Shown here: piece by piece, positions 1 to 64,000 of the stretch
Layout: every line of letters begins with the position of its first letter
How positions within the stretch are numbered: the first letter of the stretch is position 1
Source: an uncultured Granulosicoccaceae bacterium
Lineage (GTDB): Bacteria > Pseudomonadota > Gammaproteobacteria > Granulosicoccales > Granulosicoccaceae
Direction: 5' to 3'
Assembly: GCA_937981955.1 (NCBI GenBank)
Contig: CALJNA010000087.1
Span: forward strand, 1-64,000
DNA length: 64,000 nt
Made by a program: the position numbers and the translations under genes
The notes under the pieces: model-generated
Database searches by the model: none
Told to the model about the DNA's origin: nothing
Seen by the model: the letters and a program-made list of their open reading frames with translations, nothing else

Positions 1-2456
1 ACTGCACCAGCATCCACAAATTCGTTGCTCATGACACCGTAGCCATCAAGTCGGGGGCTGCCAGCGCCAGCGTCAATGGCATCGCTGTTGAGTCCGAGCT
101 TCAGGTGCATCGCATAGCTGCCGTTGAACCGTTCCAGAGAGCCCGAAAGGTCAGCATCAACTACATACGTGCTGGTATCAATCTGAATGATGTCACTGAT
201 TTGTGCTTCGTTTTTGAAACGCGTTTCCTGCTCTCGCGGGTCTCTTGTAACAACGTTATATCCGTCTGATAGCACGCCCGCGGCCAGTTGGTAATGTCCC
301 GAACCAGGCAATGCGCCAATGTTGTTCGAAATGTTATTACTGACGATTGAATTGTACAAAGTGGCAGTGGCACCGCCGCCGTCAACGTCGATTGCGCCTG
401 ACGTATCTTCAGCAGTATTCTCAGCGATGGTGCTGTTTCTTACATACAGCTGAGCTGAATCGACAAGGATAGCGCCGCCATCCTCGCTGGCAACATTTTT
501 GAAAAGGGTGGTGTTTTCAATTGTCGACGGTGACGAACTTTCGTAGTAAACACCAGCACCGTTAATAGCAGTATTAAATGCAATGGTGGAATTGTTGATG
601 GTTGCTGTACTGTTGTATACGTGAATACCTCCACCGTTACCTGAATCTGCGTGATTTTTACGAACGATTGAATCGTTCATATTAAGCGAGCCATTCTCTA
701 TGTATAGCCCGCCCCCATCTCTGTTCAAAACTGTGTTGTCGAATATCGTGGAAGTTTGAACATCTAAAGCCCCGGAATACACCCAACCACCGCCGCCGTA
801 TTCTGAGGCGGTGTTCCCGTTGAGTGTAGAATATGCAGTCAGTGATAATGACCCCTGTACCCATATTCCTCCACCCCATCTGGACGCGGTATTGTCAAGA
901 ATATCGGTATGGATAGCTGTCACGTCTCCACTGTCGTGGACTGTTAAGCCCGCGCCGTCCCTGGCGTTGTTACCCGTAAAATGTGAGTTTTCGATTATTC
1001 CCGCTGAGTTAATGTGAAGACCGCCACCACCCTCAATCGCTGTGTTGCCGGTGAAGCCCACGTTGAGGAAGCTGGCCACTGGTCCGACATTTACGTAAGC
1101 ACCCCCGCCATCTTTGTTAGCCGTGTTGTTATTAAAAATACTGTTTACAATATTGACTTCGCTGTTGTTTGAGAACAAGCCACCGCCATGTTCACCCAGT
1201 GCTTCATTGGTATCAAATGTCACATCAGTGATATTTGCTATGGAATCAAATAAACGAAGCCCACCGCCTGACTCGGCTGTTAACCCTCCCGATATGCTTA
1301 GCCCGGTCAGATTTAATATCATACTGTGTGTATCAAGCACACGCATTTGAATAGAGCCGAGTGTTGTGTCAGCATGAATGTTGGTACCGGTGACAAGCTC
1401 GCTTCCAGCGCCTTCTATTGTCAGGTTATGCTTAATGTCCAAATCACCGGTCAGGTTGTCATCCTCATTGCCGCTGGCATCGGGAATGCTCAGCACGTAT
1501 TGACTGTTGCCGCTGAGTACTATGGTGATATTCGACGGGTCAGGGTCATTGTTTGCTGCCGAAATCGCCTCTCTGAGCGAGACCTCGCGTCCGTTATCAG
1601 CCGCATCCGCAATCAAAACGGTTATAGAGCTCGTGTCATTAATGAACTGATCCTGGGTGTAGCTGACTTCCAGCACTCTCGTCGTTGCGTTCCAGGTTGC
1701 CAGTGTTTGAGTCCAATCGTTTTGAAGCGATGCGCTCACCAGTGCTGCTGTTTCTATTTGCCCGGAAGAATGTTCAAGTAGCCAGTCACCACCTTGGCTT
1801 ACATGACCCGTATGATCTGAGCTGATGGCTACATCTGCACCGGTAAGCACAGCGATCTCGTTCATCAGATTCAAACCTTCCTGGCTTGCACCCAACTCAC
1901 ATCCGTAAATCAGAAGATCTGCGTCTTCCGAAAAAGCATGACTCCAGTCAGAAAGCGAGGAAGCGAATTCTGGAAGTGTTGCGCTTGAAAGCAGATCAGC
2001 ACCTAAACGTACGCCGTTGCCAAAACTATGCGAAAGCAGATGAACGGCATCTACGTTGTTGGTACTGCTTAGTGTGTTTCGAATGACATCAATGCCACTT
2101 TCAGACTGATCAATGACAACAATGGTGACTGAGGATGATTTGTTCGCATTAATATCATCTATGATGGATTGATACTCAGGAACCCTTGAATCGATAAAAA
2201 CAATTTCAACGCTATCGGTTCCAGTGTCGGTATCGTCAACCGAGGCAGGGTCTGACTGTGAAGCGCTGTTATGCGCCTCCGTGTTTGTATCTGACTCAGG
2301 CGTGATTAAACCAAGCACCGATGGTGTTGCGCTTGTTTCATCCGGCAGTAAAGCTCCCGCAAGCAAACTAAATGAATCAGCGGAGAAAAGTACCCGTGGT
2401 TCAAGCAACTCTGCAATAGGTGCTTGCCGAACCTTCTTGTTGTTGGTCTTGCCCAT
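1..2456 (-). CDS. LEPR-XLL / DUF4347 domain large surface protein with beta-helix repeats (3' end cut by window)
   Basis: The minus-strand reading frame is open from an ATG at 2456 to the window edge, giving 818 codons without the C-terminus. Near the N-terminus (residues 18-27) is the LEPRVLFSAD motif of LEPR-XLL proteins. Residues about 83-248 match DUF4347, with an FIDSRVPEYQ start and an HLLSHSFG core. A CSLREA-like segment (VSLREAI, lacking the Cys) follows near residue 292. From about residue 330 to 700 come repeated GGGL...N.A units typical of a right-handed parallel beta-helix, as in Chlamydia-type polymorphic outer membrane proteins. Such proteins are usually very large, exported and adhesin-like. 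No classical signal peptide is visible. The function is inferred only from architecture. Confidence 0.8.
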   Translation of the reverse strand, partial: MGKTNNKKVRQAPIAELLEPRVLFSADSFSLLAGALLPDETSATPSVLGLITPESDTNTEAHNSASQSDPASVDDTDTGTDSVEIVFIDSRVPEYQSIIDDINANKSSSVTIVVIDQSESGIDVIRNTLSSTNNVDAVHLLSHSFGNGVRLGADLLSSATLPEFASSLSDWSHAFSEDADLLIYGCELGASQEGLNLMNEIAVLTGADVAISSDHTGHVSQGGDWLLEHSSGQIETAALVSASLQNDWTQTLATWNATTRVLEVSYTQDQFINDTSSITVLIADAADNGREVSLREAISAANNDPDPSNITIVLSGNSQYVLSIPDASGNEDDNLTGDLDIKHNLTIEGAGSELVTGTNIHADTTLGSIQMRVLDTHSMILNLTGLSISGGLTAESGGGLRLFDSIANITDVTFDTNEALGEHGGGLFSNNSEVNIVNSIFNNNTANKDGGGAYVNVGPVASFLNVGFTGNTAIEGGGGLHINSAGIIENSHFTGNNARDGAGLTVHDSGDVTAIHTDILDNTASRWGGGIWVQGSLSLTAYSTLNGNTASEYGGGGWVYSGALDVQTSTIFDNTVLNRDGGGLYIENGSLNMNDSIVRKNHADSGNGGGIHVYNSTATINNSTIAFNTAINGAGVYYESSSPSTIENTTLFKNVASEDGGAILVDSAQLYVRNSTIAENTAEDTSGAIDVDGGGATATLYNSIVSNNISNNIGALPGSGHYQLAAGVLSDGYNVVTRDPREQETRFKNEAQISDIIQIDTSTYVVDADLSGSLERFNGSYAMHLKLGLNSDAIDAGAGSPRLDGYGVMSNEFVDAGA

Positions 2457-2694
2457 AAAAATCTATGTCTGCCATGCCGAATAGCGCGATTGGTTCTTGA
2501 AATCCAGGTCACGCACTGCGTTCGAAAACCACGTGCTCATCACGAAAAATCGGCCTTTGCAGAGATTTCTGTAGCTTGAATCACGAAAATGGCTCGCGCA
2601 GAGTGCTTGCCGCGACAGGATTAGTTGAACTTGCTCACACAAACGTTTGCTTTGTTAGCTTGCGATCGCTTATTGGTGTTAACCGGTGAGTGGC
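2457..2694. other. Intergenic region between YheT-like hydrolase and LEPR-XLL gene
   Basis: This 238-base gap lies between two minus-strand genes and must hold the promoter of the large surface protein. I see no convincing -35/-10 pair, hairpin or small gene. Confidence 0.4.
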
Positions 2695-3645
2695 TTACTG
2701 TTGCTCTTGAACAATGTCACTAACGCGTTTGGCCAGCCAATTGTTAGTGCTTGCATCGCCGATGAACCCAACATGACCTCCATGTTGTGAGAGTTCCAGC
2801 GTGACTGAATCGCTGAGTTCCGAATGCTCTGGCAATACAGCGGGTGTGAAGAATGGATCGTCCTGTGCGTAGACAATGTGTGTCTTGCATTTTATTTGTC
2901 GCAGAAATTGTCGAGAGCTGCATTGGGTGTAGTAGTCATGTACATCGGCATAGCCATGCAGTGGTGCAGTGAGTGCGTCATCAAAGCGCCAGAACGTATT
3001 AAGAGATTCATTTGCCGCGGGTAGCATCAGTTGCGGGTATCGTTCTCGTTTGGACTCATGTTGCGCCCGCATCGCATGCAACAGGTACTTTTGATAAATT
3101 CTGGTAACACCGGAATTCAATTTGTCAGCGCCAACGCTAAGTACCAGGGGAGGGCACACGCCAACTGCGCCGGACAATTGGCACGACTCACCTTGTTCGC
3201 CAACGTACTTCAACAGTGCATTTGCACCCAATGAATAGCCGACAGCGAACACAGCTGTGTCCGGGCTGCGCTGCATGACTAATTTAATGACTCGGTGAAT
3301 GTCGTCGGTTGCACCTGAGTGATAAGAGCGAGCAAGCCGATTTGGTTCACCACTACACCCACGCCAGTGCATGAGTACTGGACGCATTCCATCGTTCTCC
3401 AGCTGATTAAAAACGGCTTGAATGTAGGCGCTGTGAATACTTCCGGCCAGACCATGGAACAGGCAAACAATCGCTCCCGAGGTTCTCCGGCTCCAATTCA
3501 AGTCAAGAAAATCGCCATCCTCAAGTTCCAAACGCTCTCTATTCGAGTGGACTTTGGTCTCTCTGGATAGCTTGCTAGCGACAATCGTTTGTAAATGGGG
3601 GTTGCGTAACCACCAGCGCGGACTAAATTTACTCTTAATAATCAC
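2695..3645 (-). CDS. YheT-family alpha/beta hydrolase
   Basis: This 316-residue protein has the family signature NPHLQT at residues 15-20. It has a nucleophile elbow GYSLGA with Ser138, an acid in AQDDPFF (Asp262/263) and a catalytic His in GGHVGF (His291), so the triad looks complete. Length is normal for the YheT/UPF0017 group, predicted cytoplasmic hydrolases or esterases with no settled substrate. It is divergent from surE, with starts only 25 bases apart, so the two promoters must overlap the gene ends. Family is well supported; substrate unknown. Confidence 0.88.
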   Translation of the reverse strand: MIIKSKFSPRWWLRNPHLQTIVASKLSRETKVHSNRERLELEDGDFLDLNWSRRTSGAIVCLFHGLAGSIHSAYIQAVFNQLENDGMRPVLMHWRGCSGEPNRLARSYHSGATDDIHRVIKLVMQRSPDTAVFAVGYSLGANALLKYVGEQGESCQLSGAVGVCPPLVLSVGADKLNSGVTRIYQKYLLHAMRAQHESKRERYPQLMLPAANESLNTFWRFDDALTAPLHGYADVHDYYTQCSSRQFLRQIKCKTHIVYAQDDPFFTPAVLPEHSELSDSVTLELSQHGGHVGFIGDASTNNWLAKRVSDIVQEQQ

Positions 3646-3670
3646 AAGTTTTGGTTAATCTCTTCAATCT

Positions 3671-4420
3671 ATGCGCATTCTAATTGCAAATGATGACGGC
3701 TATTTGTCGCCTGGCATCGGTGCGCTTCACACAGCCATGAAACGATTGGGTGATACCACAGTGGTTGCGCCGGACAGAAATCGCAGCGGAGCGAGTAATT
3801 CGCTTACCTTAACGCATCCGGTACACGTTCGACAGCAGTCTGAATCTGTGTATGCAGTAGAAGGCACGCCGGCGGATTGCGTCAATATCGCTTTGAGCGG
3901 ATTGCTTAAGACCGACATTGATATTGTGGTCAGTGGGATTAACGATGGTCCAAATATGGGAGACGATGTTTTGTATTCAGGAACAGTTGCCGCGGCCATG
4001 GAAGGCAGATTTCTTGGGCACCCGGCTATTGCTTTGTCGATGGCCCGGCACGAACCGGTCCATTTTGAGACAGCTGCCAGGGTTGCCGAAAAACTGGTAG
4101 CCAGATTAGCGGTTGCCCCGTTGCCATCGGACAGCATATTGAATGTCAATGTGCCGGATGTGGCGTACGAAAACCTGAGTGGGCTGCGGCTGACTCGACT
4201 GGGATCCCGGCACCCTTCGGCGAATGCAATAAAGCAGGAAACACCGCGCGGTGAGACTATCTTCTGGATTGGTCCGGCGGGCGCCATTGATGACTGCAGT
4301 GATGGAACTGATTTTCACGCTGTTTCAAATAACTTCGTATCTGTTACACCTTTAACAGTTGACCTGACCGGCGTTGATGCATTGCAGCCCGTTGGTGATT
4401 GGCTGGAGCAACTCTCTTGA
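3671..4420 (+). CDS. surE: 5'/3'-nucleotidase SurE
   Basis: SurE removes phosphate from nucleoside monophosphates and is linked to stationary-phase survival. The 249-residue protein begins MRILIANDDG, with the metal-binding Asp8-Asp9 pair. It continues with the conserved RNRSGASN segment, GTPADCVN and SGINDGPNMGDDVLYSGTV, all diagnostic. Its stop codon overlaps the start of pcm (TGATG at 4418-4422), so the two are translationally coupled. The order surE-pcm-nlpD-rpoS is the classic gammaproteobacterial arrangement. Confidence 0.97.
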   Translation: MRILIANDDGYLSPGIGALHTAMKRLGDTTVVAPDRNRSGASNSLTLTHPVHVRQQSESVYAVEGTPADCVNIALSGLLKTDIDIVVSGINDGPNMGDDVLYSGTVAAAMEGRFLGHPAIALSMARHEPVHFETAARVAEKLVARLAVAPLPSDSILNVNVPDVAYENLSGLRLTRLGSRHPSANAIKQETPRGETIFWIGPAGAIDDCSDGTDFHAVSNNFVSVTPLTVDLTGVDALQPVGDWLEQLS

Positions 4421-5088
4421 TGTTAAGTCCCGTTCAAATCGCCGGTATTGGCATGACCTCCCAACGCACCCGCAATCGTATGGTGTCCCGACTACGAGAT
4501 CGCGGTATCGAAAACGAAAGCGTCCTGGAGACGCTGGCATCAGTGCCACGCCATCTGTTTGTTGATGAGGCTATGGCAACCAGAGCTTATGAAGATTCTG
4601 CGTTACCGATTGGCGACGGACAAACCATCTCTCAGCCCTATGTTGTAGCACGCATGACTGAGGTGCTTCTCGAAGAAGGACCGGTGGGTAAAGTGCTCGA
4701 GGTTGGCACAGGATCTGGCTATCAGGCAGCCATTTTGGCGCAGTTGGTGGACAACGTTTACACGGTGGAGCGCATAAAAAACCTGCTTGATAAGGCACGG
4801 CACCGGTTTCGGGCATTGGAATACCGGAACCTTCACACCCGACATAGTGATGGAAGCTGGGGTTGGGCAACCAATGGCCCCTATGAAGCGATTATAGTGA
4901 CCGCAGCACCGGCGTCAGTGCCTGAGCCGCTACTGGACCAGCTCGCTATTGGTGGTCGTATGATCGTACCGCTTGGTAACCAACAGCGGCAGCAGATGCT
5001 GACGGTCATTACGCGTACACGTGCAGGTTATGAACGTCGTGAGTTAAGTGACGTCAAGTTTGTGCCTTTTTTGTCCGGTAAATCCTGA
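4420..5088 (+). CDS. pcm: Protein-L-isoaspartate O-methyltransferase
   Basis: Pcm methylates isoaspartyl residues in damaged proteins using S-adenosylmethionine. The sequence shows the PIGDGQTISQPY segment, the SAM-binding EVGTGSGYQ motif and VTAAP, and ends in the usual RFVPL-like stretch (KFVPFLSG). An ATG at 4420 overlaps the surE stop and gives 222 residues. An in-frame ATG at 4399 and another at 4453 (MTSQRTR, the start used by some homologues) are alternatives. The start is therefore uncertain by a few codons, the identity is not. Confidence 0.95.
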   Translation: MLSPVQIAGIGMTSQRTRNRMVSRLRDRGIENESVLETLASVPRHLFVDEAMATRAYEDSALPIGDGQTISQPYVVARMTEVLLEEGPVGKVLEVGTGSGYQAAILAQLVDNVYTVERIKNLLDKARHRFRALEYRNLHTRHSDGSWGWATNGPYEAIIVTAAPASVPEPLLDQLAIGGRMIVPLGNQQRQQMLTVITRTRAGYERRELSDVKFVPFLSGKS

Positions 5089-5331
5089 TACACCCGAATC
5101 CTACCTGCGCAAATGCGCTAATCCGTCTGGCATCTCTGAAATTGCCTACTATACTTTTTGAGCGAGTGATCGCTCTGGGCAGATTGGCCGGGGAAAAATA
5201 ATTTGCGGACCCTCGAGGTCTCGCTTCAATAAAGATCATTCAGCATGGTTGTTGGGACAACCCGTTACCGGGAGCCAATACGTTCATCGACGTGTTGTGA
5301 ACGGTACATAACGACATGATTGAATCGATCA

Positions 5332-6342
5332 ATGAAAAAAGTTTTCTCAGTCAATAGCATTGTGTTCTCCGCACTGGTCGTTAGTGCCTGTGCTTCTGTA
5401 CCTGAAGTTGAAAACCGACTTCAGTCGATGCAACTGCACTCGAACATGTATGTGGTACAGGCCGGTGAAACCGTGGAATCCATTGCTCATCGGTACAAGC
5501 TGACAACCGCGGAACTGGAAGCGCTCAATCCGGGTATTCGCAATTCCATCGTTGCAGGTCTTCGCATTAACGTGCGACCCGGAACGGTTTTGTCAGAGGA
5601 TATTCGCACCAGAGCCAGCTACGCACCTGCCAGACAACCTCAGCTCGTCGCTTCTGGTCAACGCAGACAAATTCGACCACAGGAAAGCATTGTCAATCGC
5701 AATAATGTCCAGGTGAACCCTGTGCCGCTGGGCCAGGATATTCGTTCGCAGCGAATTGAAACCGTGGTTAATGAAGTGGTCATTCCAGACACTCAAGCAC
5801 CTGCATCTGGCGATACATTGATTACAGAGATACCCGCTACATCCTGGTCCGATCAGCAGGTCGTTGTTGCGCCTGGCACCTTTAAAGAAGAGGTTGTCCC
5901 GGACACGCTTGATTATGAGCCGGTGCAGGGTGGACGAGCGGCAATGAACCAACAGCTTCAACAATATGTCGGCGAATGGATTTGGCCCACTGAAGGTCAG
6001 GTCGCGCGCGAATTTGCACCAAACGAGATCGGTGGCCACGGAGTTGACATTGCCGGTGTACCGGGGCAACACGTTAAAGCGGCCATGTCTGGAACAGTGG
6101 TGTATTCGGGGCGTGACCTAAGTGACAGTGGTGGCAATTTGATCATTGTGCGACACCCGAACAATTTGATGACCACTTACTCGCATGCTGATCAGCTCTT
6201 TGTTGCCGAAGATGACCAGGTTGCGGCCGGCGATCCGATTGCGAGTCTTGGCTGGAACGCTAATCGAGAGTCAGTTTTGCGTTTTGAAGTCCGGGAAGAC
6301 GGAAATCCTTTGGACCCAATGCAATTTTTGCCGGTACGTTGA
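5332..6342 (+). CDS. nlpD: NlpD-type LysM/M23 lipoprotein
   Basis: NlpD is an outer-membrane lipoprotein that activates a septal amidase during cell separation. From the ATG at 5332 the protein has 336 residues, with an MKK n-region and a lipobox ending at Cys (VVSACAS). A TTG twelve bases upstream is a weaker start. A LysM domain follows (YVVQAGETVESIAHRYKL), then a long polar linker and a C-terminal M23 domain. The zinc ligands are degenerate: Gly stands at the first ligand (GHGVD) and Arg replaces the first His of the final HxH (LRFEVR). This matches the non-enzymatic NlpD class. It sits directly upstream of rpoS, as expected. Confidence 0.92.
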   Translation: MKKVFSVNSIVFSALVVSACASVPEVENRLQSMQLHSNMYVVQAGETVESIAHRYKLTTAELEALNPGIRNSIVAGLRINVRPGTVLSEDIRTRASYAPARQPQLVASGQRRQIRPQESIVNRNNVQVNPVPLGQDIRSQRIETVVNEVVIPDTQAPASGDTLITEIPATSWSDQQVVVAPGTFKEEVVPDTLDYEPVQGGRAAMNQQLQQYVGEWIWPTEGQVAREFAPNEIGGHGVDIAGVPGQHVKAAMSGTVVYSGRDLSDSGGNLIIVRHPNNLMTTYSHADQLFVAEDDQVAAGDPIASLGWNANRESVLRFEVREDGNPLDPMQFLPVR

Positions 6343-6560
6343 TTTGCGGTGGCAGGAAAACGCTGAATCTGGACTAAACGGAAGCAATTTATCGATCAGT
6401 TAAGGGGTTATGTCGATAGCTGGCGATAAATTTTTCCGAACAAATGTAAATCGACCAATTTACTAGAACATATTGTCGTAAGTTATTATAATATGTACAA
6501 TATTCTGAATTATTATAGTCCGACTAACGTCGGTTGATTTTGTTGTGGAGAAACACATAA
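6343..6560 (+). promoter_or_regulatory. nlpD-rpoS intergenic region, AT-rich
   Basis: This 218-base gap is markedly AT-rich from about 6420 to 6530 and contains a TATAAT at 6487-6492 without a good -35 partner. In relatives rpoS is also transcribed from inside nlpD, so this may be only a leader. The ribosome site is GTGGAG just upstream of the rpoS ATG. Confidence 0.35.
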
Positions 6561-7553
6561 ATGGCTATTGAGGAACGATCTGGCTGGGCGGCCTCCGAAA
6601 ATGAAGCGGCGTCGGCTACTGAAAATGCCATCGTCGACGATGCGGAGCAGGCAGAAGAGGTTGAGGAAGAACCGGAAGAGCAAATCACCGCCAGTAAGCT
6701 TCGCGATGCCAGTCGCAAGGAAATGGACGCGACTCGTCTATACCTGAAAGAAATCGAGTTCTCCGAGCTACTAACAGCGGACGAGGAAAAATTCTATACC
6801 CGTAAAGCCCAGGCAGGTTGCGAGAAATCGCGTGCGAAAATGATTGAGTGCAATTTGCGTCTGGTCGTTAAAATCGCCCGACGTTACATGAATCGCGGGC
6901 TGGCATTACTGGACCTTATAGAAGAAGGAAATCTCGGGCTAATTCACTCGGTAGAAAAATTCGACCCGGAACGTGGCTTTCGTTTTTCAACTTACGCTAC
7001 CTGGTGGATACGACAAACCATTGAGCGTGGTTTGATGAATCAGACACGCACTATTCGATTGCCGATTCACGTTGTAAAAGAAATGAACGTGTATATCAAA
7101 GCCGAACGTCGACTTCAGCAATCACTGGATCGTGAACCAACCGCTGAAGATATCGCGGCAACTGTTGAGCGTCCTGTTGCTGACGTTAAGCGTTTGTTAG
7201 GATTGCGCGATCGAGTTACATCGGTTGATGTAGCCATTGGTAAAGACGGCGAGCGTCCGTTACTGGATATTATTCCAGATGAAAACAACATCGACCCTTC
7301 GATGATTCTGCAGGACGAGCGAGTCAATTCAAACATCAATGCCTGGCTTGAGAAACTTGAATCCAAACAACGTGAAGTGCTGGTGCGGCGCTTTGGATTG
7401 CACGGTCATGAGAAATCAACACTGGAAGAGGTTGGTCAGGAACTGGGTGTGACCAGAGAGCGTGTTCGACAGATTCAAATGGAAGCCCTTAAGCGGCTGC
7501 GACGCATTCTGGAAGGAAGTGGTTACACAGCAGAAAATCTTTTCATGGCTTAG
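6561..7553 (+). CDS. rpoS: RNA polymerase sigma factor RpoS (sigma-38)
   Basis: This is the general stress and stationary-phase sigma factor. The 330 residues have an acidic N-terminal extension (residues 1-45). Region 1.2 is at [17 protein letters not shown]. Region 2 includes [17 protein letters not shown] and the -10 recognition stretch [17 protein letters not shown]. Region 3 and region 4 follow, with the helix-turn-helix [20 protein letters not shown]. Position after nlpD and length agree with RpoS rather than RpoD or RpoH. A rho-independent terminator follows. Confidence 0.97.
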
Positions 7554-7604
7554 TACTGAACAGTAAAATCTGATCAGGCGGGTTTTTGCAACGAAGTATT
7601 ACGA

Positions 7605-7634
7605 CTGGCTCTGGTGTTTATCAGAGCCAGTTTT
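7605..7634 (+). terminator. Rho-independent terminator after rpoS
   Basis: A 9-base perfect stem (CTGGCTCTG at 7605-7613 with CAGAGCCAG at 7622-7630) encloses an 8-base loop and is followed by TTTT. It lies 51 bases after the rpoS stop. It could also insulate the converging minus-strand gene at 7703. Confidence 0.88.
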
Positions 7635-7702
7635 CGTTTCACCTCAAGGTTTTTCCGTACAAGGTTTCAACGCAAAGCAATATTCAAAGCTAATCAGCTG
7701 GT

Positions 7703-8092
7703 TTAACGATCAAACTGCAACAATGCAGCGGCAACCGGTCGGTGTTCGCCAGCCAGAACGCTGTACGTTCTGCATGCAGCACGTGTGTTCATCACCTCTA
7801 CAGCGAGATTGTGCTTTTTTAACGCGGCGAGCAGTGCCATGTCTGGAAAACGGTGATCGCTGCCGGTTCCCAGCAAAACGATTTCAGGTCGTTCACCTTT
7901 AAGTGAGTCGCTTAGTAGCGGTGCAAAATGTTCAGTGCCCAGTGTGGACAGATCGCCCGAAAACCAGCCCTCAAACACCTCTTGAGCGGTAATCAGAATG
8001 TTGTCTGTGTAGGCTGTTCCGTTGATGCTGATTGAGCCGGGTCCATAGTGGCTAATCAGATTCTGATCACCGGTTTCGAGTTGTATTTTCAT
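7703..8092 (-). CDS. Mth938-like domain (DUF498) protein
   Basis: The 129 residues contain the family pattern: an initial SYGPGSI-like turn (ISHYGPGSISINGTAY), a central EIVLLGTGSDHRFP strand-loop and a C-terminal NTRAACRTYSVLAGEHRPVAAALL. It is related to mitochondrial NDUFAF3, an assembly factor of complex I. Bacterial members have no established function. It ends close to the rpoS terminator and its start faces hom across about 140 bases, so hom and this gene share a divergent promoter region. Confidence 0.85.
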   Translation of the reverse strand: MKIQLETGDQNLISHYGPGSISINGTAYTDNILITAQEVFEGWFSGDLSTLGTEHFAPLLSDSLKGERPEIVLLGTGSDHRFPDMALLAALKKHNLAVEVMNTRAACRTYSVLAGEHRPVAAALLQFDR

Positions 8093-8175
8093 GAACCTGT
8101 GTCTTGAGTGTGTTGATTCTGGCCTTTATTTGCCGGTACACAAGCGATGCGCATGCACTCGCTACCCTAGACTCG

Positions 8176-8181
8176 TATAAT
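8176..8181 (+). promoter_or_regulatory. Possible -10 element for hom
   Basis: A perfect TATAAT lies 55 bases upstream of the hom TTG start. No good -35 hexamer is found at normal spacing, so the promoter is tentative. Confidence 0.4.
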
Positions 8182-8236
8182 ACGCCGCTCAATAGACGAT
8201 GGGTAAGCCGTCGACCTTCCAATCGGAGATGACTGT

Positions 8237-9553
8237 TTGAAACCGGTGAATATTGGTCTTTTAGGCCTCGGAACCGTTGGCCAGGGTGTGGCAAATATCC
8301 TGGTGCGCAACGCGACTGAGATCGAGCGACGGGCAGGGCGCGGTATTCAGGTCAAGCTGGCCAGCGTTCGCAAGCAGGGAAAGAATCTTGCCGGCACCCT
8401 CGGAATTGAAACCACAGGCGACCCGCAAGCGATCGTCAACGATCCCGAGATTGATATCGTCTGCGAGATGATGGGTGGAGAACAGCCCGCACTCGATCTG
8501 ATCATGACTGCGATCAAGCAGGGTAAGCACGTGATTACCGCGAACAAAGCTCTGATCGCCATACACGGTAATGAGATCTTTGAAGCGGCTCGCCAGCATG
8601 GTGTGATTGTGGCTTTTGAGCCAGCAGTAGCTGGTGGGATACCGATTATCAAAGCGGTACGCGAGGGCCTTTCTGCTAACCGCATTGACTGGTTGGCTGG
8701 CATTATCAATGGCACAGGTAATTTTATTCTCAGCGAAATGGCGGCAAAAGGGCGTGATTTTTCTGATGTACTCGCCGAAGCTCAGGCTCTTGGATACGCC
8801 GAAGCCGATCCTGAATTTGACGTGGAAGGTATCGATGCTGCCCACAAGCTGACCATACTTGCATCGATTGCATTCGGGATTCCACTGCAATTTGATGCTG
8901 TTTTTACTGAAGGTATCAGTAAGATTCTGCCCGAAGACGTGACTTTTGCTGAGGAGCTTGGCTACCGAATCAAACACCTTGGCATAGCGCGCAGACGAAC
9001 CGATGGTATTGAGCTTCGGGTGCATCCAACCCTGATTCCTGAGAATCAGCTTATTGCCAACGTTAATGGCGTGATGAACGCAGTGCTGGTGCAAAGTGAT
9101 GCCGTTGGCCAAACGATGTATTACGGTCCTGGCGCCGGCTCCGAGCCCACGGGTTCATCGGTGGTAGCTGATATTGTCGATGTGGTCAGAGCGCTGACCA
9201 CTGATCCGGGACACCGCGTGCCACATCTGGCGTTTCAATTTGACGCATTGTCAGATCAACCGGTGTTGAAACCGGACGAATTCGAATCTGCTTATTACTT
9301 GCGTCTGGAAGCCGAAGACAAGCCTGGTGTAATGGCGTCGATAATGGGTATCTTTGGTGCGTTGGGTATCAGCATCGAAGCGATATTGCAAAAAGAACCA
9401 TCGAACCCGGATGCGCAAGATTCAACGGTACCGGTTATATTACTTACCAGGACAGTGCGAGAAGGGTTGGTAAAGGACGCAATAAAACAAATCTCTGCTC
9501 TGGACTCGGTAATCGGACAGATAAGTATGTTGCGAGTTGAATCACTGAACTGA
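8237..9553 (+). CDS. hom: Homoserine dehydrogenase
   Basis: It reduces aspartate semialdehyde to homoserine, the branch point to threonine and methionine. The 438-residue protein has the NAD(P)-binding GLLGLGTVGQG at its N-terminus. The catalytic and substrate region includes ANKALIA, EPAVAGGIPIIKA and INGTGNFIL, followed by EADPEFDVEGIDAAHKL. A C-terminal ACT domain begins near residue 350 (YYLRLEAEDKPGV), which implies feedback control by an amino acid. The start is a TTG preceded by CGGAGA at 8224-8229 at normal spacing. It is followed by thrC, so the pair probably forms an operon. Confidence 0.96.
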   Translation: MKPVNIGLLGLGTVGQGVANILVRNATEIERRAGRGIQVKLASVRKQGKNLAGTLGIETTGDPQAIVNDPEIDIVCEMMGGEQPALDLIMTAIKQGKHVITANKALIAIHGNEIFEAARQHGVIVAFEPAVAGGIPIIKAVREGLSANRIDWLAGIINGTGNFILSEMAAKGRDFSDVLAEAQALGYAEADPEFDVEGIDAAHKLTILASIAFGIPLQFDAVFTEGISKILPEDVTFAEELGYRIKHLGIARRRTDGIELRVHPTLIPENQLIANVNGVMNAVLVQSDAVGQTMYYGPGAGSEPTGSSVVADIVDVVRALTTDPGHRVPHLAFQFDALSDQPVLKPDEFESAYYLRLEAEDKPGVMASIMGIFGALGISIEAILQKEPSNPDAQDSTVPVILLTRTVREGLVKDAIKQISALDSVIGQISMLRVESLN

Positions 9554-9605
9554 TCGCAACAATTTCATATTTACTCCTATACATTTACAAGCGGCGTACC
9601 ATTCG

Positions 9606-10745
9606 ATGTCTGATAACAAGCAATGCAAATCCCCACATTATCAGGGCTTGATTGAACGCTATCGCGATCGCTTGCCAGTGGATGACAATACACCGGTTAT
9701 ATCGCTGAATGAGGGTGACACGCCACTGATCAAAATGGTCAATTTGCCGGGTGTAATAGGCAAGTCATTCGACATGTACGTGAAGTTTGATGGCCAAAAC
9801 CCAACGGGTTCGTTCAAAGATCGCGGCATGACCATGGCGGTGAGTAAAGCCGCGGAAAAAGGCGCTAAAGCGATTGTCTGCGCATCGACAGGCAACACGT
9901 CGGCCGCGGCTGCTGCCTACGCAGCGCGTGCGGGTATGACTGCCTTCGTGCTGATACCCGAGGGTAAAATTCCTATGGGGAAACTTGCTCAAGCCATTGC
10001 GCATGGTGCGGTGGTATTGCAAATACGCGGAAATTTCGATGACGGCATGCGCCTGGTCAAAGAAGTTGCTGGCGAAGCACCGGTTGAAATTGTCAACTCT
10101 ATTAACCCTTACCGACTTCAGGGACAGAAAACCGGGGCATTTGAAATTGTTGAAGCGCTTGGACGCGCGCCTGATTATCACTGCATTCCGGTTGGTAATG
10201 CCGGCAATATTTCAGGTTACTGGATTGGTTACTCAGAAGCGTGTGGTCACAACACGGCATCTTGTACTTTGTGTAATGGCAATTGCCCTTATCTTGATAA
10301 ACCGATGACCGACTCACGGCCCGTCATGGTTGGTTATCAAGCCGCTGGAGCTGCACCGTTTCTACGTGGCAGGCCGGTAGAGAAACCGGAAACGATCGCT
10401 ACCGCAATTCGTATTGGCAACCCACAAAGCTGGAACCTAGCTAAAGCCGCTGTGGCTGAGTCCTCTGGCTGGTTTGATGAGGTAACCGATCAGGAGATAC
10501 TGGAAATGCATGCCATGCTGGCCAGTAAAGAAGGTGTGTTCTGCGAGCCTGCATCTGCGGTGTCGGTGTGTGGAGCGCTGCGCGATCTGAAATCAGGAAA
10601 AATTCCTGAAGGATCGCTGATTACCTGCACAGTGACGGGTCATGGATTGAAGGATACGGCAACGGCCATTGAAGGGCGTGATCCGGTACAGACAGTTGAT
10701 GCTGAAATGTCGTCTGTGAAGGCCGCTATACTGGCTCATATCTGA
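9606..10745 (+). CDS. thrC: Threonine synthase with a four-cysteine insertion
   Basis: A PLP enzyme that converts O-phosphohomoserine to threonine. The PLP lysine is Lys71 in NPTGSFKDRG, and ASTGNTSAA and PVGNAGNISGYW are the cofactor-binding loops. The 379 residues are close to the class with about 350 residues. The excess lies just after the NAGN loop, where Cys213, Cys220, Cys223 and Cys227 occur in a short insert (CTLCNGNCPY) absent from the Bacillus-type enzyme as I recall it. That insert could bind a metal. The gene lies 52 bases after hom, on the same strand. Confidence 0.93.
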   Translation: MSDNKQCKSPHYQGLIERYRDRLPVDDNTPVISLNEGDTPLIKMVNLPGVIGKSFDMYVKFDGQNPTGSFKDRGMTMAVSKAAEKGAKAIVCASTGNTSAAAAAYAARAGMTAFVLIPEGKIPMGKLAQAIAHGAVVLQIRGNFDDGMRLVKEVAGEAPVEIVNSINPYRLQGQKTGAFEIVEALGRAPDYHCIPVGNAGNISGYWIGYSEACGHNTASCTLCNGNCPYLDKPMTDSRPVMVGYQAAGAAPFLRGRPVEKPETIATAIRIGNPQSWNLAKAAVAESSGWFDEVTDQEILEMHAMLASKEGVFCEPASAVSVCGALRDLKSGKIPEGSLITCTVTGHGLKDTATAIEGRDPVQTVDAEMSSVKAAILAHI

Positions 10746-10764
10746 GGCAAGTATGCTTGTATGC

Positions 10765-10793
10765 GTGTGTATAAACACGTGTGTATAAAACAC
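10765..10793. repeat. Short direct repeat between thrC and aat
   Basis: GTGTGTATAAACAC (10765-10778) is followed at once by GTGTGTATAAAACAC (10779-10793). Each copy can fold through GTGT/ACAC. It sits in the convergent gap between thrC and aat, without a T-tract. Confidence 0.6.
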
Positions 10794-10813
10794 TGTGCTT
10801 AAAAGGCCGGGAG

Positions 10814-11524
10814 TCAGGCTGAGTTTTTAGCCGCTTCGCGCAGTTGCTCTGTAGAGAAATTGGCGTTGTCCAGGTCACCGTATTTCTGCAGATAATCGAT
10901 GTAGAGTTCACGGCTGATCGTTTCAGACCCCATGCTCACAAGGTGAGCGTTCTCTAATTGGCAGTCGATCAAATCATATTTGCCACTTTGCGCTAAATGC
11001 ACCAATGCGACTTTCGATGCGTCACGTTCTCTTGAGAACATGGATTCGCCAATAAAAACTCGACCCAGTTGTATGCCATATAAGCCACCAACAAGGCGTG
11101 GTCCCATCCAGACTTCGAGCGATCGCGCAAAGCCGTATTCATGTAATTTGCAATAGGCTTCGATCATCGCGTCTGTCACCCAGGTGCCATTACTGTTGGC
11201 ACGCGGCGCACCGCATTGCTTCATGACTTCACGGTATGCGAGGTTGTCAGTTATTTCGAATTTTCCGGATCGGATGGTTTTTGCCAGACTACGGGTAACA
11301 CGAATTGAGTCGGGCCAAATGATGCAGCGTGGATCGGGAGACCACCACAAAATGGGCTCGCCTTCTTCGTACCACGGAAAAATACCGGAACGGTAGGCGC
11401 GTAACAAACGACCCGGGCTCAGATTACCACCGGCCATCAGCAAACCATCTGGCTCGCTGAGCGCATTACTGACATCGGGAAAGTCTGTCAGATCGTCGTC
11501 CGGTGCTAAAAAAGGTATCGGCAT
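10814..11524 (-). CDS. aat: Leucyl/phenylalanyl-tRNA-protein transferase
   Basis: Aat attaches Leu or Phe to proteins with N-terminal Lys or Arg, marking them for the ClpAP N-degron pathway. The 236-residue protein begins with PIPFLAPDD and has the typical PDGLLMAGGNLSPGRLLRAYRSGIFPW and WWSPDPR stretches. The central GGLYGIQLGRVFIGESMFS is diagnostic. It is downstream of, and close to, the acetyltransferase-like gene and trxB on the same strand (14 and 6 bases apart), so the three probably form one transcript. Confidence 0.96.
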   Translation of the reverse strand: MPIPFLAPDDDLTDFPDVSNALSEPDGLLMAGGNLSPGRLLRAYRSGIFPWYEEGEPILWWSPDPRCIIWPDSIRVTRSLAKTIRSGKFEITDNLAYREVMKQCGAPRANSNGTWVTDAMIEAYCKLHEYGFARSLEVWMGPRLVGGLYGIQLGRVFIGESMFSRERDASKVALVHLAQSGKYDLIDCQLENAHLVSMGSETISRELYIDYLQKYGDLDNANFSTEQLREAAKNSA

Positions 11525-11538
11525 TTAATTGGCCAGTA

Positions 11539-12810
11539 TCATTTTATGGCTAAGTCGTCGTGTTTAAACGGTAGTAACTCTGTTAAACCTGTGCACCTTA
11601 GCTCCATGTGCTGCCGTTCTTCGTCGAGGAAGTCGGCAATAGCCTCTCTAAAACCCGGATGCGCAATATAGTGAGCAGATCGGGTTATGGTCGGTTCGAA
11701 TCCGCGGGTAATCTTGTGCTCGCCCTGAGCACCCGGTTCGAAAACCTGAAGGCCGTTGTCTATACAGAACTCAATGCCCTGATAATAGCAAGCTTCGAAG
11801 TGCAAGCTGTTGTGCTGCGCCCTGCAGCCCCAATACCGACCATATAGCGTTGTGTCACCCACAAACATGACCGAACACGCAATAGGCTTTTCCGGTTCAA
11901 TTGCTGTGTCATCGTAGGCAAAAACTATTAGTACATTACCACCAAACACCTTCCCAATACGCTTAAAAAACTCAAATGTGAGAGATGGATTGCCCCATTT
12001 CCGGTCGAATGTGGACTGATAAAGCTCATGTACGTACTTCCATTCAGTTTCGCTGAGCGTGTTTCCCATACGTTTGTCTAGTTTTAGCGAAGCGTCTGTA
12101 ACGTGACGTCGCTCGCGGCGGATGGTTTTCCGTCTTTTTGCGGTGCATTTTTGCAGGAAATCATCAAAAGATTGGTAGTGATCGTTTTGCCAGTGGTATT
12201 GACAATCTATGCGCGGCAGAGCAATCGGTGTGGTAGGTTCGGTTTGCTCGTCTGGTGCACCTTTGTCCGTATTAACACCTACTATGTCGTTGCCGGTAGT
12301 GGTTAGAAGCTGGTTTTCAGGTTCGGTCACAAACAGCCAGTGCACACCTGAATATGACTCTGAATGACAGAATTGTCTGGCGGCATTGGCGAGCAGCGTT
12401 CGGGTTTGTTCAACTGGCAGGCTATCGTGGATAAGGATGCGTTGGCCGGTTGCCGGAGTGAAAGGAATGCTGCACACCAGTTTGGGATAGTAGGGCATGT
12501 TGTTACGTTCATAGGCTTCAGCCCAGGCCCAGTCAAAAACGAATTCACCGTAAGAATTGGTTTTAAGGTATGCCGGCATGGCGCCGAGCAGTGTCGATGG
12601 TTCCTTGGCATCCCACAAGAGAAAGTAGCGCGGATACCAACCGTTGTGTTTGCCAAGACAATTCGTGCATTCAAGCGAGTATAAGAATTCGTAGCTCAGA
12701 AATGGATTGCCATCTTTACACAGCGTGTTCCATTGTTTCTGATCTACCTCGCTCAGCGTATCGCGTACCTCGACGCTGAGTGCGTCTGTCAAGCGCGGCT
12801 GGTTGGCCAT
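11539..12810 (-). CDS. DUF482/FemAB-like GNAT-fold acyltransferase
   Basis: The 423 residues match the peptidogalycan biosynthesis/recognition family (PF04339, GNAT/FemAB-like). Hallmarks are GNPFLSYEFLYSLE near the N-terminus, the FLQKCTAKRRKTIRRERR basic segment, FKRIGKVFGGN and LYGRYWGC...HFEACYYQGIEF. The acceptor substrate is not known for this family. It lies six bases after trxB and 14 bases before aat, in an arrangement seen elsewhere in proteobacteria. Identification is by family features only. Confidence 0.85.
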   Translation of the reverse strand: MANQPRLTDALSVEVRDTLSEVDQKQWNTLCKDGNPFLSYEFLYSLECTNCLGKHNGWYPRYFLLWDAKEPSTLLGAMPAYLKTNSYGEFVFDWAWAEAYERNNMPYYPKLVCSIPFTPATGQRILIHDSLPVEQTRTLLANAARQFCHSESYSGVHWLFVTEPENQLLTTTGNDIVGVNTDKGAPDEQTEPTTPIALPRIDCQYHWQNDHYQSFDDFLQKCTAKRRKTIRRERRHVTDASLKLDKRMGNTLSETEWKYVHELYQSTFDRKWGNPSLTFEFFKRIGKVFGGNVLIVFAYDDTAIEPEKPIACSVMFVGDTTLYGRYWGCRAQHNSLHFEACYYQGIEFCIDNGLQVFEPGAQGEHKITRGFEPTITRSAHYIAHPGFREAIADFLDEERQHMELRCTGLTELLPFKHDDLAIK

Positions 12811-12816
12811 CGGTTA

Positions 12817-13782
<966 letters not shown>

Positions 13783-13925
13783 TTATTCGTTGTAACAGGA
13801 TTACCGGATAGTACGGGATGGAAGGCAAGCAGGCCACCTTCAAATGTGTCTGCTACACTCTTATGAGCCGGCCAATTTTCCGCCGAGCGTCGGATTTAAC
13901 CCACATTATAGTTGCAGGATTGGAA

Positions 13926-16685
13926 TTGGCTCAAGCAACCAAGAAGCGCGCGTCGGCGAAAAAGGGCGGTGGTGCCGCAGCGAAACAAAAAGAAGCTGCA
14001 GCGCTGGACCGGGCACAAACTCGCGCGCTGGCCTCGGCAACGCTAAGCAACAGCACGACGCTTTCGCAAATGAAGCGCGTGTTTCGCGAGATGGGTGGCA
14101 TCGTCTGCTTTTTCACTGCCGTCATTATCGGGTTGGCGCTGTTCACCTTTAACGTCAACGACCCTGGCTGGTCGCACACGGGAACAGGTGCCGATGTCAA
14201 CAACAGCGTCGGACGAGCAGGGGCCTGGTTCGCTGACGTGGCATTCTATTTGTTCGGTTTCATGGCCTACCTTATTCCTGCATTGTTGCTGGTCACTGGC
14301 TGGACTTTATTCAGCGATCATCGACGCAAAAAACCAAGGGTCTACCAGCCCTTCGCATTTGTTCGCGTTATTGGCATCGCGCTGATGCTGCTAACCGCGA
14401 GCGGTCTGGCTGATTTGCATTTCGGGGTTCCTGAAGGTTCGTTACCAACCGGTACGTTTGGCGGTGGGGTGCTTGGCACCGAAGTGGCGTGGCGCCTGGT
14501 CGCACTTATGGACGCGTTAGGTACGACACTGTTGTTGCTTGCCTTGTTCTTCTGCTCACTAACTCTGGCATTTGGAACCTCGTGGATTGCGTTAATAGAA
14601 AGCATGGGCGAGGTTGTTCTCAAATTCATCGATCGGGCCAACGATGGTTTTACTCGATTGCTGGGTCGTTTTCAGGAGCGGCGCAAAGTTCGCGAAGCTG
14701 ATCGCGCAAGACGCGAACGAGTGAAGTCGGTACCGGTCAGCGCAGTTGGCGATCCGCTGCTCGACGGCGTTGGTGGTGCCGTACCCAAAACCGGACTGGC
14801 AGCGGCATTGGAGACAGCCCGGCAAAAAGCTAAAAGCTCATCTGCGGCTGCACTAAGTGCTGCGCGTTCGATGGGTGATAGTGGCGGGCAGCAACAAAAA
14901 GGCAGAGTACAAAGCGGAATCAAACGCGCCACCACCAGCGAAATAGATGCGCGACTCGATGGCGCCATGCGTGCACGGGAAGCAAAACAGGAAGTATCCG
15001 GGACACCAGAGACCCAGTCGCCGGTAAAACAGGCACTAGCCAGAGCAGCAGCCGAGTCGGGAAAAACCGAGGCTGCCGAGCAAACGCAGGTGGAAGAATC
15101 AGCTGCGGTAGCGTCGGGTCCGAAAAAGAAAAAGATTGCGATCAAGCAGCGAGTCCCCGAGCAACGGCAAACCAAGTTGTTTCTCGATGTGCCGGATTCG
15201 GAACTGCCCCCCATCTCATTACTTGATGCACCCGAGCCACAGCGTCCCGGTTTTAGCGACACCGAGCTGGAAGCTTTGTCTCGATTGCTTGAAGACAAGT
15301 TAGCTGAATTTCGTATATCCGTTGAAGTTGTCGCAGTTCATCCCGGTCCGGTTATTACGCGATTTGAAATGCAATTGGCTCCGGGTATCAAGGCTAGCCG
15401 CATCACCAATCTGTCCCAAGACATTGCACGTTCGTTGTCATTGGTCAGCGTGCGCGTCGTAGAGGTCATACCAGGCAAGAGCACAATCGGTATTGAAGTG
15501 CCAAACGAACATCGTGAAATTGTTCAGCTAAGTGAAATGCTTCAATCGGATGAATACAATGGAAAGGATTCCCCATTGACTCTGTCGCTGGGTAAGGATA
15601 TCAGCGGTCAACCGGTTACTGCCGATTTAGGTCGGATGCCGCACTTGTTAGTTGCGGGTACTACCGGTGCAGGTAAGTCGGTTGCTGTTAATGCCATGTT
15701 GATCAGCCTGCTGTACAAGGCAACACCGAACGATGTTCGATTGATCCTGATCGACCCGAAAATGCTTGAACTGAATGTATACGACGGCATTCCGCATTTG
15801 CTGACTCCGGTTGTGACAGACATGAAAGAAGCAGCCAACGCTTTGCGATGGTGTGTTGGTGAAATGGAACGCCGTTATACATTAATGGCAGAGCTTAAAG
15901 TTCGAAACATCACTGGCTACAATAAAAAAATTCGTGAAGCGATAGCGGCCGATGCGCCTATCGTCGACCCGCTATACAAGGCAGAACTATCTCTGGAGCC
16001 AACTGCGGCACCTCCAACACTTGAACCCATGCCTTTTATCGTGGTAGTGGTTGATGAATTTGCCGACATGATGATGCAAGTCGGTAAAAAAGCTGAAGAG
16101 ATGATTGCCCGTATCGCGCAAAAAGCTCGAGCAGCAGGTATACATTTAATATTGGCAACGCAGCGCCCTTCTGTTGATGTTATAACCGGTTTGATCAAAG
16201 CGAACATACCGACCCGTATTGCGTTTCAGGTATCTCAGAAAGTTGATTCGCGAACCATCCTTGATCAGGGTGGTGCAGAGTCCTTGCTCGGTCACGGTGA
16301 CATGTTATATCTGCCTCCCGGTACCGCAGTTCCGGTGCGTGTGCATGGCGCGTTTGTTGATGATCATGAAGTGCATAATGTGGCGGGGCACATCAGGGCA
16401 ACCGGTGAACCTAATTACATAGAAGCCATACTGCAGGAATCAACCGGCGCTATCCCGGGCTTGTCATCCTCAGGGGACGAATCGGCCGAAACTGATGAGC
16501 TTTATGACCAAGCTGTCGCAATTGTCACAGAATCTCGCAAGGCTTCAATCTCATATGTGCAAAGACGGCTCAAAATTGGCTACAACCGTGCTGCCAGGAT
16601 GGTTGAAGAAATGGAAAACGCAGGTGTTGTGTCTCAGGTTACTGGCAGTGGTACCCGAGAGGTACTCGCACCTCCGCCTGTGTAG
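13926..16685 (+). CDS. ftsK: DNA translocase FtsK
   Basis: FtsK moves chromosomal DNA at the division septum and activates dif recombination. The protein has about four membrane helices between residues 40 and 210. A polar, Ala-rich linker follows, then the motor with Walker [10 protein letters not shown] and Walker [12 protein letters not shown]. The C-terminal winged-helix gamma domain ends in [19 protein letters not shown]. Starts at ATG 13818 and TTG 13920 are in frame. I prefer TTG 13926, preceded by AGGA at 13916-13919, giving [12 protein letters not shown], which resembles other FtsK N-termini. The linker is shorter than in E. coli. lolA and rarA follow, a common neighbourhood. Confidence 0.94.
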
Positions 16686-16732
16686 TTGCAAGGCACTTGT
16701 TTTCTGGTCTGTCCGTCAACACATTAATTGTT

Positions 16733-17377
16733 ATGAAAAATTCTATGTTGCTTAAGCGGGTACTGCTCGCTATCGCACCACTGTTGTTTTCCGCACAGCT
16801 GGTTGCAGCAGACGATGTTCTTGATCGTTTGCGTTCGTTTACCATGGATTTAAAATCCTTCACCGCTGATTTCGAACAGTCCCTGTATAACGGTGATTCA
16901 GATCTTTTAAAAAACGATGTCGGTAAGTTGATGCTTAAACGTCCAGGTAAGTTTATCTGGCGATACGATGGTAATGAGGGTCAGGAATTTATATCAGATG
17001 GCAAGTCCATCTGGATGTTTGATAAGGAGCTGGATCAGGTCACCGTCAATGCACTTGATGATCGGCTAGGTGGAACGCCACTGGTGTTGTTAATGGGGGG
17101 TGTACCGTTAGAAGATCAGTTCGATGTGACGCCGCTGGGTGAATCCGATGGTATCGATTGGGTTGAACTAGTTCCTAAAGATAGCAGTACCGACTTTGAA
17201 TCGTTGTTTATTGGTTTGAATCAAAACGGTCTTGCGGCAATGGAGCTGCGTGACAATCTGGGACAGGCCACCCAAATCCAGTTTAGCAATTTCAAAGCGG
17301 ATGTATCACTTGATGATAAGCAGTTTGATTTTGTTGCCCCTGAAGGTGTGGATGTTATCGGAGAACCTGTTCAGTAA
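16733..17377 (+). CDS. lolA: Outer-membrane lipoprotein carrier protein LolA
   Basis: LolA ferries lipoproteins across the periplasm to LolB. From the ATG at 16733 the protein has 214 residues with a signal peptide ending near VAADD. An upstream TTG at 16697 would spoil the signal peptide. Family marks include the LRSFTMDLKSFTADFEQ start, KLMLKRPGKFIWRYDG and ISDGKSIWMFDKELDQVTV. It is directly downstream of ftsK, as in many gammaproteobacteria, and followed by rarA. Confidence 0.94.
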   Translation: MKNSMLLKRVLLAIAPLLFSAQLVAADDVLDRLRSFTMDLKSFTADFEQSLYNGDSDLLKNDVGKLMLKRPGKFIWRYDGNEGQEFISDGKSIWMFDKELDQVTVNALDDRLGGTPLVLLMGGVPLEDQFDVTPLGESDGIDWVELVPKDSSTDFESLFIGLNQNGLAAMELRDNLGQATQIQFSNFKADVSLDDKQFDFVAPEGVDVIGEPVQ

Positions 17378-17384
17378 CGGGAAC

Positions 17385-17423
17385 ATGTTGTAACGAGAGC
17401 ATGTTGTAACGAGAGCATGTTGT
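17385..17423. repeat. 16-bp tandem repeat, 2.4 copies, in the lolA-rarA gap
   Basis: ATGTTGTAACGAGAGC occurs at 17385-17400 and 17401-17416, followed by a partial copy. The second CGAGA can pair with the TCTCG at 17424-17428, forming a short hairpin just after the lolA stop, without a T-tract. Confidence 0.7.
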
Positions 17424-17452
17424 TCTCGCGCGACTCGCGGTATAGTGGGTGA

Positions 17453-18787
17453 ATGAACTCACCACAAGCTGGCTTGTTTTCCGGCGACGATAAGCTTCGA
17501 CCTCTGGCTGATCGACTGCGGCCGGCTAATCTGAACGAATTTTTCGGGCAATCCCACATACTCTCTGCCGAAAGCTCTCTTCGTGCCGCACTGGAGCACG
17601 ATCGCTTACATTCGATGGTGTTCTGGGGACCGCCTGGTACAGGAAAAACCACGCTTGCGCGAATGATTGCTGCCCATAGCGATGCGCAGTTTATGAGTTT
17701 GTCTGCCGTTTTGTCAGGCGTAAAAGATATTCGTGAAAGCGTTGCGCAAGCCAGAACTTTACTCGATACAACCGGGCAACGAAGCGTGCTGTTCGTCGAT
17801 GAAGTCCATCGTTTCAACAAGTCTCAGCAGGATGCCTTTCTGCCTCACATTGAAGACGGCACCATTTACTTTGTTGGTGCGACCACGGAGAACCCGTCGT
17901 TTGAACTCAACAACGCGCTGCTTTCGCGTGTGCGTGTGTATGTGCTCAAGTCTCTTACCAACGAAGATCTGACTAAAATCGTTGATCGGGCAATTGCTGA
18001 TACCGAGCGCGGGCTGGGACATCTGGATATCACTTTCTCCAAGGAGCATCGACAAGCGCTGGTGCAAACCGCAGACGGCGATGCGCGCCGTGCGCTTGTC
18101 CTGCTCGATCTTGCAGTGGATTGTGCGCATCGCGAAGGCGAAAGGCTCATTATCGATGAAGCTGTACTGAAGGAGGTCACAAGAGATAGTTTTCGCCAGT
18201 TCGATAAAGGTGGTGACCAGTTCTATGATCAGATTTCTGCACTACACAAAAGCATTCGTGGTTCCGACCCCGATGCTGCGCTCTATTGGTTTTGCCGAAT
18301 GATTGATGGTGGTTGCGATCCGGTTTACATTGCCAGAAGAGTGTTGCGTTTTGCATCCGAAGATATTGGTAATGCAGATCCCAGAGCTGCACAACTTGGC
18401 TTGTATGCATGGGATACCTATTCCCGACTGGGTAGTCCGGAAGGAGAGCTGGCTATAGCGCACGCTATTGTGTTTATGGCTTGCGCACCAAAAAGTAATG
18501 CTGTGTATAACGCCTACAAATCAGCAATGGCGTATGTGAAATCGAGTGGTACAGAGCCAGTTCCTGATCATTTAAAGAATGCGCCAACATCCTTGATGAA
18601 AGAGCTTGGCCATGGACAGGGATATCGATACGCACACGATGAGCAGGACGGGTTTGCTGCGGGTGTGAAATATTTTCCGGATACCTTGCATGCTGAACAG
18701 TTTTATCAACCGGTTGAGCGAGGATTAGAGATTCGCATTGCGGAACGCCTGCGCGAGTTGCGCGAGCGAAACATCACCGCAACATGA
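17453..18787 (+). CDS. rarA: Replication-associated recombination protein A (MgsA/RarA ATPase)
   Basis: This AAA+ ATPase acts at stalled replication forks with SSB. The 444 residues begin with a PLADRLRPANLNEFFGQSH segment like clamp loaders. Walker A is GPPGTGKTT, Walker B is VLFVDEVHRFNKSQQD, and GATTENPSFELNNALLSR is the sensor 1 region. The C-terminal part has the MgsA-type FASEDIGNADP and YKYPHD-like YRYAHDEQDG segments. It is the last housekeeping gene before the sox cluster. Confidence 0.96.
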   Translation: MNSPQAGLFSGDDKLRPLADRLRPANLNEFFGQSHILSAESSLRAALEHDRLHSMVFWGPPGTGKTTLARMIAAHSDAQFMSLSAVLSGVKDIRESVAQARTLLDTTGQRSVLFVDEVHRFNKSQQDAFLPHIEDGTIYFVGATTENPSFELNNALLSRVRVYVLKSLTNEDLTKIVDRAIADTERGLGHLDITFSKEHRQALVQTADGDARRALVLLDLAVDCAHREGERLIIDEAVLKEVTRDSFRQFDKGGDQFYDQISALHKSIRGSDPDAALYWFCRMIDGGCDPVYIARRVLRFASEDIGNADPRAAQLGLYAWDTYSRLGSPEGELAIAHAIVFMACAPKSNAVYNAYKSAMAYVKSSGTEPVPDHLKNAPTSLMKELGHGQGYRYAHDEQDGFAAGVKYFPDTLHAEQFYQPVERGLEIRIAERLRELRERNITAT

Positions 18788-19128
18788 AAACACTGCGATA
18801 CTAGTTGGACTGGCAGCCCATCTATACATTTGTGGATATAGTCAAATATCTTTGCAGGGTATATGGTTTTAGTTATGAAAAAACGGGGTGCATACTTTTT
18901 TTTTTAAATCAGCCCGATGAGCCAAGCAGGAAAATTTGATCGGTTGGTCAAATCAGGCGTGAATTTTAATCGCAATGCATTGATTTAATTGCTGAATGAT
19001 TTGAAACACAAAATCCTCCTTCGTTCTTGCGTTAACACCCTTTTCAGGGTACTTTAGAAAAAAGATTGCCGTTTTCAACGTAAAAACGGCGTGTATTACC
19101 TGCACATACAAACTGGAGGACGAATTCT
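18788..19128 (+). promoter_or_regulatory. rarA-soxX intergenic region with two hairpins
   Basis: This 341-base AT-rich gap precedes the sox operon and has an 11-base run of T near 18896. Two inverted repeats lie close to soxX: ACCCT/AGGGT at 19037-19050 with a 4-base loop, and GCCGTTTT/AAAACGGC at 19068-19090 with a 7-base loop. Neither has a T-tract before the soxX start. They could be regulator sites or leader structures. No clear promoter hexamers can be assigned. Confidence 0.45.
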
Positions 19129-19590
19129 TTGAAAACGATAACTAATGCTCTCTCATTGGTTTGTGTTGGATTGCTTGCCAGCACGACAGTTCTGGCTGCC
19201 GACGTTGCTCCAAACGACGTCAAATTCGATGGTCTTTCAGTGAATGAATCTCTTACCGGCGCTGCTGGCGATCCAGATTCAGGTCGCAAAATATTCTCGA
19301 ACAGAAAACAAGGCAATTGTCTCGCTTGTCACGCGAACAGTGACATGAACGACCAACTGTTCCACGGCGAGGTTGGCCCCTCGCTTGATGGTGTCGCAGG
19401 CCGTTGGCAAGAGCCACAACTGCGAACCATTCTTGTGAATGCAAAAGCTGTATTTACAGAACAAACTGTCATGCCCGGGTTTTATACGCTCGAAGTGGGT
19501 GCGGACGTGCGTGAAGACCTGATTGGAAAAACCATTTTGTCGGCTCAGCAAGTTGAAGATCTTGTTGCCTACCTGATGACGTTGAAATAA
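19129..19590 (+). CDS. soxX: Sulfur-oxidation c-type cytochrome SoxX
   Basis: SoxX is the monohaem subunit of periplasmic SoxXA, which couples thiosulfate to the SoxY cysteine. The 153-residue protein has a signal peptide ending at VLAADV. One haem site is present (CLACH), with a Met in the VMPGFY loop as likely axial ligand. The start is TTG preceded by GGAGG at 19115-19119. It opens soxXYZAB, with 13 bases to soxY. Confidence 0.95.
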   Translation: MKTITNALSLVCVGLLASTTVLAADVAPNDVKFDGLSVNESLTGAAGDPDSGRKIFSNRKQGNCLACHANSDMNDQLFHGEVGPSLDGVAGRWQEPQLRTILVNAKAVFTEQTVMPGFYTLEVGADVREDLIGKTILSAQQVEDLVAYLMTLK

Positions 19591-19603
19591 CGCGGAGTTC
19601 ACA

Positions 19604-20056
19604 ATGAATTTGAATAGAAGACAATTGCTCACCCGTACTGTGGGTGTATCACTAGCAGGGCTATTCGGTGTTCAGTCCAGAGCATTTGCAACACCCGAAG
19701 CCGTTGCCGAGGCAGTCAAGTCTTTCTCCGGTGACTCTGAACCGGGTAGCGGCAGAATAAAGCTGACTACACCTGAAATCGCTGAAAATGGTAACAGTGT
19801 GCCAATAGGCGTCTCTGTTGACAGCCCCATGAGTGATGATGATTATGTTACGCAAGTGGTTATTTACGCAGACGGCAATCCTAATCCGGATGTCATAACT
19901 TTCAACTTTACGCCTGCCAGTGGTGAGGCAACAGCTTCAACCCGTATGCGGTTGGCTAAAACTCAGAACGTTGTTGCTGTGGCAAAAATGAGCGACGGCA
20001 GTGTTTTTACTGACACCCGCAATATTAAAGTCACCATTGGTGGTTGTGGCGGATAA
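19604..20056 (+). CDS. soxY: Thiosulfate oxidation carrier protein SoxY
   Basis: SoxY carries the sulfur substrate on a cysteine at its C-terminus. The 150-residue protein ends in GGCGG, with the carrier Cys148 on the expected swinging arm. Its N-terminus is a twin-arginine signal (MNLNRRQLLTRTVGV...), so it is exported folded, with SoxZ as partner. It lies between soxX and soxZ with short gaps. Confidence 0.97.
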   Translation: MNLNRRQLLTRTVGVSLAGLFGVQSRAFATPEAVAEAVKSFSGDSEPGSGRIKLTTPEIAENGNSVPIGVSVDSPMSDDDYVTQVVIYADGNPNPDVITFNFTPASGEATASTRMRLAKTQNVVAVAKMSDGSVFTDTRNIKVTIGGCGG

Positions 20057-20077
20057 GAGACCAACAGGAGAAAATCA

Positions 20078-20401
20078 ATGGCGTCTAAACCAAGAGTAAA
20101 GGTTCCAAAGTCTGCTTCTGCTGGCGACATAATCACCATCAAAACCCTGCTAAGCCACACCATGGAGTCTGGCATTCGCAAGGACAAAGATGGCAATGTG
20201 ATCCCACGGAAAATCATCAACAAATTTGTCTGTGAATTCAACGGCGCAGTGGTATTTTCATGCGACATTGACCCGGCCATAGCGGCGAATCCGTATCTGG
20301 AATTCAAAGCCAAGGTCACTGAGTCAGGCACGTTCAAGTTTATGTGGACCGATGATGACGGTACTGTCTTCGAAACGGAGAAAGACATCTCCGTTTCGTG
20401 A
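20078..20401 (+). CDS. soxZ: Thiosulfate oxidation carrier complex protein SoxZ
   Basis: SoxZ forms the heterodimeric carrier with SoxY. The 107 residues start with the usual KPRVKVPKSASAGDIITIKTLLSH and end with the strand pattern FKFMWTDDDGTVFE. There is no signal peptide, so export would be by hitch-hiking with SoxY through the Tat system. AGGAG precedes the ATG. The stop is 71 bases before the preferred soxA start. Confidence 0.97.
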   Translation: MASKPRVKVPKSASAGDIITIKTLLSHTMESGIRKDKDGNVIPRKIINKFVCEFNGAVVFSCDIDPAIAANPYLEFKAKVTESGTFKFMWTDDDGTVFETEKDISVS

Positions 20402-20472
20402 AGAACGTAACGTGAACAAAAAGCGTGAACAACAAAAATAAAGTTATAAGTCTTGTCAGTTTGGAGGATTCT

Positions 20473-21336
20473 GTGAAAAAACATGTGCAGCAGTTAGGCG
20501 TGGCTATAGGCGTTATCGGTTTATCGTTTGCCAGTACATCGATTGTGGCAGAACCTGTCGATGACAAACTGATCATCGATGACGAAATCGAGATGATCAG
20601 CCGAGCAAAAGCGCCGGAAGGGCATCCGTTACCAGAGGTTATCTCCGGTTGGCATTACAGAACGCCGGAAACCCGTGCTATTGAAACGGATACGTTTCAA
20701 AACCCCGGTATGCTTGGTGTAGAGCAGGGCGAAGAGATCTGGAATACCGTAGAAGGTTCTGAAGGTAAGTCTTGCGCCAGTTGCCATGACGATGCAGCTA
20801 CCTCCATGAAAGGTGTCGGTGCTGCCTATCCGAAATGGGATGAAGATAGTAGTAAACCAATCAATATCGAAGGGCGCATTAACAAGTGCCGTGTGGAAAA
20901 CATGGGAGCTGAAGCCTATAAGTTCGACAAAGGTGGACAAAAGCCACTGACTGCCTATATCAAGCATCAATCTCTTGGTATGCCGGTGGAACTCGATCTG
21001 TCACAGGGTGAGATGCAAAGCTGGTGGGACCAGGGAAAAGAGACTTATTACAAGAGAACCGGGCAACTTAATTTGTCATGTGCTTCATGCCATGAACAGA
21101 ACAACGGCAAGTACATCCGTGCTGACCATTTAAGCCAGGGCAACGTAAACGGGTTCCCGACTTATCGATTAAAGCAGAATAAACTGATTTCATTGCACAA
21201 TCGTTTTAGAGGCTGTATCCGCGATACCCGAGCCGAATTTCCTGCGGCGTTCTCTGATACCTTAATGGGTCTCGAGGTCTACACCACCTGGCGTGGAACG
21301 GGTTTGTCGGTTGAAACACCCGCGGTCAGACAGTAA
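20473..21336 (+). CDS. soxA: Diheme cytochrome c SoxA
   Basis: SoxA is the catalytic cytochrome of SoxXA. From a GTG at 20473, preceded by GGAGG at 20463-20467, the protein has 287 residues and a signal peptide ending near IVAEP. An in-frame GTG at 20425 lacks both. Two haem sites are visible (CASCHDD and CASCHEQ), so this is the diheme form. A conserved Cys-containing FRGCIRDTRAEF segment carries the active-site cysteine ligand of the second haem. It follows soxZ and precedes soxB. Confidence 0.95.
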   Translation: MKKHVQQLGVAIGVIGLSFASTSIVAEPVDDKLIIDDEIEMISRAKAPEGHPLPEVISGWHYRTPETRAIETDTFQNPGMLGVEQGEEIWNTVEGSEGKSCASCHDDAATSMKGVGAAYPKWDEDSSKPINIEGRINKCRVENMGAEAYKFDKGGQKPLTAYIKHQSLGMPVELDLSQGEMQSWWDQGKETYYKRTGQLNLSCASCHEQNNGKYIRADHLSQGNVNGFPTYRLKQNKLISLHNRFRGCIRDTRAEFPAAFSDTLMGLEVYTTWRGTGLSVETPAVRQ

Positions 21337-21380
21337 GTTTGATTGCATCTGAACACTTGTCGTACTGACTACGCACCACA

Positions 21381-23072
21381 GTGTTTTCAAGAAGAGATTT
21401 TCTCCAGTTCGCCGCAGTTAGTGCTGCGGCAACTGGATTCTCCGGCGCGCTAACAAGCGTTGCTGCTCAGCAAAAGCTTACCCAAGACGATCTTCTCTCA
21501 TTCGATAGCAAGGGCAAGCTTACGCTTTTGCATATCACCGATATACACGCCCAGCTTCAACCCGTGTACTTCAGGCCACCGTCGGAAAACTATGGCGTTG
21601 GTGCATTTGAAGGCATTCCACCACACCTTGTCGGGGAATCTTTCCTGAAACACTTTGGGTTGGAGCCGGGTAGTGCGTTGAGTTACGCCCACACAATGGT
21701 CGATTACGTCAACATGGCTCGTGCCTACGGTAAGTTAGGTGGTCTTGATAGAACCGCAACCCTGGTAAACGCCATTCGTGCAGAACGTGGTGAGGGCAAT
21801 GTGCTGCTACTTGATGGTGGTGATACGTGGCAGGGCTCTTACACCGCATTAAAAACAAACGGACAGGATATGGTCGATTGCATGGCTTTGCTGAAACCGG
21901 ACGCCATGGTCGGACACTGGGAATTCACGCTGGGTGCGGATCGAGTTATGGAGATTATCGATAGCATGGGCTATCCGTTTCTTGCCAGCAATATTGTTGA
22001 TACAGATTGGGAAGAACCGGTTTTTGAAAGCACTGCGTTTTATGATCGTGGAAACACGCGGGTTGCTGTCATTGGACAGGCAATGCCGTACACGCCTATT
22101 GCCAATCCACGCTGGATGTTTCCGGAATGGTCTTTTGGATTGCGTACGGATGTGCTTCAGGAAAATGTGAATAATGCTCGTGCTGAAGGTGCAGAAGTTG
22201 TCGTGTTGCTATCGCATAACGGATTCGATGTCGATCAGAAGCTTGCCACCGTCGTGGACGGAATCGATGTGATACTGACCGGTCACACCCACGATGCCGT
22301 TCCTCATGCGCTTGAAATTGGCAATACACTGGTGCTTTCATCAGGCTCGCATGGAAAATATCTGGGGCGAATCGATCTGGATGTTAAAAACGGCAAAGTC
22401 GTTGACTTTAATTCAACGTTGATTCCGGTATTTTCTGATGTCATTACACCCGATGTGGACATGCGTGCGGCAATTGATAAGGTGCGTGCTCCGTTCGAGC
22501 AAGAGCTCAATAGAGTCGTAGGTAAAACCGAGAACCTGTTATATCGTCGCGGTAACTTTAATGGAACGTGGGATGATTTACTGTGTCAGGGGATGATGCA
22601 CGAGCGTGACGCTGAGCTCGCTTTCAGTCCGGGCTTTCGATGGGGTACCACGTTACTACCAGGGCAGGACATCACTATTGACGATTTGTACACACAAACA
22701 GCTATGAGCTACCCGTCTGTATATCGTCTTGAATTCAGTGGTGAACAAATCAAGGCTATTCTTGAGGACGTTTGCGACAACCTTTTCAATATCGATCCGT
22801 TTTTCCAGCAGGGCGGCGACATGGTACGAGTAGGCGGTATGGGCTACACCTGTACTCCCAAGAATAAAATCGGTTCACGCATCAGTGATATGGTTCTGTT
22901 AAAAACCGGTGAGGCAATTGACCCTGCGCGCAATTATGTCGTTGCCGGTTGGGCATCGATTAACGAAAATGTTGAAGGGCCCGCTATTTACGATGTGATG
23001 GAAAGCTACCTTGCTAAACAGGACGTCATCGCTATTGAGCCGAACGATGCAGTAAAAGTCGTGGGTATGTAG
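21381..23072 (+). CDS. soxB: Thiosulfohydrolase SoxB
   Basis: SoxB is a dimanganese enzyme of the 5'-nucleotidase family that releases sulfate from SoxY-thiosulfonate in the periplasm. The 563 residues open with a twin-arginine signal (SRRDFLQFAAVSAAA). Metal-ligand motifs are HITDIHAQ, LLDGGDTWQGS, the SoxB hallmark MVGHWEFT and LTGHTHDAVP. The start is GTG with no clear ribosome site. It ends the soxXYZAB block. No soxCD genes are found in the window. Confidence 0.96.
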   Translation: MFSRRDFLQFAAVSAAATGFSGALTSVAAQQKLTQDDLLSFDSKGKLTLLHITDIHAQLQPVYFRPPSENYGVGAFEGIPPHLVGESFLKHFGLEPGSALSYAHTMVDYVNMARAYGKLGGLDRTATLVNAIRAERGEGNVLLLDGGDTWQGSYTALKTNGQDMVDCMALLKPDAMVGHWEFTLGADRVMEIIDSMGYPFLASNIVDTDWEEPVFESTAFYDRGNTRVAVIGQAMPYTPIANPRWMFPEWSFGLRTDVLQENVNNARAEGAEVVVLLSHNGFDVDQKLATVVDGIDVILTGHTHDAVPHALEIGNTLVLSSGSHGKYLGRIDLDVKNGKVVDFNSTLIPVFSDVITPDVDMRAAIDKVRAPFEQELNRVVGKTENLLYRRGNFNGTWDDLLCQGMMHERDAELAFSPGFRWGTTLLPGQDITIDDLYTQTAMSYPSVYRLEFSGEQIKAILEDVCDNLFNIDPFFQQGGDMVRVGGMGYTCTPKNKIGSRISDMVLLKTGEAIDPARNYVVAGWASINENVEGPAIYDVMESYLAKQDVIAIEPNDAVKVVGM

Positions 23073-23212
23073 CACTGGGCCTTATTCTTTACTTTTAACT
23101 CGCAACGAGTCGGTTTAGCTTTTAGCCTTGTTGTGTGTCCAAACATTAATAGCCGATAGTAGTAAAACGTCGTGCCATATCAACTACCACTGTTTGCGGG
23201 ATGTGTTTATAC

Positions 23213-23605
23213 ATGAAGAACCACTTATCCAATGCGATACTGGTGTTCACGGTGCTGATTTCATCGCTTGTATTTGCAGGTAATGCCACCGACGCTTCGA
23301 CCAGCACTAATGAAAGCACCGGACAAAACTCCGAGCAAAACAAAAACCAGCTCGAAGCCATACTGGCTTTAGACGGAGATGCCGAATACGGAGAGTATCT
23401 GGCTGGCGAGTGTTCTACCTGTCATGTATCAAGCGGTGGCGACGGCTCTATACCAAGCATACACGGGCTACCGAAAGATTATCTGGCCAGTGCATTACTC
23501 GAATATAAAAATCAGCAACGCGGTAACGTGGTTATGCAAGGGGTCGCCTCGGCGTTGGGCGATGAGGAATTGGCTGCACTTGTCGAATATTTTAGCCAGC
23601 AATAG
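23213..23605 (+). CDS. Monohaem cytochrome c resembling the flavocytochrome c haem subunit
   Basis: From the ATG at 23213 (an in-frame ATG at 23201 is also possible) the 130-residue protein has a signal peptide ending near VFAGN, a Ser/Thr/Asn-rich spacer and one haem site (CSTCH). The region after the haem (SIPSIHGLPKDYLASALLEY and VMQGVASALGDEELAALVEYF) resembles FccA-type subunits of sulfide dehydrogenase, with Met as likely sixth ligand. Its flavoprotein partner would be the gene at 37864, about 14 kb away. It could instead be a general electron acceptor for SoxXA. It lies about 140 bases after soxB. Confidence 0.75.
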   Translation: MKNHLSNAILVFTVLISSLVFAGNATDASTSTNESTGQNSEQNKNQLEAILALDGDAEYGEYLAGECSTCHVSSGGDGSIPSIHGLPKDYLASALLEYKNQQRGNVVMQGVASALGDEELAALVEYFSQQ

Positions 23606-23651
23606 TATTGGCAGCGTCACCTACCTGCCTGAGAATCACAGCGAGGTTTTT

Positions 23652-24575
23652 ATGAACACCACTAGGCGAGAGTTTCTTAAGTGTTCCGTTAAATGTGCCG
23701 CTGTGACTGCACCGATAATTTGCGGTCGAAGTGTAGCGGGAACAACTACAGAATTTGGCGGTACCGAATTGACCGTGCTAACCGACGGTAATCTTTCCAT
23801 TCCATCGCGACTAATCTTACCGAGCAGTATCGATGAAGCTGAGAAAGCGACATTCCTGAAAAACAACGAACTGGATCAGGAATTTTTTCAGCCAGATTGC
23901 AACATAACCTTGTGGCGAAACAAAGACCGGCTGGTGTTGTTTGATGTGGGTGCCGGTACTAACTTCATGCCCAGTGCCGGAAAGCTTTTGGAAGATTTGG
24001 AATCGCTGAATATCGACCCGTCCGACATTACTGACGTCGTTTTCACTCACGCGCACCCCGATCATTTGTGGGGTCTGGTCGATGATTTTGACGAACTGGC
24101 ATTCCCGGAAGCTGCGTTTTTCATGCACGAACAAGAGTGGGACTACTGGCGGGCAGACAGCACTTTTGATGCATTGTCGGATGAGCGAAAATCCTTTGCG
24201 GTCGGTGCAAAAAATCGTTTCGCTTATATTGAAGACCAAGTCAATTTGTTTCGCTATGGTGATGAAGTGCTGCCAGGGGTTGAAGCGGTTGATTCTCATG
24301 GACACACGCCGGGACACACCTCGTTTGCTCTGCATGCGGGTTCGTCTAGCACGCTGGTACTTGGTGATGCGTTAACCCATCCAGTGCTGTCCTTCCAAAT
24401 GGCTCACTGGCCTTCAGGTTCGGACCAGGATCCGGATGCTGGCAGAACCACACGGCTGGCTCTGCTGGACAGGCTGGCTGGCGATAAGATGCAAATTGTT
24501 GGATACCACTTGCCGCATCCGGGCATAGGAAGGGTCGAACGAACGGCATCTGCCTATCGTTTTGCTGCAACCTGA
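23652..24575 (+). CDS. SoxH-like periplasmic metallo-beta-lactamase-fold hydrolase
   Basis: From the ATG at 23652, with GCGAGG at 23641-23646, the 307 residues begin with a Tat-type signal (TTRREFLKCSVKCAA). Metal-binding motifs are THAHPDHLWG, the distal His of GHTPGHTSF, Asp in LGDALTHP and His in YHLPHPG, so the dinuclear site looks intact. Secreted metallo-beta-lactamase proteins called SoxH are frequent in sox clusters and are dispensable in Paracoccus, with unknown substrate. The reading frame is open to 23379, but that stretch overlaps the cytochrome gene in another frame and is not coding. Confidence 0.8.
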   Translation: MNTTRREFLKCSVKCAAVTAPIICGRSVAGTTTEFGGTELTVLTDGNLSIPSRLILPSSIDEAEKATFLKNNELDQEFFQPDCNITLWRNKDRLVLFDVGAGTNFMPSAGKLLEDLESLNIDPSDITDVVFTHAHPDHLWGLVDDFDELAFPEAAFFMHEQEWDYWRADSTFDALSDERKSFAVGAKNRFAYIEDQVNLFRYGDEVLPGVEAVDSHGHTPGHTSFALHAGSSSTLVLGDALTHPVLSFQMAHWPSGSDQDPDAGRTTRLALLDRLAGDKMQIVGYHLPHPGIGRVERTASAYRFAAT

Positions 24576-24668
24576 GCCTTGTTTCTCACAACTATACCCT
24601 TAGATATATGGTGTGGCAGTCGAACAACGAATACCCTTACAAATGTTATTGTTACCTAGAGCGGTCGC

Positions 24669-24890
24669 TTGAATTATCATATTTTCGAGATTAATGCGTT
24701 CAAGCAATTAACGCATCTGGACAGCGTTGCTGACTACAGAGCCGCTAAGAAACTGATCAGCGAGTACCGAACAAAACCCAATGTTGCAGCGGGTACCAGT
24801 TATCGCATGATGTTCGCAGCAGATGTCGAACAAGCGGAACGATTGTTAAAAGAGAAGCGTGAAGCACGTCCAATGGGCGAACACGACTAA
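24669..24890 (+). CDS. Small conserved-type protein of unknown function (73 aa)
   Basis: The frame begins at TTG (MNYHIFEINAFKQLTHLDSV) and encodes a charged, helical 73-residue protein with no membrane segment or cysteine. I recall similar short proteins in gammaproteobacteria but have no function for them. It lies between the SoxH-like gene and tusA, about 64 bases before the latter, so it may be part of the sulfur-trafficking set. The start codon is uncertain. Confidence 0.6.
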   Translation: MNYHIFEINAFKQLTHLDSVADYRAAKKLISEYRTKPNVAAGTSYRMMFAADVEQAERLLKEKREARPMGEHD

Positions 24891-24953
24891 TTGGAATGTC
24901 CTTAATCGCATTTTAGCGGGTAACTACGCCTGCAAAACAACAGAGAGAATATT

Positions 24954-25184
24954 ATGAGTGATGTAGCCAAGGAGCTTGATACCAGCGGGTTGAATTGTCC
25001 TATGCCAATATTGCGCGCAAAAAAAGCGCTTAAAGAATTGCAAACCGGCGACATTTTGCGAGTGACAGCAACCGATCCTGGTTCGGTAAAAGATTTCGAG
25101 GCTTTTGCTAAACAAACCGGAAATGAACTGCTGGAATCTACCACTGAAGGCGAAACGTTTATATATCGTATTCAAAAAGCCTAA
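24954..25184 (+). CDS. tusA: TusA-family sulfurtransferase
   Basis: TusA is a small cytoplasmic persulfide carrier. The 76 residues contain the active-site Cys15 in GLNCPMPILRAKKAL and the DPGSVKDFEAFAKQTGNELL segment. In reverse-Dsr sulfur oxidisers TusA passes sulfur to DsrEFH. Here it is 49 bases before a YeeE/TsuA-type transporter, an arrangement consistent with handling of imported sulfur. Confidence 0.93.
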   Translation: MSDVAKELDTSGLNCPMPILRAKKALKELQTGDILRVTATDPGSVKDFEAFAKQTGNELLESTTEGETFIYRIQKA

Positions 25185-25233
25185 TCACCGTCGATGTCCG
25201 GTTTTTGTCCTGTCGTGACATAAAGAGTCTGTA

Positions 25234-26373
25234 ATGGAAATTGAACATATTCATCTAATCGCCGGGCTCGGTTTTGCGCTTGCGTTTGTGTTTGGTGCGG
25301 TACTGAATAAAACCAACTTTTGTACCATGGGTGCAATAAGCGATTGGGTCAACATGGGACTTAAAGGGCGTTTTGGCGCCTGGCTACTGGCAATGGGTAT
25401 TGCCGTCGCTGGAGCGCAGGTACTTGAACTAACCGGTGTCATCGATCTAACTGAAAGTATTTATCGCGGAACAGCCTTTGGCCTGGGTGGATTTATCATC
25501 GGTGGTTTGATGTTCGGTGTTGGCATGACACTGGGCGGTGGTTGCGGACAACGAACACTGGTTCGGGTGGGTAGTGGCAACCTGAAATCGCTGGTCGTTT
25601 TTCTGGTACTCGGCCTAACCGCATACATGACCTTGCGCGGTATTATCGGGGTTCTGCGTCTGGAACTCATCGAACCAATGACGATAGATTTAAGCGAAAA
25701 GGGTTTAGAGGAACAGGGGCTGGCATCGGTTGTACTGCACTGGTTTAATGTCGAAGTGTCAACCGGACTAAGGTGGCTATTTGCCATAGTGGCGTCAATT
25801 ATTCTCATTGGTTCAGCACTCAGAATCGATGAGCTTCGCAATGACTTCAATAATTTGCTGGGTGGCATTGTCGTAGGCCTGGCAGTTGTTGCGGCATGGA
25901 TTATCACAGCCGTTATTGGTTACGACGATTTCGACCCGGTTCCGGTGGAAGGTTTGAGTTTTGTTGCCCCAATCGGAAACTCAATTAGCTATTTAATGAC
26001 TTACACCGGTGCAACTATTACGTTTGCTATCGCCGTAACGCTGGGAGTTATCGCCGGCTCGTTTGTTTACTCCATAGTAACCAGAACCTTTCGAATCGAA
26101 ACGTTCAGTCAACGTGGCGACATGATCAATCACCTGGTGGGTGGTGCGCTTATGGGAGTAGGAGGTGTGCTGGCACTGGGTTGCACAGTAGGGCAAGGTG
26201 TTACGGGTCTATCGACTCTGGCAGTTGGCTCTATCGTGGCCACGCTAAGCATTATGCTTGGCTCCGCGATAACCATGAGAGTAGCGTATCATCGTATGGA
26301 CGAGCGCGGCGTGTTCAACTCCTTGATGGCAGGCACCGCTGATATACTCATACCGTGGAGAAAGCTCTCATAG
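25234..26373 (+). CDS. YeeE/YedE (TsuA-type) thiosulfate or sulfane-sulfur transporter
   Basis: A 379-residue inner-membrane protein with about nine to ten hydrophobic helices. The family's conserved cysteine motifs are present: KTNFCTMGA (Cys30), GGGCGQRTLVR (Cys104) and LALGCTVGQG near the C-terminus. In the characterised TsuA these cysteines bind the substrate and TusA-like TsuB partners it. The tusA-yeeE pair therefore suggests uptake or release of thiosulfate or persulfide sulfur. The exact substrate is inference. Confidence 0.9.
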   Translation: MEIEHIHLIAGLGFALAFVFGAVLNKTNFCTMGAISDWVNMGLKGRFGAWLLAMGIAVAGAQVLELTGVIDLTESIYRGTAFGLGGFIIGGLMFGVGMTLGGGCGQRTLVRVGSGNLKSLVVFLVLGLTAYMTLRGIIGVLRLELIEPMTIDLSEKGLEEQGLASVVLHWFNVEVSTGLRWLFAIVASIILIGSALRIDELRNDFNNLLGGIVVGLAVVAAWIITAVIGYDDFDPVPVEGLSFVAPIGNSISYLMTYTGATITFAIAVTLGVIAGSFVYSIVTRTFRIETFSQRGDMINHLVGGALMGVGGVLALGCTVGQGVTGLSTLAVGSIVATLSIMLGSAITMRVAYHRMDERGVFNSLMAGTADILIPWRKLS

Positions 26374-26381
26374 CTTAGTGT

Positions 26382-26867
26382 ATGTCTGAAAGTAAACTGC
26401 ATTTTTTTAAAAAGCTCAACGGGTCAACGGCAGCAATCGACGCAACTGCGCAAGCTGAATTCGGGCAAACCGACGAAAATCCAATCTCGCAACGCCTTGA
26501 GCCATCCACCTGTGTTGAGGCTGAAACGTTCGTGCTGCAAGTGCTCGATGACAGTATGGAGCCCGAGTTTCGTAAAAACTGCATGATTGTTATAGACCCA
26601 ACAGGTCATGCAAAGGACGGTAGTTACGTGCTTGCCCGTTGCTCAACAAGCGAACCCACCGTTACGTCAGATGCAAATGACTCGCAGGCACAGGTTGAGC
26701 AATTGCAATTTCGCCAGCTTCGCCGTAGCGCTGATCAGTCATGGCAGCTATGTTCGTTAAACGATGCTTATCCCAGCGTTCCAAGCCCTGCAGACTTCAG
26801 TAATATTATTGGAGTAATTGTGCAACGAGCGGGTACTCGCCGGCGTTATCACAAGCGTTACGACTAG
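26382..26867 (+). CDS. S24-fold protein, probably without autoprotease activity
   Basis: The 161 residues contain a LexA/S24-type C-terminal domain: the segment LQVLDDSMEPEFRKNCMIVIDP carries Ser in DDSMEP, and DGSYVLARC matches the following strand. The usual catalytic lysine (TVKRL-type) is replaced by LQFRQLRRS, so self-cleavage is unlikely. No helix-turn-helix is visible in the short N-terminus. It starts eight bases after the yeeE-like gene, so it is probably cotranscribed. The role is unknown; a ligand-binding or regulatory fold is possible. Confidence 0.7.
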   Translation: MSESKLHFFKKLNGSTAAIDATAQAEFGQTDENPISQRLEPSTCVEAETFVLQVLDDSMEPEFRKNCMIVIDPTGHAKDGSYVLARCSTSEPTVTSDANDSQAQVEQLQFRQLRRSADQSWQLCSLNDAYPSVPSPADFSNIIGVIVQRAGTRRRYHKRYD

Positions 26868-26873
26868 CGCTTT

Positions 26874-27548
26874 TTAAACATCAGCCCACATGCGTAACAG
26901 GTTGCTATAAACCTGCTCTATTTGCTGGGTCACCATTGCCTTGGGAGTACTTCGGTTTAAAGCTTCACGTGCCTCATTCAAGTCGTGGAGTATCTCCCGC
27001 TGCTGTGAGTCACGCACCATGCTCTGCGCCCATAATGCGCAAACAATACGTTCGCCTTTTGTAACGGGCATAACTTCGTGCAAACTTGAAGCAGGATAAA
27101 TGACGGCGCTTCCGGCTGGGAGTTTTACACTGACTGGGCCGAATTGGGATTGAATCGTCAGTTCTCCACCTTCGTATGAGTTTGGCTCGCTTAAAAAAAC
27201 CGTTACAGCAACATCACTTCGGTATCGCGCGTTTATTGTTCCCATAACAGGGTCATCAATGTGTCGGCCGTAGTGCATGCCGGGACCGCAGCGTGACACG
27301 AATGCTGCTGATACTTTTGATGGCAGAACTATGCTTTGGAATACCGGATGCTGGTACAACTTGCCAACCACCAGCTTGTTGATAGAAGCCCAACTGGCGT
27401 TTGTCTGGTCCATTTCCTCGTTGTGTTTTTTGTCTTGCGCCTGGGCGCCGGCGGTATGGCTGCCCGATTTCCAGGTAGCGGTTTGAATAAGCGAATAGAT
27501 CTGTTGCAGATCGGTATCTATTAGCAGCTTGTTGATTTCACTTTGCAT
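26874..27548 (-). CDS. piuC: Fe(II)/2-oxoglutarate dioxygenase, PiuC/YbiX type
   Basis: The 224-residue protein matches PKHD-type hydroxylases. Iron ligands are in MHYGRHIDDPVMG (HxD) and ASSLHEVMPV, with the 2-oxoglutarate Arg in GERIV, and FVSRCGPGM and EGGEL also fit. In relatives piuC lies beside TonB siderophore receptors and responds to iron, but no receptor is here. It is convergent with the S24 gene (7 bases) and follows a second oxygenase by 21 bases, so the two oxygenases may share a transcript. Confidence 0.9.
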   Translation of the reverse strand: MQSEINKLLIDTDLQQIYSLIQTATWKSGSHTAGAQAQDKKHNEEMDQTNASWASINKLVVGKLYQHPVFQSIVLPSKVSAAFVSRCGPGMHYGRHIDDPVMGTINARYRSDVAVTVFLSEPNSYEGGELTIQSQFGPVSVKLPAGSAVIYPASSLHEVMPVTKGERIVCALWAQSMVRDSQQREILHDLNEAREALNRSTPKAMVTQQIEQVYSNLLRMWADV

Positions 27549-27569
27549 GGTGTGCTCTGTTCATCGCAT

Positions 27570-28142
27570 TTAAGCGAATAAAACCCAGGTGGTTGCAATG
27601 TATTTCACACCGCTTTCAAGCGTCACACCTCTGTGTTCGTGGGTCCAGAATGGTGGAAACAATAATAGCTTTCCCACTTCCGGTTTTATGCAAACGCCTT
27701 GATGTTTAAATTCAGTTTCGCCGCCAGGACCATCGACATCGTTCAAATACCAGATGGCTACCAGCTGTCTGTCTGCAAATGAATGACTGCCACTATCGAC
27801 GTGCCAATGAAAAAACTCGCCGGGCTGTGTGCGTTGTATGGCATAGCCGTAGTCTTTGAAACGGCCCTGAAAAAAAGTATGTTCGGAGCGCATGAATCTC
27901 AGAGCACCTGCAAGGGATGCAAACAAGGTTTTATCAACATCACGCCAGTGCTCCTTGCCGCTGATGACAAGATCAGTGGAGCGTTTTATATCAGTGTTCT
28001 CAATTTCGGTTTGTCCTACACGGCCCTGATACTGCTCTTCAGCTGCATGTTCAAAGCGATCTATAACGTTCGCACAGAATGGCGGACTTAGCGCGTTGTT
28101 CGCAACGTAAATGTGGGTTCCGGGTTTGTATTCGGTAAGCAT
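27570..28142 (-). CDS. 2OG-Fe(II) oxygenase superfamily protein
   Basis: The 190 residues show the double-stranded helix signature: HxD in EFFHWHVDSG, GGETEF and the distal His in PPFWTHEHRG. The 2-oxoglutarate-binding Arg position is less clear. Spacing is like that of prolyl-4-hydroxylase-like bacterial oxygenases. It is the upstream partner of piuC. Substrate unknown. Confidence 0.85.
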   Translation of the reverse strand: MLTEYKPGTHIYVANNALSPPFCANVIDRFEHAAEEQYQGRVGQTEIENTDIKRSTDLVISGKEHWRDVDKTLFASLAGALRFMRSEHTFFQGRFKDYGYAIQRTQPGEFFHWHVDSGSHSFADRQLVAIWYLNDVDGPGGETEFKHQGVCIKPEVGKLLLFPPFWTHEHRGVTLESGVKYIATTWVLFA

Positions 28143-28369
28143 GGTTGTTTTGTCGGTTTAGCGACTATCGAATCGAGTAAGCGCCTTAAAGTGTGCAAGA
28201 GGGGTTAGAATAGCATGATGGTCCGCTTCGGCAGCTTTTGCGAATATGATCGTGTTTGGGCAGCAGCGTATTTGAGCGGCGTGTATGAGCGGCGTGTTGA
28301 GCAGCGAGTTGAGCAGCGAGTTGAGCAGCGGAATGAGACACTCGCTCGTCGCAGGTCGGGGGAATAACG
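28143..28369. other. Divergent intergenic region with degenerate 12-bp repeats
   Basis: This 227-base gap separates two divergent genes and holds their promoters, which I cannot place. Its right half is dominated by TTGAGC(A/G)GCG repeats. Confidence 0.4.
28297..28332. repeat. 12-bp tandem repeat, three copies
   Basis: TTGAGCAGCGAG occurs at 28297-28308 and 28309-28320 and as TTGAGCAGCGGA at 28321-28332. Degenerate TTGAGCGGCGTG units precede it from 28272. It is not in frame within a likely gene. Confidence 0.85.
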
Positions 28370-28960
28370 ATGGTAGTACGTCGTATAAAAGATCGATGGC
28401 ATAACTCCACGCCGGATAATGTCGAGCGTGAGGTACTCAGTGAGAAGACCTTACACGATCAGGCTAGTGCGATTGCTTTCATTCAGTGGCGTACGGCCTT
28501 GAACACGGCCATCAATCTGCATGCTGAAGATTTCCGCTACGACGATGATAAGCAGCGGATAGGCGTTATCACTGAGTACCTCGCGTTTCAGATACAGTTG
28601 ACAGACAGGCTTTGCAGTGAGTTCTTATCCGATGATGAACGCACCATGTTTATTACCGAAGTGGTCCGTAAAGCATCCGAGCAAGTGCAGGATAATCTTC
28701 AGGATATAGCCGGGCCGGGAAATTACGCTCCCCCCTTCGTTGCATTGCTGAATAAGCGATTCGGTGAATATGCAGAATGTCAGTATAAGGATGGTATGCC
28801 CGGTTACGACGCCAAACGATTACTCGGCTATTCGATACTCATGCTGCTGGGCGAAGACCAGACGAATCGCTGGGTTATTGATCAGGTGATTGAACTGGAT
28901 GCGCCTGAGGTTATCGCGCAAAATGTGAAATCGCTGAAACGGCTGTTTGGCAAAGAATAA
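28370..28960 (+). CDS. Conserved-type hypothetical protein (196 aa)
   Basis: I do not recognise a domain. The protein is charged and mainly helical, without signal peptide or membrane segment. It is rich in Asp, Glu and Gln, with a segment around residue 117 (AGPGNYAPPFVALLNKRF) that looks conserved-type. The ATG follows a GGGGG ribosome site at a plausible distance. It is isolated, with a weakly AT-rich gap before the next small gene. Confidence 0.7.
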   Translation: MVVRRIKDRWHNSTPDNVEREVLSEKTLHDQASAIAFIQWRTALNTAINLHAEDFRYDDDKQRIGVITEYLAFQIQLTDRLCSEFLSDDERTMFITEVVRKASEQVQDNLQDIAGPGNYAPPFVALLNKRFGEYAECQYKDGMPGYDAKRLLGYSILMLLGEDQTNRWVIDQVIELDAPEVIAQNVKSLKRLFGKE

Positions 28961-29022
28961 TCAGCGATTGATATAACCAAAGGTATATATTCCCCGCAAC
29001 AAGATTCCACTAAAATACCGGC

Positions 29023-29223
29023 ATGGACAAATCCAATTACCACACAACTCTAAAAGCCATGTACGACGCAGGTGTCAACAGTGCCTACTACCATGGATGG
29101 GCCAGCGGCGCGCTTGGAAATCCTCCCCTTGAAGAGCAGCGTGTTACTGATGGCTACACAGCCGGCTACGAACACGGTAAAGAAGGCAACACCGAAGGGT
29201 ACAAAGACTGGCTGGATAATTAG
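29023..29223 (+). CDS. Small hypothetical protein rich in Gly/Tyr/Glu (66 aa)
   Basis: A short protein with repeated GY/GW/EHG motifs (YYHGWASGALGNPP, EEQRVTDGYTAGYEHG). I recall a small gammaproteobacterial family of this shape without function. No signal peptide or cysteine is present. The ATG is in a normal context, about 60 bases after the previous stop. Confidence 0.6.
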   Translation: MDKSNYHTTLKAMYDAGVNSAYYHGWASGALGNPPLEEQRVTDGYTAGYEHGKEGNTEGYKDWLDN

Positions 29224-29329
29224 GGCTTTGCTGCCAATCCATCGTTCGTGGTAGGGTGCATTGACTGAACCGGGCAGACACTTAATCACGTTTGTCCAAT
29301 CCCGCCAGCTGTTTTATTGGAGAACACGA

Positions 29330-29776
29330 ATGAAACCTCTAGCCTTAACAATATTACTAATTTCCGCGCTCTTCGCCGGTTTAAGTGTGGTCACTGCAGC
29401 CGACCCCAAAATGCACAAGGTTGCTATTCACGTTGATGAGAATGATCCTGCCAGAATGAATATGGCGCTAAACAACGTTGCCAACATTAAAAAGTACTAC
29501 GACTCAGTCGGTGAGAAAGTTGAAATCGAGCTGGTCGCCTATGGCCCTGGCTTACATATGTTTCGATCGGATACATCGCCCGTTAAAGATCGAATTTCGG
29601 TCATGTCTCTTGAAATTGACAACTTGACGTTTTCAGCGTGTGGTAACACCCACAACAACATGAGTAAGAAAGCCGGTAAAGATATTGTGCTTGTCGATGA
29701 GGCAAATCTGGTCCCTTCCGGTGTCGTTCAGCTGGTCACACTGCAAGAACAGGGCTATAGCTACGTTCGTCCGTAG
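29330..29776 (+). CDS. Secreted DsrE/DsrF-like family protein
   Basis: From the ATG at 29330, preceded by GGAG at 29319-29322, the 148 residues start with a signal peptide (MKPLALTILLISALFAGLSVVTA). The rest matches the DsrE-fold COG1416 type: KVAIHVDENDPARMNMALNN, ELVAYGPGLHMFR, and a lone Cys in FSACGNT, which could carry sulfur. Such secreted DsrE-like proteins are frequent in sulfur oxidisers, and their role is unproven. The unlikely TTG/ATG at 29261 would extend it by 23 residues and lose the signal peptide. Confidence 0.8.
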   Translation: MKPLALTILLISALFAGLSVVTAADPKMHKVAIHVDENDPARMNMALNNVANIKKYYDSVGEKVEIELVAYGPGLHMFRSDTSPVKDRISVMSLEIDNLTFSACGNTHNNMSKKAGKDIVLVDEANLVPSGVVQLVTLQEQGYSYVRP

Positions 29777-29855
29777 TTGTTAGTCGTTTCCGAGCTTTAA
29801 CTTTTAATGGGACTATGGTCCTGCATTTCAGCCGGACCATATACACGCCACTAAC

Positions 29856-30611
29856 ATGTCGGTATCCACTACGTCCATGCAGGAAAAAGTAGCCCTTGTC
29901 ACCGGAGCTGCTAAACGTTTGGGTGCGGCAAGTGCTCGCGCACTTCATTGCGCCGGTGCCAATGTTGTTGTGCACTATCACAAATCCAAAGCTCCGGCCG
30001 AACGGCTGGTTGCCGACCTGAATCAACTCCGTGCAAATTCTGCCATAGCAATTTCAACCGAACTTGGAAGTCAAGCTCAGGCCGAGCACTGTTTTGCAAT
30101 GGCTCTTGAACCCTGGCAGCGCATTGATGTGCTGGTCAATAACGCATCAAGTTTTTATCCGACACCGCTGGGTGCTATCGAAGACAAAGATGTTGCCGAC
30201 TTGTTTGGTAGCAATGTGTCAGCTCCATTAATGCTCACTCAGGCGGCACGTTCAGAGTTGGCGCTAAGACAAGGCTCTGTGATAAACATGGTCGATATAC
30301 ACGGTTTTGCACCGTACAGAGATCACGTGGTTTATTGCGCGGCCAAGGCAGCGCTGATCATGCTCACACAATCCATGGCGCAGGCTATGGCTCCTGAGGT
30401 TCGTGTCAACGGTATTGCGCCCGGCGCTATCTTGTGGCCAGAAGATGGCTCAATGGATGCTGCAGTGCAGCAAAAAAAGATTGCGGAAATACCGTTAGCG
30501 CGTCAGGGAACCGCTGAGGACATTGCCAACCTGGTGGTATATCTTGCCAGTGATGCTGCCGGATTTATAACCGGTGAAATTATCAAGGTTGATGGAGGAA
30601 GTCACGTCTAG
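29856..30611 (+). CDS. SDR-family pteridine reductase
   Basis: The 251-residue short-chain dehydrogenase has the NADPH site VTGAAKRLGAA, the LVNNASSF loop, Tyr and Lys in VVYCAAKAAL (catalytic YxxxK) and a Ser replaced by Asp (NMVDIHG), as in pteridine reductases (PTR1/FolM). Other markers are VRVNGIAPGAILWPE and ITGEIIKVDGG. It is convergent with folK and folB, which supports a dihydrofolate- or pterin-reducing role. Its stop touches the folK stop. Confidence 0.88.
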   Translation: MSVSTTSMQEKVALVTGAAKRLGAASARALHCAGANVVVHYHKSKAPAERLVADLNQLRANSAIAISTELGSQAQAEHCFAMALEPWQRIDVLVNNASSFYPTPLGAIEDKDVADLFGSNVSAPLMLTQAARSELALRQGSVINMVDIHGFAPYRDHVVYCAAKAALIMLTQSMAQAMAPEVRVNGIAPGAILWPEDGSMDAAVQQKKIAEIPLARQGTAEDIANLVVYLASDAAGFITGEIIKVDGGSHV

Positions 30612-31121
30612 TTATGGTGAACTTAGCGACACGGAAACGACCGTAAGATCCGATATTGCGGTTGGATTCTTATCAGCAAGCTCAGCCAGCAAACTCTTGT
30701 AGGTCTTTCCAACAACAGGATGCACAGCGTTTGGAATCAGATCGACCAGTGGAACTAAAACGTGTGCAGTGTTGACAATTTCATCTCTGGGCAAATTGAT
30801 TCTTGAGCTGTTAACCACCAAATCATCGTAGAGCAATAAATCTATATCCATGGTTCGACTGGAGAATTTGTTAGCGCTTCTGACCCGCCCCAGATCAGTT
30901 TCAATAGTGTTTAGCGTGTTGCCAAGTTGTTCCAGTGACAATGCTGTTTGCGCAGATACCACAGCGTTCAAAAAATCATCACCAACCATGCCTACCGCTT
31001 CAGAGCGATACAACGGTGACCATTGAAGTTTTTCAAACTGTGCTTCAAGCATGCTTGCGCAGCGCTTGAAGTGTAGTTCTGGTTCGATATTGCTACCAAT
31101 GCTCAGGTAAATTTGCGTCAT
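30612..31121 (-). CDS. folK: 2-amino-4-hydroxy-6-hydroxymethyldihydropteridine diphosphokinase
   Basis: FolK pyrophosphorylates hydroxymethyldihydropterin in folate synthesis. The 169 residues include IYLSIGSNIEP, the FLNAVVSAQT strand and the signature RTMDIDLLLYDDLVV. It starts two bases after the end of folB, so the two are in one operon. It is slightly longer than the average FolK at the C-terminus. Confidence 0.95.
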   Translation of the reverse strand: MTQIYLSIGSNIEPELHFKRCASMLEAQFEKLQWSPLYRSEAVGMVGDDFLNAVVSAQTALSLEQLGNTLNTIETDLGRVRSANKFSSRTMDIDLLLYDDLVVNSSRINLPRDEIVNTAHVLVPLVDLIPNAVHPVVGKTYKSLLAELADKNPTAISDLTVVSVSLSSP

Positions 31122-31123
31122 GG

Positions 31124-31480
31124 TTATGCAGTGCGATGACGCTCTATTCGGACGCCCACGTCACGAGAGTTACTCAATGCACCCACTTTGTGCAAGGTGA
31201 GTTTTAACCAAGGTACATTGAATTCATCCAGTATGAGTTGCGCCAGGTGTTCGGCAAGGGTTTCAATGAGTTGAAATTCGCTTTGTTGGATGTAGGCTTC
31301 AACGCGTTTGGATAAAAGTTTGTAGTTGAAGGTATCGTCTACGTTGTCTGTCGCTGCCGCATCCTTAACCGATGTCCCCAACTCCAGATCTATACTGATG
31401 GTTTGCTTGATGTTTCGTTCCCGATCATAGATTCCGATAATGGCATCGGCTCGTAAATCGGTAATGAATATAGTGTCCAT
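31124..31480 (-). CDS. folB: Dihydroneopterin aldolase
   Basis: The 118-residue protein cleaves dihydroneopterin to hydroxymethyldihydropterin. It has the typical start DTIFITDLRADAIIGIYDRER, the central SFQLIETLAEHLAQLILD-like ETLAEHL stretch and the VGVRIER end. folK follows at 2 bases. folB begins about 40 bases after the TrpD2-like gene on the same strand. Confidence 0.95.
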   Translation of the reverse strand: MDTIFITDLRADAIIGIYDRERNIKQTISIDLELGTSVKDAAATDNVDDTFNYKLLSKRVEAYIQQSEFQLIETLAEHLAQLILDEFNVPWLKLTLHKVGALSNSRDVGVRIERHRTA

Positions 31481-31520
31481 AGTGATAAGCCTGTACGGTA
31501 GCTATGCTGAAAGCGATCGG

Positions 31521-32669
31521 CTATAGGCCGGCATCCAATCTGCGCAACGCCTCGCCTGAGGCAATGGCCGCTCTTGCCATATCTGCAGCTTTTGCAATAT
31601 TTTTTTCCTTGCCGGTGTGCCAGATAACCAGAGCCGCGCCGAGTACAGCTGCATCTAATAGTGGTCCGCTTTTACCTGATAAGGCTTCGCGTCCCTGTTC
31701 TGCACACAAAGAGGACAGTTCATCGATATCCCACTTCATCCCGACAGGGTGATTATCTTTTGATGCCAGCGGTACGGTTTCAGGGATATCGGCAGCTCGG
31801 TATTCTCGTAACAGGTCCATATCGGTCAGTTCCAGATCGATTTCTTCGAACCCATCCGGCTCGTCAATGGCTGCGTCATCTGCATAGCGAATAACATGGG
31901 CTGGTGCACGAAAGGAGGGGATGATGCCACCTTCGGTTCCCCTCACTAATAGCAATGATTCGTATCCGACATGTCGCGCCAGCATGCAATAGGTATTGCG
32001 ATAAGGTTTGTGTACATAGCCGGTAATCAGGTGGGTTTTCTTTTTGCCTTTAACAGGAAACACCAGTACCTCGGTTGTGCTTAGTACCGGCCGTTTGACA
32101 ATACGCGCACGTAATTCGTTAAGTTCGTGCAAAGCCGGGCACATGATGCTTTGATCGAGGTAACCCCAGCCGATATTGCGATCTGCAATTCGCTTCGCAA
32201 CCGTCGCAGTGCTCCGCAGAGGATCGCCTCCAAGCGCTTTGATAATAGTGTGATGGGTTACACCAAACTTTGGACCACCTAATTCAACGCCGTGTGAGTA
32301 GGCATGGATACCGCAGGCGGCCAGAACCGGCAGCACGAACAATGATCCCTGCAGCGTTCGGTTGAATCCGTTGTAAGGGTCGGCAATAGCGACCACTTCG
32401 TCTACGGGTGATTGCTCGACCGGTGTTAAGTCTTGCAGCGCATCCATAACACCAAGCAGCTCGTCGTCGGTTTCACGTTTCATGCGAAGCCCAATAAGAA
32501 AAACGCCTGCCTGCACTGGGTCGGCTTGACCGGCAAGCAGTGCGTGCATGACTGACCGGGTTTCTTCGCGTGACAGGTTTTTACTCAGCTCGGGTCCTGT
32601 GGCTACACGTTGTATGGCTGAACGCATCAGCTCTGCGTCGGCAATCTCGTAAGGTATTGGCATGACCAT
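31521..32669 (-). CDS. TrpD2/YbiB-like protein of the anthranilate phosphoribosyltransferase fold
   Basis: From an ATG at 32669 the protein has 382 residues (an upstream GTG at 32717 is open but overlaps the Rieske gene). The fold is TrpD-like: N-terminal helical domain with FLIGLRMKRET, then VLPVLAACGIHAYSHGVELGGPKFG. The PRPP motif GTGGD is replaced by ADPYNGFN, so it is probably not a transferase. E. coli YbiB of this type binds nucleic acid. It is the last gene of the minus-strand unknown cluster before folB. Role unknown. Confidence 0.8.
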   Translation of the reverse strand: MVMPIPYEIADAELMRSAIQRVATGPELSKNLSREETRSVMHALLAGQADPVQAGVFLIGLRMKRETDDELLGVMDALQDLTPVEQSPVDEVVAIADPYNGFNRTLQGSLFVLPVLAACGIHAYSHGVELGGPKFGVTHHTIIKALGGDPLRSTATVAKRIADRNIGWGYLDQSIMCPALHELNELRARIVKRPVLSTTEVLVFPVKGKKKTHLITGYVHKPYRNTYCMLARHVGYESLLLVRGTEGGIIPSFRAPAHVIRYADDAAIDEPDGFEEIDLELTDMDLLREYRAADIPETVPLASKDNHPVGMKWDIDELSSLCAEQGREALSGKSGPLLDAAVLGAALVIWHTGKEKNIAKAADMARAAIASGEALRRLDAGL

Positions 32670-32691
32670 GATGAGTACTTTTTCCGAGTGA

Positions 32692-33009
32692 TTAATCCAA
32701 AGTGATGTATACGTCACCAGCAGATATGGTCACTGGGTACGTTTGCAGGTCGACACTGGCTGGATCATCCAGCACTTTGCCTGTGGTTAATTCAAAGCGA
32801 CTCCCGTGCAGCGGGCATTTGACTTTTGTACCTGCAAGATTTCCATCGCACAATCTGGCATCTTCGTGAGTGCACATTTCATCAGCAACGAAAACTCCCT
32901 CGGCTGTATTGGCGACCAGCACGTTTCTGTCTGCAAGAGAAACACAGCGCATCTCGTTCGCAGGAATATCGCTAACCCGGCACACTTTAATTTGTGAATC
33001 GGTGGTCAT
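32692..33009 (-). CDS. Rieske-type [2Fe-2S] ferredoxin
   Basis: The 105 residues form a small soluble Rieske protein: the cluster ligands are CTHEDARL and CPLHGSRFEL. These resemble ferredoxins that feed ring-hydroxylating dioxygenases or the NirD-type subunit. No signal peptide is present. It lies 22 bases upstream of the TrpD2-like start, so these two are cotranscribed. Its partner may be the oxygenase or reductase at 35-37 kb. Confidence 0.92.
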   Translation of the reverse strand: MTTDSQIKVCRVSDIPANEMRCVSLADRNVLVANTAEGVFVADEMCTHEDARLCDGNLAGTKVKCPLHGSRFELTTGKVLDDPASVDLQTYPVTISAGDVYITLD

Positions 33010-33224
33010 TGATTCAATCGAACTCCGTATGATGGTGTCTGGCCGTCTGCAGCCGATAAAACATTGTATCGCATGACACTGTCTGTGATGAGCCTGATTC
33101 CGCGTCCGCCAATGCGGTGTTGATGTGATTCAAAGCCGGCGGTATACCTTAAGTGATATCGGCTCGTACACGTATTGCCGGTATAATTGGGTATTACGAA
33201 GAAACGGCTAATCTGGAGCTGCTG

Positions 33225-33677
33225 ATGGACGAATTGAGTGACGAGCAGGCGATGCAACTTTCGAGCGGGGTAGCGGCATTTGAAGCAAAGGAGTTCCGTC
33301 GGGCGTGGCAGTTACTCGAGCCTTTGTCCGATATGAGCCTGCCCGATGCGCAATATCGTTGCGCCATCATGATTCAAAATGGACTGGGAGTGATTGCAAG
33401 ACCTAACGCTGCAGCAAAGCTTATGCAACGTGCCGCTGAGCAGGATTTCGGGCTTGCTCAGCATTCACTGGGAGTAATGTATTTATTCGGTGAAGGAGTC
33501 GAGCAGAATGGCGATCAGGCCACATACTGGCTTGAGCTCGCTGGCGCAAGTGGGTTGGCTGGTGCCTGGTCTACGCTGGGCATGATGTTTATGGAGGGGC
33601 AAGGCGTTGAGAAGAACGCCGATAAAGCGCGCGAGTACTATGAAAAAGCCGGCTTCGATCCGTCTGAATTTGCCTAA
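33225..33677 (+). CDS. Sel1-repeat (TPR-like) protein
   Basis: From ATG 33225, with GGAG at 33215-33218, the protein has 150 residues. Two clear Sel1 repeats are seen (AQHSLGVMYLFGEGVEQNGDQ and AWSTLGMMFMEGQGVEKN), and a less typical one before them. Sel1 proteins act as scaffolds. A frame open from 33153 would add 24 residues but lacks the ribosome site. It is the only plus-strand gene inside an otherwise minus-strand group. Confidence 0.85.
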   Translation: MDELSDEQAMQLSSGVAAFEAKEFRRAWQLLEPLSDMSLPDAQYRCAIMIQNGLGVIARPNAAAKLMQRAAEQDFGLAQHSLGVMYLFGEGVEQNGDQATYWLELAGASGLAGAWSTLGMMFMEGQGVEKNADKAREYYEKAGFDPSEFA

Positions 33678-33703
33678 CGAGCTTTATTAACATTATCCAA
33701 AGC

Positions 33704-34405
33704 TTAGTTCATGTCGGGTGCTGTGTTGTCGTGTACAGCGCCTGTATCTTTGTGTGGAATCAGTAAGCCGCAACCCATCGTTCTGCCATCGCCTAATCCG
33801 CTATCCTGCAAGTTAATCGAGGCTCTTGGTGGAACATCGGCCAGCATCACACTGCGTGTTTTCCGCACGCCCTCATTGGTGTTAATCGAATGCATTCGAC
33901 CACACAAAATTTTGGTAGGTGAAAATTCGATTGACCTGCAATGGTCTACGATTTGTTGAACAAAAGCAGATTCATCCTCAATATCATTTTCAGCTTCAAA
34001 ATACGCATAGCGGGAAAACAGCGTGTGCTGAGGTGTTAGTGGTCGAACCTGACCGGCATTTATCTGCAGTGGTAAGCCATCAACGCTTAGTGTGACGCCA
34101 TTGAGCTCTGCCATAAGTTGTTCTGCGCCTGCAGATTCTGTTCTGACTCTGAATCGGGTACGCCTGGATAGCAACAGGAACTCAGCACCATCCTCCGGCC
34201 TCTCCCAGCCGTTTTGCGAGCCGGCAACATGAATTGGATGGATACCTGAGCAGATTGAATCTTTAATTTGTGGTGCAATTTCGCAAACCGCGTTCGCCAA
34301 AGCAGCAGCATGGTCTACGCGCAATTGACGGCAATCTATGCGAAACACAACATCGGTCATCTTCGCAGTCAAAGCTTGTTGGTTATCGGAAGGTTCTTGC
34401 CACAT
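33704..34405 (-). CDS. Cas6/Cmx6-like protein without CRISPR locus
   Basis: The 233-residue protein has the RAMP-fold features of the MYXAN-type Cas6 (Cmx6) family: the middle contains HPIHVAGSQNGWERP and RRTRFRVRTE, and the C-terminus has the glycine-rich loop GLGDGRTMGCG (GxGxxxxxGxG). No CRISPR repeats or other cas genes are in the window. It may have a role other than CRISPR processing. A catalytic His is not assignable without alignment. It follows the 239-residue unknown by about 30 bases on the same strand. Confidence 0.75.
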   Translation of the reverse strand: MWQEPSDNQQALTAKMTDVVFRIDCRQLRVDHAAALANAVCEIAPQIKDSICSGIHPIHVAGSQNGWERPEDGAEFLLLSRRTRFRVRTESAGAEQLMAELNGVTLSVDGLPLQINAGQVRPLTPQHTLFSRYAYFEAENDIEDESAFVQQIVDHCRSIEFSPTKILCGRMHSINTNEGVRKTRSVMLADVPPRASINLQDSGLGDGRTMGCGLLIPHKDTGAVHDNTAPDMN

Positions 34406-34434
34406 ACTTCAAGAGTTGGTATTCAAGATAATCG

Positions 34435-35154
34435 TTAGTCAGGAAGTTTTGCCTGTAGTGCTTCGCGATCGAACCACCAGTCGCTTTGCACCATGACATC
34501 AATTACGTTTCTGAGTCGCACCAGGAATTTTTCCGGCAAATCCAGCTCTAGACGTTCAACCCATAGCTCGAATTCGATCTGCGACTGGACATTTCCATGT
34601 CGTTTGGCAACGCGGGCAAGGTTCGCTCCACTGAAAAGTTTTAATTCTTCGTGTCTTGCGCCGTTGGAACGTAAGTCAACGACATAGTGCGCGGTGGCTG
34701 CAGCAACGGCAGCCCCATCGGAATTGTCGGGTGTTTCGTCGATAATGTGAGTCAGTATGTTCGCTGTCAAGTGCGGATCAACGGGATAGGTTACCGACAG
34801 CCAGGCTGCCTGACCAATCGCGGCAATCGCATCTTCCTGATCCGCTAGATAGACATACTGGCAAGCAAGTGCTGCATCTTCGAACGCTTCATGCGATATG
34901 AATGTATCAATGGCAGGTCGAGCATATTTCCAGGCTTCTTCTTTGCGATCAAGATCGAGCAAAAGACCGGCGACTTCAAGCGCGATCTGATCTTGTTGCA
35001 ACTTACTGTTGCTATTGGTTGTTGCATCTGCCTTGACAGACGCAAGAGTGCTAAGCAGTGTTTGTACTCGTGCCTCACGATCAGCATCGGGTGTTTTGTC
35101 CAGCAGGCGTTTTTCAGCATCGCTCAATTTAATTTCAGCACTAAAGTCAATCAT
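34435..35154 (-). CDS. Hypothetical helical protein (239 aa)
   Basis: I do not recognise a family. The protein has many charged helices, Ala/Leu-rich pairs and probable TPR-like turns (LLLDLDRKEEAWKYARPAIDTF, AAWLSVTYPVDPHLTANILTH), with no signal peptide, cysteine cluster or membrane segment. Its start overlaps the end of the upstream 64-residue gene by eight bases. Position between the oxygenase and Cas6-like genes suggests a member of the same operon. Confidence 0.7.
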   Translation of the reverse strand: MIDFSAEIKLSDAEKRLLDKTPDADREARVQTLLSTLASVKADATTNSNSKLQQDQIALEVAGLLLDLDRKEEAWKYARPAIDTFISHEAFEDAALACQYVYLADQEDAIAAIGQAAWLSVTYPVDPHLTANILTHIIDETPDNSDGAAVAAATAHYVVDLRSNGARHEELKLFSGANLARVAKRHGNVQSQIEFELWVERLELDLPEKFLVRLRNVIDVMVQSDWWFDREALQAKLPD

Positions 35155-35341
35155 CGCTGAGTAATCCGGTAAACGCTCCTTCGAGCACCATCTCCCAGTT
35201 CTGCGGTGTATCAGGGAAAGGTGGTTTAATGTCCATGCGAAAAAAACGCTCCTCTTTGGCGCGCTCTTTTACTACCTCGATGAGTTCTGTAAAGGTGTTT
35301 ATATCTTTGTGTTGCAGCAAGATGTCACTAACGTACAGCAT
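35147..35341 (-). CDS. Small hypothetical protein (64 aa) overlapping the dioxygenase stop
   Basis: The likely ATG at 35341 overlaps the end of the dioxygenase gene by 14 bases, giving MLYVSDILLQHKDINTF to GAFTGLLSDD. A longer frame from 35449 would overlap the dioxygenase by 122 bases and is less likely. No domain is recognised; it is acidic, with an FFRMDIKPPFPDTPQNWE stretch. Overlaps on both sides argue for translational coupling with its neighbours. Confidence 0.65.
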   Translation of the reverse strand: MLYVSDILLQHKDINTFTELIEVVKERAKEERFFRMDIKPPFPDTPQNWEMVLEGAFTGLLSDD

Positions 35342-36395
35342 GATTGTGATCGTCGGATGGGTAAGTGAACTGACTTGCCAATTCGGGCTGGGGCAGCTGG
35401 GTAAATCGACCACGGAGTATCTGTCTTTTGGGGTATCCTGCTCGATCAATAAATTGCTCGCGTGTGTGCAGCACGTTGCGTGTTATAACTCCCTGACCTT
35501 TTTTCAGATTGATTCGGGTTTGCCAATGTGGGTTGGCATCGATGAGTTCATGTGCTCTTTTCGCTGCAGCCTTCGTCGCTTCACAGTGCCACGCTATATT
35601 CTGGCTGCGCGTGGTGAACCGTATCGCGATGGCTCCATCTTCATGCTGGAATATCATCGGTAATGTTCGATCGGGTCTGTCGTGTCCTTCCTTATCGCGA
35701 TTGTGTGGCAGTGTCATCGCTTCCGGATGTGACAACAGCTTTACCAGTTCCGGATTTTCATCGTGCAATGCGAGTACCAGAAAAGTATCGTCCATTAACC
35801 GCAACGCGCCGCCTTGCGCAGCAGCTTCGACACAGTGCAGCGTGAAACATCGAATGCTTTGGTCCTGGGCGTTGTAATAACCGTCGGTGTGCCAGTTCAT
35901 TGCGGCCGGCTGGTAAGGGGGGAACCGTCCGCGTGGTGTACCTGTAAGGTCTTGCAACAGGGATAAGTCACCGTGCTCACGCATGACACCCGAGTCACCT
36001 CCCTGCAAAGACAATTGCTTCAGCATCTCGCTTAGCGCTCCGGGAATGTTCTCTGGTTCATTGTCCCAGCCATACACAGCAAACCCTGACTGAATCACGG
36101 TGTGGCACAGGTTTGTCAGTGTAGCTTTATCGAGTCTTGTTAGCGTCTGAGCTGGTATCTCAATAACGGTCGACGTGTCGGCTTTCGATTGGCGCTGCGC
36201 ACGCCGACGAGTTTCGTCAATCCAGGTCGACAGGCGCAACTCACAACCGTCGAACAGGCTTGGATAGGCCGGTTCTGCCATCTTTTTTGTTATTCGTGAT
36301 GCGGGCATGCAGATGCGCGTGGATTTACCTGTGTGTAGGCCTCCATCATAAATCGTTGCGCCCCAATGAGCAAAGTGTCTGAAAACACCTGCCAT
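35328..36395 (-). CDS. TauD/TfdA-family 2-oxoglutarate dioxygenase
   Basis: The 355-residue protein has the Fe-binding HxD in MNWHTDGYY, the second His in NVLHTREQF and the Arg-containing GYPKRQILRGRF for 2-oxoglutarate. The fold resembles TauD/TfdA/gamma-butyrobetaine oxygenases. The first ~35 residues are not typical, and ATGs at 36305 and 36281 are possible starts. The substrate is unknown. No taurine or sulfonate genes adjoin it. A ferredoxin-reductase gene precedes it by about 66 bases. Confidence 0.82.
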   Translation of the reverse strand: MAGVFRHFAHWGATIYDGGLHTGKSTRICMPASRITKKMAEPAYPSLFDGCELRLSTWIDETRRRAQRQSKADTSTVIEIPAQTLTRLDKATLTNLCHTVIQSGFAVYGWDNEPENIPGALSEMLKQLSLQGGDSGVMREHGDLSLLQDLTGTPRGRFPPYQPAAMNWHTDGYYNAQDQSIRCFTLHCVEAAAQGGALRLMDDTFLVLALHDENPELVKLLSHPEAMTLPHNRDKEGHDRPDRTLPMIFQHEDGAIAIRFTTRSQNIAWHCEATKAAAKRAHELIDANPHWQTRINLKKGQGVITRNVLHTREQFIDRAGYPKRQILRGRFTQLPQPELASQFTYPSDDHNHAVR

Positions 36396-36461
36396 AAAAT
36401 CCGCTGTGGCGATATGCCTTATGAGATAGAACGATTCAGCTCTGCGATTGATTTCAATTTT

Positions 36462-37433
36462 TTATGAAGCTGGAAAGAAAATCGAATCTGGCGGAATGCC
36501 CAGATTAATCAGATTTTGATGCAGCTCATGGTGCATTGCGCCTATGTACACCTCGTATCCCGGATTTTTGCTTAACCAGGAGGCTGGTAGCACGGAACAA
36601 ATTGCTGCGTTGGTTTCAATAGCCAGAAAATCGAAATTATCAAATGCATCGCGCCAGGACTGGCACCAGTTCAAGCGGTAGTGCGGCGTATTTGCGCTGG
36701 CTTGCCATATTAAAAAACAGGGTACATCAAGCTCACTGTTCAGGACTTGCTCGATCATGCCCTGAAGTTGGGCAAACTCAATGCCATTTGCAATAAATAA
36801 CTTGGGTTTGCCAATATTATTGCTCAGCGTAAAGTCTCCCAACGGACCGGATACGCTGATACGTTCGCGCGAACGAGCTTCCAGCATTAACTCGGCCCAT
36901 TGTGCTGCTTCTAATTGAGAGTGTTCATTGTTGGCTATGTGAAATTCAACGTATTGTGCGTTGCATGGGCAGCTGGCAATAGCTAACTCAATACTGCTGC
37001 CAGCGGATTGGGTTAATTGCACTCTCTGTCCCGGTAAGAAACGTAAAGCTTTTCCACGTACAAACTTAAATGCCAGTACGATGACGTTTTGGCTGCGTTC
37101 CGACCGGCACAGTTTTGCCTGCAGCTCTTGATGGGGAATGTCGACTACTGAATTAGCTTCAAGTACCTCTATGTTGATGTTTTGATTGGTGCTGCATGAA
37201 CAGAGCAGGCAATGCCCGTCCAGTTTCTGGGTTTCAGTCAGAACAAAGTCGTGATGTTTGATTTTGTCCACGCTACCGGTTTGAACTCGCGCCTGACATG
37301 TGCCACAGCTACCGTTGGCACAGCCGAAAGGCAACGCAATCCCTGCCGCAAGACCGGCCTCAAGAAGGGTTTGTCCGGGCAGTACTTCAAATTGCCTGCC
37401 GCTGGGCACCATGGTGACGCTACCAATTTTCAT
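36462..37433 (-). CDS. 2Fe-2S ferredoxin plus FAD/NAD oxidoreductase fusion
   Basis: The 323 residues have a plant-type [2Fe-2S] domain at the N-terminus, with cluster Cys in CANGSCGTCQA and CLLC (residues about 38-77), then an FAD-binding domain (VQLTQS region) and an NAD-type domain. This is like the reductases of CDP-glucose dehydration or Rieske dioxygenase systems. The NAD motif region is less canonical. It is the furthest-upstream minus-strand gene of the cluster and the probable electron supply to the Rieske protein. Confidence 0.82.
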   Translation of the reverse strand: MKIGSVTMVPSGRQFEVLPGQTLLEAGLAAGIALPFGCANGSCGTCQARVQTGSVDKIKHHDFVLTETQKLDGHCLLCSCSTNQNINIEVLEANSVVDIPHQELQAKLCRSERSQNVIVLAFKFVRGKALRFLPGQRVQLTQSAGSSIELAIASCPCNAQYVEFHIANNEHSQLEAAQWAELMLEARSRERISVSGPLGDFTLSNNIGKPKLFIANGIEFAQLQGMIEQVLNSELDVPCFLIWQASANTPHYRLNWCQSWRDAFDNFDFLAIETNAAICSVLPASWLSKNPGYEVYIGAMHHELHQNLINLGIPPDSIFFPAS

Positions 37434-37863
37434 GGTTACCTGGGCAGTTGGTGAAGGTGTGTAAATGCATAAACTTGTACATGAATCCTTTTTAAGTAAT
37501 TGATGTTTTGTCTATTTCCTTTGTTATATACCAATCTGCATAGTACAAGGTAATAAATGTAATCAGTGAAACAGGCCCGTGGCTTCTGCTCGAAATTTGC
37601 CCTTTGATATTAATAATTATCGGGCTGCATCAGTGTTGAATTTGTTCAATGAGTATGGTTCTATGAGTGTGAGCGACGTAGAAAAAACTTTTGGCGTGCG
37701 ATATAAACACAAACTCTCTGGCTCTAGAATGGTATGAGCTTAAAATTGCATGAGCTCTTAAAGGGAGTAATCACTGAGCTTGATAACGTTCGCTTGGCAA
37801 ACTATCCAATAATTAGAACTATTCAGTACAAACTATCCAATTCACATGAGAGAGGTCAGCAGC
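37434..37863 (+). promoter_or_regulatory. Regulatory region upstream of fccB with repeated ACTATYC elements
   Basis: This 430-base AT-rich gap precedes fccB and the dsr operon, and also must contain the promoter of the divergent minus-strand cluster. CAAACTATCCAAT occurs twice (37798-37810, 37829-37841), 31 bases apart, and a third ACTATTC lies between (37818-37824). Spacing and direct orientation resemble binding sites of a regulator. No gene is visible. TATA-like elements are present but not assignable. Confidence 0.5.
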
Positions 37864-39138
37864 GTGAGTAATATCTCTAGAAGGCAGTTTAATACTATGC
37901 TCGGTGTGGGCGTAGCCAGCATAGCGGTTCCGGCCGGAATACGTGCACAAGCCAAACCCAAAGTGGTTGTCATTGGTGGTGGAGCTGCAGGCGCAACCAC
38001 GGCACGCTATGTAGCAAAAGACTCAAAAGGCGAAGTAGATGTTACGCTTATCTCAGCCGACGACAAATACACAACGTGCTTTTTCTCAAATCTGTACCTC
38101 GGCGACTTTCGAACGTTCGAATCGATTACACACTCATACGACAAGTTGTCCTCAGAGTACGGTGTAAAAACCGTTATCGGATATGCACAAGGTATCGATA
38201 CCGCAAAGAAAGCCGTGAGCATGGCCGACGGCTCATCGGTTCCTTACGATCGTCTTGTCGTGGCACCTGGTATCGATCTTAAATACGATAGCGTTCCAGG
38301 CTACTCGAAGGATGCTGCAGAAATTGCACCGCACGCATGGCAAGCTGGCGCGCAAACCCAGCTGCTGAAAAGCAAACTTGATGCATTGGAAAACGGTCAG
38401 AACATCGTTATGGTTCCGCCGCCAAACCCTTACCGTTGTCCTCCAGGACCATACGAACGTGTATCGATGATGGCGCATATTTTGAAAACGCGCGGTTTAA
38501 CTGATAGCAAAATCATTGTTGTTGACCCGAAACCAAAATTCTCCAAGCAAGGCCTGTTTATGGAAGGTTGGGAAAATCACTATTCAGGCATGGTGGAATG
38601 GTACGGGTCCGATGTGCACGGTGGCATTGCAGGTGTTGATGTAAACGCTGGCACAGTCGAAACCGACCTGGATACATTCGAAGGTGCGCTGTTAAATGTT
38701 ATTCCCGGTCAAAAAGCCGGGGCTATCGCATCGGAAGGTGGTTTGACCGACGATAGCGGTTTCTGCCCAATCGTTGCTGACTCCATGCGTTCCACCATGG
38801 ATGAGAATATCTATGTACTTGGGGACGCCAGTATTGCCGGTGCAATGCCAAAATCTGGATTCTCTGCCAATAGTCAGGCAAAGGTTGCTGCCATGAATAT
38901 AAGAGGCGACTTGCTGGACTCAAAAGTATTCCCGGCAAAATTCAGTAACACCTGCTGGAGCCTGATTGGAACAGACGATGGTGTAAAAGTTGGTGCACAA
39001 TACGCAGTTGAGGAAGGCAAAATTGCCTCTACTTCTAAATTTATAAGCCAGACCGGTGAAGATTCTGCTTTGCGAAAAACCACTTATGAAGAATCCCTCG
39101 GCTGGTACGACGGCATTACCACTGATATGTTTGGCTAA
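37864..39138 (+). CDS. fccB: Flavocytochrome c sulfide dehydrogenase, flavoprotein subunit
   Basis: This FAD protein oxidises sulfide in the periplasm. The GTG at 37864 follows GAGG at 37852-37855; an ATG at 37846 is open but less well placed. The 424 residues begin with a Tat signal (ISRRQFNTMLGVG). They have the FAD site VVVIGGGAAGATTA, a redox Cys in RCPPGPYER and another in NTCWSL, which form the active disulfide in known FccB, and the C-terminal FAD-binding VLGDAS. It precedes the dsr operon by a 247-base gap. The cytochrome subunit is not adjacent. Confidence 0.93.
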   Translation: MSNISRRQFNTMLGVGVASIAVPAGIRAQAKPKVVVIGGGAAGATTARYVAKDSKGEVDVTLISADDKYTTCFFSNLYLGDFRTFESITHSYDKLSSEYGVKTVIGYAQGIDTAKKAVSMADGSSVPYDRLVVAPGIDLKYDSVPGYSKDAAEIAPHAWQAGAQTQLLKSKLDALENGQNIVMVPPPNPYRCPPGPYERVSMMAHILKTRGLTDSKIIVVDPKPKFSKQGLFMEGWENHYSGMVEWYGSDVHGGIAGVDVNAGTVETDLDTFEGALLNVIPGQKAGAIASEGGLTDDSGFCPIVADSMRSTMDENIYVLGDASIAGAMPKSGFSANSQAKVAAMNIRGDLLDSKVFPAKFSNTCWSLIGTDDGVKVGAQYAVEEGKIASTSKFISQTGEDSALRKTTYEESLGWYDGITTDMFG

Positions 39139-39162
39139 ATCCTGACCAGGTCAGCTGTTACC

Positions 39163-39196
39163 AGTGATCAGCACCATCGAACGGGTGCTGATCACT
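39163..39196. repeat. 13-bp inverted repeat after fccB
   Basis: AGTGATCAGCACC (39163-39175) and GGTGCTGATCACT (39184-39196) form a perfect 13-base stem with an 8-base loop 25 bases after the fccB stop. There is no T-tract on either strand, so it may be a weak terminator, an RNA-stabilising hairpin or an operator. Confidence 0.75.
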
Positions 39197-39222
39197 TGAA
39201 TTCCCCTTAAGTCCGCAACATG

Positions 39223-39239
39223 TGTACAGTGCGTGTACA
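39223..39239. promoter_or_regulatory. 17-bp palindrome upstream of dsrA
   Basis: TGTACA at 39223-39228 and again at 39234-39239 are separated by five bases, giving TGTACAGTGCGTGTACA, an inverted repeat of 17 bases. It is about 150 bases upstream of dsrA and is a good candidate operator. The regulator is unknown. Confidence 0.55.
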
Positions 39240-39264
39240 AGCCTCCCAAATGACTATGTTTAGC

Positions 39265-39282
39265 CTATTCCTTTAGGAATAG
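39265..39282 (+). promoter_or_regulatory. CTATTCC/GGAATAG hairpin upstream of dsrA
   Basis: A perfect 7-base stem with a TTTA loop lies about 100 bases before dsrA. The arm CTATTCC resembles the repeated ACTATYC of the fccB promoter, so it may be a related regulator site. It has no T-tract. Confidence 0.45.
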
Positions 39283-39385
39283 TGTTGGGGCGATTCTTTC
39301 TGCACAAAGATGGATAGTCGTTTCAAGTTCAACCCACTACAATGTACGAATTCCCAGTTTTTCAATGGCCCGGAGCCTGAATGCC

Positions 39386-40663
39386 ATGACCGATAAAGAC
39401 CCGGACAACAAGCACGACACCCCCATGCTCGATCACCTGGAAACAGGTCCGTGGCCAAGTTTCGTATCCGGTATCAAGCGCCTGCGTGATGACCATCCCA
39501 GTGACCGGGTCAATGGCATGGCGAATGATTTGCTTGGACAGCTTGAACATTCCTACAAAACCCGTAAGGGTTATTGGAAGGGTGGAACGGTCAGTGTGTA
39601 TGGCTATGGTGGCGGCATCATTCCGCGCTTCTCCGAAGTCGGCGATATGTTCCCCAAGTCACGGGAGTTTCATACCTTGCGCGTGCAACCACCAGCGGGA
39701 AATCACTACACCACTGATGTGCTGCGTGATCTGGCCGACAGTTGGGAAAAACACGGTTCAGGTCTGGTCACATTTCACGGCCAAACCGGCAATATCATGT
39801 TCATCGGTGCAACAACCGAAAACACCCAGCATTTTTTCGATGACATAAACGAATACGGATTCGATCTAGGTGGTGCCGGACCATGTGTTCGAACGGCGAT
39901 GTCTTGCGTTGGCGCTTCGCGTTGTGAAATGTCGTGTACAAACGAGCATAAAGTTCATCGTAGCCTGGTTAACAATTTCACTGACGATGTGCACCGACCA
40001 GCGTTGCCGTACAAATTCAAATTCAAAGTATCGGGTTGTCCCAATGACTGCATGAATTCTATTGAACGAGCAGACTTCGCTGTTATTGGTACGTGGCGCG
40101 ATGACATGAAAGTTGATCAGGATGCATTCAAACAGTACGTGGAAAAGAAAGGCCGGCAACACGTCATAGACAACATAATTACACGATGCCCAACCAACTC
40201 GCTGTCGCTAAAGGAAGATGACAGCATCGAAGTGGACAATCGAAACTGCGTACGCTGTATGCATTGCCTGAACGTCGTGCCGTCAGCCTTTAGCCCGGGT
40301 GACGACAAAGGCGTTAGCATTCTGATTGGTGGAAAGCGCACGCTGAAAATTGGCGATCTGTTTGGCACTGTCATCGTTCCCTTTATGCGTCTGGAAACCG
40401 AAGAGGACTACGAACGTATTGTTGAAATTGCAGAAGAAACCATCGACTTCTTTGCCGAAAATGCACTCGAGCATGAGCGTACCGGTGAAATGATTGAACG
40501 CATCGGATTAGTTAACTTTCTTGAAGGTATCGGAGTCGACGTTGATCCCAACATGGTATCTCACCCTCGTGAAAGCTCGTATGTGCGTATGGACGATTGG
40601 GATGAAGAAGCGGCAAAGTGGTTTGAGCGCAGGGCCGAAGCGGCTGCAGGGAGTAACGCCTGA
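39386..40663 (+). CDS. dsrA: Dissimilatory sulfite reductase alpha subunit (reverse-type)
   Basis: DsrA with DsrB forms the cytoplasmic sirohaem enzyme that here would oxidise sulfane sulfur to sulfite. From the ATG at 39386 (CGGAG at 39371-39375) it has 425 residues; an upstream ATG at 39365 lacks a ribosome site. Sirohaem/[4Fe-4S] cysteines are in CVGASRCEMSC and VSGCPNDC. A ferredoxin domain near residue 290 has NRNCVRCMHCL. The presence of dsrE, F, H and L nearby indicates the oxidative type. dsrB overlaps by TGATG. Confidence 0.97.
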   Translation: MTDKDPDNKHDTPMLDHLETGPWPSFVSGIKRLRDDHPSDRVNGMANDLLGQLEHSYKTRKGYWKGGTVSVYGYGGGIIPRFSEVGDMFPKSREFHTLRVQPPAGNHYTTDVLRDLADSWEKHGSGLVTFHGQTGNIMFIGATTENTQHFFDDINEYGFDLGGAGPCVRTAMSCVGASRCEMSCTNEHKVHRSLVNNFTDDVHRPALPYKFKFKVSGCPNDCMNSIERADFAVIGTWRDDMKVDQDAFKQYVEKKGRQHVIDNIITRCPTNSLSLKEDDSIEVDNRNCVRCMHCLNVVPSAFSPGDDKGVSILIGGKRTLKIGDLFGTVIVPFMRLETEEDYERIVEIAEETIDFFAENALEHERTGEMIERIGLVNFLEGIGVDVDPNMVSHPRESSYVRMDDWDEEAAKWFERRAEAAAGSNA

Positions 40664-41754
40664 TGTCTAAAACCAATTCAGCTAAGAAGGAAATGCGTCC
40701 GGCCATTGAGAGCGGTTGCCCTGACGGGATGCAGTATTTGCATCCGGTTATGCTTCGTAACTTTGGCCAATGGGTAAACCACACACATCCGAAACCTGGT
40801 GTGCTGTGTCATATTGCCGCCAGTGGCGAATCCATCTGGACGGTGCGTGCTGGTACTCAGCGAATTCTTGACGTCTACACGCTTCGCAAACTGTGCGATA
40901 TAGGTGATGAATACGCCGATGGACACGTTCGCTTCACCATTCGATCAAACATTGAATATATGGTGGACAAGGAAGAGAAAGTTGAGCCTTTGATTAAAGC
41001 ACTGGGCGATGCCGGATTCATAGTGGGAGGCACGCAGAATACGGTTGCCATGATTTCACACACGCAAGGTTGGTTGCACTGCGATATTCCGGGCACCGAT
41101 GCCTCCGGTATAGTGAAATCGATGATGGACGAACTCATACACGAGTTTACTCATGCCGAAATGCCAAACCGCGTGCATATCACCACATCATGTTGTCAGA
41201 TTAACTGCGGTGGTCAGGGCGATATTGCCATTAATATCCAGCACACCAAGCCACCGAAGATTAATCATGATCTGGTTGCCAACGTGTGCGAAAGACCATC
41301 GGTAGTGGCGCGTTGCCCTGTTGCAGCGATTCGTCCGGCTATGGTGAATGGCAAGCCCTCGCTTGAAGTTGATGAAAAGAAATGCATTTGTTGCGGTGCT
41401 TGTTATCCGCCATGTCCGCCAATGCAAATCAACGACCCTGAACATTCCAAGTTGGCTGTGTGGGTGGGTGGTAATCACTCTAATGCTCGCAGTAAGCCGT
41501 CGTTTCAGAAACTCGTTGCTGCAGGCATTCCGAATAATCCGCCGCGCTGGCCCGAGGCTACCGAGGTGGTTAAAAAGATTCTTTATGCTTACAAGGAAGA
41601 TGCAAAAGACTGGGAACGCATAAACGACTGGATCGATCGTATTGGCTGGCCGCGTTTTTTCGAGATCACAGACTTGCCGTTCACCAAGTTCCATATTGAT
41701 AATTGGCGCGGTTCGAGAAAAAGTTTGAATTCATCCAGCCATATCAGGTTCTAG
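40663..41754 (+). CDS. dsrB: Dissimilatory sulfite reductase beta subunit (reverse-type)
   Basis: DsrB pairs with DsrA and holds the catalytic sirohaem. The 363 residues include the early SGCPDGMQYLHPVMLRNFG, the cluster and sirohaem Cys region ITTSCCQINCGGQGD with VARCPVAAIRPA, and the ferredoxin stretch CICCGACYPPCPP. Its ATG overlaps the dsrA stop, and dsrE follows after 9 bases. The protein aligns with normal family length. Confidence 0.97.
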   Translation: MSKTNSAKKEMRPAIESGCPDGMQYLHPVMLRNFGQWVNHTHPKPGVLCHIAASGESIWTVRAGTQRILDVYTLRKLCDIGDEYADGHVRFTIRSNIEYMVDKEEKVEPLIKALGDAGFIVGGTQNTVAMISHTQGWLHCDIPGTDASGIVKSMMDELIHEFTHAEMPNRVHITTSCCQINCGGQGDIAINIQHTKPPKINHDLVANVCERPSVVARCPVAAIRPAMVNGKPSLEVDEKKCICCGACYPPCPPMQINDPEHSKLAVWVGGNHSNARSKPSFQKLVAAGIPNNPPRWPEATEVVKKILYAYKEDAKDWERINDWIDRIGWPRFFEITDLPFTKFHIDNWRGSRKSLNSSSHIRF

Positions 41755-41763
41755 GGTTTGCGC

Positions 41764-42156
41764 ATGAAGTTAGCTGTGCTTATTAATGAAGGTCCGTATC
41801 AACATCAGGCTTCAGACTCCGCCTATCAATTTGTGACTGCGGCTCTGGCTGCAGGCCATGAGGTCATGCGGGTGTTTTTCTACCACGATGGTGTTAACAA
41901 CGGCACGCGCCTGACCACGCCCCCACAAGACGATCGGCATATTCAGAGGCGTTGGAGTGCTTTGGCAGATGAGCACAAGCTCGATTTAGTGTTGTGTGTA
42001 GCTGCCTGTCAGCGACGTGGGCTGGTTGACGAAGGTGAAATGAAACGCAACAGCAAAGATGCACACAATATTGCTGATGGGTTTCGCATATCCGGATTGG
42101 GTCAGTTGGTTGAAGCTGGTATTGAAGCAGACCGACTAGTGACGTTTGGCGATTGA
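41764..42156 (+). CDS. dsrE: Sulfur relay protein DsrE (TusD homologue)
   Basis: DsrE is the persulfide-carrying subunit of DsrEFH, which passes sulfur to DsrC. From the ATG at 41764 (TTG at 41758 is a less likely start) the 130 residues carry the active Cys78 in LVLCVAACQRRG, the same position reported for the Allochromatium protein. dsrF starts at the next base after its stop. Confidence 0.96.
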   Translation: MKLAVLINEGPYQHQASDSAYQFVTAALAAGHEVMRVFFYHDGVNNGTRLTTPPQDDRHIQRRWSALADEHKLDLVLCVAACQRRGLVDEGEMKRNSKDAHNIADGFRISGLGQLVEAGIEADRLVTFGD

Positions 42157-42546
42157 ATGATGGAAGATGAAGAATATCAAGGCGGTGAGGTAAAGAAGTT
42201 TCTTTATGTCAACCGTCGCCTGCCACATGGCACTGTGTACGCGCTCGAGTCGCTTGAAACCGTGCTAATCGGCGCCGCGTTTGATCAGGATGTCAGCATG
42301 TTGTTTATCGATGATGGGGTCTACCAACTCAAAAAAGATCAAGCACCTGAGAGTATTGAATTTAAAAATTTCTCGAAAACCTATCGTGCATTGGAAATGT
42401 ACGATGTGGAGAAACTGTTTGTTGAGCGTGAATCACTGGAGGAGCGTGGTTTGAGTGAAGACGATTTACTGGTTGACGTGGAAGTTATTGCCTCCAAAGA
42501 GGTAAAAGCCTTAATCGATCAGAACGATGTAGTGTTGAGCTTTTAA
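42157..42546 (+). CDS. dsrF: Sulfur relay protein DsrF (TusC homologue)
   Basis: DsrF is a structural partner in the DsrE2F2H2 hexamer. The 129-residue protein has KKFLYVNRRLPHGTVYALESLETVLIGAAFDQ, typical of TusC/DsrF. The protein shows no active cysteine in that region, as in the non-catalytic subunit. It directly abuts dsrE and is followed by dsrH three bases after its stop. Confidence 0.95.
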   Translation: MMEDEEYQGGEVKKFLYVNRRLPHGTVYALESLETVLIGAAFDQDVSMLFIDDGVYQLKKDQAPESIEFKNFSKTYRALEMYDVEKLFVERESLEERGLSEDDLLVDVEVIASKEVKALIDQNDVVLSF

Positions 42547-42549
42547 ATT

Positions 42550-42858
42550 ATGAGCACACTGAATATCGTCAATAAATCCCCATTTGAAAAACGCACTCTC
42601 GAACAATGCTTAAAACGCATCGGTGAAGGCGATAGTGTTTTGTTAATTGAAGATGCGACAATCAGTGCCGTTAATGGCACTGCTTACGCAAACCTGCTGC
42701 TCGAAGCGTCGAAGCAATCCAGGCTTTATGTGCTGCAACCCGATTTACAGGCAAGGGGCTTCGCGGAGAAACCTTTGCTCGATCCGGTTGAAGCAGTTGA
42801 CTATGCCGGTTTTGTAGATTTGGTCGTCAAACATGAACGTGTGCATTCCTGGCTGTAA
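42550..42858 (+). CDS. dsrH: Sulfur relay protein DsrH (TusB homologue)
   Basis: The 102-residue third subunit of DsrEFH. It begins MSTLNIVNKSPFEKRTLEQCLKR, and the Cys at residue 20 is where Allochromatium DsrH has its conserved cysteine. The VLLIEDATISA segment is typical of the family. It sits between dsrF and dsrC in the standard order. Confidence 0.94.
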   Translation: MSTLNIVNKSPFEKRTLEQCLKRIGEGDSVLLIEDATISAVNGTAYANLLLEASKQSRLYVLQPDLQARGFAEKPLLDPVEAVDYAGFVDLVVKHERVHSWL

Positions 42859-42883
42859 GTGAAAAATTTCTTAGGAGAAACCA

Positions 42884-43216
42884 ATGGCAATTGATGTAAA
42901 TGGCAAGTCGCTTGAAACCGATGAAGAGGGCTACCTGGCCGATCTTTCAGACTGGGAGCCTGAAGTGGCGACCGTTATGGCAGGCATCGATGACTGTGAC
43001 CTTACCGAAAATCACTGGGAGGTGATTAACTTTTTGCGTGAGTATTATGAGGAGTATCAAATTGCTCCGGCAGTACGAGTGCTAACCAAGGCAATTGGCA
43101 AAAAGTTGGGTAAAGACAAAGGCAGTAGCAAATATTTGTATGAACTTTATCCTTACGGACCTGCGAAACAAGCTTGTAAATACGCTGGTTTACCTAAGCC
43201 AACCGGTTGCGTGTAG
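42884..43216 (+). CDS. dsrC: Sulfur carrier protein DsrC (TusE homologue)
   Basis: DsrC carries the sulfur bound for DsrAB and is the substrate of the membrane complex. The 110 residues end in the mobile arm with both redox cysteines: Cys98 in QACKYAGLP and the penultimate Cys109 (PTGCV), 11 residues apart, as expected for the active form. It has the family YLADLSDWEPEVA start. A good ribosome site (AGGAGA) precedes it, so strong expression is plausible. Confidence 0.97.
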   Translation: MAIDVNGKSLETDEEGYLADLSDWEPEVATVMAGIDDCDLTENHWEVINFLREYYEEYQIAPAVRVLTKAIGKKLGKDKGSSKYLYELYPYGPAKQACKYAGLPKPTGCV

Positions 43217-43254
43217 TCAGATAATCCAACCGATAAACTGAACAGGGCAATCCA

Positions 43255-43998
43255 ATGGGACTCGTGCTCAGCGGCATTTTGTATGTCACATTGATTGTAT
43301 TCGCACTTGGCCTGTTGCGCCGCATAGTTCGATACGCCTCAACGCCTGCGCCGTTAAAGATACCAACCACCCCAGCACCCACAACCAGGTCGGGTGTGGT
43401 GTTTCGTTTGGGCCGTGAAGTGGTTTTTTTCGAAAGCCTTTTCAAGGCGTCGAAATGGACATGGTTGTTCGGGTGGTTATTTCATGCCGGCTTGTTTTTC
43501 GTGCTGCTTTGTCACTTGCGTTATTTCACTGAACCGGTTTGGGGATGGGTGGCTCTTATCGCACCTTTTAGTCCCTATGCGGGCATTATGATGTTGGTCG
43601 GGCTCGCAGGATTACTCTCCAGACGATTTCTCGTTGATCGTGTGCGATACATTTCAGCCCCTTCCGATTTTTTAATGCTGATTTTTTTAATGGCCATTGC
43701 CGGCTCCGGTCTTGCAATGCGCTATGGTTTGCATGCGGACATTGTTCAGGTTAAACAGTTTGCTTTGGGTTTGTTCTCTTTTGACTTTGGCTACCTGGCC
43801 TTCAATCCGGTGCTGGTCATTCATTTGCTGCTAGTCGCTGTGCTGCTACTTATTTTTCCGTTTTCAAAACTCTTGCACGCACCTGGCTTGTTCTTTAGTC
43901 CGTCGCGTAATCAGGTTGATAACCCACGCGAGCGTCGTCACATTGCCCGTTGGGCGAAACCGTTTGATGCCACTCGCTCTGAGAAATATCGTGGCTAA
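43255..43998 (+). CDS. dsrM: DsrM, cytochrome b-type membrane subunit
   Basis: DsrM is the NarI-like haem b subunit of DsrMKJOP, which sits in the cytoplasmic membrane. The 247 residues contain about five membrane helices (e.g. GILYVTLIVFALGLL, GLFFVLLCHLRYF, YAGIMMLVGLAGLL) with His at likely haem positions (LFHAGLF, HLRYF, VIHLLL). It is shorter than some homologues. Its stop overlaps the dsrK start by eight bases. Confidence 0.94.
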   Translation: MGLVLSGILYVTLIVFALGLLRRIVRYASTPAPLKIPTTPAPTTRSGVVFRLGREVVFFESLFKASKWTWLFGWLFHAGLFFVLLCHLRYFTEPVWGWVALIAPFSPYAGIMMLVGLAGLLSRRFLVDRVRYISAPSDFLMLIFLMAIAGSGLAMRYGLHADIVQVKQFALGLFSFDFGYLAFNPVLVIHLLLVAVLLLIFPFSKLLHAPGLFFSPSRNQVDNPRERRHIARWAKPFDATRSEKYRG

Positions 43999-45490
43999 GC
44001 CGCCGGAATTCGATATACCTGAAGCCGGTGACTATATTTTCACACCGCCGGTTATGCCTGATGCCATGTCGCATAGCCAACCATATGTTGCCAAAGATGT
44101 GCATCAGGAAGCCATTGGCTTTCCGGGTGAACTTATCGATAACTGGCAGCAGGTTGCCGTTGATAAGCTTGGTGAATTAACAAAGAAATATCGTGGTCTG
44201 CAGGTTTATCTTGATTCGTGCGTTAAGTGCGGTGCATGCACCGACAAGTGTCATTACTTTCTGGGCACCGGTGACCCTAAAAATATGCCCGTAGCCCGGC
44301 AAGATCTATTGCGTAAAGTCTATCGTCGGTACTACACGCTACCTGGAAAGTATTTCCCCAAATTGGTGGGCGCCGAAGACCTGACAGAAGAGGTTCTCGA
44401 CGACTGGTACAAGTATTACCACCAGTGTTCACAGTGTCGCCGCTGCTCTGTGTATTGTCCGTACGGAATTGATACCGCTGAAGTGTCAATGGCTGCAAGA
44501 GAAATCATGGACACAGTGGGTAAGGGGCAAAAGTACTGCAACGAAATTATTGGCAAGGTACACAAAATTGGTAATAACCTCGGCTTGCCAGAGCCTGCAC
44601 TGGCCGACACGCTAGAAGGCCTCGAAGAAGATGTACTTGAAGATGACGGTGTACCGGTAAAGTTTCCGTTAAATGTAAAAGGCGCTGATATTTTACTGGT
44701 AACACCGTCGGCCGATTTTTTTGCCGAACCGCATATCGATGGCTTGATTGGTTACGCCAAAGTATTTCACCAGGCCGGCTTAAGCTGGACGGTATCCTCG
44801 CACGCATCTGAAGCGGCCAATTTCGGGTTGTTTATTGGCAGTTACGAGAACATGCAAAAGGTAGCAGTGCGGATTCGCGAAGCCGCGCTCGAATTGGGCG
44901 TTAAACGTATCGTATTTGGCGAGTGTGGGCATGCCTGGCGTGTTGGCTACAGCTTTTTGAACACGCTTGCCGGTCCGTTTGACTTTCTTGACCCCAACTA
45001 CCCAGTGCCACAACATATTGTCGAAGTTACGCACGATCTTATGCAACAGGGTCGTATCAAACTCGACCCTGAAGCAAACGATGACAAGCGCGTTACGTTT
45101 CACGATTCATGCAACGTTGCGCGGGCATCGCGAATGGGCAGCAAAGCAGGGGGGCAATTCACGTTGCCGCGGGAAATTATCAAGGCATCCTGCAATCATT
45201 TTTACGATATGCGCGCTGACACGATCGGAGAAGCAACGTTCTGTTGTGGTGGTGGCGGCGGTTTGTTAACCGATGACCTTATCGAGCTGCGTACCAAAGG
45301 TGCGTTACCGCGCATGCAGGCACTTAAAGAACTCAACGATCAGCATCAAATCACTCATATGGCAGCGATTTGTGCCATCTGTAAAAGTCAGTTTGCCAAA
45401 GTGCTGCCGTACTACGGCTTTGAAATGGACCAGATTATCAGTGTGCATCAGCTGGTTGGCGATGCGCTGGTGATGGACACTGAGCACTAA
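43991..45490 (+). CDS. dsrK: DsrK, HdrD-like iron-sulfur subunit
   Basis: DsrK is thought to reduce or oxidise DsrC disulfide at the cytoplasmic face of DsrMKJOP. From GTG 43991 (8-base overlap with dsrM) the protein has 499 residues, starting MAKPPEFDIPE. Two [4Fe-4S] motifs are CVKCGACTDKC and CSQCRRCSVYC. The C-terminal CCG-type cluster motifs are CGHAWRVGY and CCGGGGG. The longer frame from 43916 overlaps dsrM and is unlikely. Confidence 0.95.
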   Translation: MAKPPEFDIPEAGDYIFTPPVMPDAMSHSQPYVAKDVHQEAIGFPGELIDNWQQVAVDKLGELTKKYRGLQVYLDSCVKCGACTDKCHYFLGTGDPKNMPVARQDLLRKVYRRYYTLPGKYFPKLVGAEDLTEEVLDDWYKYYHQCSQCRRCSVYCPYGIDTAEVSMAAREIMDTVGKGQKYCNEIIGKVHKIGNNLGLPEPALADTLEGLEEDVLEDDGVPVKFPLNVKGADILLVTPSADFFAEPHIDGLIGYAKVFHQAGLSWTVSSHASEAANFGLFIGSYENMQKVAVRIREAALELGVKRIVFGECGHAWRVGYSFLNTLAGPFDFLDPNYPVPQHIVEVTHDLMQQGRIKLDPEANDDKRVTFHDSCNVARASRMGSKAGGQFTLPREIIKASCNHFYDMRADTIGEATFCCGGGGGLLTDDLIELRTKGALPRMQALKELNDQHQITHMAAICAICKSQFAKVLPYYGFEMDQIISVHQLVGDALVMDTEH

Positions 45491-45504
45491 CGCCGGAGAC
45501 CTAA

Positions 45505-47466
45505 ATGACTACGCCCTGGAGTAAGACGCATAAAGGTGAGCAGCATACGCTGCGAAAATTTGCCGATGGCGAAACAACCTGGAAAAACTGGACAGAACAA
45601 ATCTTTGTTGCGGATGAATCGCACAAATGCCCAACCTACGTAAACCGGACACCACCATGTCAGGGAAGCTGCCCGTCGGGTGAGGATATTCGGGGTTGGT
45701 TGCTTATAGCGCGCGGTGTGGAAAAACCACCTGAAGGCATGACTTGGCAGGAATATGCTTTTCGCCGCTCCACCGATGCGAATCCGTTTCCATCTCAAAT
45801 GGGGCGTGTATGTCCTGCACCGTGTGAGGCTGGTTGTAATCGCAACGACGTGGACGATTTTGTCGGTATAAACGCTGTTGAACAATACATTGGCGACACC
45901 GCGACAGAACAAGGCTTTTCATTTGAAAGTGCGCCATTAACCTCGGACAAACGTATCGCCATTATTGGCGGTGGTCCCGCCGGAATGGCAGCGGCTTATC
46001 AGCTTCGGCGAAAAGGATATGCCAGTACCATTTTCGATGATCATGATGAGCTGGGTGGCATGATGCGTTACGGCATTCCCGGGTATCGCACACCGCGTGA
46101 ACACCTTGATTCAGAAATCAACCGTATTCTGGCTCTTGGCGATATTGATGTTCAGCTCGGTGTACGTGTGGGTGAGGACATATCGATTGAAACACTCGAC
46201 AAAGATTATGATGCAGTGCTTTGGGCACTTGGATGTCAGACAGGGCGGGCGCTGCCGGTAGAAGGCGGTGATGCACCAAACTGTGTTAGTGGTGTGAAGT
46301 TTCTTGAAGCGTTTAATACAGGCAAGCTGCATGTTGCAACCGATAAAGTAGTGTGCGTTGGCGGTGGCGATACATCCATCGATGTTGTGTCTGTAGCCAG
46401 ACGCCTTGGGAAAATAAACAAACTCAATGCCCAGGAGCGCCCCGAGCTGGTGGTGCATGGCTATGTAGCTCACGACTCGGCAATGGCCGCTTCGCGCAGC
46501 GGTGCGGAAGTCACGCTGACTTCACTGCTGCCAAGAACCGCCATGACAGCGGCAGAGCATGAAGTACACGATGCATTAACTGAAGGTGTCACCATAATCA
46601 ATGGTGTCATGCCGGTTCGTGTTATCACTGATGATTCCGGTCGAGCTACCGGTATTGTGTTGGCTGAGTGTACGGTCGATAAAGATGGTCGACCTGAGGT
46701 GGTTGAAGGAACCGAGCAAGAGATTGAAGCTGATCTGATCGTTTCAGCGATTGGACAAGGCGGAAATCTGCACGGACTCGAAGAGCTGGACAACGGACGA
46801 GGCCTGATAGATAGCGATAGCTTTTATCAAGTGAAAGATCGGCCCGGGCATTTCGTCGCCGGTGACATTATACGACCGCATCTTTTAACCACAGCAATTG
46901 GTCAGGCGTCAGTTGCCGCCAATTCTATTGATCTATATCTGAAAGGTGATGAAATTCAGAAACGCCCCAAGGTTGATGTGCACCATTTCAGTTTGCTGCA
47001 GAAGTTAAAGGAATCGAATCTTGAACCGGTTGAAGGCATTATGGAACCTCAATGGGGTACTGATAGTTCAGAGGGTGCTGTCCATAACTACGAAGATCGC
47101 TCTGCACATGAAATAGCCGCAGCCGATGAGCTTTTTCTGGGTCACTGGAAAGAAGAACAGCGGCATAAACGTGAAGAACAGGTGCCTCAGGGAGAAGAAG
47201 TGCTCGGTCATTTTACCGAACGTATGGTTAGACTAACCGAGGAACAGGCAGTGGCCGAAGCGGGACGATGCATGAGTTGTGGCATGTGTTTCGAATGCGA
47301 CAATTGCATGATTTATTGTCCGCAGGATGCTGTTTTTCGCGTTAAGAAAGATAAAAGCACGACGGGGCGCTATGTCGATACTGATTACAGCAAGTGCATA
47401 GGCTGTCATGTTTGTGCAGATGTTTGTCCTTCAGGCTATATCGACATGGGTATGGGAGGACACTGA
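45505..47466 (+). CDS. dsrL: DsrL, iron-sulfur flavoprotein NAD(P)H oxidoreductase
   Basis: DsrL takes electrons from DsrAB to NAD+ in sulfur oxidisers and marks the reverse pathway. The 653-residue protein has an N-terminal cluster region (CQGSCPSGEDIRGW), FAD- and NAD-binding GGGPAGMAAAYQL and GGGDTSIDVVSVARR, and a C-terminal ferredoxin domain with CMSCGMCFECDNC and CIGCHVCADVCP. GGAG precedes the ATG. It lies between dsrK and dsrJ. Confidence 0.96.
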   Translation: MTTPWSKTHKGEQHTLRKFADGETTWKNWTEQIFVADESHKCPTYVNRTPPCQGSCPSGEDIRGWLLIARGVEKPPEGMTWQEYAFRRSTDANPFPSQMGRVCPAPCEAGCNRNDVDDFVGINAVEQYIGDTATEQGFSFESAPLTSDKRIAIIGGGPAGMAAAYQLRRKGYASTIFDDHDELGGMMRYGIPGYRTPREHLDSEINRILALGDIDVQLGVRVGEDISIETLDKDYDAVLWALGCQTGRALPVEGGDAPNCVSGVKFLEAFNTGKLHVATDKVVCVGGGDTSIDVVSVARRLGKINKLNAQERPELVVHGYVAHDSAMAASRSGAEVTLTSLLPRTAMTAAEHEVHDALTEGVTIINGVMPVRVITDDSGRATGIVLAECTVDKDGRPEVVEGTEQEIEADLIVSAIGQGGNLHGLEELDNGRGLIDSDSFYQVKDRPGHFVAGDIIRPHLLTTAIGQASVAANSIDLYLKGDEIQKRPKVDVHHFSLLQKLKESNLEPVEGIMEPQWGTDSSEGAVHNYEDRSAHEIAAADELFLGHWKEEQRHKREEQVPQGEEVLGHFTERMVRLTEEQAVAEAGRCMSCGMCFECDNCMIYCPQDAVFRVKKDKSTTGRYVDTDYSKCIGCHVCADVCPSGYIDMGMGGH

Positions 47467-47469
47467 TCT

Positions 47470-48012
47470 ATGTCGTTCGGTTCCTCATCACGCACGGTGC
47501 AGGGTGTGCTTTTGCTGATCGGTCTGATACTTGGCTGGTCAAGCATGGCGGGTGAGCCCGGACCGGTTATACCAAAAGGAAAAGGTGAACAGTGCGTTGC
47601 GGAGACCGACTTCATGCGTCGCAACCACATGGATTTAATCGTACATCAACGCGATGATACGGTTATTCGAGGCATTCGCGATGAACCGTTTAGTCTGGTT
47701 GAATGTGTGGATTGTCACGTACAGCTTGATGAAGACAACCAGGCCGTGCGCATCGATGAAGAGGGGCAGTTTTGCGCCAGCTGTCATGCGTATGTGGCTG
47801 TGAAAATAGACTGTTTTGGTTGTCATGCGGCAGTACCTGACCCGGTGGTACCTGACCCGGTGGTACCTGACGTAGCCCAGCAAGATTCTGTGGATGGTTC
47901 GCATTGGTTACCGAACAAGCAGTTGCTTGCCTTTAAACAGACATTGCCCACAGCAGTACCTCCTGCTTTGAGTCACCATAAAAATGAAGCCGACACCGTC
48001 AGATCAGAATAA
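47470..48012 (+). CDS. dsrJ: DsrJ, triheme cytochrome c
   Basis: DsrJ is the periplasmic triheme subunit of DsrMKJOP. The 180 residues have an N-terminal membrane anchor (TVQGVLLLIGLILGW), three haem sites (CVDCH, CASCH, CFGCH) and the family QCVAETDFMRRNHMDLIVHQRD segment whose Cys is the unusual ligand of one haem in Allochromatium. A 15-bp tandem repeat after the third haem codes for PDPVV units and adds a Pro-rich tail. Its end overlaps dsrO by 29 bases. Confidence 0.95.
   Translation: MSFGSSSRTVQGVLLLIGLILGWSSMAGEPGPVIPKGKGEQCVAETDFMRRNHMDLIVHQRDDTVIRGIRDEPFSLVECVDCHVQLDEDNQAVRIDEEGQFCASCHAYVAVKIDCFGCHAAVPDPVVPDPVVPDVAQQDSVDGSHWLPNKQLLAFKQTLPTAVPPALSHHKNEADTVRSE
47833..47872 (+). repeat. 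15-bp tandem repeat within dsrJ
   Basis: GTACCTGACCCGGTG is repeated exactly at 47833-47847 and 47848-47862, with a partial third copy. In frame it yields the repeated PDPVV peptide, so it may vary in length among strains without breaking the gene. Confidence 0.9.
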
Positions 48013-48748
48013 GGCCGTTTCAGCGCGCAGAAGTTTTTTGCAGCGCCTTGGCTTGCTGGGTGCGGCAACTGCGGTAGCGCCGGCTTTGCTGCCGGCGATA
48101 AGTCGTGCCAAAGTCACCGCGCTTAAGGGTGTTTCGGATGAACAGCGCTGGGGATTAATGATTGACACCAGTAAATGTGCGACCGGCTGTGATGCGTGTG
48201 TTCGAGGATGTCACGATGAGCATGGTATTTCCAGTACTGGCAATGAACACACCGATGCTCAGTGGATCCGTAAAATTGATCTGCAGGATAATCTGACTGG
48301 TCAGGAGTCCTCATTGCCAATGATGTGTCAACACTGTGATTCAGCACCGTGTGTAGATGTATGTCCTACAGGTGCATCGTTCAAGCGGGCCGATGGTGTT
48401 GTACTGGTGAACAAGCACACCTGTATTGGTTGCCGCTATTGCATGATGGCTTGTCCGTATAAGGCCCGTTCTTTCATACACGAACCCGTCACTGATCAGA
48501 AGTCATTGGCACCGCGAGGGCAGGGAACCGTCGAGAGCTGTACCTTGTGCGTCCATCGCATAGATGCCGATGATGACTTGCAACCTGCCTGTGCTGTTTC
48601 GTGTACAGAAGAAGGCCATAGTGCCATTCTGTTTGGTGATTTAAATGACAGTGAAAGCGATATTTCCATAGCGATAGCGAAACATGATGCACAACAAGTA
48701 CGCTCCGATTTGAATCTGAATACGGGCGTCAGGTATGCAAAGCTGTGA
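47984..48748 (+). CDS. dsrO: DsrO, periplasmic iron-sulfur protein
   Basis: DsrO carries the periplasmic [4Fe-4S] clusters of DsrMKJOP. The 254-residue protein has a Tat signal (SARRSFLQRLGLLGAAT). Four ferredoxin-type cysteine sets are visible: CATGCDACVRGC, CQHCDSAPCVDVCP, CIGCRYCMMACP and CTLC...CAVSC. It is preceded by an overlap with dsrJ and ends at the dsrP start (GTGA). Confidence 0.95.
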   Translation: MKPTPSDQNKAVSARRSFLQRLGLLGAATAVAPALLPAISRAKVTALKGVSDEQRWGLMIDTSKCATGCDACVRGCHDEHGISSTGNEHTDAQWIRKIDLQDNLTGQESSLPMMCQHCDSAPCVDVCPTGASFKRADGVVLVNKHTCIGCRYCMMACPYKARSFIHEPVTDQKSLAPRGQGTVESCTLCVHRIDADDDLQPACAVSCTEEGHSAILFGDLNDSESDISIAIAKHDAQQVRSDLNLNTGVRYAKL

Positions 48749-49944
48749 TTGATCAGGCTCGATACGAAACGCTTGCTCCGCGCGCATTCAGCTATCCGCT
48801 GGTATTGATCGCTTGTGTTTTGTTGGCGGGAGTTGGTGCTTATTGCGCACTGACAATGGAGCATGCCGGACACAGTATTACCGGCATGAACAATCATGTT
48901 GTCTGGGGTCTGCCACATGTGTTTGCGGTGTCTTTAATAGTAGCAGCTTCGGGTGCTTTGAATGGCGCAACAATGGCGTCCGTGTTTGGTCTGGCGCACT
49001 ATAAGCCGGTTGCGCGGTTATCAATCGCTCTTGCAATGAGTTTGCTGGTGGGTGGTCTGTTGGTTCTGGTACTTGATCTTGGTCGGCCCGATCGATTGAT
49101 CATTGCTATGACAACCTACAACTTCCGTTCTGTTTTTGCCTGGAATATCTTTCTGTATAACGGCTTTCTGATTATCGGTGCCTGGTATTTATGGATGATG
49201 ATGGAAAGGCGTTTTAACCAGTACGTTCCATTGGCTGGTCGTGTCGCTCTTGCCTGGCGTATTATTTTGACCACAGGAACCGGTTGCATATTCGGCTTCC
49301 TGGTTGGCCGAAACGCGCTTGATTCAGCGCTTTTGGCACCCATGTTTATCGCATTGTCTTTGGTTATGGGTACAGCGGTACTGAGTCTGGCGATTATTGC
49401 ACTTAATCGTTGGACAGCGGCCATCCTCAATGAACAGCTGATCGATTCGCTATCAAGATTGTTAGTCTGGTTTGTACTTGCACTGGTTTATTTTTCTGTT
49501 GTGCATCACGTCACTAACCTTTACGTCGCAGAGCATCATGAAATAGAGCGCTTCACGTTGGTTGGAAGATTCTCAGGCGTGTTCTGGATAGCCCACATAA
49601 TCATAGGTGCTGTATTACCCATAGGCATTCTTGTCTATAAATCGATCAGCATCAGTATGCATATTCGATTGATAATCGGTTCAGTGCTGAGTCTGATGGG
49701 TGGTGCCGCTTTGCTGTACGTCGTTATTATTGGCTCACAAAGCACGCCTCAGTCGTTGTTCCCCGGGAAAACGGTATTGTCCAGTTCATTTGGTGACGCA
49801 GATATTCCGGCATATCAAGCCAGCATCTGGGAATGGGGGCTGGGTATAGGTGGTGTCGCTTTTGCGTTATTGCTGTGCTTGTTGTTACTCAGAGTGCTGC
49901 CGCTTCTGCCTGAGTCATTAACGGCAACGGAACCGAGACAATGA
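48745..49944 (+). CDS. dsrP: DsrP, NrfD-like integral membrane subunit
   Basis: DsrP is the quinone-interacting NrfD/PsrC-type membrane subunit. The 399 residues contain about ten hydrophobic helices (e.g. YPLVLIACVLLAGVGAYCA, VFAVSLIVAASGALN, LALAMSLLVGGLLV). The GTG start overlaps the dsrO stop (48745-48748). Its stop overlaps the dsrN start. Confidence 0.94.
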   Translation: MIDQARYETLAPRAFSYPLVLIACVLLAGVGAYCALTMEHAGHSITGMNNHVVWGLPHVFAVSLIVAASGALNGATMASVFGLAHYKPVARLSIALAMSLLVGGLLVLVLDLGRPDRLIIAMTTYNFRSVFAWNIFLYNGFLIIGAWYLWMMMERRFNQYVPLAGRVALAWRIILTTGTGCIFGFLVGRNALDSALLAPMFIALSLVMGTAVLSLAIIALNRWTAAILNEQLIDSLSRLLVWFVLALVYFSVVHHVTNLYVAEHHEIERFTLVGRFSGVFWIAHIIIGAVLPIGILVYKSISISMHIRLIIGSVLSLMGGAALLYVVIIGSQSTPQSLFPGKTVLSSSFGDADIPAYQASIWEWGLGIGGVAFALLLCLLLLRVLPLLPESLTATEPRQ

Positions 49945-51356
49945 ACGGCACTGACGAAAAGCGCAGGTATGCAGGGCATTTTGTTTCTGCTCCATGGCGC
50001 TCAAGCGGTAAATCGATGGTGAGTATGGGCTTGGCAAGAGCCGCCACTCGACGATCTACCCTTGTGCAAACTTTTAAAAAAGGTCCGGATTACATCGACC
50101 CGTTGTGGTTAAAGGCTGCCAGTCATAACCCGTGCTACAACCTTGATCCGTTTATACAAAACGATGCTGAGCTGCATCGCACATTTAACGCCAATATAAA
50201 TCAACTGGTATTAGTTGAAGGTACGATGGGCTTGCATGACGGATTGGCTGTGGACGGATCCGACTCCAATGCAGCCATTGCCAATTGCCTGAATATGCCT
50301 GTGCTGCTGGTTGTCGATTGTCGAGGTATGCACAGAACCATTGCCTCGCTTGTCAACGGAATAGTACAGTTCAACCCGGACGTTGCTTTTACCGGTCTTA
50401 TCCTTAATCGCATTCGCTCTTCACGGCATGCCAGCAAGATTGAATGTGCGCTCACGGAATACTGTGACGTCGATGTCATTGGCGTCGTCGCCGAAAACGA
50501 CCAGTTGCATATTGATGAGCGTGAGCTCGGGCTTGTACCAGCACCTGACCATGCCATTGCAAATCAGTTTATCGATACGGTCGCCGATGTTCTGGAAAGC
50601 TCGTGCGATATTGATCGCTTGTTGCTACCCAACCTTTCTTCAACAACTGTGTCCGCGGATAGTCAGTTCAGCGCTGCCGCTATCCACGACTTGTCACATA
50701 TAAGTATTGCCATTGCCCGCGATGAAGCCTTTCATTTTTACTACGAGGATGATCTAAAGGAGCTTCGATCGCGTGGGGTACAACTGATCGAGTTCTCGCC
50801 GTTACGCGATACGCTTCCAGCCGATATAGACGGGCTGCTAATTGGCGGCGGTTTCCCCGAACGTCATGTTGCTGCACTGTCAGAGAATCTGGCTTGCCGA
50901 GCTGCAATAGCCCGCGCGGTTGAGGACGGTTTGCCGGTCAGGGCAGAATGTGGAGGCTTGATGTACCTGTGCCAGTCGATAGAGGTGAGTAATGTTGTCT
51001 GGCCAATGGTTGATGTTATCAAGGGAGCAGTCAGTATGCAGACTCGGCCACAAGGTCGCGGTTACATGAAACTTGCGCATAAGAATGGGCCAATTGCATC
51101 CGCTCAAGTTAGCGATATTTTGCCTGCCCATGAATTTCACCATTCAACGATTGCGTTTGACACCGAGCCGGAATATGCCTTTCGTGTCAGCCGCGGACAC
51201 GGCATTGATGGCAAGCATGATGGCGTTTGTGTGCACAACGTCATTGCCAGCTATGCGCACTTTCGCCATACTGAATCGACTCCGTGGATAGATTGGTTTC
51301 TGGACACTGTTCAGCGTTCAAAGCAGGATTCCCTCAGGACAATCAATCATGTTTAA
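49941..51356 (+). CDS. dsrN: DsrN, sirohaem amidase (cobyrinate a,c-diamide synthase family)
   Basis: DsrN is proposed to amidate sirohaem to the sirohaem amide used by DsrAB. The 471 residues have the N-terminal ATPase-type segment (FVSAPWRSSGKSMVSMGLA, P-loop-like), FKKGPDYIDP and the C-terminal glutamine amidotransferase Cys in RAECGGLMYL. The start overlaps the dsrP stop by ATGA. It is slightly longer than CobB/CbiA members. Confidence 0.93.
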   Translation: MNGTDEKRRYAGHFVSAPWRSSGKSMVSMGLARAATRRSTLVQTFKKGPDYIDPLWLKAASHNPCYNLDPFIQNDAELHRTFNANINQLVLVEGTMGLHDGLAVDGSDSNAAIANCLNMPVLLVVDCRGMHRTIASLVNGIVQFNPDVAFTGLILNRIRSSRHASKIECALTEYCDVDVIGVVAENDQLHIDERELGLVPAPDHAIANQFIDTVADVLESSCDIDRLLLPNLSSTTVSADSQFSAAAIHDLSHISIAIARDEAFHFYYEDDLKELRSRGVQLIEFSPLRDTLPADIDGLLIGGGFPERHVAALSENLACRAAIARAVEDGLPVRAECGGLMYLCQSIEVSNVVWPMVDVIKGAVSMQTRPQGRGYMKLAHKNGPIASAQVSDILPAHEFHHSTIAFDTEPEYAFRVSRGHGIDGKHDGVCVHNVIASYAHFRHTESTPWIDWFLDTVQRSKQDSLRTINHV

Positions 51357-51741
51357 AGTGACAAAAGCTGCAGCCAATGAACTCAAGCGCAGCATGCAAC
51401 ATCATGACTTTGATGATATGCCTTTGCGAGTGGCTGCTCAGCGAGTGGCTGATGGCTCCTTCGAATACCAGATGGGCTTTGATGAAGCCGGTCCGGGTGA
51501 CAGTATGTTTTCCTCAGCAGGTATCGATGTAGTGATTGCGAAAGATCACAAGGCGTTGTTGAATGGAACAGAGCTTGATTATGTCGAGCTTGATGAGGGC
51601 GGTAAACACTTTATTTTCAAAAACCCAAACGATCCAGCTTATGTTGCACCGAGCGAAGATGAGGTAAGTGACACATCCGACACTGAAGGCAGTGAACCAG
51701 GCACATCAAAAAGCGGCGCGCTAAAAGGTCATGGCAACTAA
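51349..51741 (+). CDS. dsrR: DsrR, cysteine-free A-type (IscA-like) protein
   Basis: The 130 residues have the IscA fold start (FKVTKAAANELKRSM) and the central FDEAGPGDSMFSSAGIDVVIAKDHKALLNG. The three cysteines of A-type carriers are missing altogether, as known for Allochromatium DsrR, which is involved in dsr expression rather than cluster transfer. An acidic tail of about 30 residues is rich in Ser, Asp and Glu. Starts 8 bases before the dsrN stop. Confidence 0.92.
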   Translation: MFKVTKAAANELKRSMQHHDFDDMPLRVAAQRVADGSFEYQMGFDEAGPGDSMFSSAGIDVVIAKDHKALLNGTELDYVELDEGGKHFIFKNPNDPAYVAPSEDEVSDTSDTEGSEPGTSKSGALKGHGN

Positions 51742-53383
51742 GCCGCCACCAAAGCCGGACTATCGGACTAGAAGAGGAGAAATATCGGCCTATGGCCGGG
51801 CAATGGCTTCCTCGAAACGACTGCAGTGGTTAACGATTGGCGTCGGGGTTTTCACCGCTGCTTTGATCATTCTGCTGTTCAGCATGTCGTGGCCGGTTCC
51901 GCGCACACAGTTTTTGATCATCTGTACTTTGACATTGTTTCTGCTTGTCGTCGGGCTTTGGTCGATTCATCGATATACGATACGTCACTTCATTGAGCCC
52001 GACTTGGCTTTTCGCATGTGGCTTCAGCAAGTCTGTGATGGCGAGCTCGATGCCACTATAGGTCTGGATGAGAGTCATCAGCATTATAAAGAACTCAATT
52101 TTCACACCCGCAACCTTGCATCATCATTGCGACGACTTTCAGACGATATGGATTCACTGGTTGAGTCGCAAACCAGAAAGCTCAGTGATCAGAAAACGGT
52201 GATGGAGCTGCTGTTCAAGCTAACTGCCGATGTGTCCAGTGAAACTGAAGATGAGGCCGCGTTTGGTACTGTGTGTGATTATCTTGCTGAGTGGTTTCAG
52301 TCGACACGCGTTAGCTGTTATCGCGTGGTAAACAACCAGCAGGAATTGCGCTGCGTTGCTACTCGTCGTGCTGATCGGGCTGGTTCTTCATCGGTTGTGG
52401 CGAAGCCGGACGATACTCTTATTACTGCTGCAATAAAACGGGACAGCATTCCGCATACCATCAGTCGTGTCGCCGTAGCCAGTGCTGGCAGCGCAACCAG
52501 CGCTCAGCATTGGGTTCCGTTTTTTTGTGGCGAGCGCAGAGAAGGTGTGTTGATTATCGATAGAAACGACTCTGAAACATCCGAGCATATAGAAACGAAA
52601 CGTGTGCTCTCAACGGTATCGGAACAACTGAGTCTGTTGTGCGGTCAACAGCTGGTTCAGGAACAGATGCTACAGGCGCGGTTAAGTCGAGATCGAAATG
52701 AGTTGGCGGCCGAAATTCATGATTCGCTTGCGCAGACTCTACTTGCTCTGCGTTATCAGACAACTTTGCTTAGCGAGAAATTGAAGTCACAGGGCGACGA
52801 GAAAACCTACCAGGACATGTTAAAAATTGGTGGTTCAATCGAGGAGGCGAACGAAGAAGTTCGTGGGTTAATACGCGAATATCGCAATCCATTATCCGAG
52901 CATCGCTATGCTGATTCTTTGCAAGAAGTTATAGATGAATTTAGTCAGTCCAGTGGCATAACTGTGTTTTTTCAGTCCGACGACCCGCAAATCAGGTTTA
53001 CTCCTCGAGAAGAGTCTACTTTGCAAAGGATCATTGCTGAAGCGCTGAACAACACGCGCAAATATGCAAAAGCGTCCATGATTCGGGTCTATCTTCAACA
53101 AGAACCATCGGGGATGAGGCGTATTCTTGTTGAAGATGATGGCATTGGATTCGATCAAAAGACCAGTGCTGTCCCAAGCGTGGCACCTGACACGCGAGCA
53201 GATAAAACAAATGCATCGTCGGGTGGTGTTAACGATAATGCAGAACACATCGGACTCACCATAATGCGTGAACGGGCGTGGAGTATCGGCGCGAAAATGA
53301 GTATCGATTCTGAAGTAGGTGAAGGAACGCGACTCTCGATAACCATGCCGCCAATGATTGAAACCAGTCGAGAGTCCGCATGA
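51731..53383 (+). CDS. NarX-type sensor histidine kinase coupled to the dsr operon
   Basis: The 550-residue kinase begins inside dsrR (ATG at 51731, 11-base overlap). Two membrane helices lie at residues about 32-52 and 59-79, with a very short loop, so it is likely a cytoplasmic-side sensor. A coiled-coil/HAMP-like part (80-160) and a GAF-like domain (about 170-310) follow. The HisKA_3 phosphoacceptor His330 is in AAEIHDSLAQTLLAL, and the ATPase domain has NNTRKYAKA and GIGF with EVGEGTRL. A Ser/Asp-rich insert lies before the last ATPase motif. The signal is unknown. Confidence 0.93.
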   Translation: MATKPPPKPDYRTRRGEISAYGRAMASSKRLQWLTIGVGVFTAALIILLFSMSWPVPRTQFLIICTLTLFLLVVGLWSIHRYTIRHFIEPDLAFRMWLQQVCDGELDATIGLDESHQHYKELNFHTRNLASSLRRLSDDMDSLVESQTRKLSDQKTVMELLFKLTADVSSETEDEAAFGTVCDYLAEWFQSTRVSCYRVVNNQQELRCVATRRADRAGSSSVVAKPDDTLITAAIKRDSIPHTISRVAVASAGSATSAQHWVPFFCGERREGVLIIDRNDSETSEHIETKRVLSTVSEQLSLLCGQQLVQEQMLQARLSRDRNELAAEIHDSLAQTLLALRYQTTLLSEKLKSQGDEKTYQDMLKIGGSIEEANEEVRGLIREYRNPLSEHRYADSLQEVIDEFSQSSGITVFFQSDDPQIRFTPREESTLQRIIAEALNNTRKYAKASMIRVYLQQEPSGMRRILVEDDGIGFDQKTSAVPSVAPDTRADKTNASSGGVNDNAEHIGLTIMRERAWSIGAKMSIDSEVGEGTRLSITMPPMIETSRESA

Positions 53384-54048
53384 GTGCTAATCCGTTAAGC
53401 GTTGTCATCATAGATGATCATGCTTTGTTTCGTAACGGTTTAAATCAGTTGCTGACCAGTCGCGATATCAGTGTCGTTGGCATGACCGGTGTGCCAACCG
53501 AGGCCGTTGAGCTGATAAGAGATACCGGACCAGATGTCGTTCTGCTCGACTTACGCATGCCTGAACTGGGTGGTCTTGAGGTGCTGGTTCAGATTCGTCG
53601 GGCCATGCCCGAACAGTGTGTCGTTATACTCACCACCAGTGTTGAAGAGAACGATCTGATGGAAGCTTTGAAGCTCGGTGCAATGGGCTATTTATTGAAA
53701 GACATGGAGCTGGATGTATTGGTTCAGCTACTTCATCAAGCGAAGTCTGGCGATACGGTTGTTGCTCCTGATTTAACAAGTTTGCTGGCCCGCGCCGCTG
53801 TTTCTCGTGAGACCGGGCCGGATCCGTCAGTTACTGAGACTTATAATTTGACACCGCGAGAGATGGATATTCTTTATCACATTGCGCAGGGAAAAAGTAA
53901 CAAAGACATTGCAGCAGCATTGGGTATAGTCGATGGCACAGTTAAGTTACATGTTCGAGCTGTGTTGAAGAAACTGAATGTGCAATCGCGCGTGCAGGCG
54001 GCAGTGCTGGCTATCTCGGAAAACTTATGTGATGGTCGTGACAGCTAA
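53380..54048 (+). CDS. NarL/FixJ-family response regulator
   Basis: The 222-residue regulator has a receiver domain with phospho-acceptor Asp57 in VVLLDLRMPELGG and Lys in YLLKDMELD, and a LuxR-type DNA-binding domain at about residues 152-210 (LTPREMDILYHIAQGKSNKDIA). The start overlaps the kinase stop (ATGA at 53380-53383), so the pair is one unit. It may control dsr, fccB or sox promoters; this is inference from position. Confidence 0.94.
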   Translation: MSANPLSVVIIDDHALFRNGLNQLLTSRDISVVGMTGVPTEAVELIRDTGPDVVLLDLRMPELGGLEVLVQIRRAMPEQCVVILTTSVEENDLMEALKLGAMGYLLKDMELDVLVQLLHQAKSGDTVVAPDLTSLLARAAVSRETGPDPSVTETYNLTPREMDILYHIAQGKSNKDIAAALGIVDGTVKLHVRAVLKKLNVQSRVQAAVLAISENLCDGRDS

Positions 54049-54071
54049 TGGGTTTCGGTACAAAAAAGCCT

Positions 54072-54515
54072 TTAAGGCTTACTGTTCTGGCTGCCAGTTT
54101 CCATGTTGTCGGCATCGAGTTTATCCAACAGTTCTCCAAGCAGAAACCAGAAGAACTCATCTCCCTGGTAGCCGTACATGCGGCCAAGTTCGCGATCGTT
54201 TTCCACCAGTATAAAAGTCGGGGTTAATGTTTCGGGTTCTATATGAGCAAGGTCCGAAGGCCAGCCTTTATCGATGTTGACACGTCGAAGAGGTGCCCGT
54301 TTTCCTTCAGTCGTGTTTGGGTAGGCGGGGGCAATTTCGTCATTGAATCGTTGGCAATAAGGGCAGTGATCTTCTTCAATCATGATCAGCTGCGCAGCGT
54401 ATACGCTAGGTAAAAAAAGCGAAAAACAAAGTATGCAAGCGGTGCGAAGCACAACGCAAGCGCCAATGCTGACTAACTGCATATAGCCTAAAAGTGTGGG
54501 CTTGGTATATAACAT
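54072..54515 (-). CDS. SoxS-like thioredoxin-fold protein
   Basis: The 147 residues begin with a hydrophobic export segment (ACVVLRTACILCFSLFLPSVYA). After it comes a thioredoxin-like domain with CPYC in IEEDHCPYCQRFNDEIAP and the cis-Pro turn TPTFILVE. It resembles SoxS, a periplasmic thiol-disulfide reductase that reactivates SoxYZ. It converges on the regulator gene with 23 bases between. The ATG at 54482 (MQLVSIG) is a second start candidate. Confidence 0.82.
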   Translation of the reverse strand: MLYTKPTLLGYMQLVSIGACVVLRTACILCFSLFLPSVYAAQLIMIEEDHCPYCQRFNDEIAPAYPNTTEGKRAPLRRVNIDKGWPSDLAHIEPETLTPTFILVENDRELGRMYGYQGDEFFWFLLGELLDKLDADNMETGSQNSKP

Positions 54516-54569
54516 ATCGTTAGTATACCGTTGAAAACTTGCAGTTTCCGCTAAGTTGAGGTAAACAAG

Positions 54570-55184
54570 ATGAGTGTCTCACTATTACTAAAAATGGTGA
54601 TTTTTATGAGAATGTTGTTGGCTGTTGCGATCTTGACGATGCCATTGCTGCTGCAAGGCGCGACTAATGATGATATTGGTGAAGGTGGTTTGCATACGCA
54701 AGACTGGTTTTCGATTACTTTCAAAGATATTGCTGAAGACATCACAGAAGCTGCCGACGAAGGCAAACGTCTGGCCTTGGTTTTCGAACAACACGGTTGC
54801 ATTTATTGCACTCGCATGCACGAAACTATATTGACCGATCCTGAAGTCAGTGAATACCTGCAGGAACACTTCAACATTGTGCAAATTAATTTGTTTGGCG
54901 CTGAAGAGGTGACCGATCTGGACGGTGAGGTACTAACCGAGCAGTCAGCCAGCGCCAAATGGGGTGTCATGTTCACACCCACGATTTTGTTCATGCCCGA
55001 AACGCTGCCCGATGAAGAATCCTCCGCGTTAAAAGCTGCAGTTGCGGCGCTCCCTGGAGGTTTTCAGAAGCTCACCTTTCTACACACGTTTCAATGGGTC
55101 AATGAGAAAGGGTATGAGGGCGATGAACATTTACAGAAGTACCACGCAAGGAAGCTCAACGCCAGAATGAAGAAAGCTCAATAA
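54570..55184 (+). CDS. SoxW-like periplasmic thioredoxin
   Basis: The 204-residue protein has an N-terminal signal segment (MRMLLAVAILTMPLLLQG), then a thioredoxin domain with CIYC in FEQHGCIYCTRMHE, the cis-Pro site MFTPTILFM and a long C-terminal extension. It fits the SoxW family, which recycles SoxS. ATGs at 54570 and 54606 are both possible starts. It is divergent from the SoxS-like gene, with about 54 bases between them. Confidence 0.82.
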   Translation: MSVSLLLKMVIFMRMLLAVAILTMPLLLQGATNDDIGEGGLHTQDWFSITFKDIAEDITEAADEGKRLALVFEQHGCIYCTRMHETILTDPEVSEYLQEHFNIVQINLFGAEEVTDLDGEVLTEQSASAKWGVMFTPTILFMPETLPDEESSALKAAVAALPGGFQKLTFLHTFQWVNEKGYEGDEHLQKYHARKLNARMKKAQ

Positions 55185-55463
55185 CAGTGCAAAGTTGAAC
55201 AAAAACTGCCCATTCGGTGAATCTCCACACCGTCATTAATGAGAATTATTCTCATTTGATTGATCTGATGCTGAATTAGTGTGACCTGTGTGTTTCCAAC
55301 AACTCGCAGGTTTTGTGTGTTTTGAAATTTAGTAGTACAGTAATCAGGTTGTTTTCGGTGAAGTTCAGACAATTCGCGTGAAAAACTGCAAGCAGATGTG
55401 CATTAAATGACATACGCTTAAATGGACCGAAATCGGTTATAGAACACTCGGAGAAAATTAAAC
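55185..55463 (+). promoter_or_regulatory. Intergenic region upstream of the TRAP binding protein
   Basis: A 279-base gap holds a Fur-box-like palindrome near its left side, no gene and no terminator that I can see after soxW. AT-rich sequence follows. The TRAP ATG is preceded by CTCGGAG. Confidence 0.45.
55238..55256. promoter_or_regulatory. Fur-box-like 19-bp palindrome
   Basis: AATGAGAATTATTCTCATT is a perfect palindrome with one central base, close to the Fur consensus GATAATGATAATCATTATC in its GAGAAT/ATTCTC arms. It is 208 bases upstream of the TRAP gene start and 54 bases after the SoxW-like stop. Confidence 0.65.
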
Positions 55464-56564
55464 ATGACAAGAAGAACGTTTCTAACGCAAGGCGCGAAAG
55501 GTCTTGGCATTGCAACTGCTGCCAGCACCGGCATCATTGCAGCACCTGCGATTGCGCAAAGCAAAACCAAAATGACGATCGTCTCTACCTGGCCCCGGGA
55601 CTTTCCTGGCTTGGGTTTGAGTGCACAGCGTCTGGCACAGCGTATTTCCGATCTATCAGACGGAAAATTTGAAGTTGAGTATTTCGCTGCGGGTGAACGG
55701 GTTGGTGCGTTTGACTCATTCGACGAAGTTGCTTCAGGTAACAGTCAGGCGTACATCGCTGCTGACTACTACTGGAAAGGCAAGCACCCTGCATTTGCAT
55801 ACTTCACATCAGTACCTTTTGGTATGACTTCTCTGGAATGGAATGCGTGGATCAAGTTTAAAGGTGGTCAGGCATTGTGGGACGAAGTCTCTGGCGAATT
55901 TGGTTTGAAAGCCTTCACTTGTGGTGGTACTGGTACTCAGATGGGCGGTTGGTTCAACAAGGAAATCGAATCAGCTGATGATCTTAAAGGTCTGAAAATG
56001 CGTATCCCAGGTCTTGGCGGCGATGTTATGGCCAAGCTAGGTGCATCTCCTGTTTCACTACCTGGTGGACAGATCTATGAGAACCTTGTTTCCGGTGCTA
56101 TCGATGCAACCGAGTGGGTTGGACCTTACAATGACTACTTCATGAAGTTTTATGAAGCGGCCAAGTACTACTACACACCAGGTATGCATGAGCCAGGTGG
56201 TGGCCTTGCCTTCGGCATGAACAAAGAGTGGTATGAAAAACTATCCAAGTGGGAAAAGATTGTTATTGAAACCGCTTGTATGGAAGAGAACGCTGCTCAG
56301 TACGAAGAAGCAGTTGCCAACAATGGTGAGTTCCTTAATACCATCATCAATGATCACGGCGTTGAGCTGCGTGAATTCAACGACGATGTTTATGATGCGT
56401 TTGGTGAAGCTGCAGCGGAAGTGTTTGAAGAGACTCGCGATCACAGTGAGCTGGCTACTAAAGTTGACGACAGCTTCCAGGCCAGCCTGCGTGAAATGGG
56501 TGCCTACCTGAAAATTGCAGAAAATGGATTCTCAGCGCAGCGTAATCGCGTACTGGATATCTAA
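55464..56564 (+). CDS. TRAP-type (DctP/TakP-like) substrate-binding protein, no transporter partner
   Basis: The 366-residue periplasmic protein starts with a Tat signal (MTRRTFLTQGAKGLGIATAA). The segments KMTIVSTWPRDFPG, LKGLKMRIPGLGG and IDATEWVGPYNDY match TRAP solute-binding proteins of the TakP group, which bind alpha-keto acids or similar. The DctQ and DctM membrane genes are not adjacent, so it is an orphan. It is followed by a strong terminator. The ligand is unknown. Confidence 0.9.
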   Translation: MTRRTFLTQGAKGLGIATAASTGIIAAPAIAQSKTKMTIVSTWPRDFPGLGLSAQRLAQRISDLSDGKFEVEYFAAGERVGAFDSFDEVASGNSQAYIAADYYWKGKHPAFAYFTSVPFGMTSLEWNAWIKFKGGQALWDEVSGEFGLKAFTCGGTGTQMGGWFNKEIESADDLKGLKMRIPGLGGDVMAKLGASPVSLPGGQIYENLVSGAIDATEWVGPYNDYFMKFYEAAKYYYTPGMHEPGGGLAFGMNKEWYEKLSKWEKIVIETACMEENAAQYEEAVANNGEFLNTIINDHGVELREFNDDVYDAFGEAAAEVFEETRDHSELATKVDDSFQASLREMGAYLKIAENGFSAQRNRVLDI

Positions 56565-56628
56565 AGTTTCTGGGTAATCGAGCTCAGTAATTCGAATAAG
56601 TTCGAAGATTGAGTCAGTAGTTGAAAAA

Positions 56629-56657
56629 GGGTGGAACGAATGTTCCGCCCTTTTTTT
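56629..56657. terminator. Bidirectional rho-independent terminator
   Basis: GGGTGGAAC (56629-56637) pairs with GTTCCGCCC (56642-56650) around a 4-base loop, with one G-T pair. It is followed by TTTTTTT (56651-56657) and preceded by AAAAA, so it works for both strands: the TRAP gene to its left and the minus-strand PLP enzyme to its right. Confidence 0.93.
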
Positions 56658-56731
56658 GTGCTGGAGCAGCGCAAGATTACTCAGGTCTGCTATTCAAGTG
56701 CCAATAGACGATGCTTGACTAGATGATTGGT

Positions 56732-57907
56732 TTACAGTGAATCTACAACCTGTACGAATCGATCGATTTCGTCTTCAGTATTAAAGTAGTGCACAGATGA
56801 ACGCACCAGTGAATCCAGGTTGCGTTTTCCAAAATCCAGCCTGGCACTTGTAAACGTGGATACAGAAAGATTAATGCCTGCCTCTCGGCATTGATCAACC
56901 AGTTTGTTTGCGTCCAATCCCTTTTTAGTCAAGGTCACGATGCCACATTGATGCAAACCCAGATCGTGCACCTGTACATCTTTCTGTGTTGATAGTTGTT
57001 CTCTTAACGTTTTGCCGAGTGAAAAAACCCGGCGTTCAATGTTTGCCACACCCAGTGCGTTGGCGTATCGAACCGCATGCATCAGACCAACTCGTCCGGC
57101 GATGTAGCTCTCCCAGTTCTCAAATCGTTTGGTCGTTGATGCAAACTCGAACTTGTCGTCGCTGATCCAATCTGCCGAATGCAGGTCGACGAACGGCGGG
57201 TCTAGCTCGTTCAGGAAAGCCTTGCGTACATATAAAAAACCGGTTCCGCGTGGACCGCGTAAAAACTTTCGGCCGGTGCCGGTGAGAACATCGCATTGCA
57301 ACTCCTTAACATCCAGCACAATTTGTCCTGCTGATTGGCAGGCGTCGATCATATAAATGAGACCATGCTCTTTCGCCACTTTTCCAATTTCTTTCACTGG
57401 ATTAACCAAACCACCTTGTGTAGGCACATGCGTGATTGCAATCAGTTTTGTTCGATCGGTAATGAGTTCGCCAATGGCTGAAACGTCGACTTGTCCGTGC
57501 TCATCAGACGGGATAAGGTCGATATGCAAATTGCGGCGTTTGGCTTGTTGCATCAGTGCAAGGTAGTTCGAGACATACTCAGAATCGTGAGTAAGAATGC
57601 GATCACCATCTTCTAAAGGCAGGCCGTAAAAAGCCATGTCCCACGCTCGAGTCGCATTCTCAACATAGGCAATCTCCTCAGCTGAGGCATTGAGCAAGGT
57701 GGCAAATTCCTCGTAGAAGCTTTGCAGATCGTTGTTCGCCTGATGCTCCGCTTCGTAACCACCAATGCTGGCTTCCAGTTTAAGGTGCTTTGCCACGGCT
57801 TGCTGAACTGGCAGCGGCATTAGGGATGCGCCAGCATTGTTGAAATGAATCAGAGATTCACAGGCAGGCGTGTCTGCACGGATGGCATCAAGATCATTTA
57901 TATTCAC
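56732..57907 (-). CDS. Class V aminotransferase-fold PLP enzyme
   Basis: The 391 residues have the class V aminotransferase/cysteine-desulfurase-like fold. The PLP lysine is in TGTGRKFLRGPRGTGFLY; DACQSAGQ is the Asp/Gln cofactor loop and HFNNAGASLMP the N-terminal substrate loop. It resembles isopenicillin N epimerase or EgtE-type lyases. It lacks the Cys of classical desulfurases in an obvious place. It precedes a peroxiredoxin-like gene on the minus strand by three bases. Substrate unclear. Confidence 0.85.
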   Translation of the reverse strand: MNINDLDAIRADTPACESLIHFNNAGASLMPLPVQQAVAKHLKLEASIGGYEAEHQANNDLQSFYEEFATLLNASAEEIAYVENATRAWDMAFYGLPLEDGDRILTHDSEYVSNYLALMQQAKRRNLHIDLIPSDEHGQVDVSAIGELITDRTKLIAITHVPTQGGLVNPVKEIGKVAKEHGLIYMIDACQSAGQIVLDVKELQCDVLTGTGRKFLRGPRGTGFLYVRKAFLNELDPPFVDLHSADWISDDKFEFASTTKRFENWESYIAGRVGLMHAVRYANALGVANIERRVFSLGKTLREQLSTQKDVQVHDLGLHQCGIVTLTKKGLDANKLVDQCREAGINLSVSTFTSARLDFGKRNLDSLVRSSVHYFNTEDEIDRFVQVVDSL

Positions 57908-57910
57908 TAT

Positions 57911-58456
57911 TTATTTCCATTTTATTGAACAACCCATGCTGGGTTGCTGGTCTTCTGGGCCTGTTCCTGACTGGGCAATTTGCCGCATGGCGTTAAGCAG
58001 CTCTGGTGTGCGACCATTATCGTCCCCCATGCGTGCGTCGTCCAGTCGTCCACGGTATTGAAGTTCACCGTTTTTGTTAAAACCGAAAAAATCAGGTGTG
58101 CATACTGCATCGTAGCTCCGGGCTACGCTTTGGTCTTCGTCAACCAGATAAGGAAAGCTAAAGCCGTATTCAGCTGCGAATGCTTTCATTTTTGGTGGGC
58201 TGTCTGCTGTGTAGTTTTTAAAGTCGTTCGAATTAATGGCGACAACACTGATTCCCTCGCTTTGCAGTCGGCGTGCATCCTCAGCAAGTCGATGTCCTAT
58301 CGCTTTTACATACGGGCAGTGGTTACAAATAAATGCCACAAGCATTCCGTTTTCTCCCTGTAAATTGCTTATCGAATGCACGTTACCATCAGGATCTGGC
58401 AGAGAAAATGGCTGGGCTTGCCAACCGAGACTTACCGCGGGTGTATCTTTTAGCAT
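57911..58456 (-). CDS. AhpC/TSA-type thioredoxin-fold protein
   Basis: The 181 residues contain a thioredoxin-like domain with the first redox pair in CNHCPYVKA, the SISNLQGENGMLVAF strand and VVAINSNDF. It resembles redoxins with a CxxCP motif often near PLP enzymes. A second Cys (VCTPDFFGF) and C-terminal Cys in MGCS are also present. It is transcribed with the PLP gene downstream. Confidence 0.85.
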   Translation of the reverse strand: MLKDTPAVSLGWQAQPFSLPDPDGNVHSISNLQGENGMLVAFICNHCPYVKAIGHRLAEDARRLQSEGISVVAINSNDFKNYTADSPPKMKAFAAEYGFSFPYLVDEDQSVARSYDAVCTPDFFGFNKNGELQYRGRLDDARMGDDNGRTPELLNAMRQIAQSGTGPEDQQPSMGCSIKWK

Positions 58457-58586
58457 GCATGTTCTCCGTTATACAGTTGAAAAAATCTTATTAACGCGAT
58501 ATTGGTGTGTTACTGGCAATGAAGACGTGGATACACCTGGTCAAATTGCGTTAGTCGCGCGGTATTTGACGAATGGTTATGTTTGT

Positions 58587-59678
58587 TCATCTGCCACGGT
58601 TTTCGTGCTCTTTTAACGCCCAGGCAACATGCTCACGCAGAATTGCGTTTTCTGAATCTTTTCGTGAATTCAGCGCTTTCATAACAGAGTCTGAGTGTGC
58701 CGCATTGCCTAGCGCAACCGCAATGTTTCGTAACCAGTTCCAATAACCAATTCGTCGTATTGGCGAGCCCTGCATTTGCGTGTTGAATTCATCTTCACTC
58801 CATGCGAACAAGTTGCAAAGTTCTGGCGCATCCAGGTTATATCGTGGATTGAAGTCTGTAACAGTGGTGGGGCTTGAGAATTTGTTGAAAGGGCATACAA
58901 GCTGACAATCATCGCATCCATAAATGCGATTACCCATAGCGCTTCGAAATTCTTCCGGGATTGTGCCATCGAGTTCGATGGTCAGATACGAAATGCATCG
59001 TCTGGCGTCTACCCGAAATGGTGCGACAATGGCGCGTGTCGGACACGCGTCAATACACGCAGTACAGCTGCCACAATGCGCACTTGGCTGCGGCGGATCG
59101 ACGGGCAAGGGTAAGTCGGTAAACAGTTCACCAAGAAAAAACCAGGACCCGGCGGTTTCGGAAAGCAGATTACTGTGTTTTCCAATCCACCCGAGGCCAG
59201 CTTTTTCGGCAATGGCTTTTTCGAGTACTGGTGCGCTGTCTGTAAACGCTCTGTATGAAAATTTACCGGTCTTGTCTGTTATTTTGTTTGCCAGCTTTTG
59301 CAGTCGTTGACGTAACACCTTGTGATAGTCACGCCCGAGCGCGTATCTGGATACATAACCCAGCTGACTGGAAGATAAAACGGAATTGGCATCGGCGGCT
59401 TCGGGTGGGAAGTAGTCAAGCCGGACCGACACGATTCTGAACGTGCCGGGTTCTAGCATGGCAGGGCGACTTCGTTTCGTGCCATGGCGTTGCATGTACT
59501 CCATTTCGCCATGAAAACCGTCGTTCAGCCAATTTAGCAAATGTGTTTCATGTTCACCAAGATCGGTATCGGTTATGGAGCATGCCGATAATCCCAATTC
59601 AGCCGACCACATTTTTATATCGCGCGCGAGATCTTCGGCTTGTTGGGGTGTCATGTGTGAAGGTGTCGGCTGGTTCAA
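58587..59678 (-). CDS. queG: Epoxyqueuosine reductase QueG
   Basis: QueG makes queuosine in tRNA using cobalamin and two [4Fe-4S] clusters. The 363 residues contain CGSCTACIDACPT and CDDCQLVCPFN cluster motifs, GWIGKHSNLLS and FFLGELFTDLPL, and a C-terminal HEAT-like part (IAVALGNAAHS). ATGs at 59678 and 59654 are possible starts. It overlaps the upstream cupin gene by ATGA. Confidence 0.96.
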   Translation of the reverse strand: MNQPTPSHMTPQQAEDLARDIKMWSAELGLSACSITDTDLGEHETHLLNWLNDGFHGEMEYMQRHGTKRSRPAMLEPGTFRIVSVRLDYFPPEAADANSVLSSSQLGYVSRYALGRDYHKVLRQRLQKLANKITDKTGKFSYRAFTDSAPVLEKAIAEKAGLGWIGKHSNLLSETAGSWFFLGELFTDLPLPVDPPQPSAHCGSCTACIDACPTRAIVAPFRVDARRCISYLTIELDGTIPEEFRSAMGNRIYGCDDCQLVCPFNKFSSPTTVTDFNPRYNLDAPELCNLFAWSEDEFNTQMQGSPIRRIGYWNWLRNIAVALGNAAHSDSVMKALNSRKDSENAILREHVAWALKEHENRGR

Positions 59679-60466
59679 TTGTTCGCCGTACCAAAGTGAC
59701 CGTTTTTATAGTAGATAAGCGTGCCTGCTTCAGCGCCCCAGTCTTGCCATGCTGCAACCGGGTTGCGAATCCAGCTACCGGCTGGATAGCTTCCGTTATC
59801 ATCGGTTAATGTACCGTGTATCACCAACACCTCCTCACCGTTCGGATCCAGTTTTGGTTTAAAACTTAACGATTCATTCCAGCGAACCAACATGGAGTTA
59901 TTGCCGTTGTGCATGTGTAAAGGCATCACTTCAGTATGCGATACCGGACCTGGCAGCCATAAATTATGATCGGACAAATTTATGCAGCGCCGCTGCGTGT
60001 CGGTTGGCGCTAATTGTCCTGTCGCAACATAAAACTCCAGTTGGTGTTTGGTTAAATCGGAACGGTGACTGCCGGGGTATAAAGTGAATTGCTGATTCGT
60101 TCCCAAGCTGTCCGGTGGTTGCCTGATGTAAAAAGGGTGCACGTATTCTGATTCATCATCTGCAATCAAGCCATGTTCAACCAGAATTTCGAGTCCGTTT
60201 GCCGGAATGTCAACACCACCAGTGGTATTCGTACTTGACGCAACGTCCAGCTTCAATAAAGCAGTCATTCTGCGGTGTACAGCAACATGGTTTTCCAGTA
60301 AGCAGATAGACAGGCCGGGAACAAGCGTCCGTTGCCAGTCTCGGTTACCAGCGCTGACCACAATGCGCTGATTCAAATCCGCATTTAGTGCCGGCACCTC
60401 ACTTCCAAGTAAAGCTTCCAGTAGCGGGTCGATCAGGTTCATAGTGGAGTTTCGAGGTGCTGACAT
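59675..60466 (-). CDS. ChrR-like cupin-domain protein
   Basis: The protein begins at one of several in-frame codons (60547, 60466 or 60442); I use 60466 (263 residues). Cupin features are the metal-binding His set MPLHMHNGNN (HxH) and the strand EEVLVIHGTLTDDNGSYPAGSWIRNP, with GTLIYYKNGHF at the end. This is the ChrR anti-sigma-like cupin group, but the anti-sigma zinc domain is not obvious. Its stop overlaps queG. A regulatory or enzymatic role is not established. Confidence 0.75.
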   Translation of the reverse strand: MSAPRNSTMNLIDPLLEALLGSEVPALNADLNQRIVVSAGNRDWQRTLVPGLSICLLENHVAVHRRMTALLKLDVASSTNTTGGVDIPANGLEILVEHGLIADDESEYVHPFYIRQPPDSLGTNQQFTLYPGSHRSDLTKHQLEFYVATGQLAPTDTQRRCINLSDHNLWLPGPVSHTEVMPLHMHNGNNSMLVRWNESLSFKPKLDPNGEEVLVIHGTLTDDNGSYPAGSWIRNPVAAWQDWGAEAGTLIYYKNGHFGTANN

Positions 60467-60643
60467 GCTGTTCGGTTGCAACGCAGGAATACACCGGCCA
60501 GTATAACGCTGCTGTGAACGGTCGAGCCGATCGATATCCGGAACCAAACTAAGTTATTGAATGCCGGAACTTTAATCTGTTCGCACCGGACTAATTAGAA
60601 AAATGCTGGCGCAAATCCGTGGCTGTGCTAATCTGATTACATA

Positions 60644-60663
60644 GAGAACGTTTGGAGAACGTT
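60644..60663 (+). promoter_or_regulatory. Direct repeat GAGAACGTT at the lexA start, LexA-box candidate
   Basis: GAGAACGTT occurs at 60644-60652 and at 60655-60663, eleven bases apart, ending directly before the lexA ATG. The core reads GAAC-N7-GAAC (60646-60660), the form of the alphaproteobacterial LexA box (GTTC-N7-GTTC), and covers the ribosome site. This is unlike the usual gammaproteobacterial SOS box. Confidence 0.65.
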
Positions 60664-61350
60664 ATGGTCACAACGACAACACTGACCCACCTGGAAACCC
60701 GGGTGCTAACCGCCATCGATCAGCATATCAGCAGAAATGGTCAGTCTCCGACCATAGCCGAGCTGGCGCTGGCGCTTCGGCTTAAATCCAAAGGCACGGT
60801 TCATCGCTACGTGCAGTCACTTATAGAGAAGGGCAAACTTGAGCGCCACGGCACCGGATGGCGAGGTTTACGGGTCGCCGGTAAACCCCTGCCAGATTCG
60901 GCCTCTGCTAAATCGACCGATAACAACATTATCGACCTGGTGACACTGCCAGCGGAGCGAATAACCACAGGCGATTTCAAGTTGCCATTACTGGGTAAAA
61001 TTGCCGCCGGGCAACCTATCGAGGCCATCGAAGATCAGGCGCATCTTGATCTGGCAGAATTCTTTATCGGTCCGGACCGATACGCATTGCGCGTTAGCGG
61101 CGACTCCATGATGGATGTTGGCATTCTCAATGGTGACACCGTTATCCTGCGCAAAACAGACCAGGCGCGCACTGGTGATATCGTGGTTGCTTTGATTGAT
61201 TCGCAAGAAGCCACGCTTAAACGACTTGGACAGATTGAGGATGGGATGGTTGAGCTCATTCCCGAAAATCAGTCAATGTCTACCATGCGTTATTCAGTTG
61301 ATCGGGTCAGTTTTCAAGGTGTGCTCGTGGGTCAATTGCGCAGCTACTAA
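60664..61350 (+). CDS. lexA: LexA repressor
   Basis: LexA represses SOS genes and cleaves itself with RecA. From the ATG at 60664 the protein has 228 residues (the TTG at 60652 is an alternative). The winged helix is IAELALALRLKSKGTVHRYVQSL. The cleavage site Ala115-Gly116 is in GKIAAGQPIE, and Ser148 (SGDSMMD) and Lys186 (ATLKRLG) form the catalytic dyad. The length exceeds E. coli LexA by a linker (about residues 71-100). A small gene follows. Confidence 0.95.
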   Translation: MVTTTTLTHLETRVLTAIDQHISRNGQSPTIAELALALRLKSKGTVHRYVQSLIEKGKLERHGTGWRGLRVAGKPLPDSASAKSTDNNIIDLVTLPAERITTGDFKLPLLGKIAAGQPIEAIEDQAHLDLAEFFIGPDRYALRVSGDSMMDVGILNGDTVILRKTDQARTGDIVVALIDSQEATLKRLGQIEDGMVELIPENQSMSTMRYSVDRVSFQGVLVGQLRSY

Positions 61351-61376
61351 AATTTTTTACGTCAAAACCAGCCACT

Positions 61377-61595
61377 ATGAATAAGCTAGATGAAGATGCG
61401 CTGCACGCTTTAAAAGTTGCATTTTGCTATATGCCTAAAGCCATTGAAGTCAACGAATACGATTTTGCAGGCCGCGTAGATAAAGTGCTGGCCGATATTG
61501 AAACGGTGCGTGAAGTGTTGTTATTCAACGACACGGATCCCGATGAAGTCTATGGCGATATGAATCCGGACAACTCTCCGAATTCAAGCTACTAA
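61377..61595 (+). CDS. Small acidic hypothetical protein (72 aa)
   Basis: An acidic protein that starts 26 bases after lexA. It is helical (DEDALHALKVAFCYMPKAIEV, DKVLADIETVREVLL) and ends in a polar tail (DEVYGDMNPDNSPNSSY). It may be cotranscribed with lexA and so be part of the SOS response. No homologue is recalled. Confidence 0.6.
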   Translation: MNKLDEDALHALKVAFCYMPKAIEVNEYDFAGRVDKVLADIETVREVLLFNDTDPDEVYGDMNPDNSPNSSY

Positions 61596-61610
61596 ACACC
61601 ATTTCAAGAT

Positions 61611-61670
61611 CGGATGTCATCGGATGTCATCGGATGTCATCGGATATCATCGGATATCATCGGATATCAA
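61611..61670. repeat. 10-bp tandem repeat, six copies
   Basis: CGGATGTCAT is repeated three times (61611-61640), followed by three CGGATATCAT-like units to 61670 (the last ends CAA). It lies in the gap after the small gene downstream of lexA and is not in a gene. One repeat per helical turn suggests a protein-binding or slippage array. Confidence 0.9.
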
Positions 61671-61719
61671 ATGAAGAGTGGGTTGAAGCATTGGTTACTT
61701 TTTCAAGTAGCACACTAAC

Positions 61720-61756
61720 CACAAAACATAAAGCCCGGGTGCTGGAGCACCCAGGC
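61720..61756 (-). terminator. Terminator for the minus-strand hydrolase
   Basis: GCC-C-GGGTGC (61733-61742) pairs with GCACCC-A-GGC (61747-61756) with one mismatch. On the minus strand the stem is followed by TTTATGTTTT. It lies about 47 bases after the hydrolase stop. Confidence 0.75.
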
Positions 61757-61771
61757 GATCAAGGTCCGTTG

Positions 61772-61807
61772 TAGCTTATGTGGCTTATGTAGCTTATGTA
61801 GCTTACA
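61772..61807. repeat. 9-bp tandem repeat at the end of the hydrolase gene
   Basis: TAGCTTATG-like units occur four times: 61772-61780, 61781-61789 (TGGCTTATG), 61790-61798 and 61799-61807 (TAGCTTACA). The last unit overlaps the minus-strand stop codon of the hydrolase. Confidence 0.85.
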
Positions 61808-62819
61808 AGTTAAATTGCTTGGTAAAAAATGTTTTGATTTCTGCTTGCATATCCAAATGAAATGCCTGTCGATCAAACCCGACTGCATCTCCACATATAA
61901 TTTCATACTCTTCAGGGTCTTCCTGCTTGAATGCATCACGGCAAGGCATAATCATAAAGCTGAAATGGTTAGCGTTCTCCACAACCCGGTAGTCGGGTTG
62001 GTTCGGTAACTGCTGGGCCAGCCAGGCTGCATTCGATGCAGAGGGCACAGACTCGTCGAATTCAGCTGTCCATAATTGCACAGCAGCGGTGACAGAGCTC
62101 AAGGAATCGCGGGTGTAAGCGAATCCGAAACCGGGGGCAGCAATGGCCGCCGCCTTTATTCGCGGGTCATAACCCCAACTCTCTGCCGGTAAGTTTGCAA
62201 TACCTGCTTCCAGCATGGTGTTAACCATACCGTCATCACAAACAAATTCTGGCGTTGAACTGCAAACGTGTTCGGCTCGTTCAAAATCCGGTGTGCCGCC
62301 GATTAGACTTAATGCGGTGAATCCTCCAGCGGAAAAGCCGTATATGCCTATTTGCTCCGGATTAATGTGGTTTTTAAAATGCTTATTTTCAAGCACGTAA
62401 TCCAACACTCGGCTAATCTGACCAGGCCTATCAATTGCCCATTTATCTGTCGATGAGCTCATGTCTGACCAGGTATTGCCACTGTGCGATGGTGCGGCGA
62501 CAATAAATCCAGCGTCGGCAAGCGCTGTGGCCAGTTTCGCGTGGCCGGCGTACCAGCCGCTGTAGCCATGTGAAATGACGATCAGCGCGCCATTTGTTTC
62601 AGATAGGGGCGCGTCGATTGCCATTGCCATACCAAAACGGGTATTGGGGGAGGCGGGCGCGGGCGTATCACTCGGGTACCAGACGCCAACATCCAGCGCC
62701 TTGGTACCGGGGTAGCTAACTTGCGAAAGCTGGAATCCTGCAGCGTGTGTATTCAAGCTCATGCTACCTGCTGCAACAACCAGCGTGGCCAATGCGAGAT
62801 CGATAATCGGGTGCTTCAT
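61803..62819 (-). CDS. Secreted dienelactone-hydrolase/PAF-acetylhydrolase-like esterase
   Basis: From the ATG at 62819 (GGAG eight bases upstream) the protein has 338 residues with a signal peptide (MKHPIIDLALATLVVAAG). The oxyanion part is LIVISHGYSGW, the nucleophile Ser is in GIYGFSAGGFTAL and the catalytic His probably in NANHFSFM, with Asp in WTAEFDESVPSAS. It resembles bacterial platelet-activating-factor acetylhydrolase-like hydrolases. The ATG at 62861 lacks a ribosome site. Substrate is unknown. Confidence 0.85.
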   Translation of the reverse strand: MKHPIIDLALATLVVAAGSMSLNTHAAGFQLSQVSYPGTKALDVGVWYPSDTPAPASPNTRFGMAMAIDAPLSETNGALIVISHGYSGWYAGHAKLATALADAGFIVAAPSHSGNTWSDMSSSTDKWAIDRPGQISRVLDYVLENKHFKNHINPEQIGIYGFSAGGFTALSLIGGTPDFERAEHVCSSTPEFVCDDGMVNTMLEAGIANLPAESWGYDPRIKAAAIAAPGFGFAYTRDSLSSVTAAVQLWTAEFDESVPSASNAAWLAQQLPNQPDYRVVENANHFSFMIMPCRDAFKQEDPEEYEIICGDAVGFDRQAFHLDMQAEIKTFFTKQFNL

Positions 62820-62901
62820 GTCATATACTCCTTGTTGTTGGGGTGTACTCAGTATCGACATAAGCCCTTGATTTGAAGTCCTTAAACACGATTGAGCACG
62901 A

Positions 62902-62919
62902 CCTCGATCGCGATCAAGG
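62902..62919. promoter_or_regulatory. 18-bp near-palindrome between divergent hydrolase and AraC-like genes
   Basis: CCTCGATCGCGATCAAGG reads as an imperfect inverted repeat with one mismatched pair. It is located in the 128-base divergent gap and is a natural operator for one or both genes, perhaps the AraC-like regulator itself. Confidence 0.5.
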
Positions 62920-62947
62920 ACCTTTTTAGCGATCTATTCACATACAC

Positions 62948-64000
62948 ATGGTGCCGGTACCTTTTGTTGTTGCTCTTTTGCTGCTTGTTCTGCTAGGTGC
63001 GCATTATCCGCGTCTGCAGCAAACACACACCGGCCGCTTGTTCGCGATTGCATTGTGTCTGCACGCAGTTGGTTCTTTTCTGATTGGCCTGCGCTGGTGG
63101 CTTGATTGGCCAGCAGTCATGCCATTTGCTGCTGTGATTGCTGTTGCCCTAAGCGCTCTGCAGTATCTGGCGTTTCGCAGTCTTGGTGGGCGGCATTTGA
63201 ATGTAAACATCCACCGTGACTGGGTTCATGGCCTGCCCGTGGTACTAGTGACTCTTGCGCGATTCATTGATATTGGTTGGGTAGATATTGTTCTGGCAGG
63301 CACGAAAATCCTTTATGCCGGCTTGTTAATCGGTCTGATTCGTCGCGCTCCCGAGTCTTTAACGTTGGTGCGGCTTGGCTGGTTAAACCATGCCATTAGG
63401 GCGCTTTGGGTCTGCGTTGCGCTATTGCTGCTCGGCGTGGTAATCGATATGGCCATTGCGATCGATTTTGCATTCTATGGTGGTCGTATTGCAGCTCCGC
63501 TGGTTAGTGTGGTTAATGTCTTTGTGCTCGCCACACTTGCCTGGTTGATTATTGCGGTTGGTCGCTCACGTTCGCTGGACGAGGGTGAAGAATTAACTGC
63601 TCTTCCAGTCATAACAAGCGATTCATCAGCTGAAAAATCGCGGGAGAACGATGCCGAAACCGCGCCTGTTAACGAAAACGATGGTTTCGGTGTTGGCAGT
63701 GATTCGCCTGGACCAAGCGTGGGCCGCGATCACGCAGAGCAATCTTATAAAGATAACGCGGAAGGCGATGTACATGCAGAGACCAAACAGGTCTATCTCG
63801 ATTTGGAAGAGTTTGTCCAAAGTAACGAACTATATAAAGACCCTGAACTCAATCTACAGCGTTTATCCAGAAAACTCGGTGTTCCTTCTCGCAAGGTATC
63901 ACGCGCCATAAATGTACACACCGGTGGGAATATCTCCCAGTGGATTAATCAGGCGCGTATAAACGCAGCTTGCGGGATGCTGCGTCAGACAGACATCAGT
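62948..64000 (+). CDS. AraC-family regulator with N-terminal membrane domain (3' end cut by window)
   Basis: The frame is open from ATG 62948 to the window end (351 codons). The first ~210 residues have about seven hydrophobic helices (e.g. PFVVALLLLVLLGAHY, VMPFAAVIAVALSALQYLAF). A polar linker of about 75 residues follows, then the start of an AraC helix-turn-helix (LNLQRLSRKLGVPSRKVSRAINVHTGGNISQWINQARI). Such membrane AraC regulators sense signals outside or in the membrane. The hydrolase diverges from it and is a plausible target. Confidence 0.85.
   Translation, partial: MVPVPFVVALLLLVLLGAHYPRLQQTHTGRLFAIALCLHAVGSFLIGLRWWLDWPAVMPFAAVIAVALSALQYLAFRSLGGRHLNVNIHRDWVHGLPVVLVTLARFIDIGWVDIVLAGTKILYAGLLIGLIRRAPESLTLVRLGWLNHAIRALWVCVALLLLGVVIDMAIAIDFAFYGGRIAAPLVSVVNVFVLATLAWLIIAVGRSRSLDEGEELTALPVITSDSSAEKSRENDAETAPVNENDGFGVGSDSPGPSVGRDHAEQSYKDNAEGDVHAETKQVYLDLEEFVQSNELYKDPELNLQRLSRKLGVPSRKVSRAINVHTGGNISQWINQARINAACGMLRQTDIS

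Follow-up and report, generated by a model that had tools for sequence, protein, structure and literature searches.

A CRISPR-free Cas6 clade accompanies the reverse-Dsr operon in gammaproteobacterial sulfur oxidizers

An accessory operon comprising dsrQ, genes for two proteins (U64 and U239) and a cas6-like gene adjoins, in divergent orientation, the reverse-Dsr (rDsr) operon of an uncultured member of the Granulosicoccaceae. The constant member of this operon belongs to a CRISPR-free clade of Cas6 proteins (dsr-linked Cas6, henceforth Cas6L), which occurs near one-to-one with DsrA in the class. In CRISPR immunity, Cas6 is the enzyme that cuts RNA. The rDsr operon, familiar from textbooks as the route by which stored sulfur is oxidized, has been the subject of genetic work in Allochromatium. 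That Cas6L is an exapted Cas6 we regard as nearly certain. Our best explanation as a whole – an exapted Cas6L together with RNA-based control of reverse-Dsr sulfur oxidation – carries a probability of about 0.42.

The locus was analyzed in a window of 64,000 nucleotides (the whole stretch of DNA under analysis). Every open reading frame named in an earlier, sequence-only reading is present on the strand given there, and the protein identities it proposed (Cas6, Rieske, TrpD2-like, TauD, ferredoxin-reductase and Sel1) have Pfam support; its two unknowns match no Pfam family. The features are:

31521..32669, minus strand: TrpD2-like (anthranilate-phosphoribosyltransferase-like) protein, mainly a family-level neighbour (PF02885, Glycos_trans_3N E=2.2e-15; PRK07394 below cut-off)
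32692..33009, minus strand: Rieske ferredoxin, a family-level neighbour (PF00355 E=8.6e-19)
33153..33677, plus strand: Sel1-repeat protein on the opposite strand, a family-level neighbour (PF08238, Sel1 E=7.8e-24), at the same position in host-family relatives
33704..34405, minus strand: Cas6-like protein (Cas6L), 233 aa (PF09559 E=1.6e-49), the constant member
34435..35154, minus strand: U239, 239 aa, acidic, all-helical and TPR-like, without Pfam family, syntenic in many loci
35147..35341, minus strand: U64, 64 aa, acidic and conserved, without Pfam family, syntenic
35328..36395, minus strand: DsrQ, a TauD/TfdA-family Fe(II)/2-oxoglutarate oxygenase (PF02668, TauD E=2.5e-15)
36462..37433, minus strand: 2Fe-2S ferredoxin-reductase, BenC-like, a local addition (Fer2 E=4.7e-13; BenC below cut-off)
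37846..39138, plus strand: flavocytochrome c sulfide dehydrogenase flavoprotein (FCSD), between cluster and dsrA (FCSD_central E=1.1e-42)
39365..40663, plus strand: dsrA, first gene of dsrABEFHCMKL (TIGR02064 615 bits, cut-off 393; reverse type judged from gene context)
40663..41754, plus strand: dsrB (open reading frame and gene order)

The core unit is tauD-U64-U239-cas6-like, divergent from dsrA and separated from it at this locus by the unrelated reductase gene and the flavocytochrome c gene. The dioxygenase and U64 reading frames share 14 bases (35328-35341) and those of U64 and U239 share 8 (35147-35154), exactly the overlaps previously read. The dsrABEFHC... operon beginning at 39365 holds the key to the locus and was absent from the earlier reading. 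No known RNA families were found in the window.

Among 370 genomes of the class, Cas6L is present in 128 and DsrA in 124: both occur in 121, Cas6 only in seven, DsrA only in three and neither in 239 (Fisher p=1.7e-84, a statistic that ignores phylogeny). All three DsrA-only loci (L104-L106) end at contig ends. On the Cas6-only side, L095, L097, L098 and L100 are cut off by contig ends, L094 contains a piece of dsrA, and L096 (genome G403) is a genuine CRISPR locus, its contig also carrying cas1. In one genus Cas6 is found in five of 27 genomes and DsrA in the identical five. A divergent dsrA lies ≤6 kb from Cas6L in 82 of the 98 loci with enough sequence, Allochromatium, Thiocystis and Lamprocystis among them, and three additional genomes of the class show the same synteny. 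Cas6L is kept in genomes as small as 1.0–1.6 Mb. The association of tauD-U64-U239-cas6 with dsrA is far above chance, and given the near one-to-one occurrence with reverse-Dsr genes Cas6L is probably a dedicated part of sulfur oxidation: an unstudied component of reverse-Dsr energy metabolism in gammaproteobacteria. Genomes of the same phylum outside the class encode DsrA without PF09559, so Dsr has no universal need for Cas6L. No report of the Cas6L-dsr link was found in the open-access literature searched.

In profile searches the window Cas6L matches PF09559 with 169 bits (cut-off 26.7), and PADLOC Cas6 is matched by 48 of 48 members. The window protein falls below the NCBIfam equivalog cut-off of TIGR02807 (Cas6/Cmx6, type I-MYXAN; 75.2 vs 98.85 bits); some relatives score much higher, the best with E 4e-44. 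The top fold match of its AlphaFold model (pLDDT 92) is the type I-B CAST Cas6 (8fcu_B, E=3.2e-15), and further matches are other Cas6 structures, several with RNA. The helix-1 His and Gly-rich loop expected of CRISPR Cas6/Cmx6 are retained. H32, at the start of helix 1, is found in 124 of 125 dsr-linked Cas6 and in six of six CRISPR Cas6 (Asn replaces it in CAST I-B Cas6), and its position and conservation make it a candidate catalytic residue; the loop (G203/G205/G211/G213) is likewise retained in dsr-linked Cas6. With both features kept, Cas6L most likely still binds RNA. The case is weakened by the mildly acidic pI of dsr-linked Cas6 (median 6.1 vs 9.4–10.0 for the basic CRISPR Cas6), a measure of overall charge, not surface. 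In the tree the CRISPR Cas6 sequences compared form a clade apart from dsr-linked Cas6, for which W67, R82, E145, K165, G169 and K219 are characteristic. A mirror-tree comparison of Cas6L with DsrA gave r=0.65 (permuted maximum 0.23).

The earlier statement that this is not a complete CRISPR system is borne out: no cas genes occur among the identified neighbours, and no array-like repeats in 27000-39500. No cas1 match was obtained in 47 of 80 Cas6L-carrying genomes, including the host genome (77% complete), nor any match of the window Cas6L to plasmids. A degenerate CRISPR locus was rejected on the strength of the separate clade, the lack of array and cas neighbours, the absence of cas1 from most genomes tested and the residues of the dsr clade.

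The sequence-only reading had joined all these genes in one cluster. Of this, tauD-U64-U239-cas6 survives as a conserved unit, and the co-occurrence check it called for recovers oxygenase and Cas6-like genes together elsewhere without CRISPR genes. The reductase, the Rieske protein (together its proposed electron chain) and the TrpD2-like protein prove to be local additions outside that unit. Reductase homologues were found in just 7 of the examined loci, mostly weak and scarcely beyond the genus; the Rieske gene occurs in 12, mostly of the host family, and the TrpD2-like gene in 17, mainly of the host family, its product scoring below the TrpD2/YbiB NCBIfam equivalog cut-off (86.6 vs 185 bits). 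The Sel1 gene, on the opposite strand, splits the run, dividing the Rieske and TrpD2-like genes from the remaining cluster. A single operon of all seven genes was rejected, because Rieske, TrpD2, Sel1 and reductase genes are local; those for the Rieske protein, TrpD2 and the reductase are not conserved beside the core outside the host family.

A tauD-like gene upstream of dsr already bears the name dsrQ (Lenk et al. 2012, as cited in passages of PMC7596348). The window oxygenase, encoded upstream of and divergent from dsrA, fits DsrQ. H169-x-D171...H310 and several Arg are invariant in 34 sequences, with the Fe/2OG residues intact. It scores below the carnitine-pathway NCBIfam equivalog cut-offs (BBOX 36 vs 415, TMLD 32 vs 268 bits). 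The RNA- or nucleotide-linked product suggested in the earlier reading is unsupported; the locus stands in the context of reverse-Dsr sulfur oxidation, and its oxygenase is the dsrQ named in those passages. U64 shows invariant residues in a 35-sequence alignment; structure and sequence searches with U64 and U239 found no family, and the U239 structure resembles TPR proteins weakly. In most other lineages a DsrC-family paralogue (PF04358), lacking C-terminal cysteines and ending RKGGY, usually lies 3′ of cas6L; it is missing from the window.

Strong hairpins occur in the dsrA-dsrB (63%) and dsrC-dsrM (85%) spacers at conserved positions (mean z -1.87 and -2.84, respectively). Two hairpins of one genome are no more alike than hairpins across genomes (p=0.35), and similar ones are found in Cas6-less dsr operons (L207, L209, L210). 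On both grounds a shared hairpin substrate of Cas6L in dsr spacers was rejected, the idea being unsupported; the search of the dsr operon returned nothing linking hairpins to Cas6.

We propose that an ancestor of these sulfur oxidizers acquired Cas6 from a type I-MYXAN/I-B-like CRISPR system and that the captured protein was turned into a dedicated component of rDsr metabolism. There it would bind, and perhaps cut, a specific RNA, most plausibly one whose processing or stability sets Dsr protein level according to sulfur. U239 may be a helical scaffold, the DsrC paralogue a possible sensor of sulfur state, and DsrQ an O2-dependent add-on missing from many anaerobic phototrophs. An RNA-acting regulatory mechanism of Cas6L is possible, at somewhat less than even odds. 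More tentative is the broader proposal that a stand-alone Cas6, a CRISPR RNA endonuclease taken permanently into energy metabolism, processes an RNA controlling reverse-Dsr sulfur oxidation across the gammaproteobacterial sulfur oxidizers, purple sulfur bacteria and lineages with reduced genomes among them.

A less probable alternative is that the Cas6 fold no longer acts on RNA and instead binds proteins, in assembly, docking of sulfur carriers or control of transcription, in concert with U239 and the DsrC paralogue that lacks cysteines. The shift in overall charge from basic to acidic, the strongly acidic (pI 4.4), helical, TPR-like U239 and the newly invariant W2, W67, R82, E145 and K219, which suggest a new interface, are consistent with such a role; the near-invariant helix-1 His and Gly-rich loop are hard to square with a dead RNA site.

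The oxygenase invites an improbable alternative, in which TauD/DsrQ frees sulfite from sulfonates into the Dsr/Apr route, Cas6L being a passenger with no part in it. The residues of the iron-binding triad do not vary, and passages of PMC7596348 already place tauD (dsrQ) beside dsr and speculate on sulfonates. However, the constant gene is Cas6L, not TauD: many linked loci, Allochromatium included, have no TauD between dsrA and Cas6L, and the closest solved relatives of DsrQ are TmpA and gamma-butyrobetaine dioxygenase rather than taurine dioxygenase. Quite improbable, too, is that Cas6L acts on tRNA and so keeps a TusE/TusBCD-type sulfur relay from confusing tRNA 2-thiolation with sulfur oxidation. 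DsrC and DsrEFH are homologous to that tRNA-thiolation relay, and the usual position of the DsrC-family paralogue after cas6L is in keeping with this idea, as is the thiouridine biosynthesis raised for DsrC paralogues of A. vinosum (PMC3368242). A single pathway to a nucleotide-linked compound, uniting reductase, Rieske protein, oxygenase, Cas6 and TrpD2, draws on the adjacency of the genes within the host family, but is largely refuted, and very improbable, since elsewhere the reductase, Rieske and TrpD2 genes do not accompany the core. The database name Cas6/Cmx6 would suit an orphan or leftover CRISPR Cas6, or chance adjacency; against the strength of the co-occurrence and synteny, the separate clade and the lack of cas1 in the majority of genomes, such a reading is scarcely credible.

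A gene that tracks rDsr across the class from a few kb away has apparently been overlooked under the label ‘CRISPR Cas6’, and its tie to dsr means that either sulfur oxidation has a component so far missing from its description or a CRISPR RNA enzyme has found a new use. Allochromatium species carry the locus, which makes it directly testable. Genomes with Cas6L will be miscalled in any CRISPR survey that scores solitary Cas6 genes.

Among known systems, Cas6/Cmx6 of type I-MYXAN and CAST I-B (TIGR02807, PF09559; PDB 8fcj/8fcu) share whole-length homology and the Cas6 (RAMP) fold with Cas6L; the type I-MYXAN protein also shares the helix-1 His and Gly-rich loop, whereas the CAST protein lacks this His. 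Cas6L differs from CRISPR Cas6/Cmx6 in its locus without cas genes or array, its own clade, its acidity and its tie to dsrA, and in extra GNGW and SRRTR motifs and an MxWxE start. The paralogue beside cas6L has PF04358 in common with DsrC/TusE, but not the C-terminal cysteines, and differs in its RKGGY end. The published dsrQ (Lenk et al. 2012, via PMC7596348) agrees with ours in family, place and direction relative to dsrA; the passages describing it there present the oxygenase alone, with no mention of U64, U239 or Cas6L. Finally, the dev operon, type IV and STAND-linked CRISPR derivatives, as treated in parts of PMC8730458, resemble Cas6L in placing CRISPR parts in other functions. The exaptations described in those parts retain several cas genes or concern crRNAs, whereas Cas6L stands alone, in energy metabolism.

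Within the cluster at 31521-37433 lies an accessory operon conserved among reverse-Dsr sulfur oxidizers, the constant member of which is an exapted, CRISPR-free Cas6 (Cas6L). The open reading frames and overlaps of the sequence-only reading are real, and its family labels hold; it overlooked the reverse-type dsrABEFHCMKL operon that starts at 39365 and faces the cluster. The genes concerned are:

33704..34405, minus: cas6L, Cas6-like protein (233 aa)
34435..35154, minus: U239, 239-aa protein
35147..35341, minus: U64, 64-aa protein
35328..36395, minus: tauD (dsrQ)
36462-37433: ferredoxin-reductase gene, local, between cluster and dsr operon
37846-39138: flavocytochrome c sulfide dehydrogenase gene, between cluster and dsr operon

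Neighbourhoods were compared across 80 loci of named genomes and across regions from relatives, each at most 20 kb long, with genes labelled by profiles built from the loci. The recurrent order is dsrA facing tauD-U64-U239-cas6L-DsrC paralogue: a divergent dsrA lies within 6 kb in 82 of the 98 loci whose sequence extends 4.5 kb or more upstream of cas6L (34/42, 45/53 and 3/3). Among the named carriers are Allochromatium palmeri, A. warmingii, Thiocystis, Halochromatium, Lamprocystis and Sedimenticola. The single redox and nucleic-acid-binding cluster proposed earlier is upheld in part: tauD-U64-U239-cas6L recurs elsewhere, but the Rieske, TrpD2-like and Sel1 genes are its companions chiefly within the host family, and few loci have the reductase. 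Among open-access papers, to which the search was confined, we found no earlier report of a cas6-dsr link.

Other genes also recur near dsr and cas6L. Two small 2-oxoglutarate/Fe(II) hydroxylase genes (26874-28142; one PKHD-type, YbiX-like) are found there in many loci, as repeatedly is a conserved 196-aa protein without a Pfam match (28370-28960, plus), preceded immediately in the window by a short tandem array of 12-base units (28286-28333). In two further genomes of the class (loci L204 and L206) the 196-aa gene lies immediately 3′ of the DsrC paralogue or one gene on. In two genomes of 1.4-1.5 Mb cas6L is relocated away from dsr (L092 8782-9441; L093 8669-9379), divergent to a putative RNase III gene (rnc, judged by eye) followed by an era-like gene.

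The Cas6 family and DsrA occur together. Among 95 relatives the family is present in 29, with DsrA above the cut-off in 27 and truncated at a contig end in one more; no genome among the 95 has DsrA above the cut-off without Cas6. Across 370 gammaproteobacterial genomes, many of them fragmented, 121 hold both, seven Cas6 only, three DsrA only and 239 neither (Fisher p=1.7e-84, kinship among genomes ignored). All three DsrA-only loci (L104-L106) are cut by a contig end on the cas6L side; of the Cas6-only genomes, four break off at contig ends (L095, L097, L098, L100), one carries a dsrA piece (L094), one (G403) has a genuine CRISPR locus, with Cas-like neighbours and cas1 on the same contig (L096), and L099 is an exception without such explanation. 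Of the 27 genomes of the host genus, five carry both genes and 22 carry neither. In a whole-phylum sample only four genomes, all gammaproteobacterial and all with DsrA, carry the family, while 32 outside the class have DsrA without it. Among those examined, four such Cas6-less loci (L207, L209-L211) keep TauD and U64 beside dsrA, which makes TauD-U64 the more widespread unit, Cas6L being class-specific.

Both the HxD...H iron site and invariant arginines are retained in TauD, whose closest relatives of known structure are TmpA and gamma-butyrobetaine dioxygenase. The literature names a tauD-like gene that lies upstream of dsr as dsrQ and speculates that its product releases sulfite from sulfonates (PMC7596348). 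Many phototrophs lack tauD between dsrA and cas6L, as expected of an oxygen-dependent enzyme. U64 and U239 matched no known family; U239 is helical and TPR-like. The DsrC paralogue usual 3′ of cas6L is without the functional cysteines, and its C-terminus reads RKGGY; it adjoins cas6L in L033, L037, L044, L082-L091 and others, with (R/K)RKGGY nearly invariant. It is absent from the window, and in the window's own genome just one other DsrC-family gene was found (L225, contig C52, 1423-2220, plus), which encodes a DsrC-like domain fused to two apparent CBS domains.

Cas6L may act on an RNA connected with the expression or function of Dsr. Stable hairpins are far commoner in the dsrA-dsrB and dsrC-dsrM spacers (63% and 85% below -12 kcal/mol) than in other dsr spacers, dsrH-dsrC being almost without them, and they are kept in position, not in sequence. 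However, within a genome the two hairpins show no more than chance similarity (p=0.35) and similar ones occur in dsr operons without Cas6L; we therefore do not claim them as its substrate.

Several observations separate Cas6L from CRISPR. No array-like repeats were found in the window at 27000-39500, and of 80 Cas6-family genomes (a set that includes G403, with cas1) 47 lack cas1, among them the window's own and several single-contig genomes. In a midpoint-rooted tree, CRISPR reference Cas6 (cyanobacterial plasmid proteins with cas3/cas8 adjacent) and that of G403 form a clade apart from all dsr-linked sequences (support 0.91). Distances of Cas6L and DsrA are correlated (r=0.65; permuted maximum 0.23). 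We assume that exaptation ran from CRISPR to sulfur metabolism and not the reverse. A further Cas6/Cmx6 without cas genes nearby lies on a Gloeobacter morelensis plasmid (L201 3971-4762), with neighbours that encode a phosphoadenosine phosphosulfate reductase-family protein and a cupin, along with unknown genes.

The AlphaFold model of Cas6L is of high confidence (pLDDT 92); in fold it comes closest to a type I-B CAST Cas6 (E=3.2e-15), then to other Cas6 structures, several with RNA. The catalytic histidine of Cas6 is usually located in helix 1. H32, at the start of that helix, is shared by 124 of 125 dsr-linked and 6 of 6 CRISPR sequences; it may be catalytic in Cas6L. The glycine-rich loop is retained in dsr-linked Cas6, and W2, H56, W67, R82, E145, K165, G169, R184 and K219 are near-invariant residues particular to the dsr clade. 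Type I-B CAST Cas6, in contrast, has Asn at the position of H32, and the dsr-clade proteins are acidic (median pI 6.1), whereas CRISPR Cas6 has a pI of 9.4-10.0.
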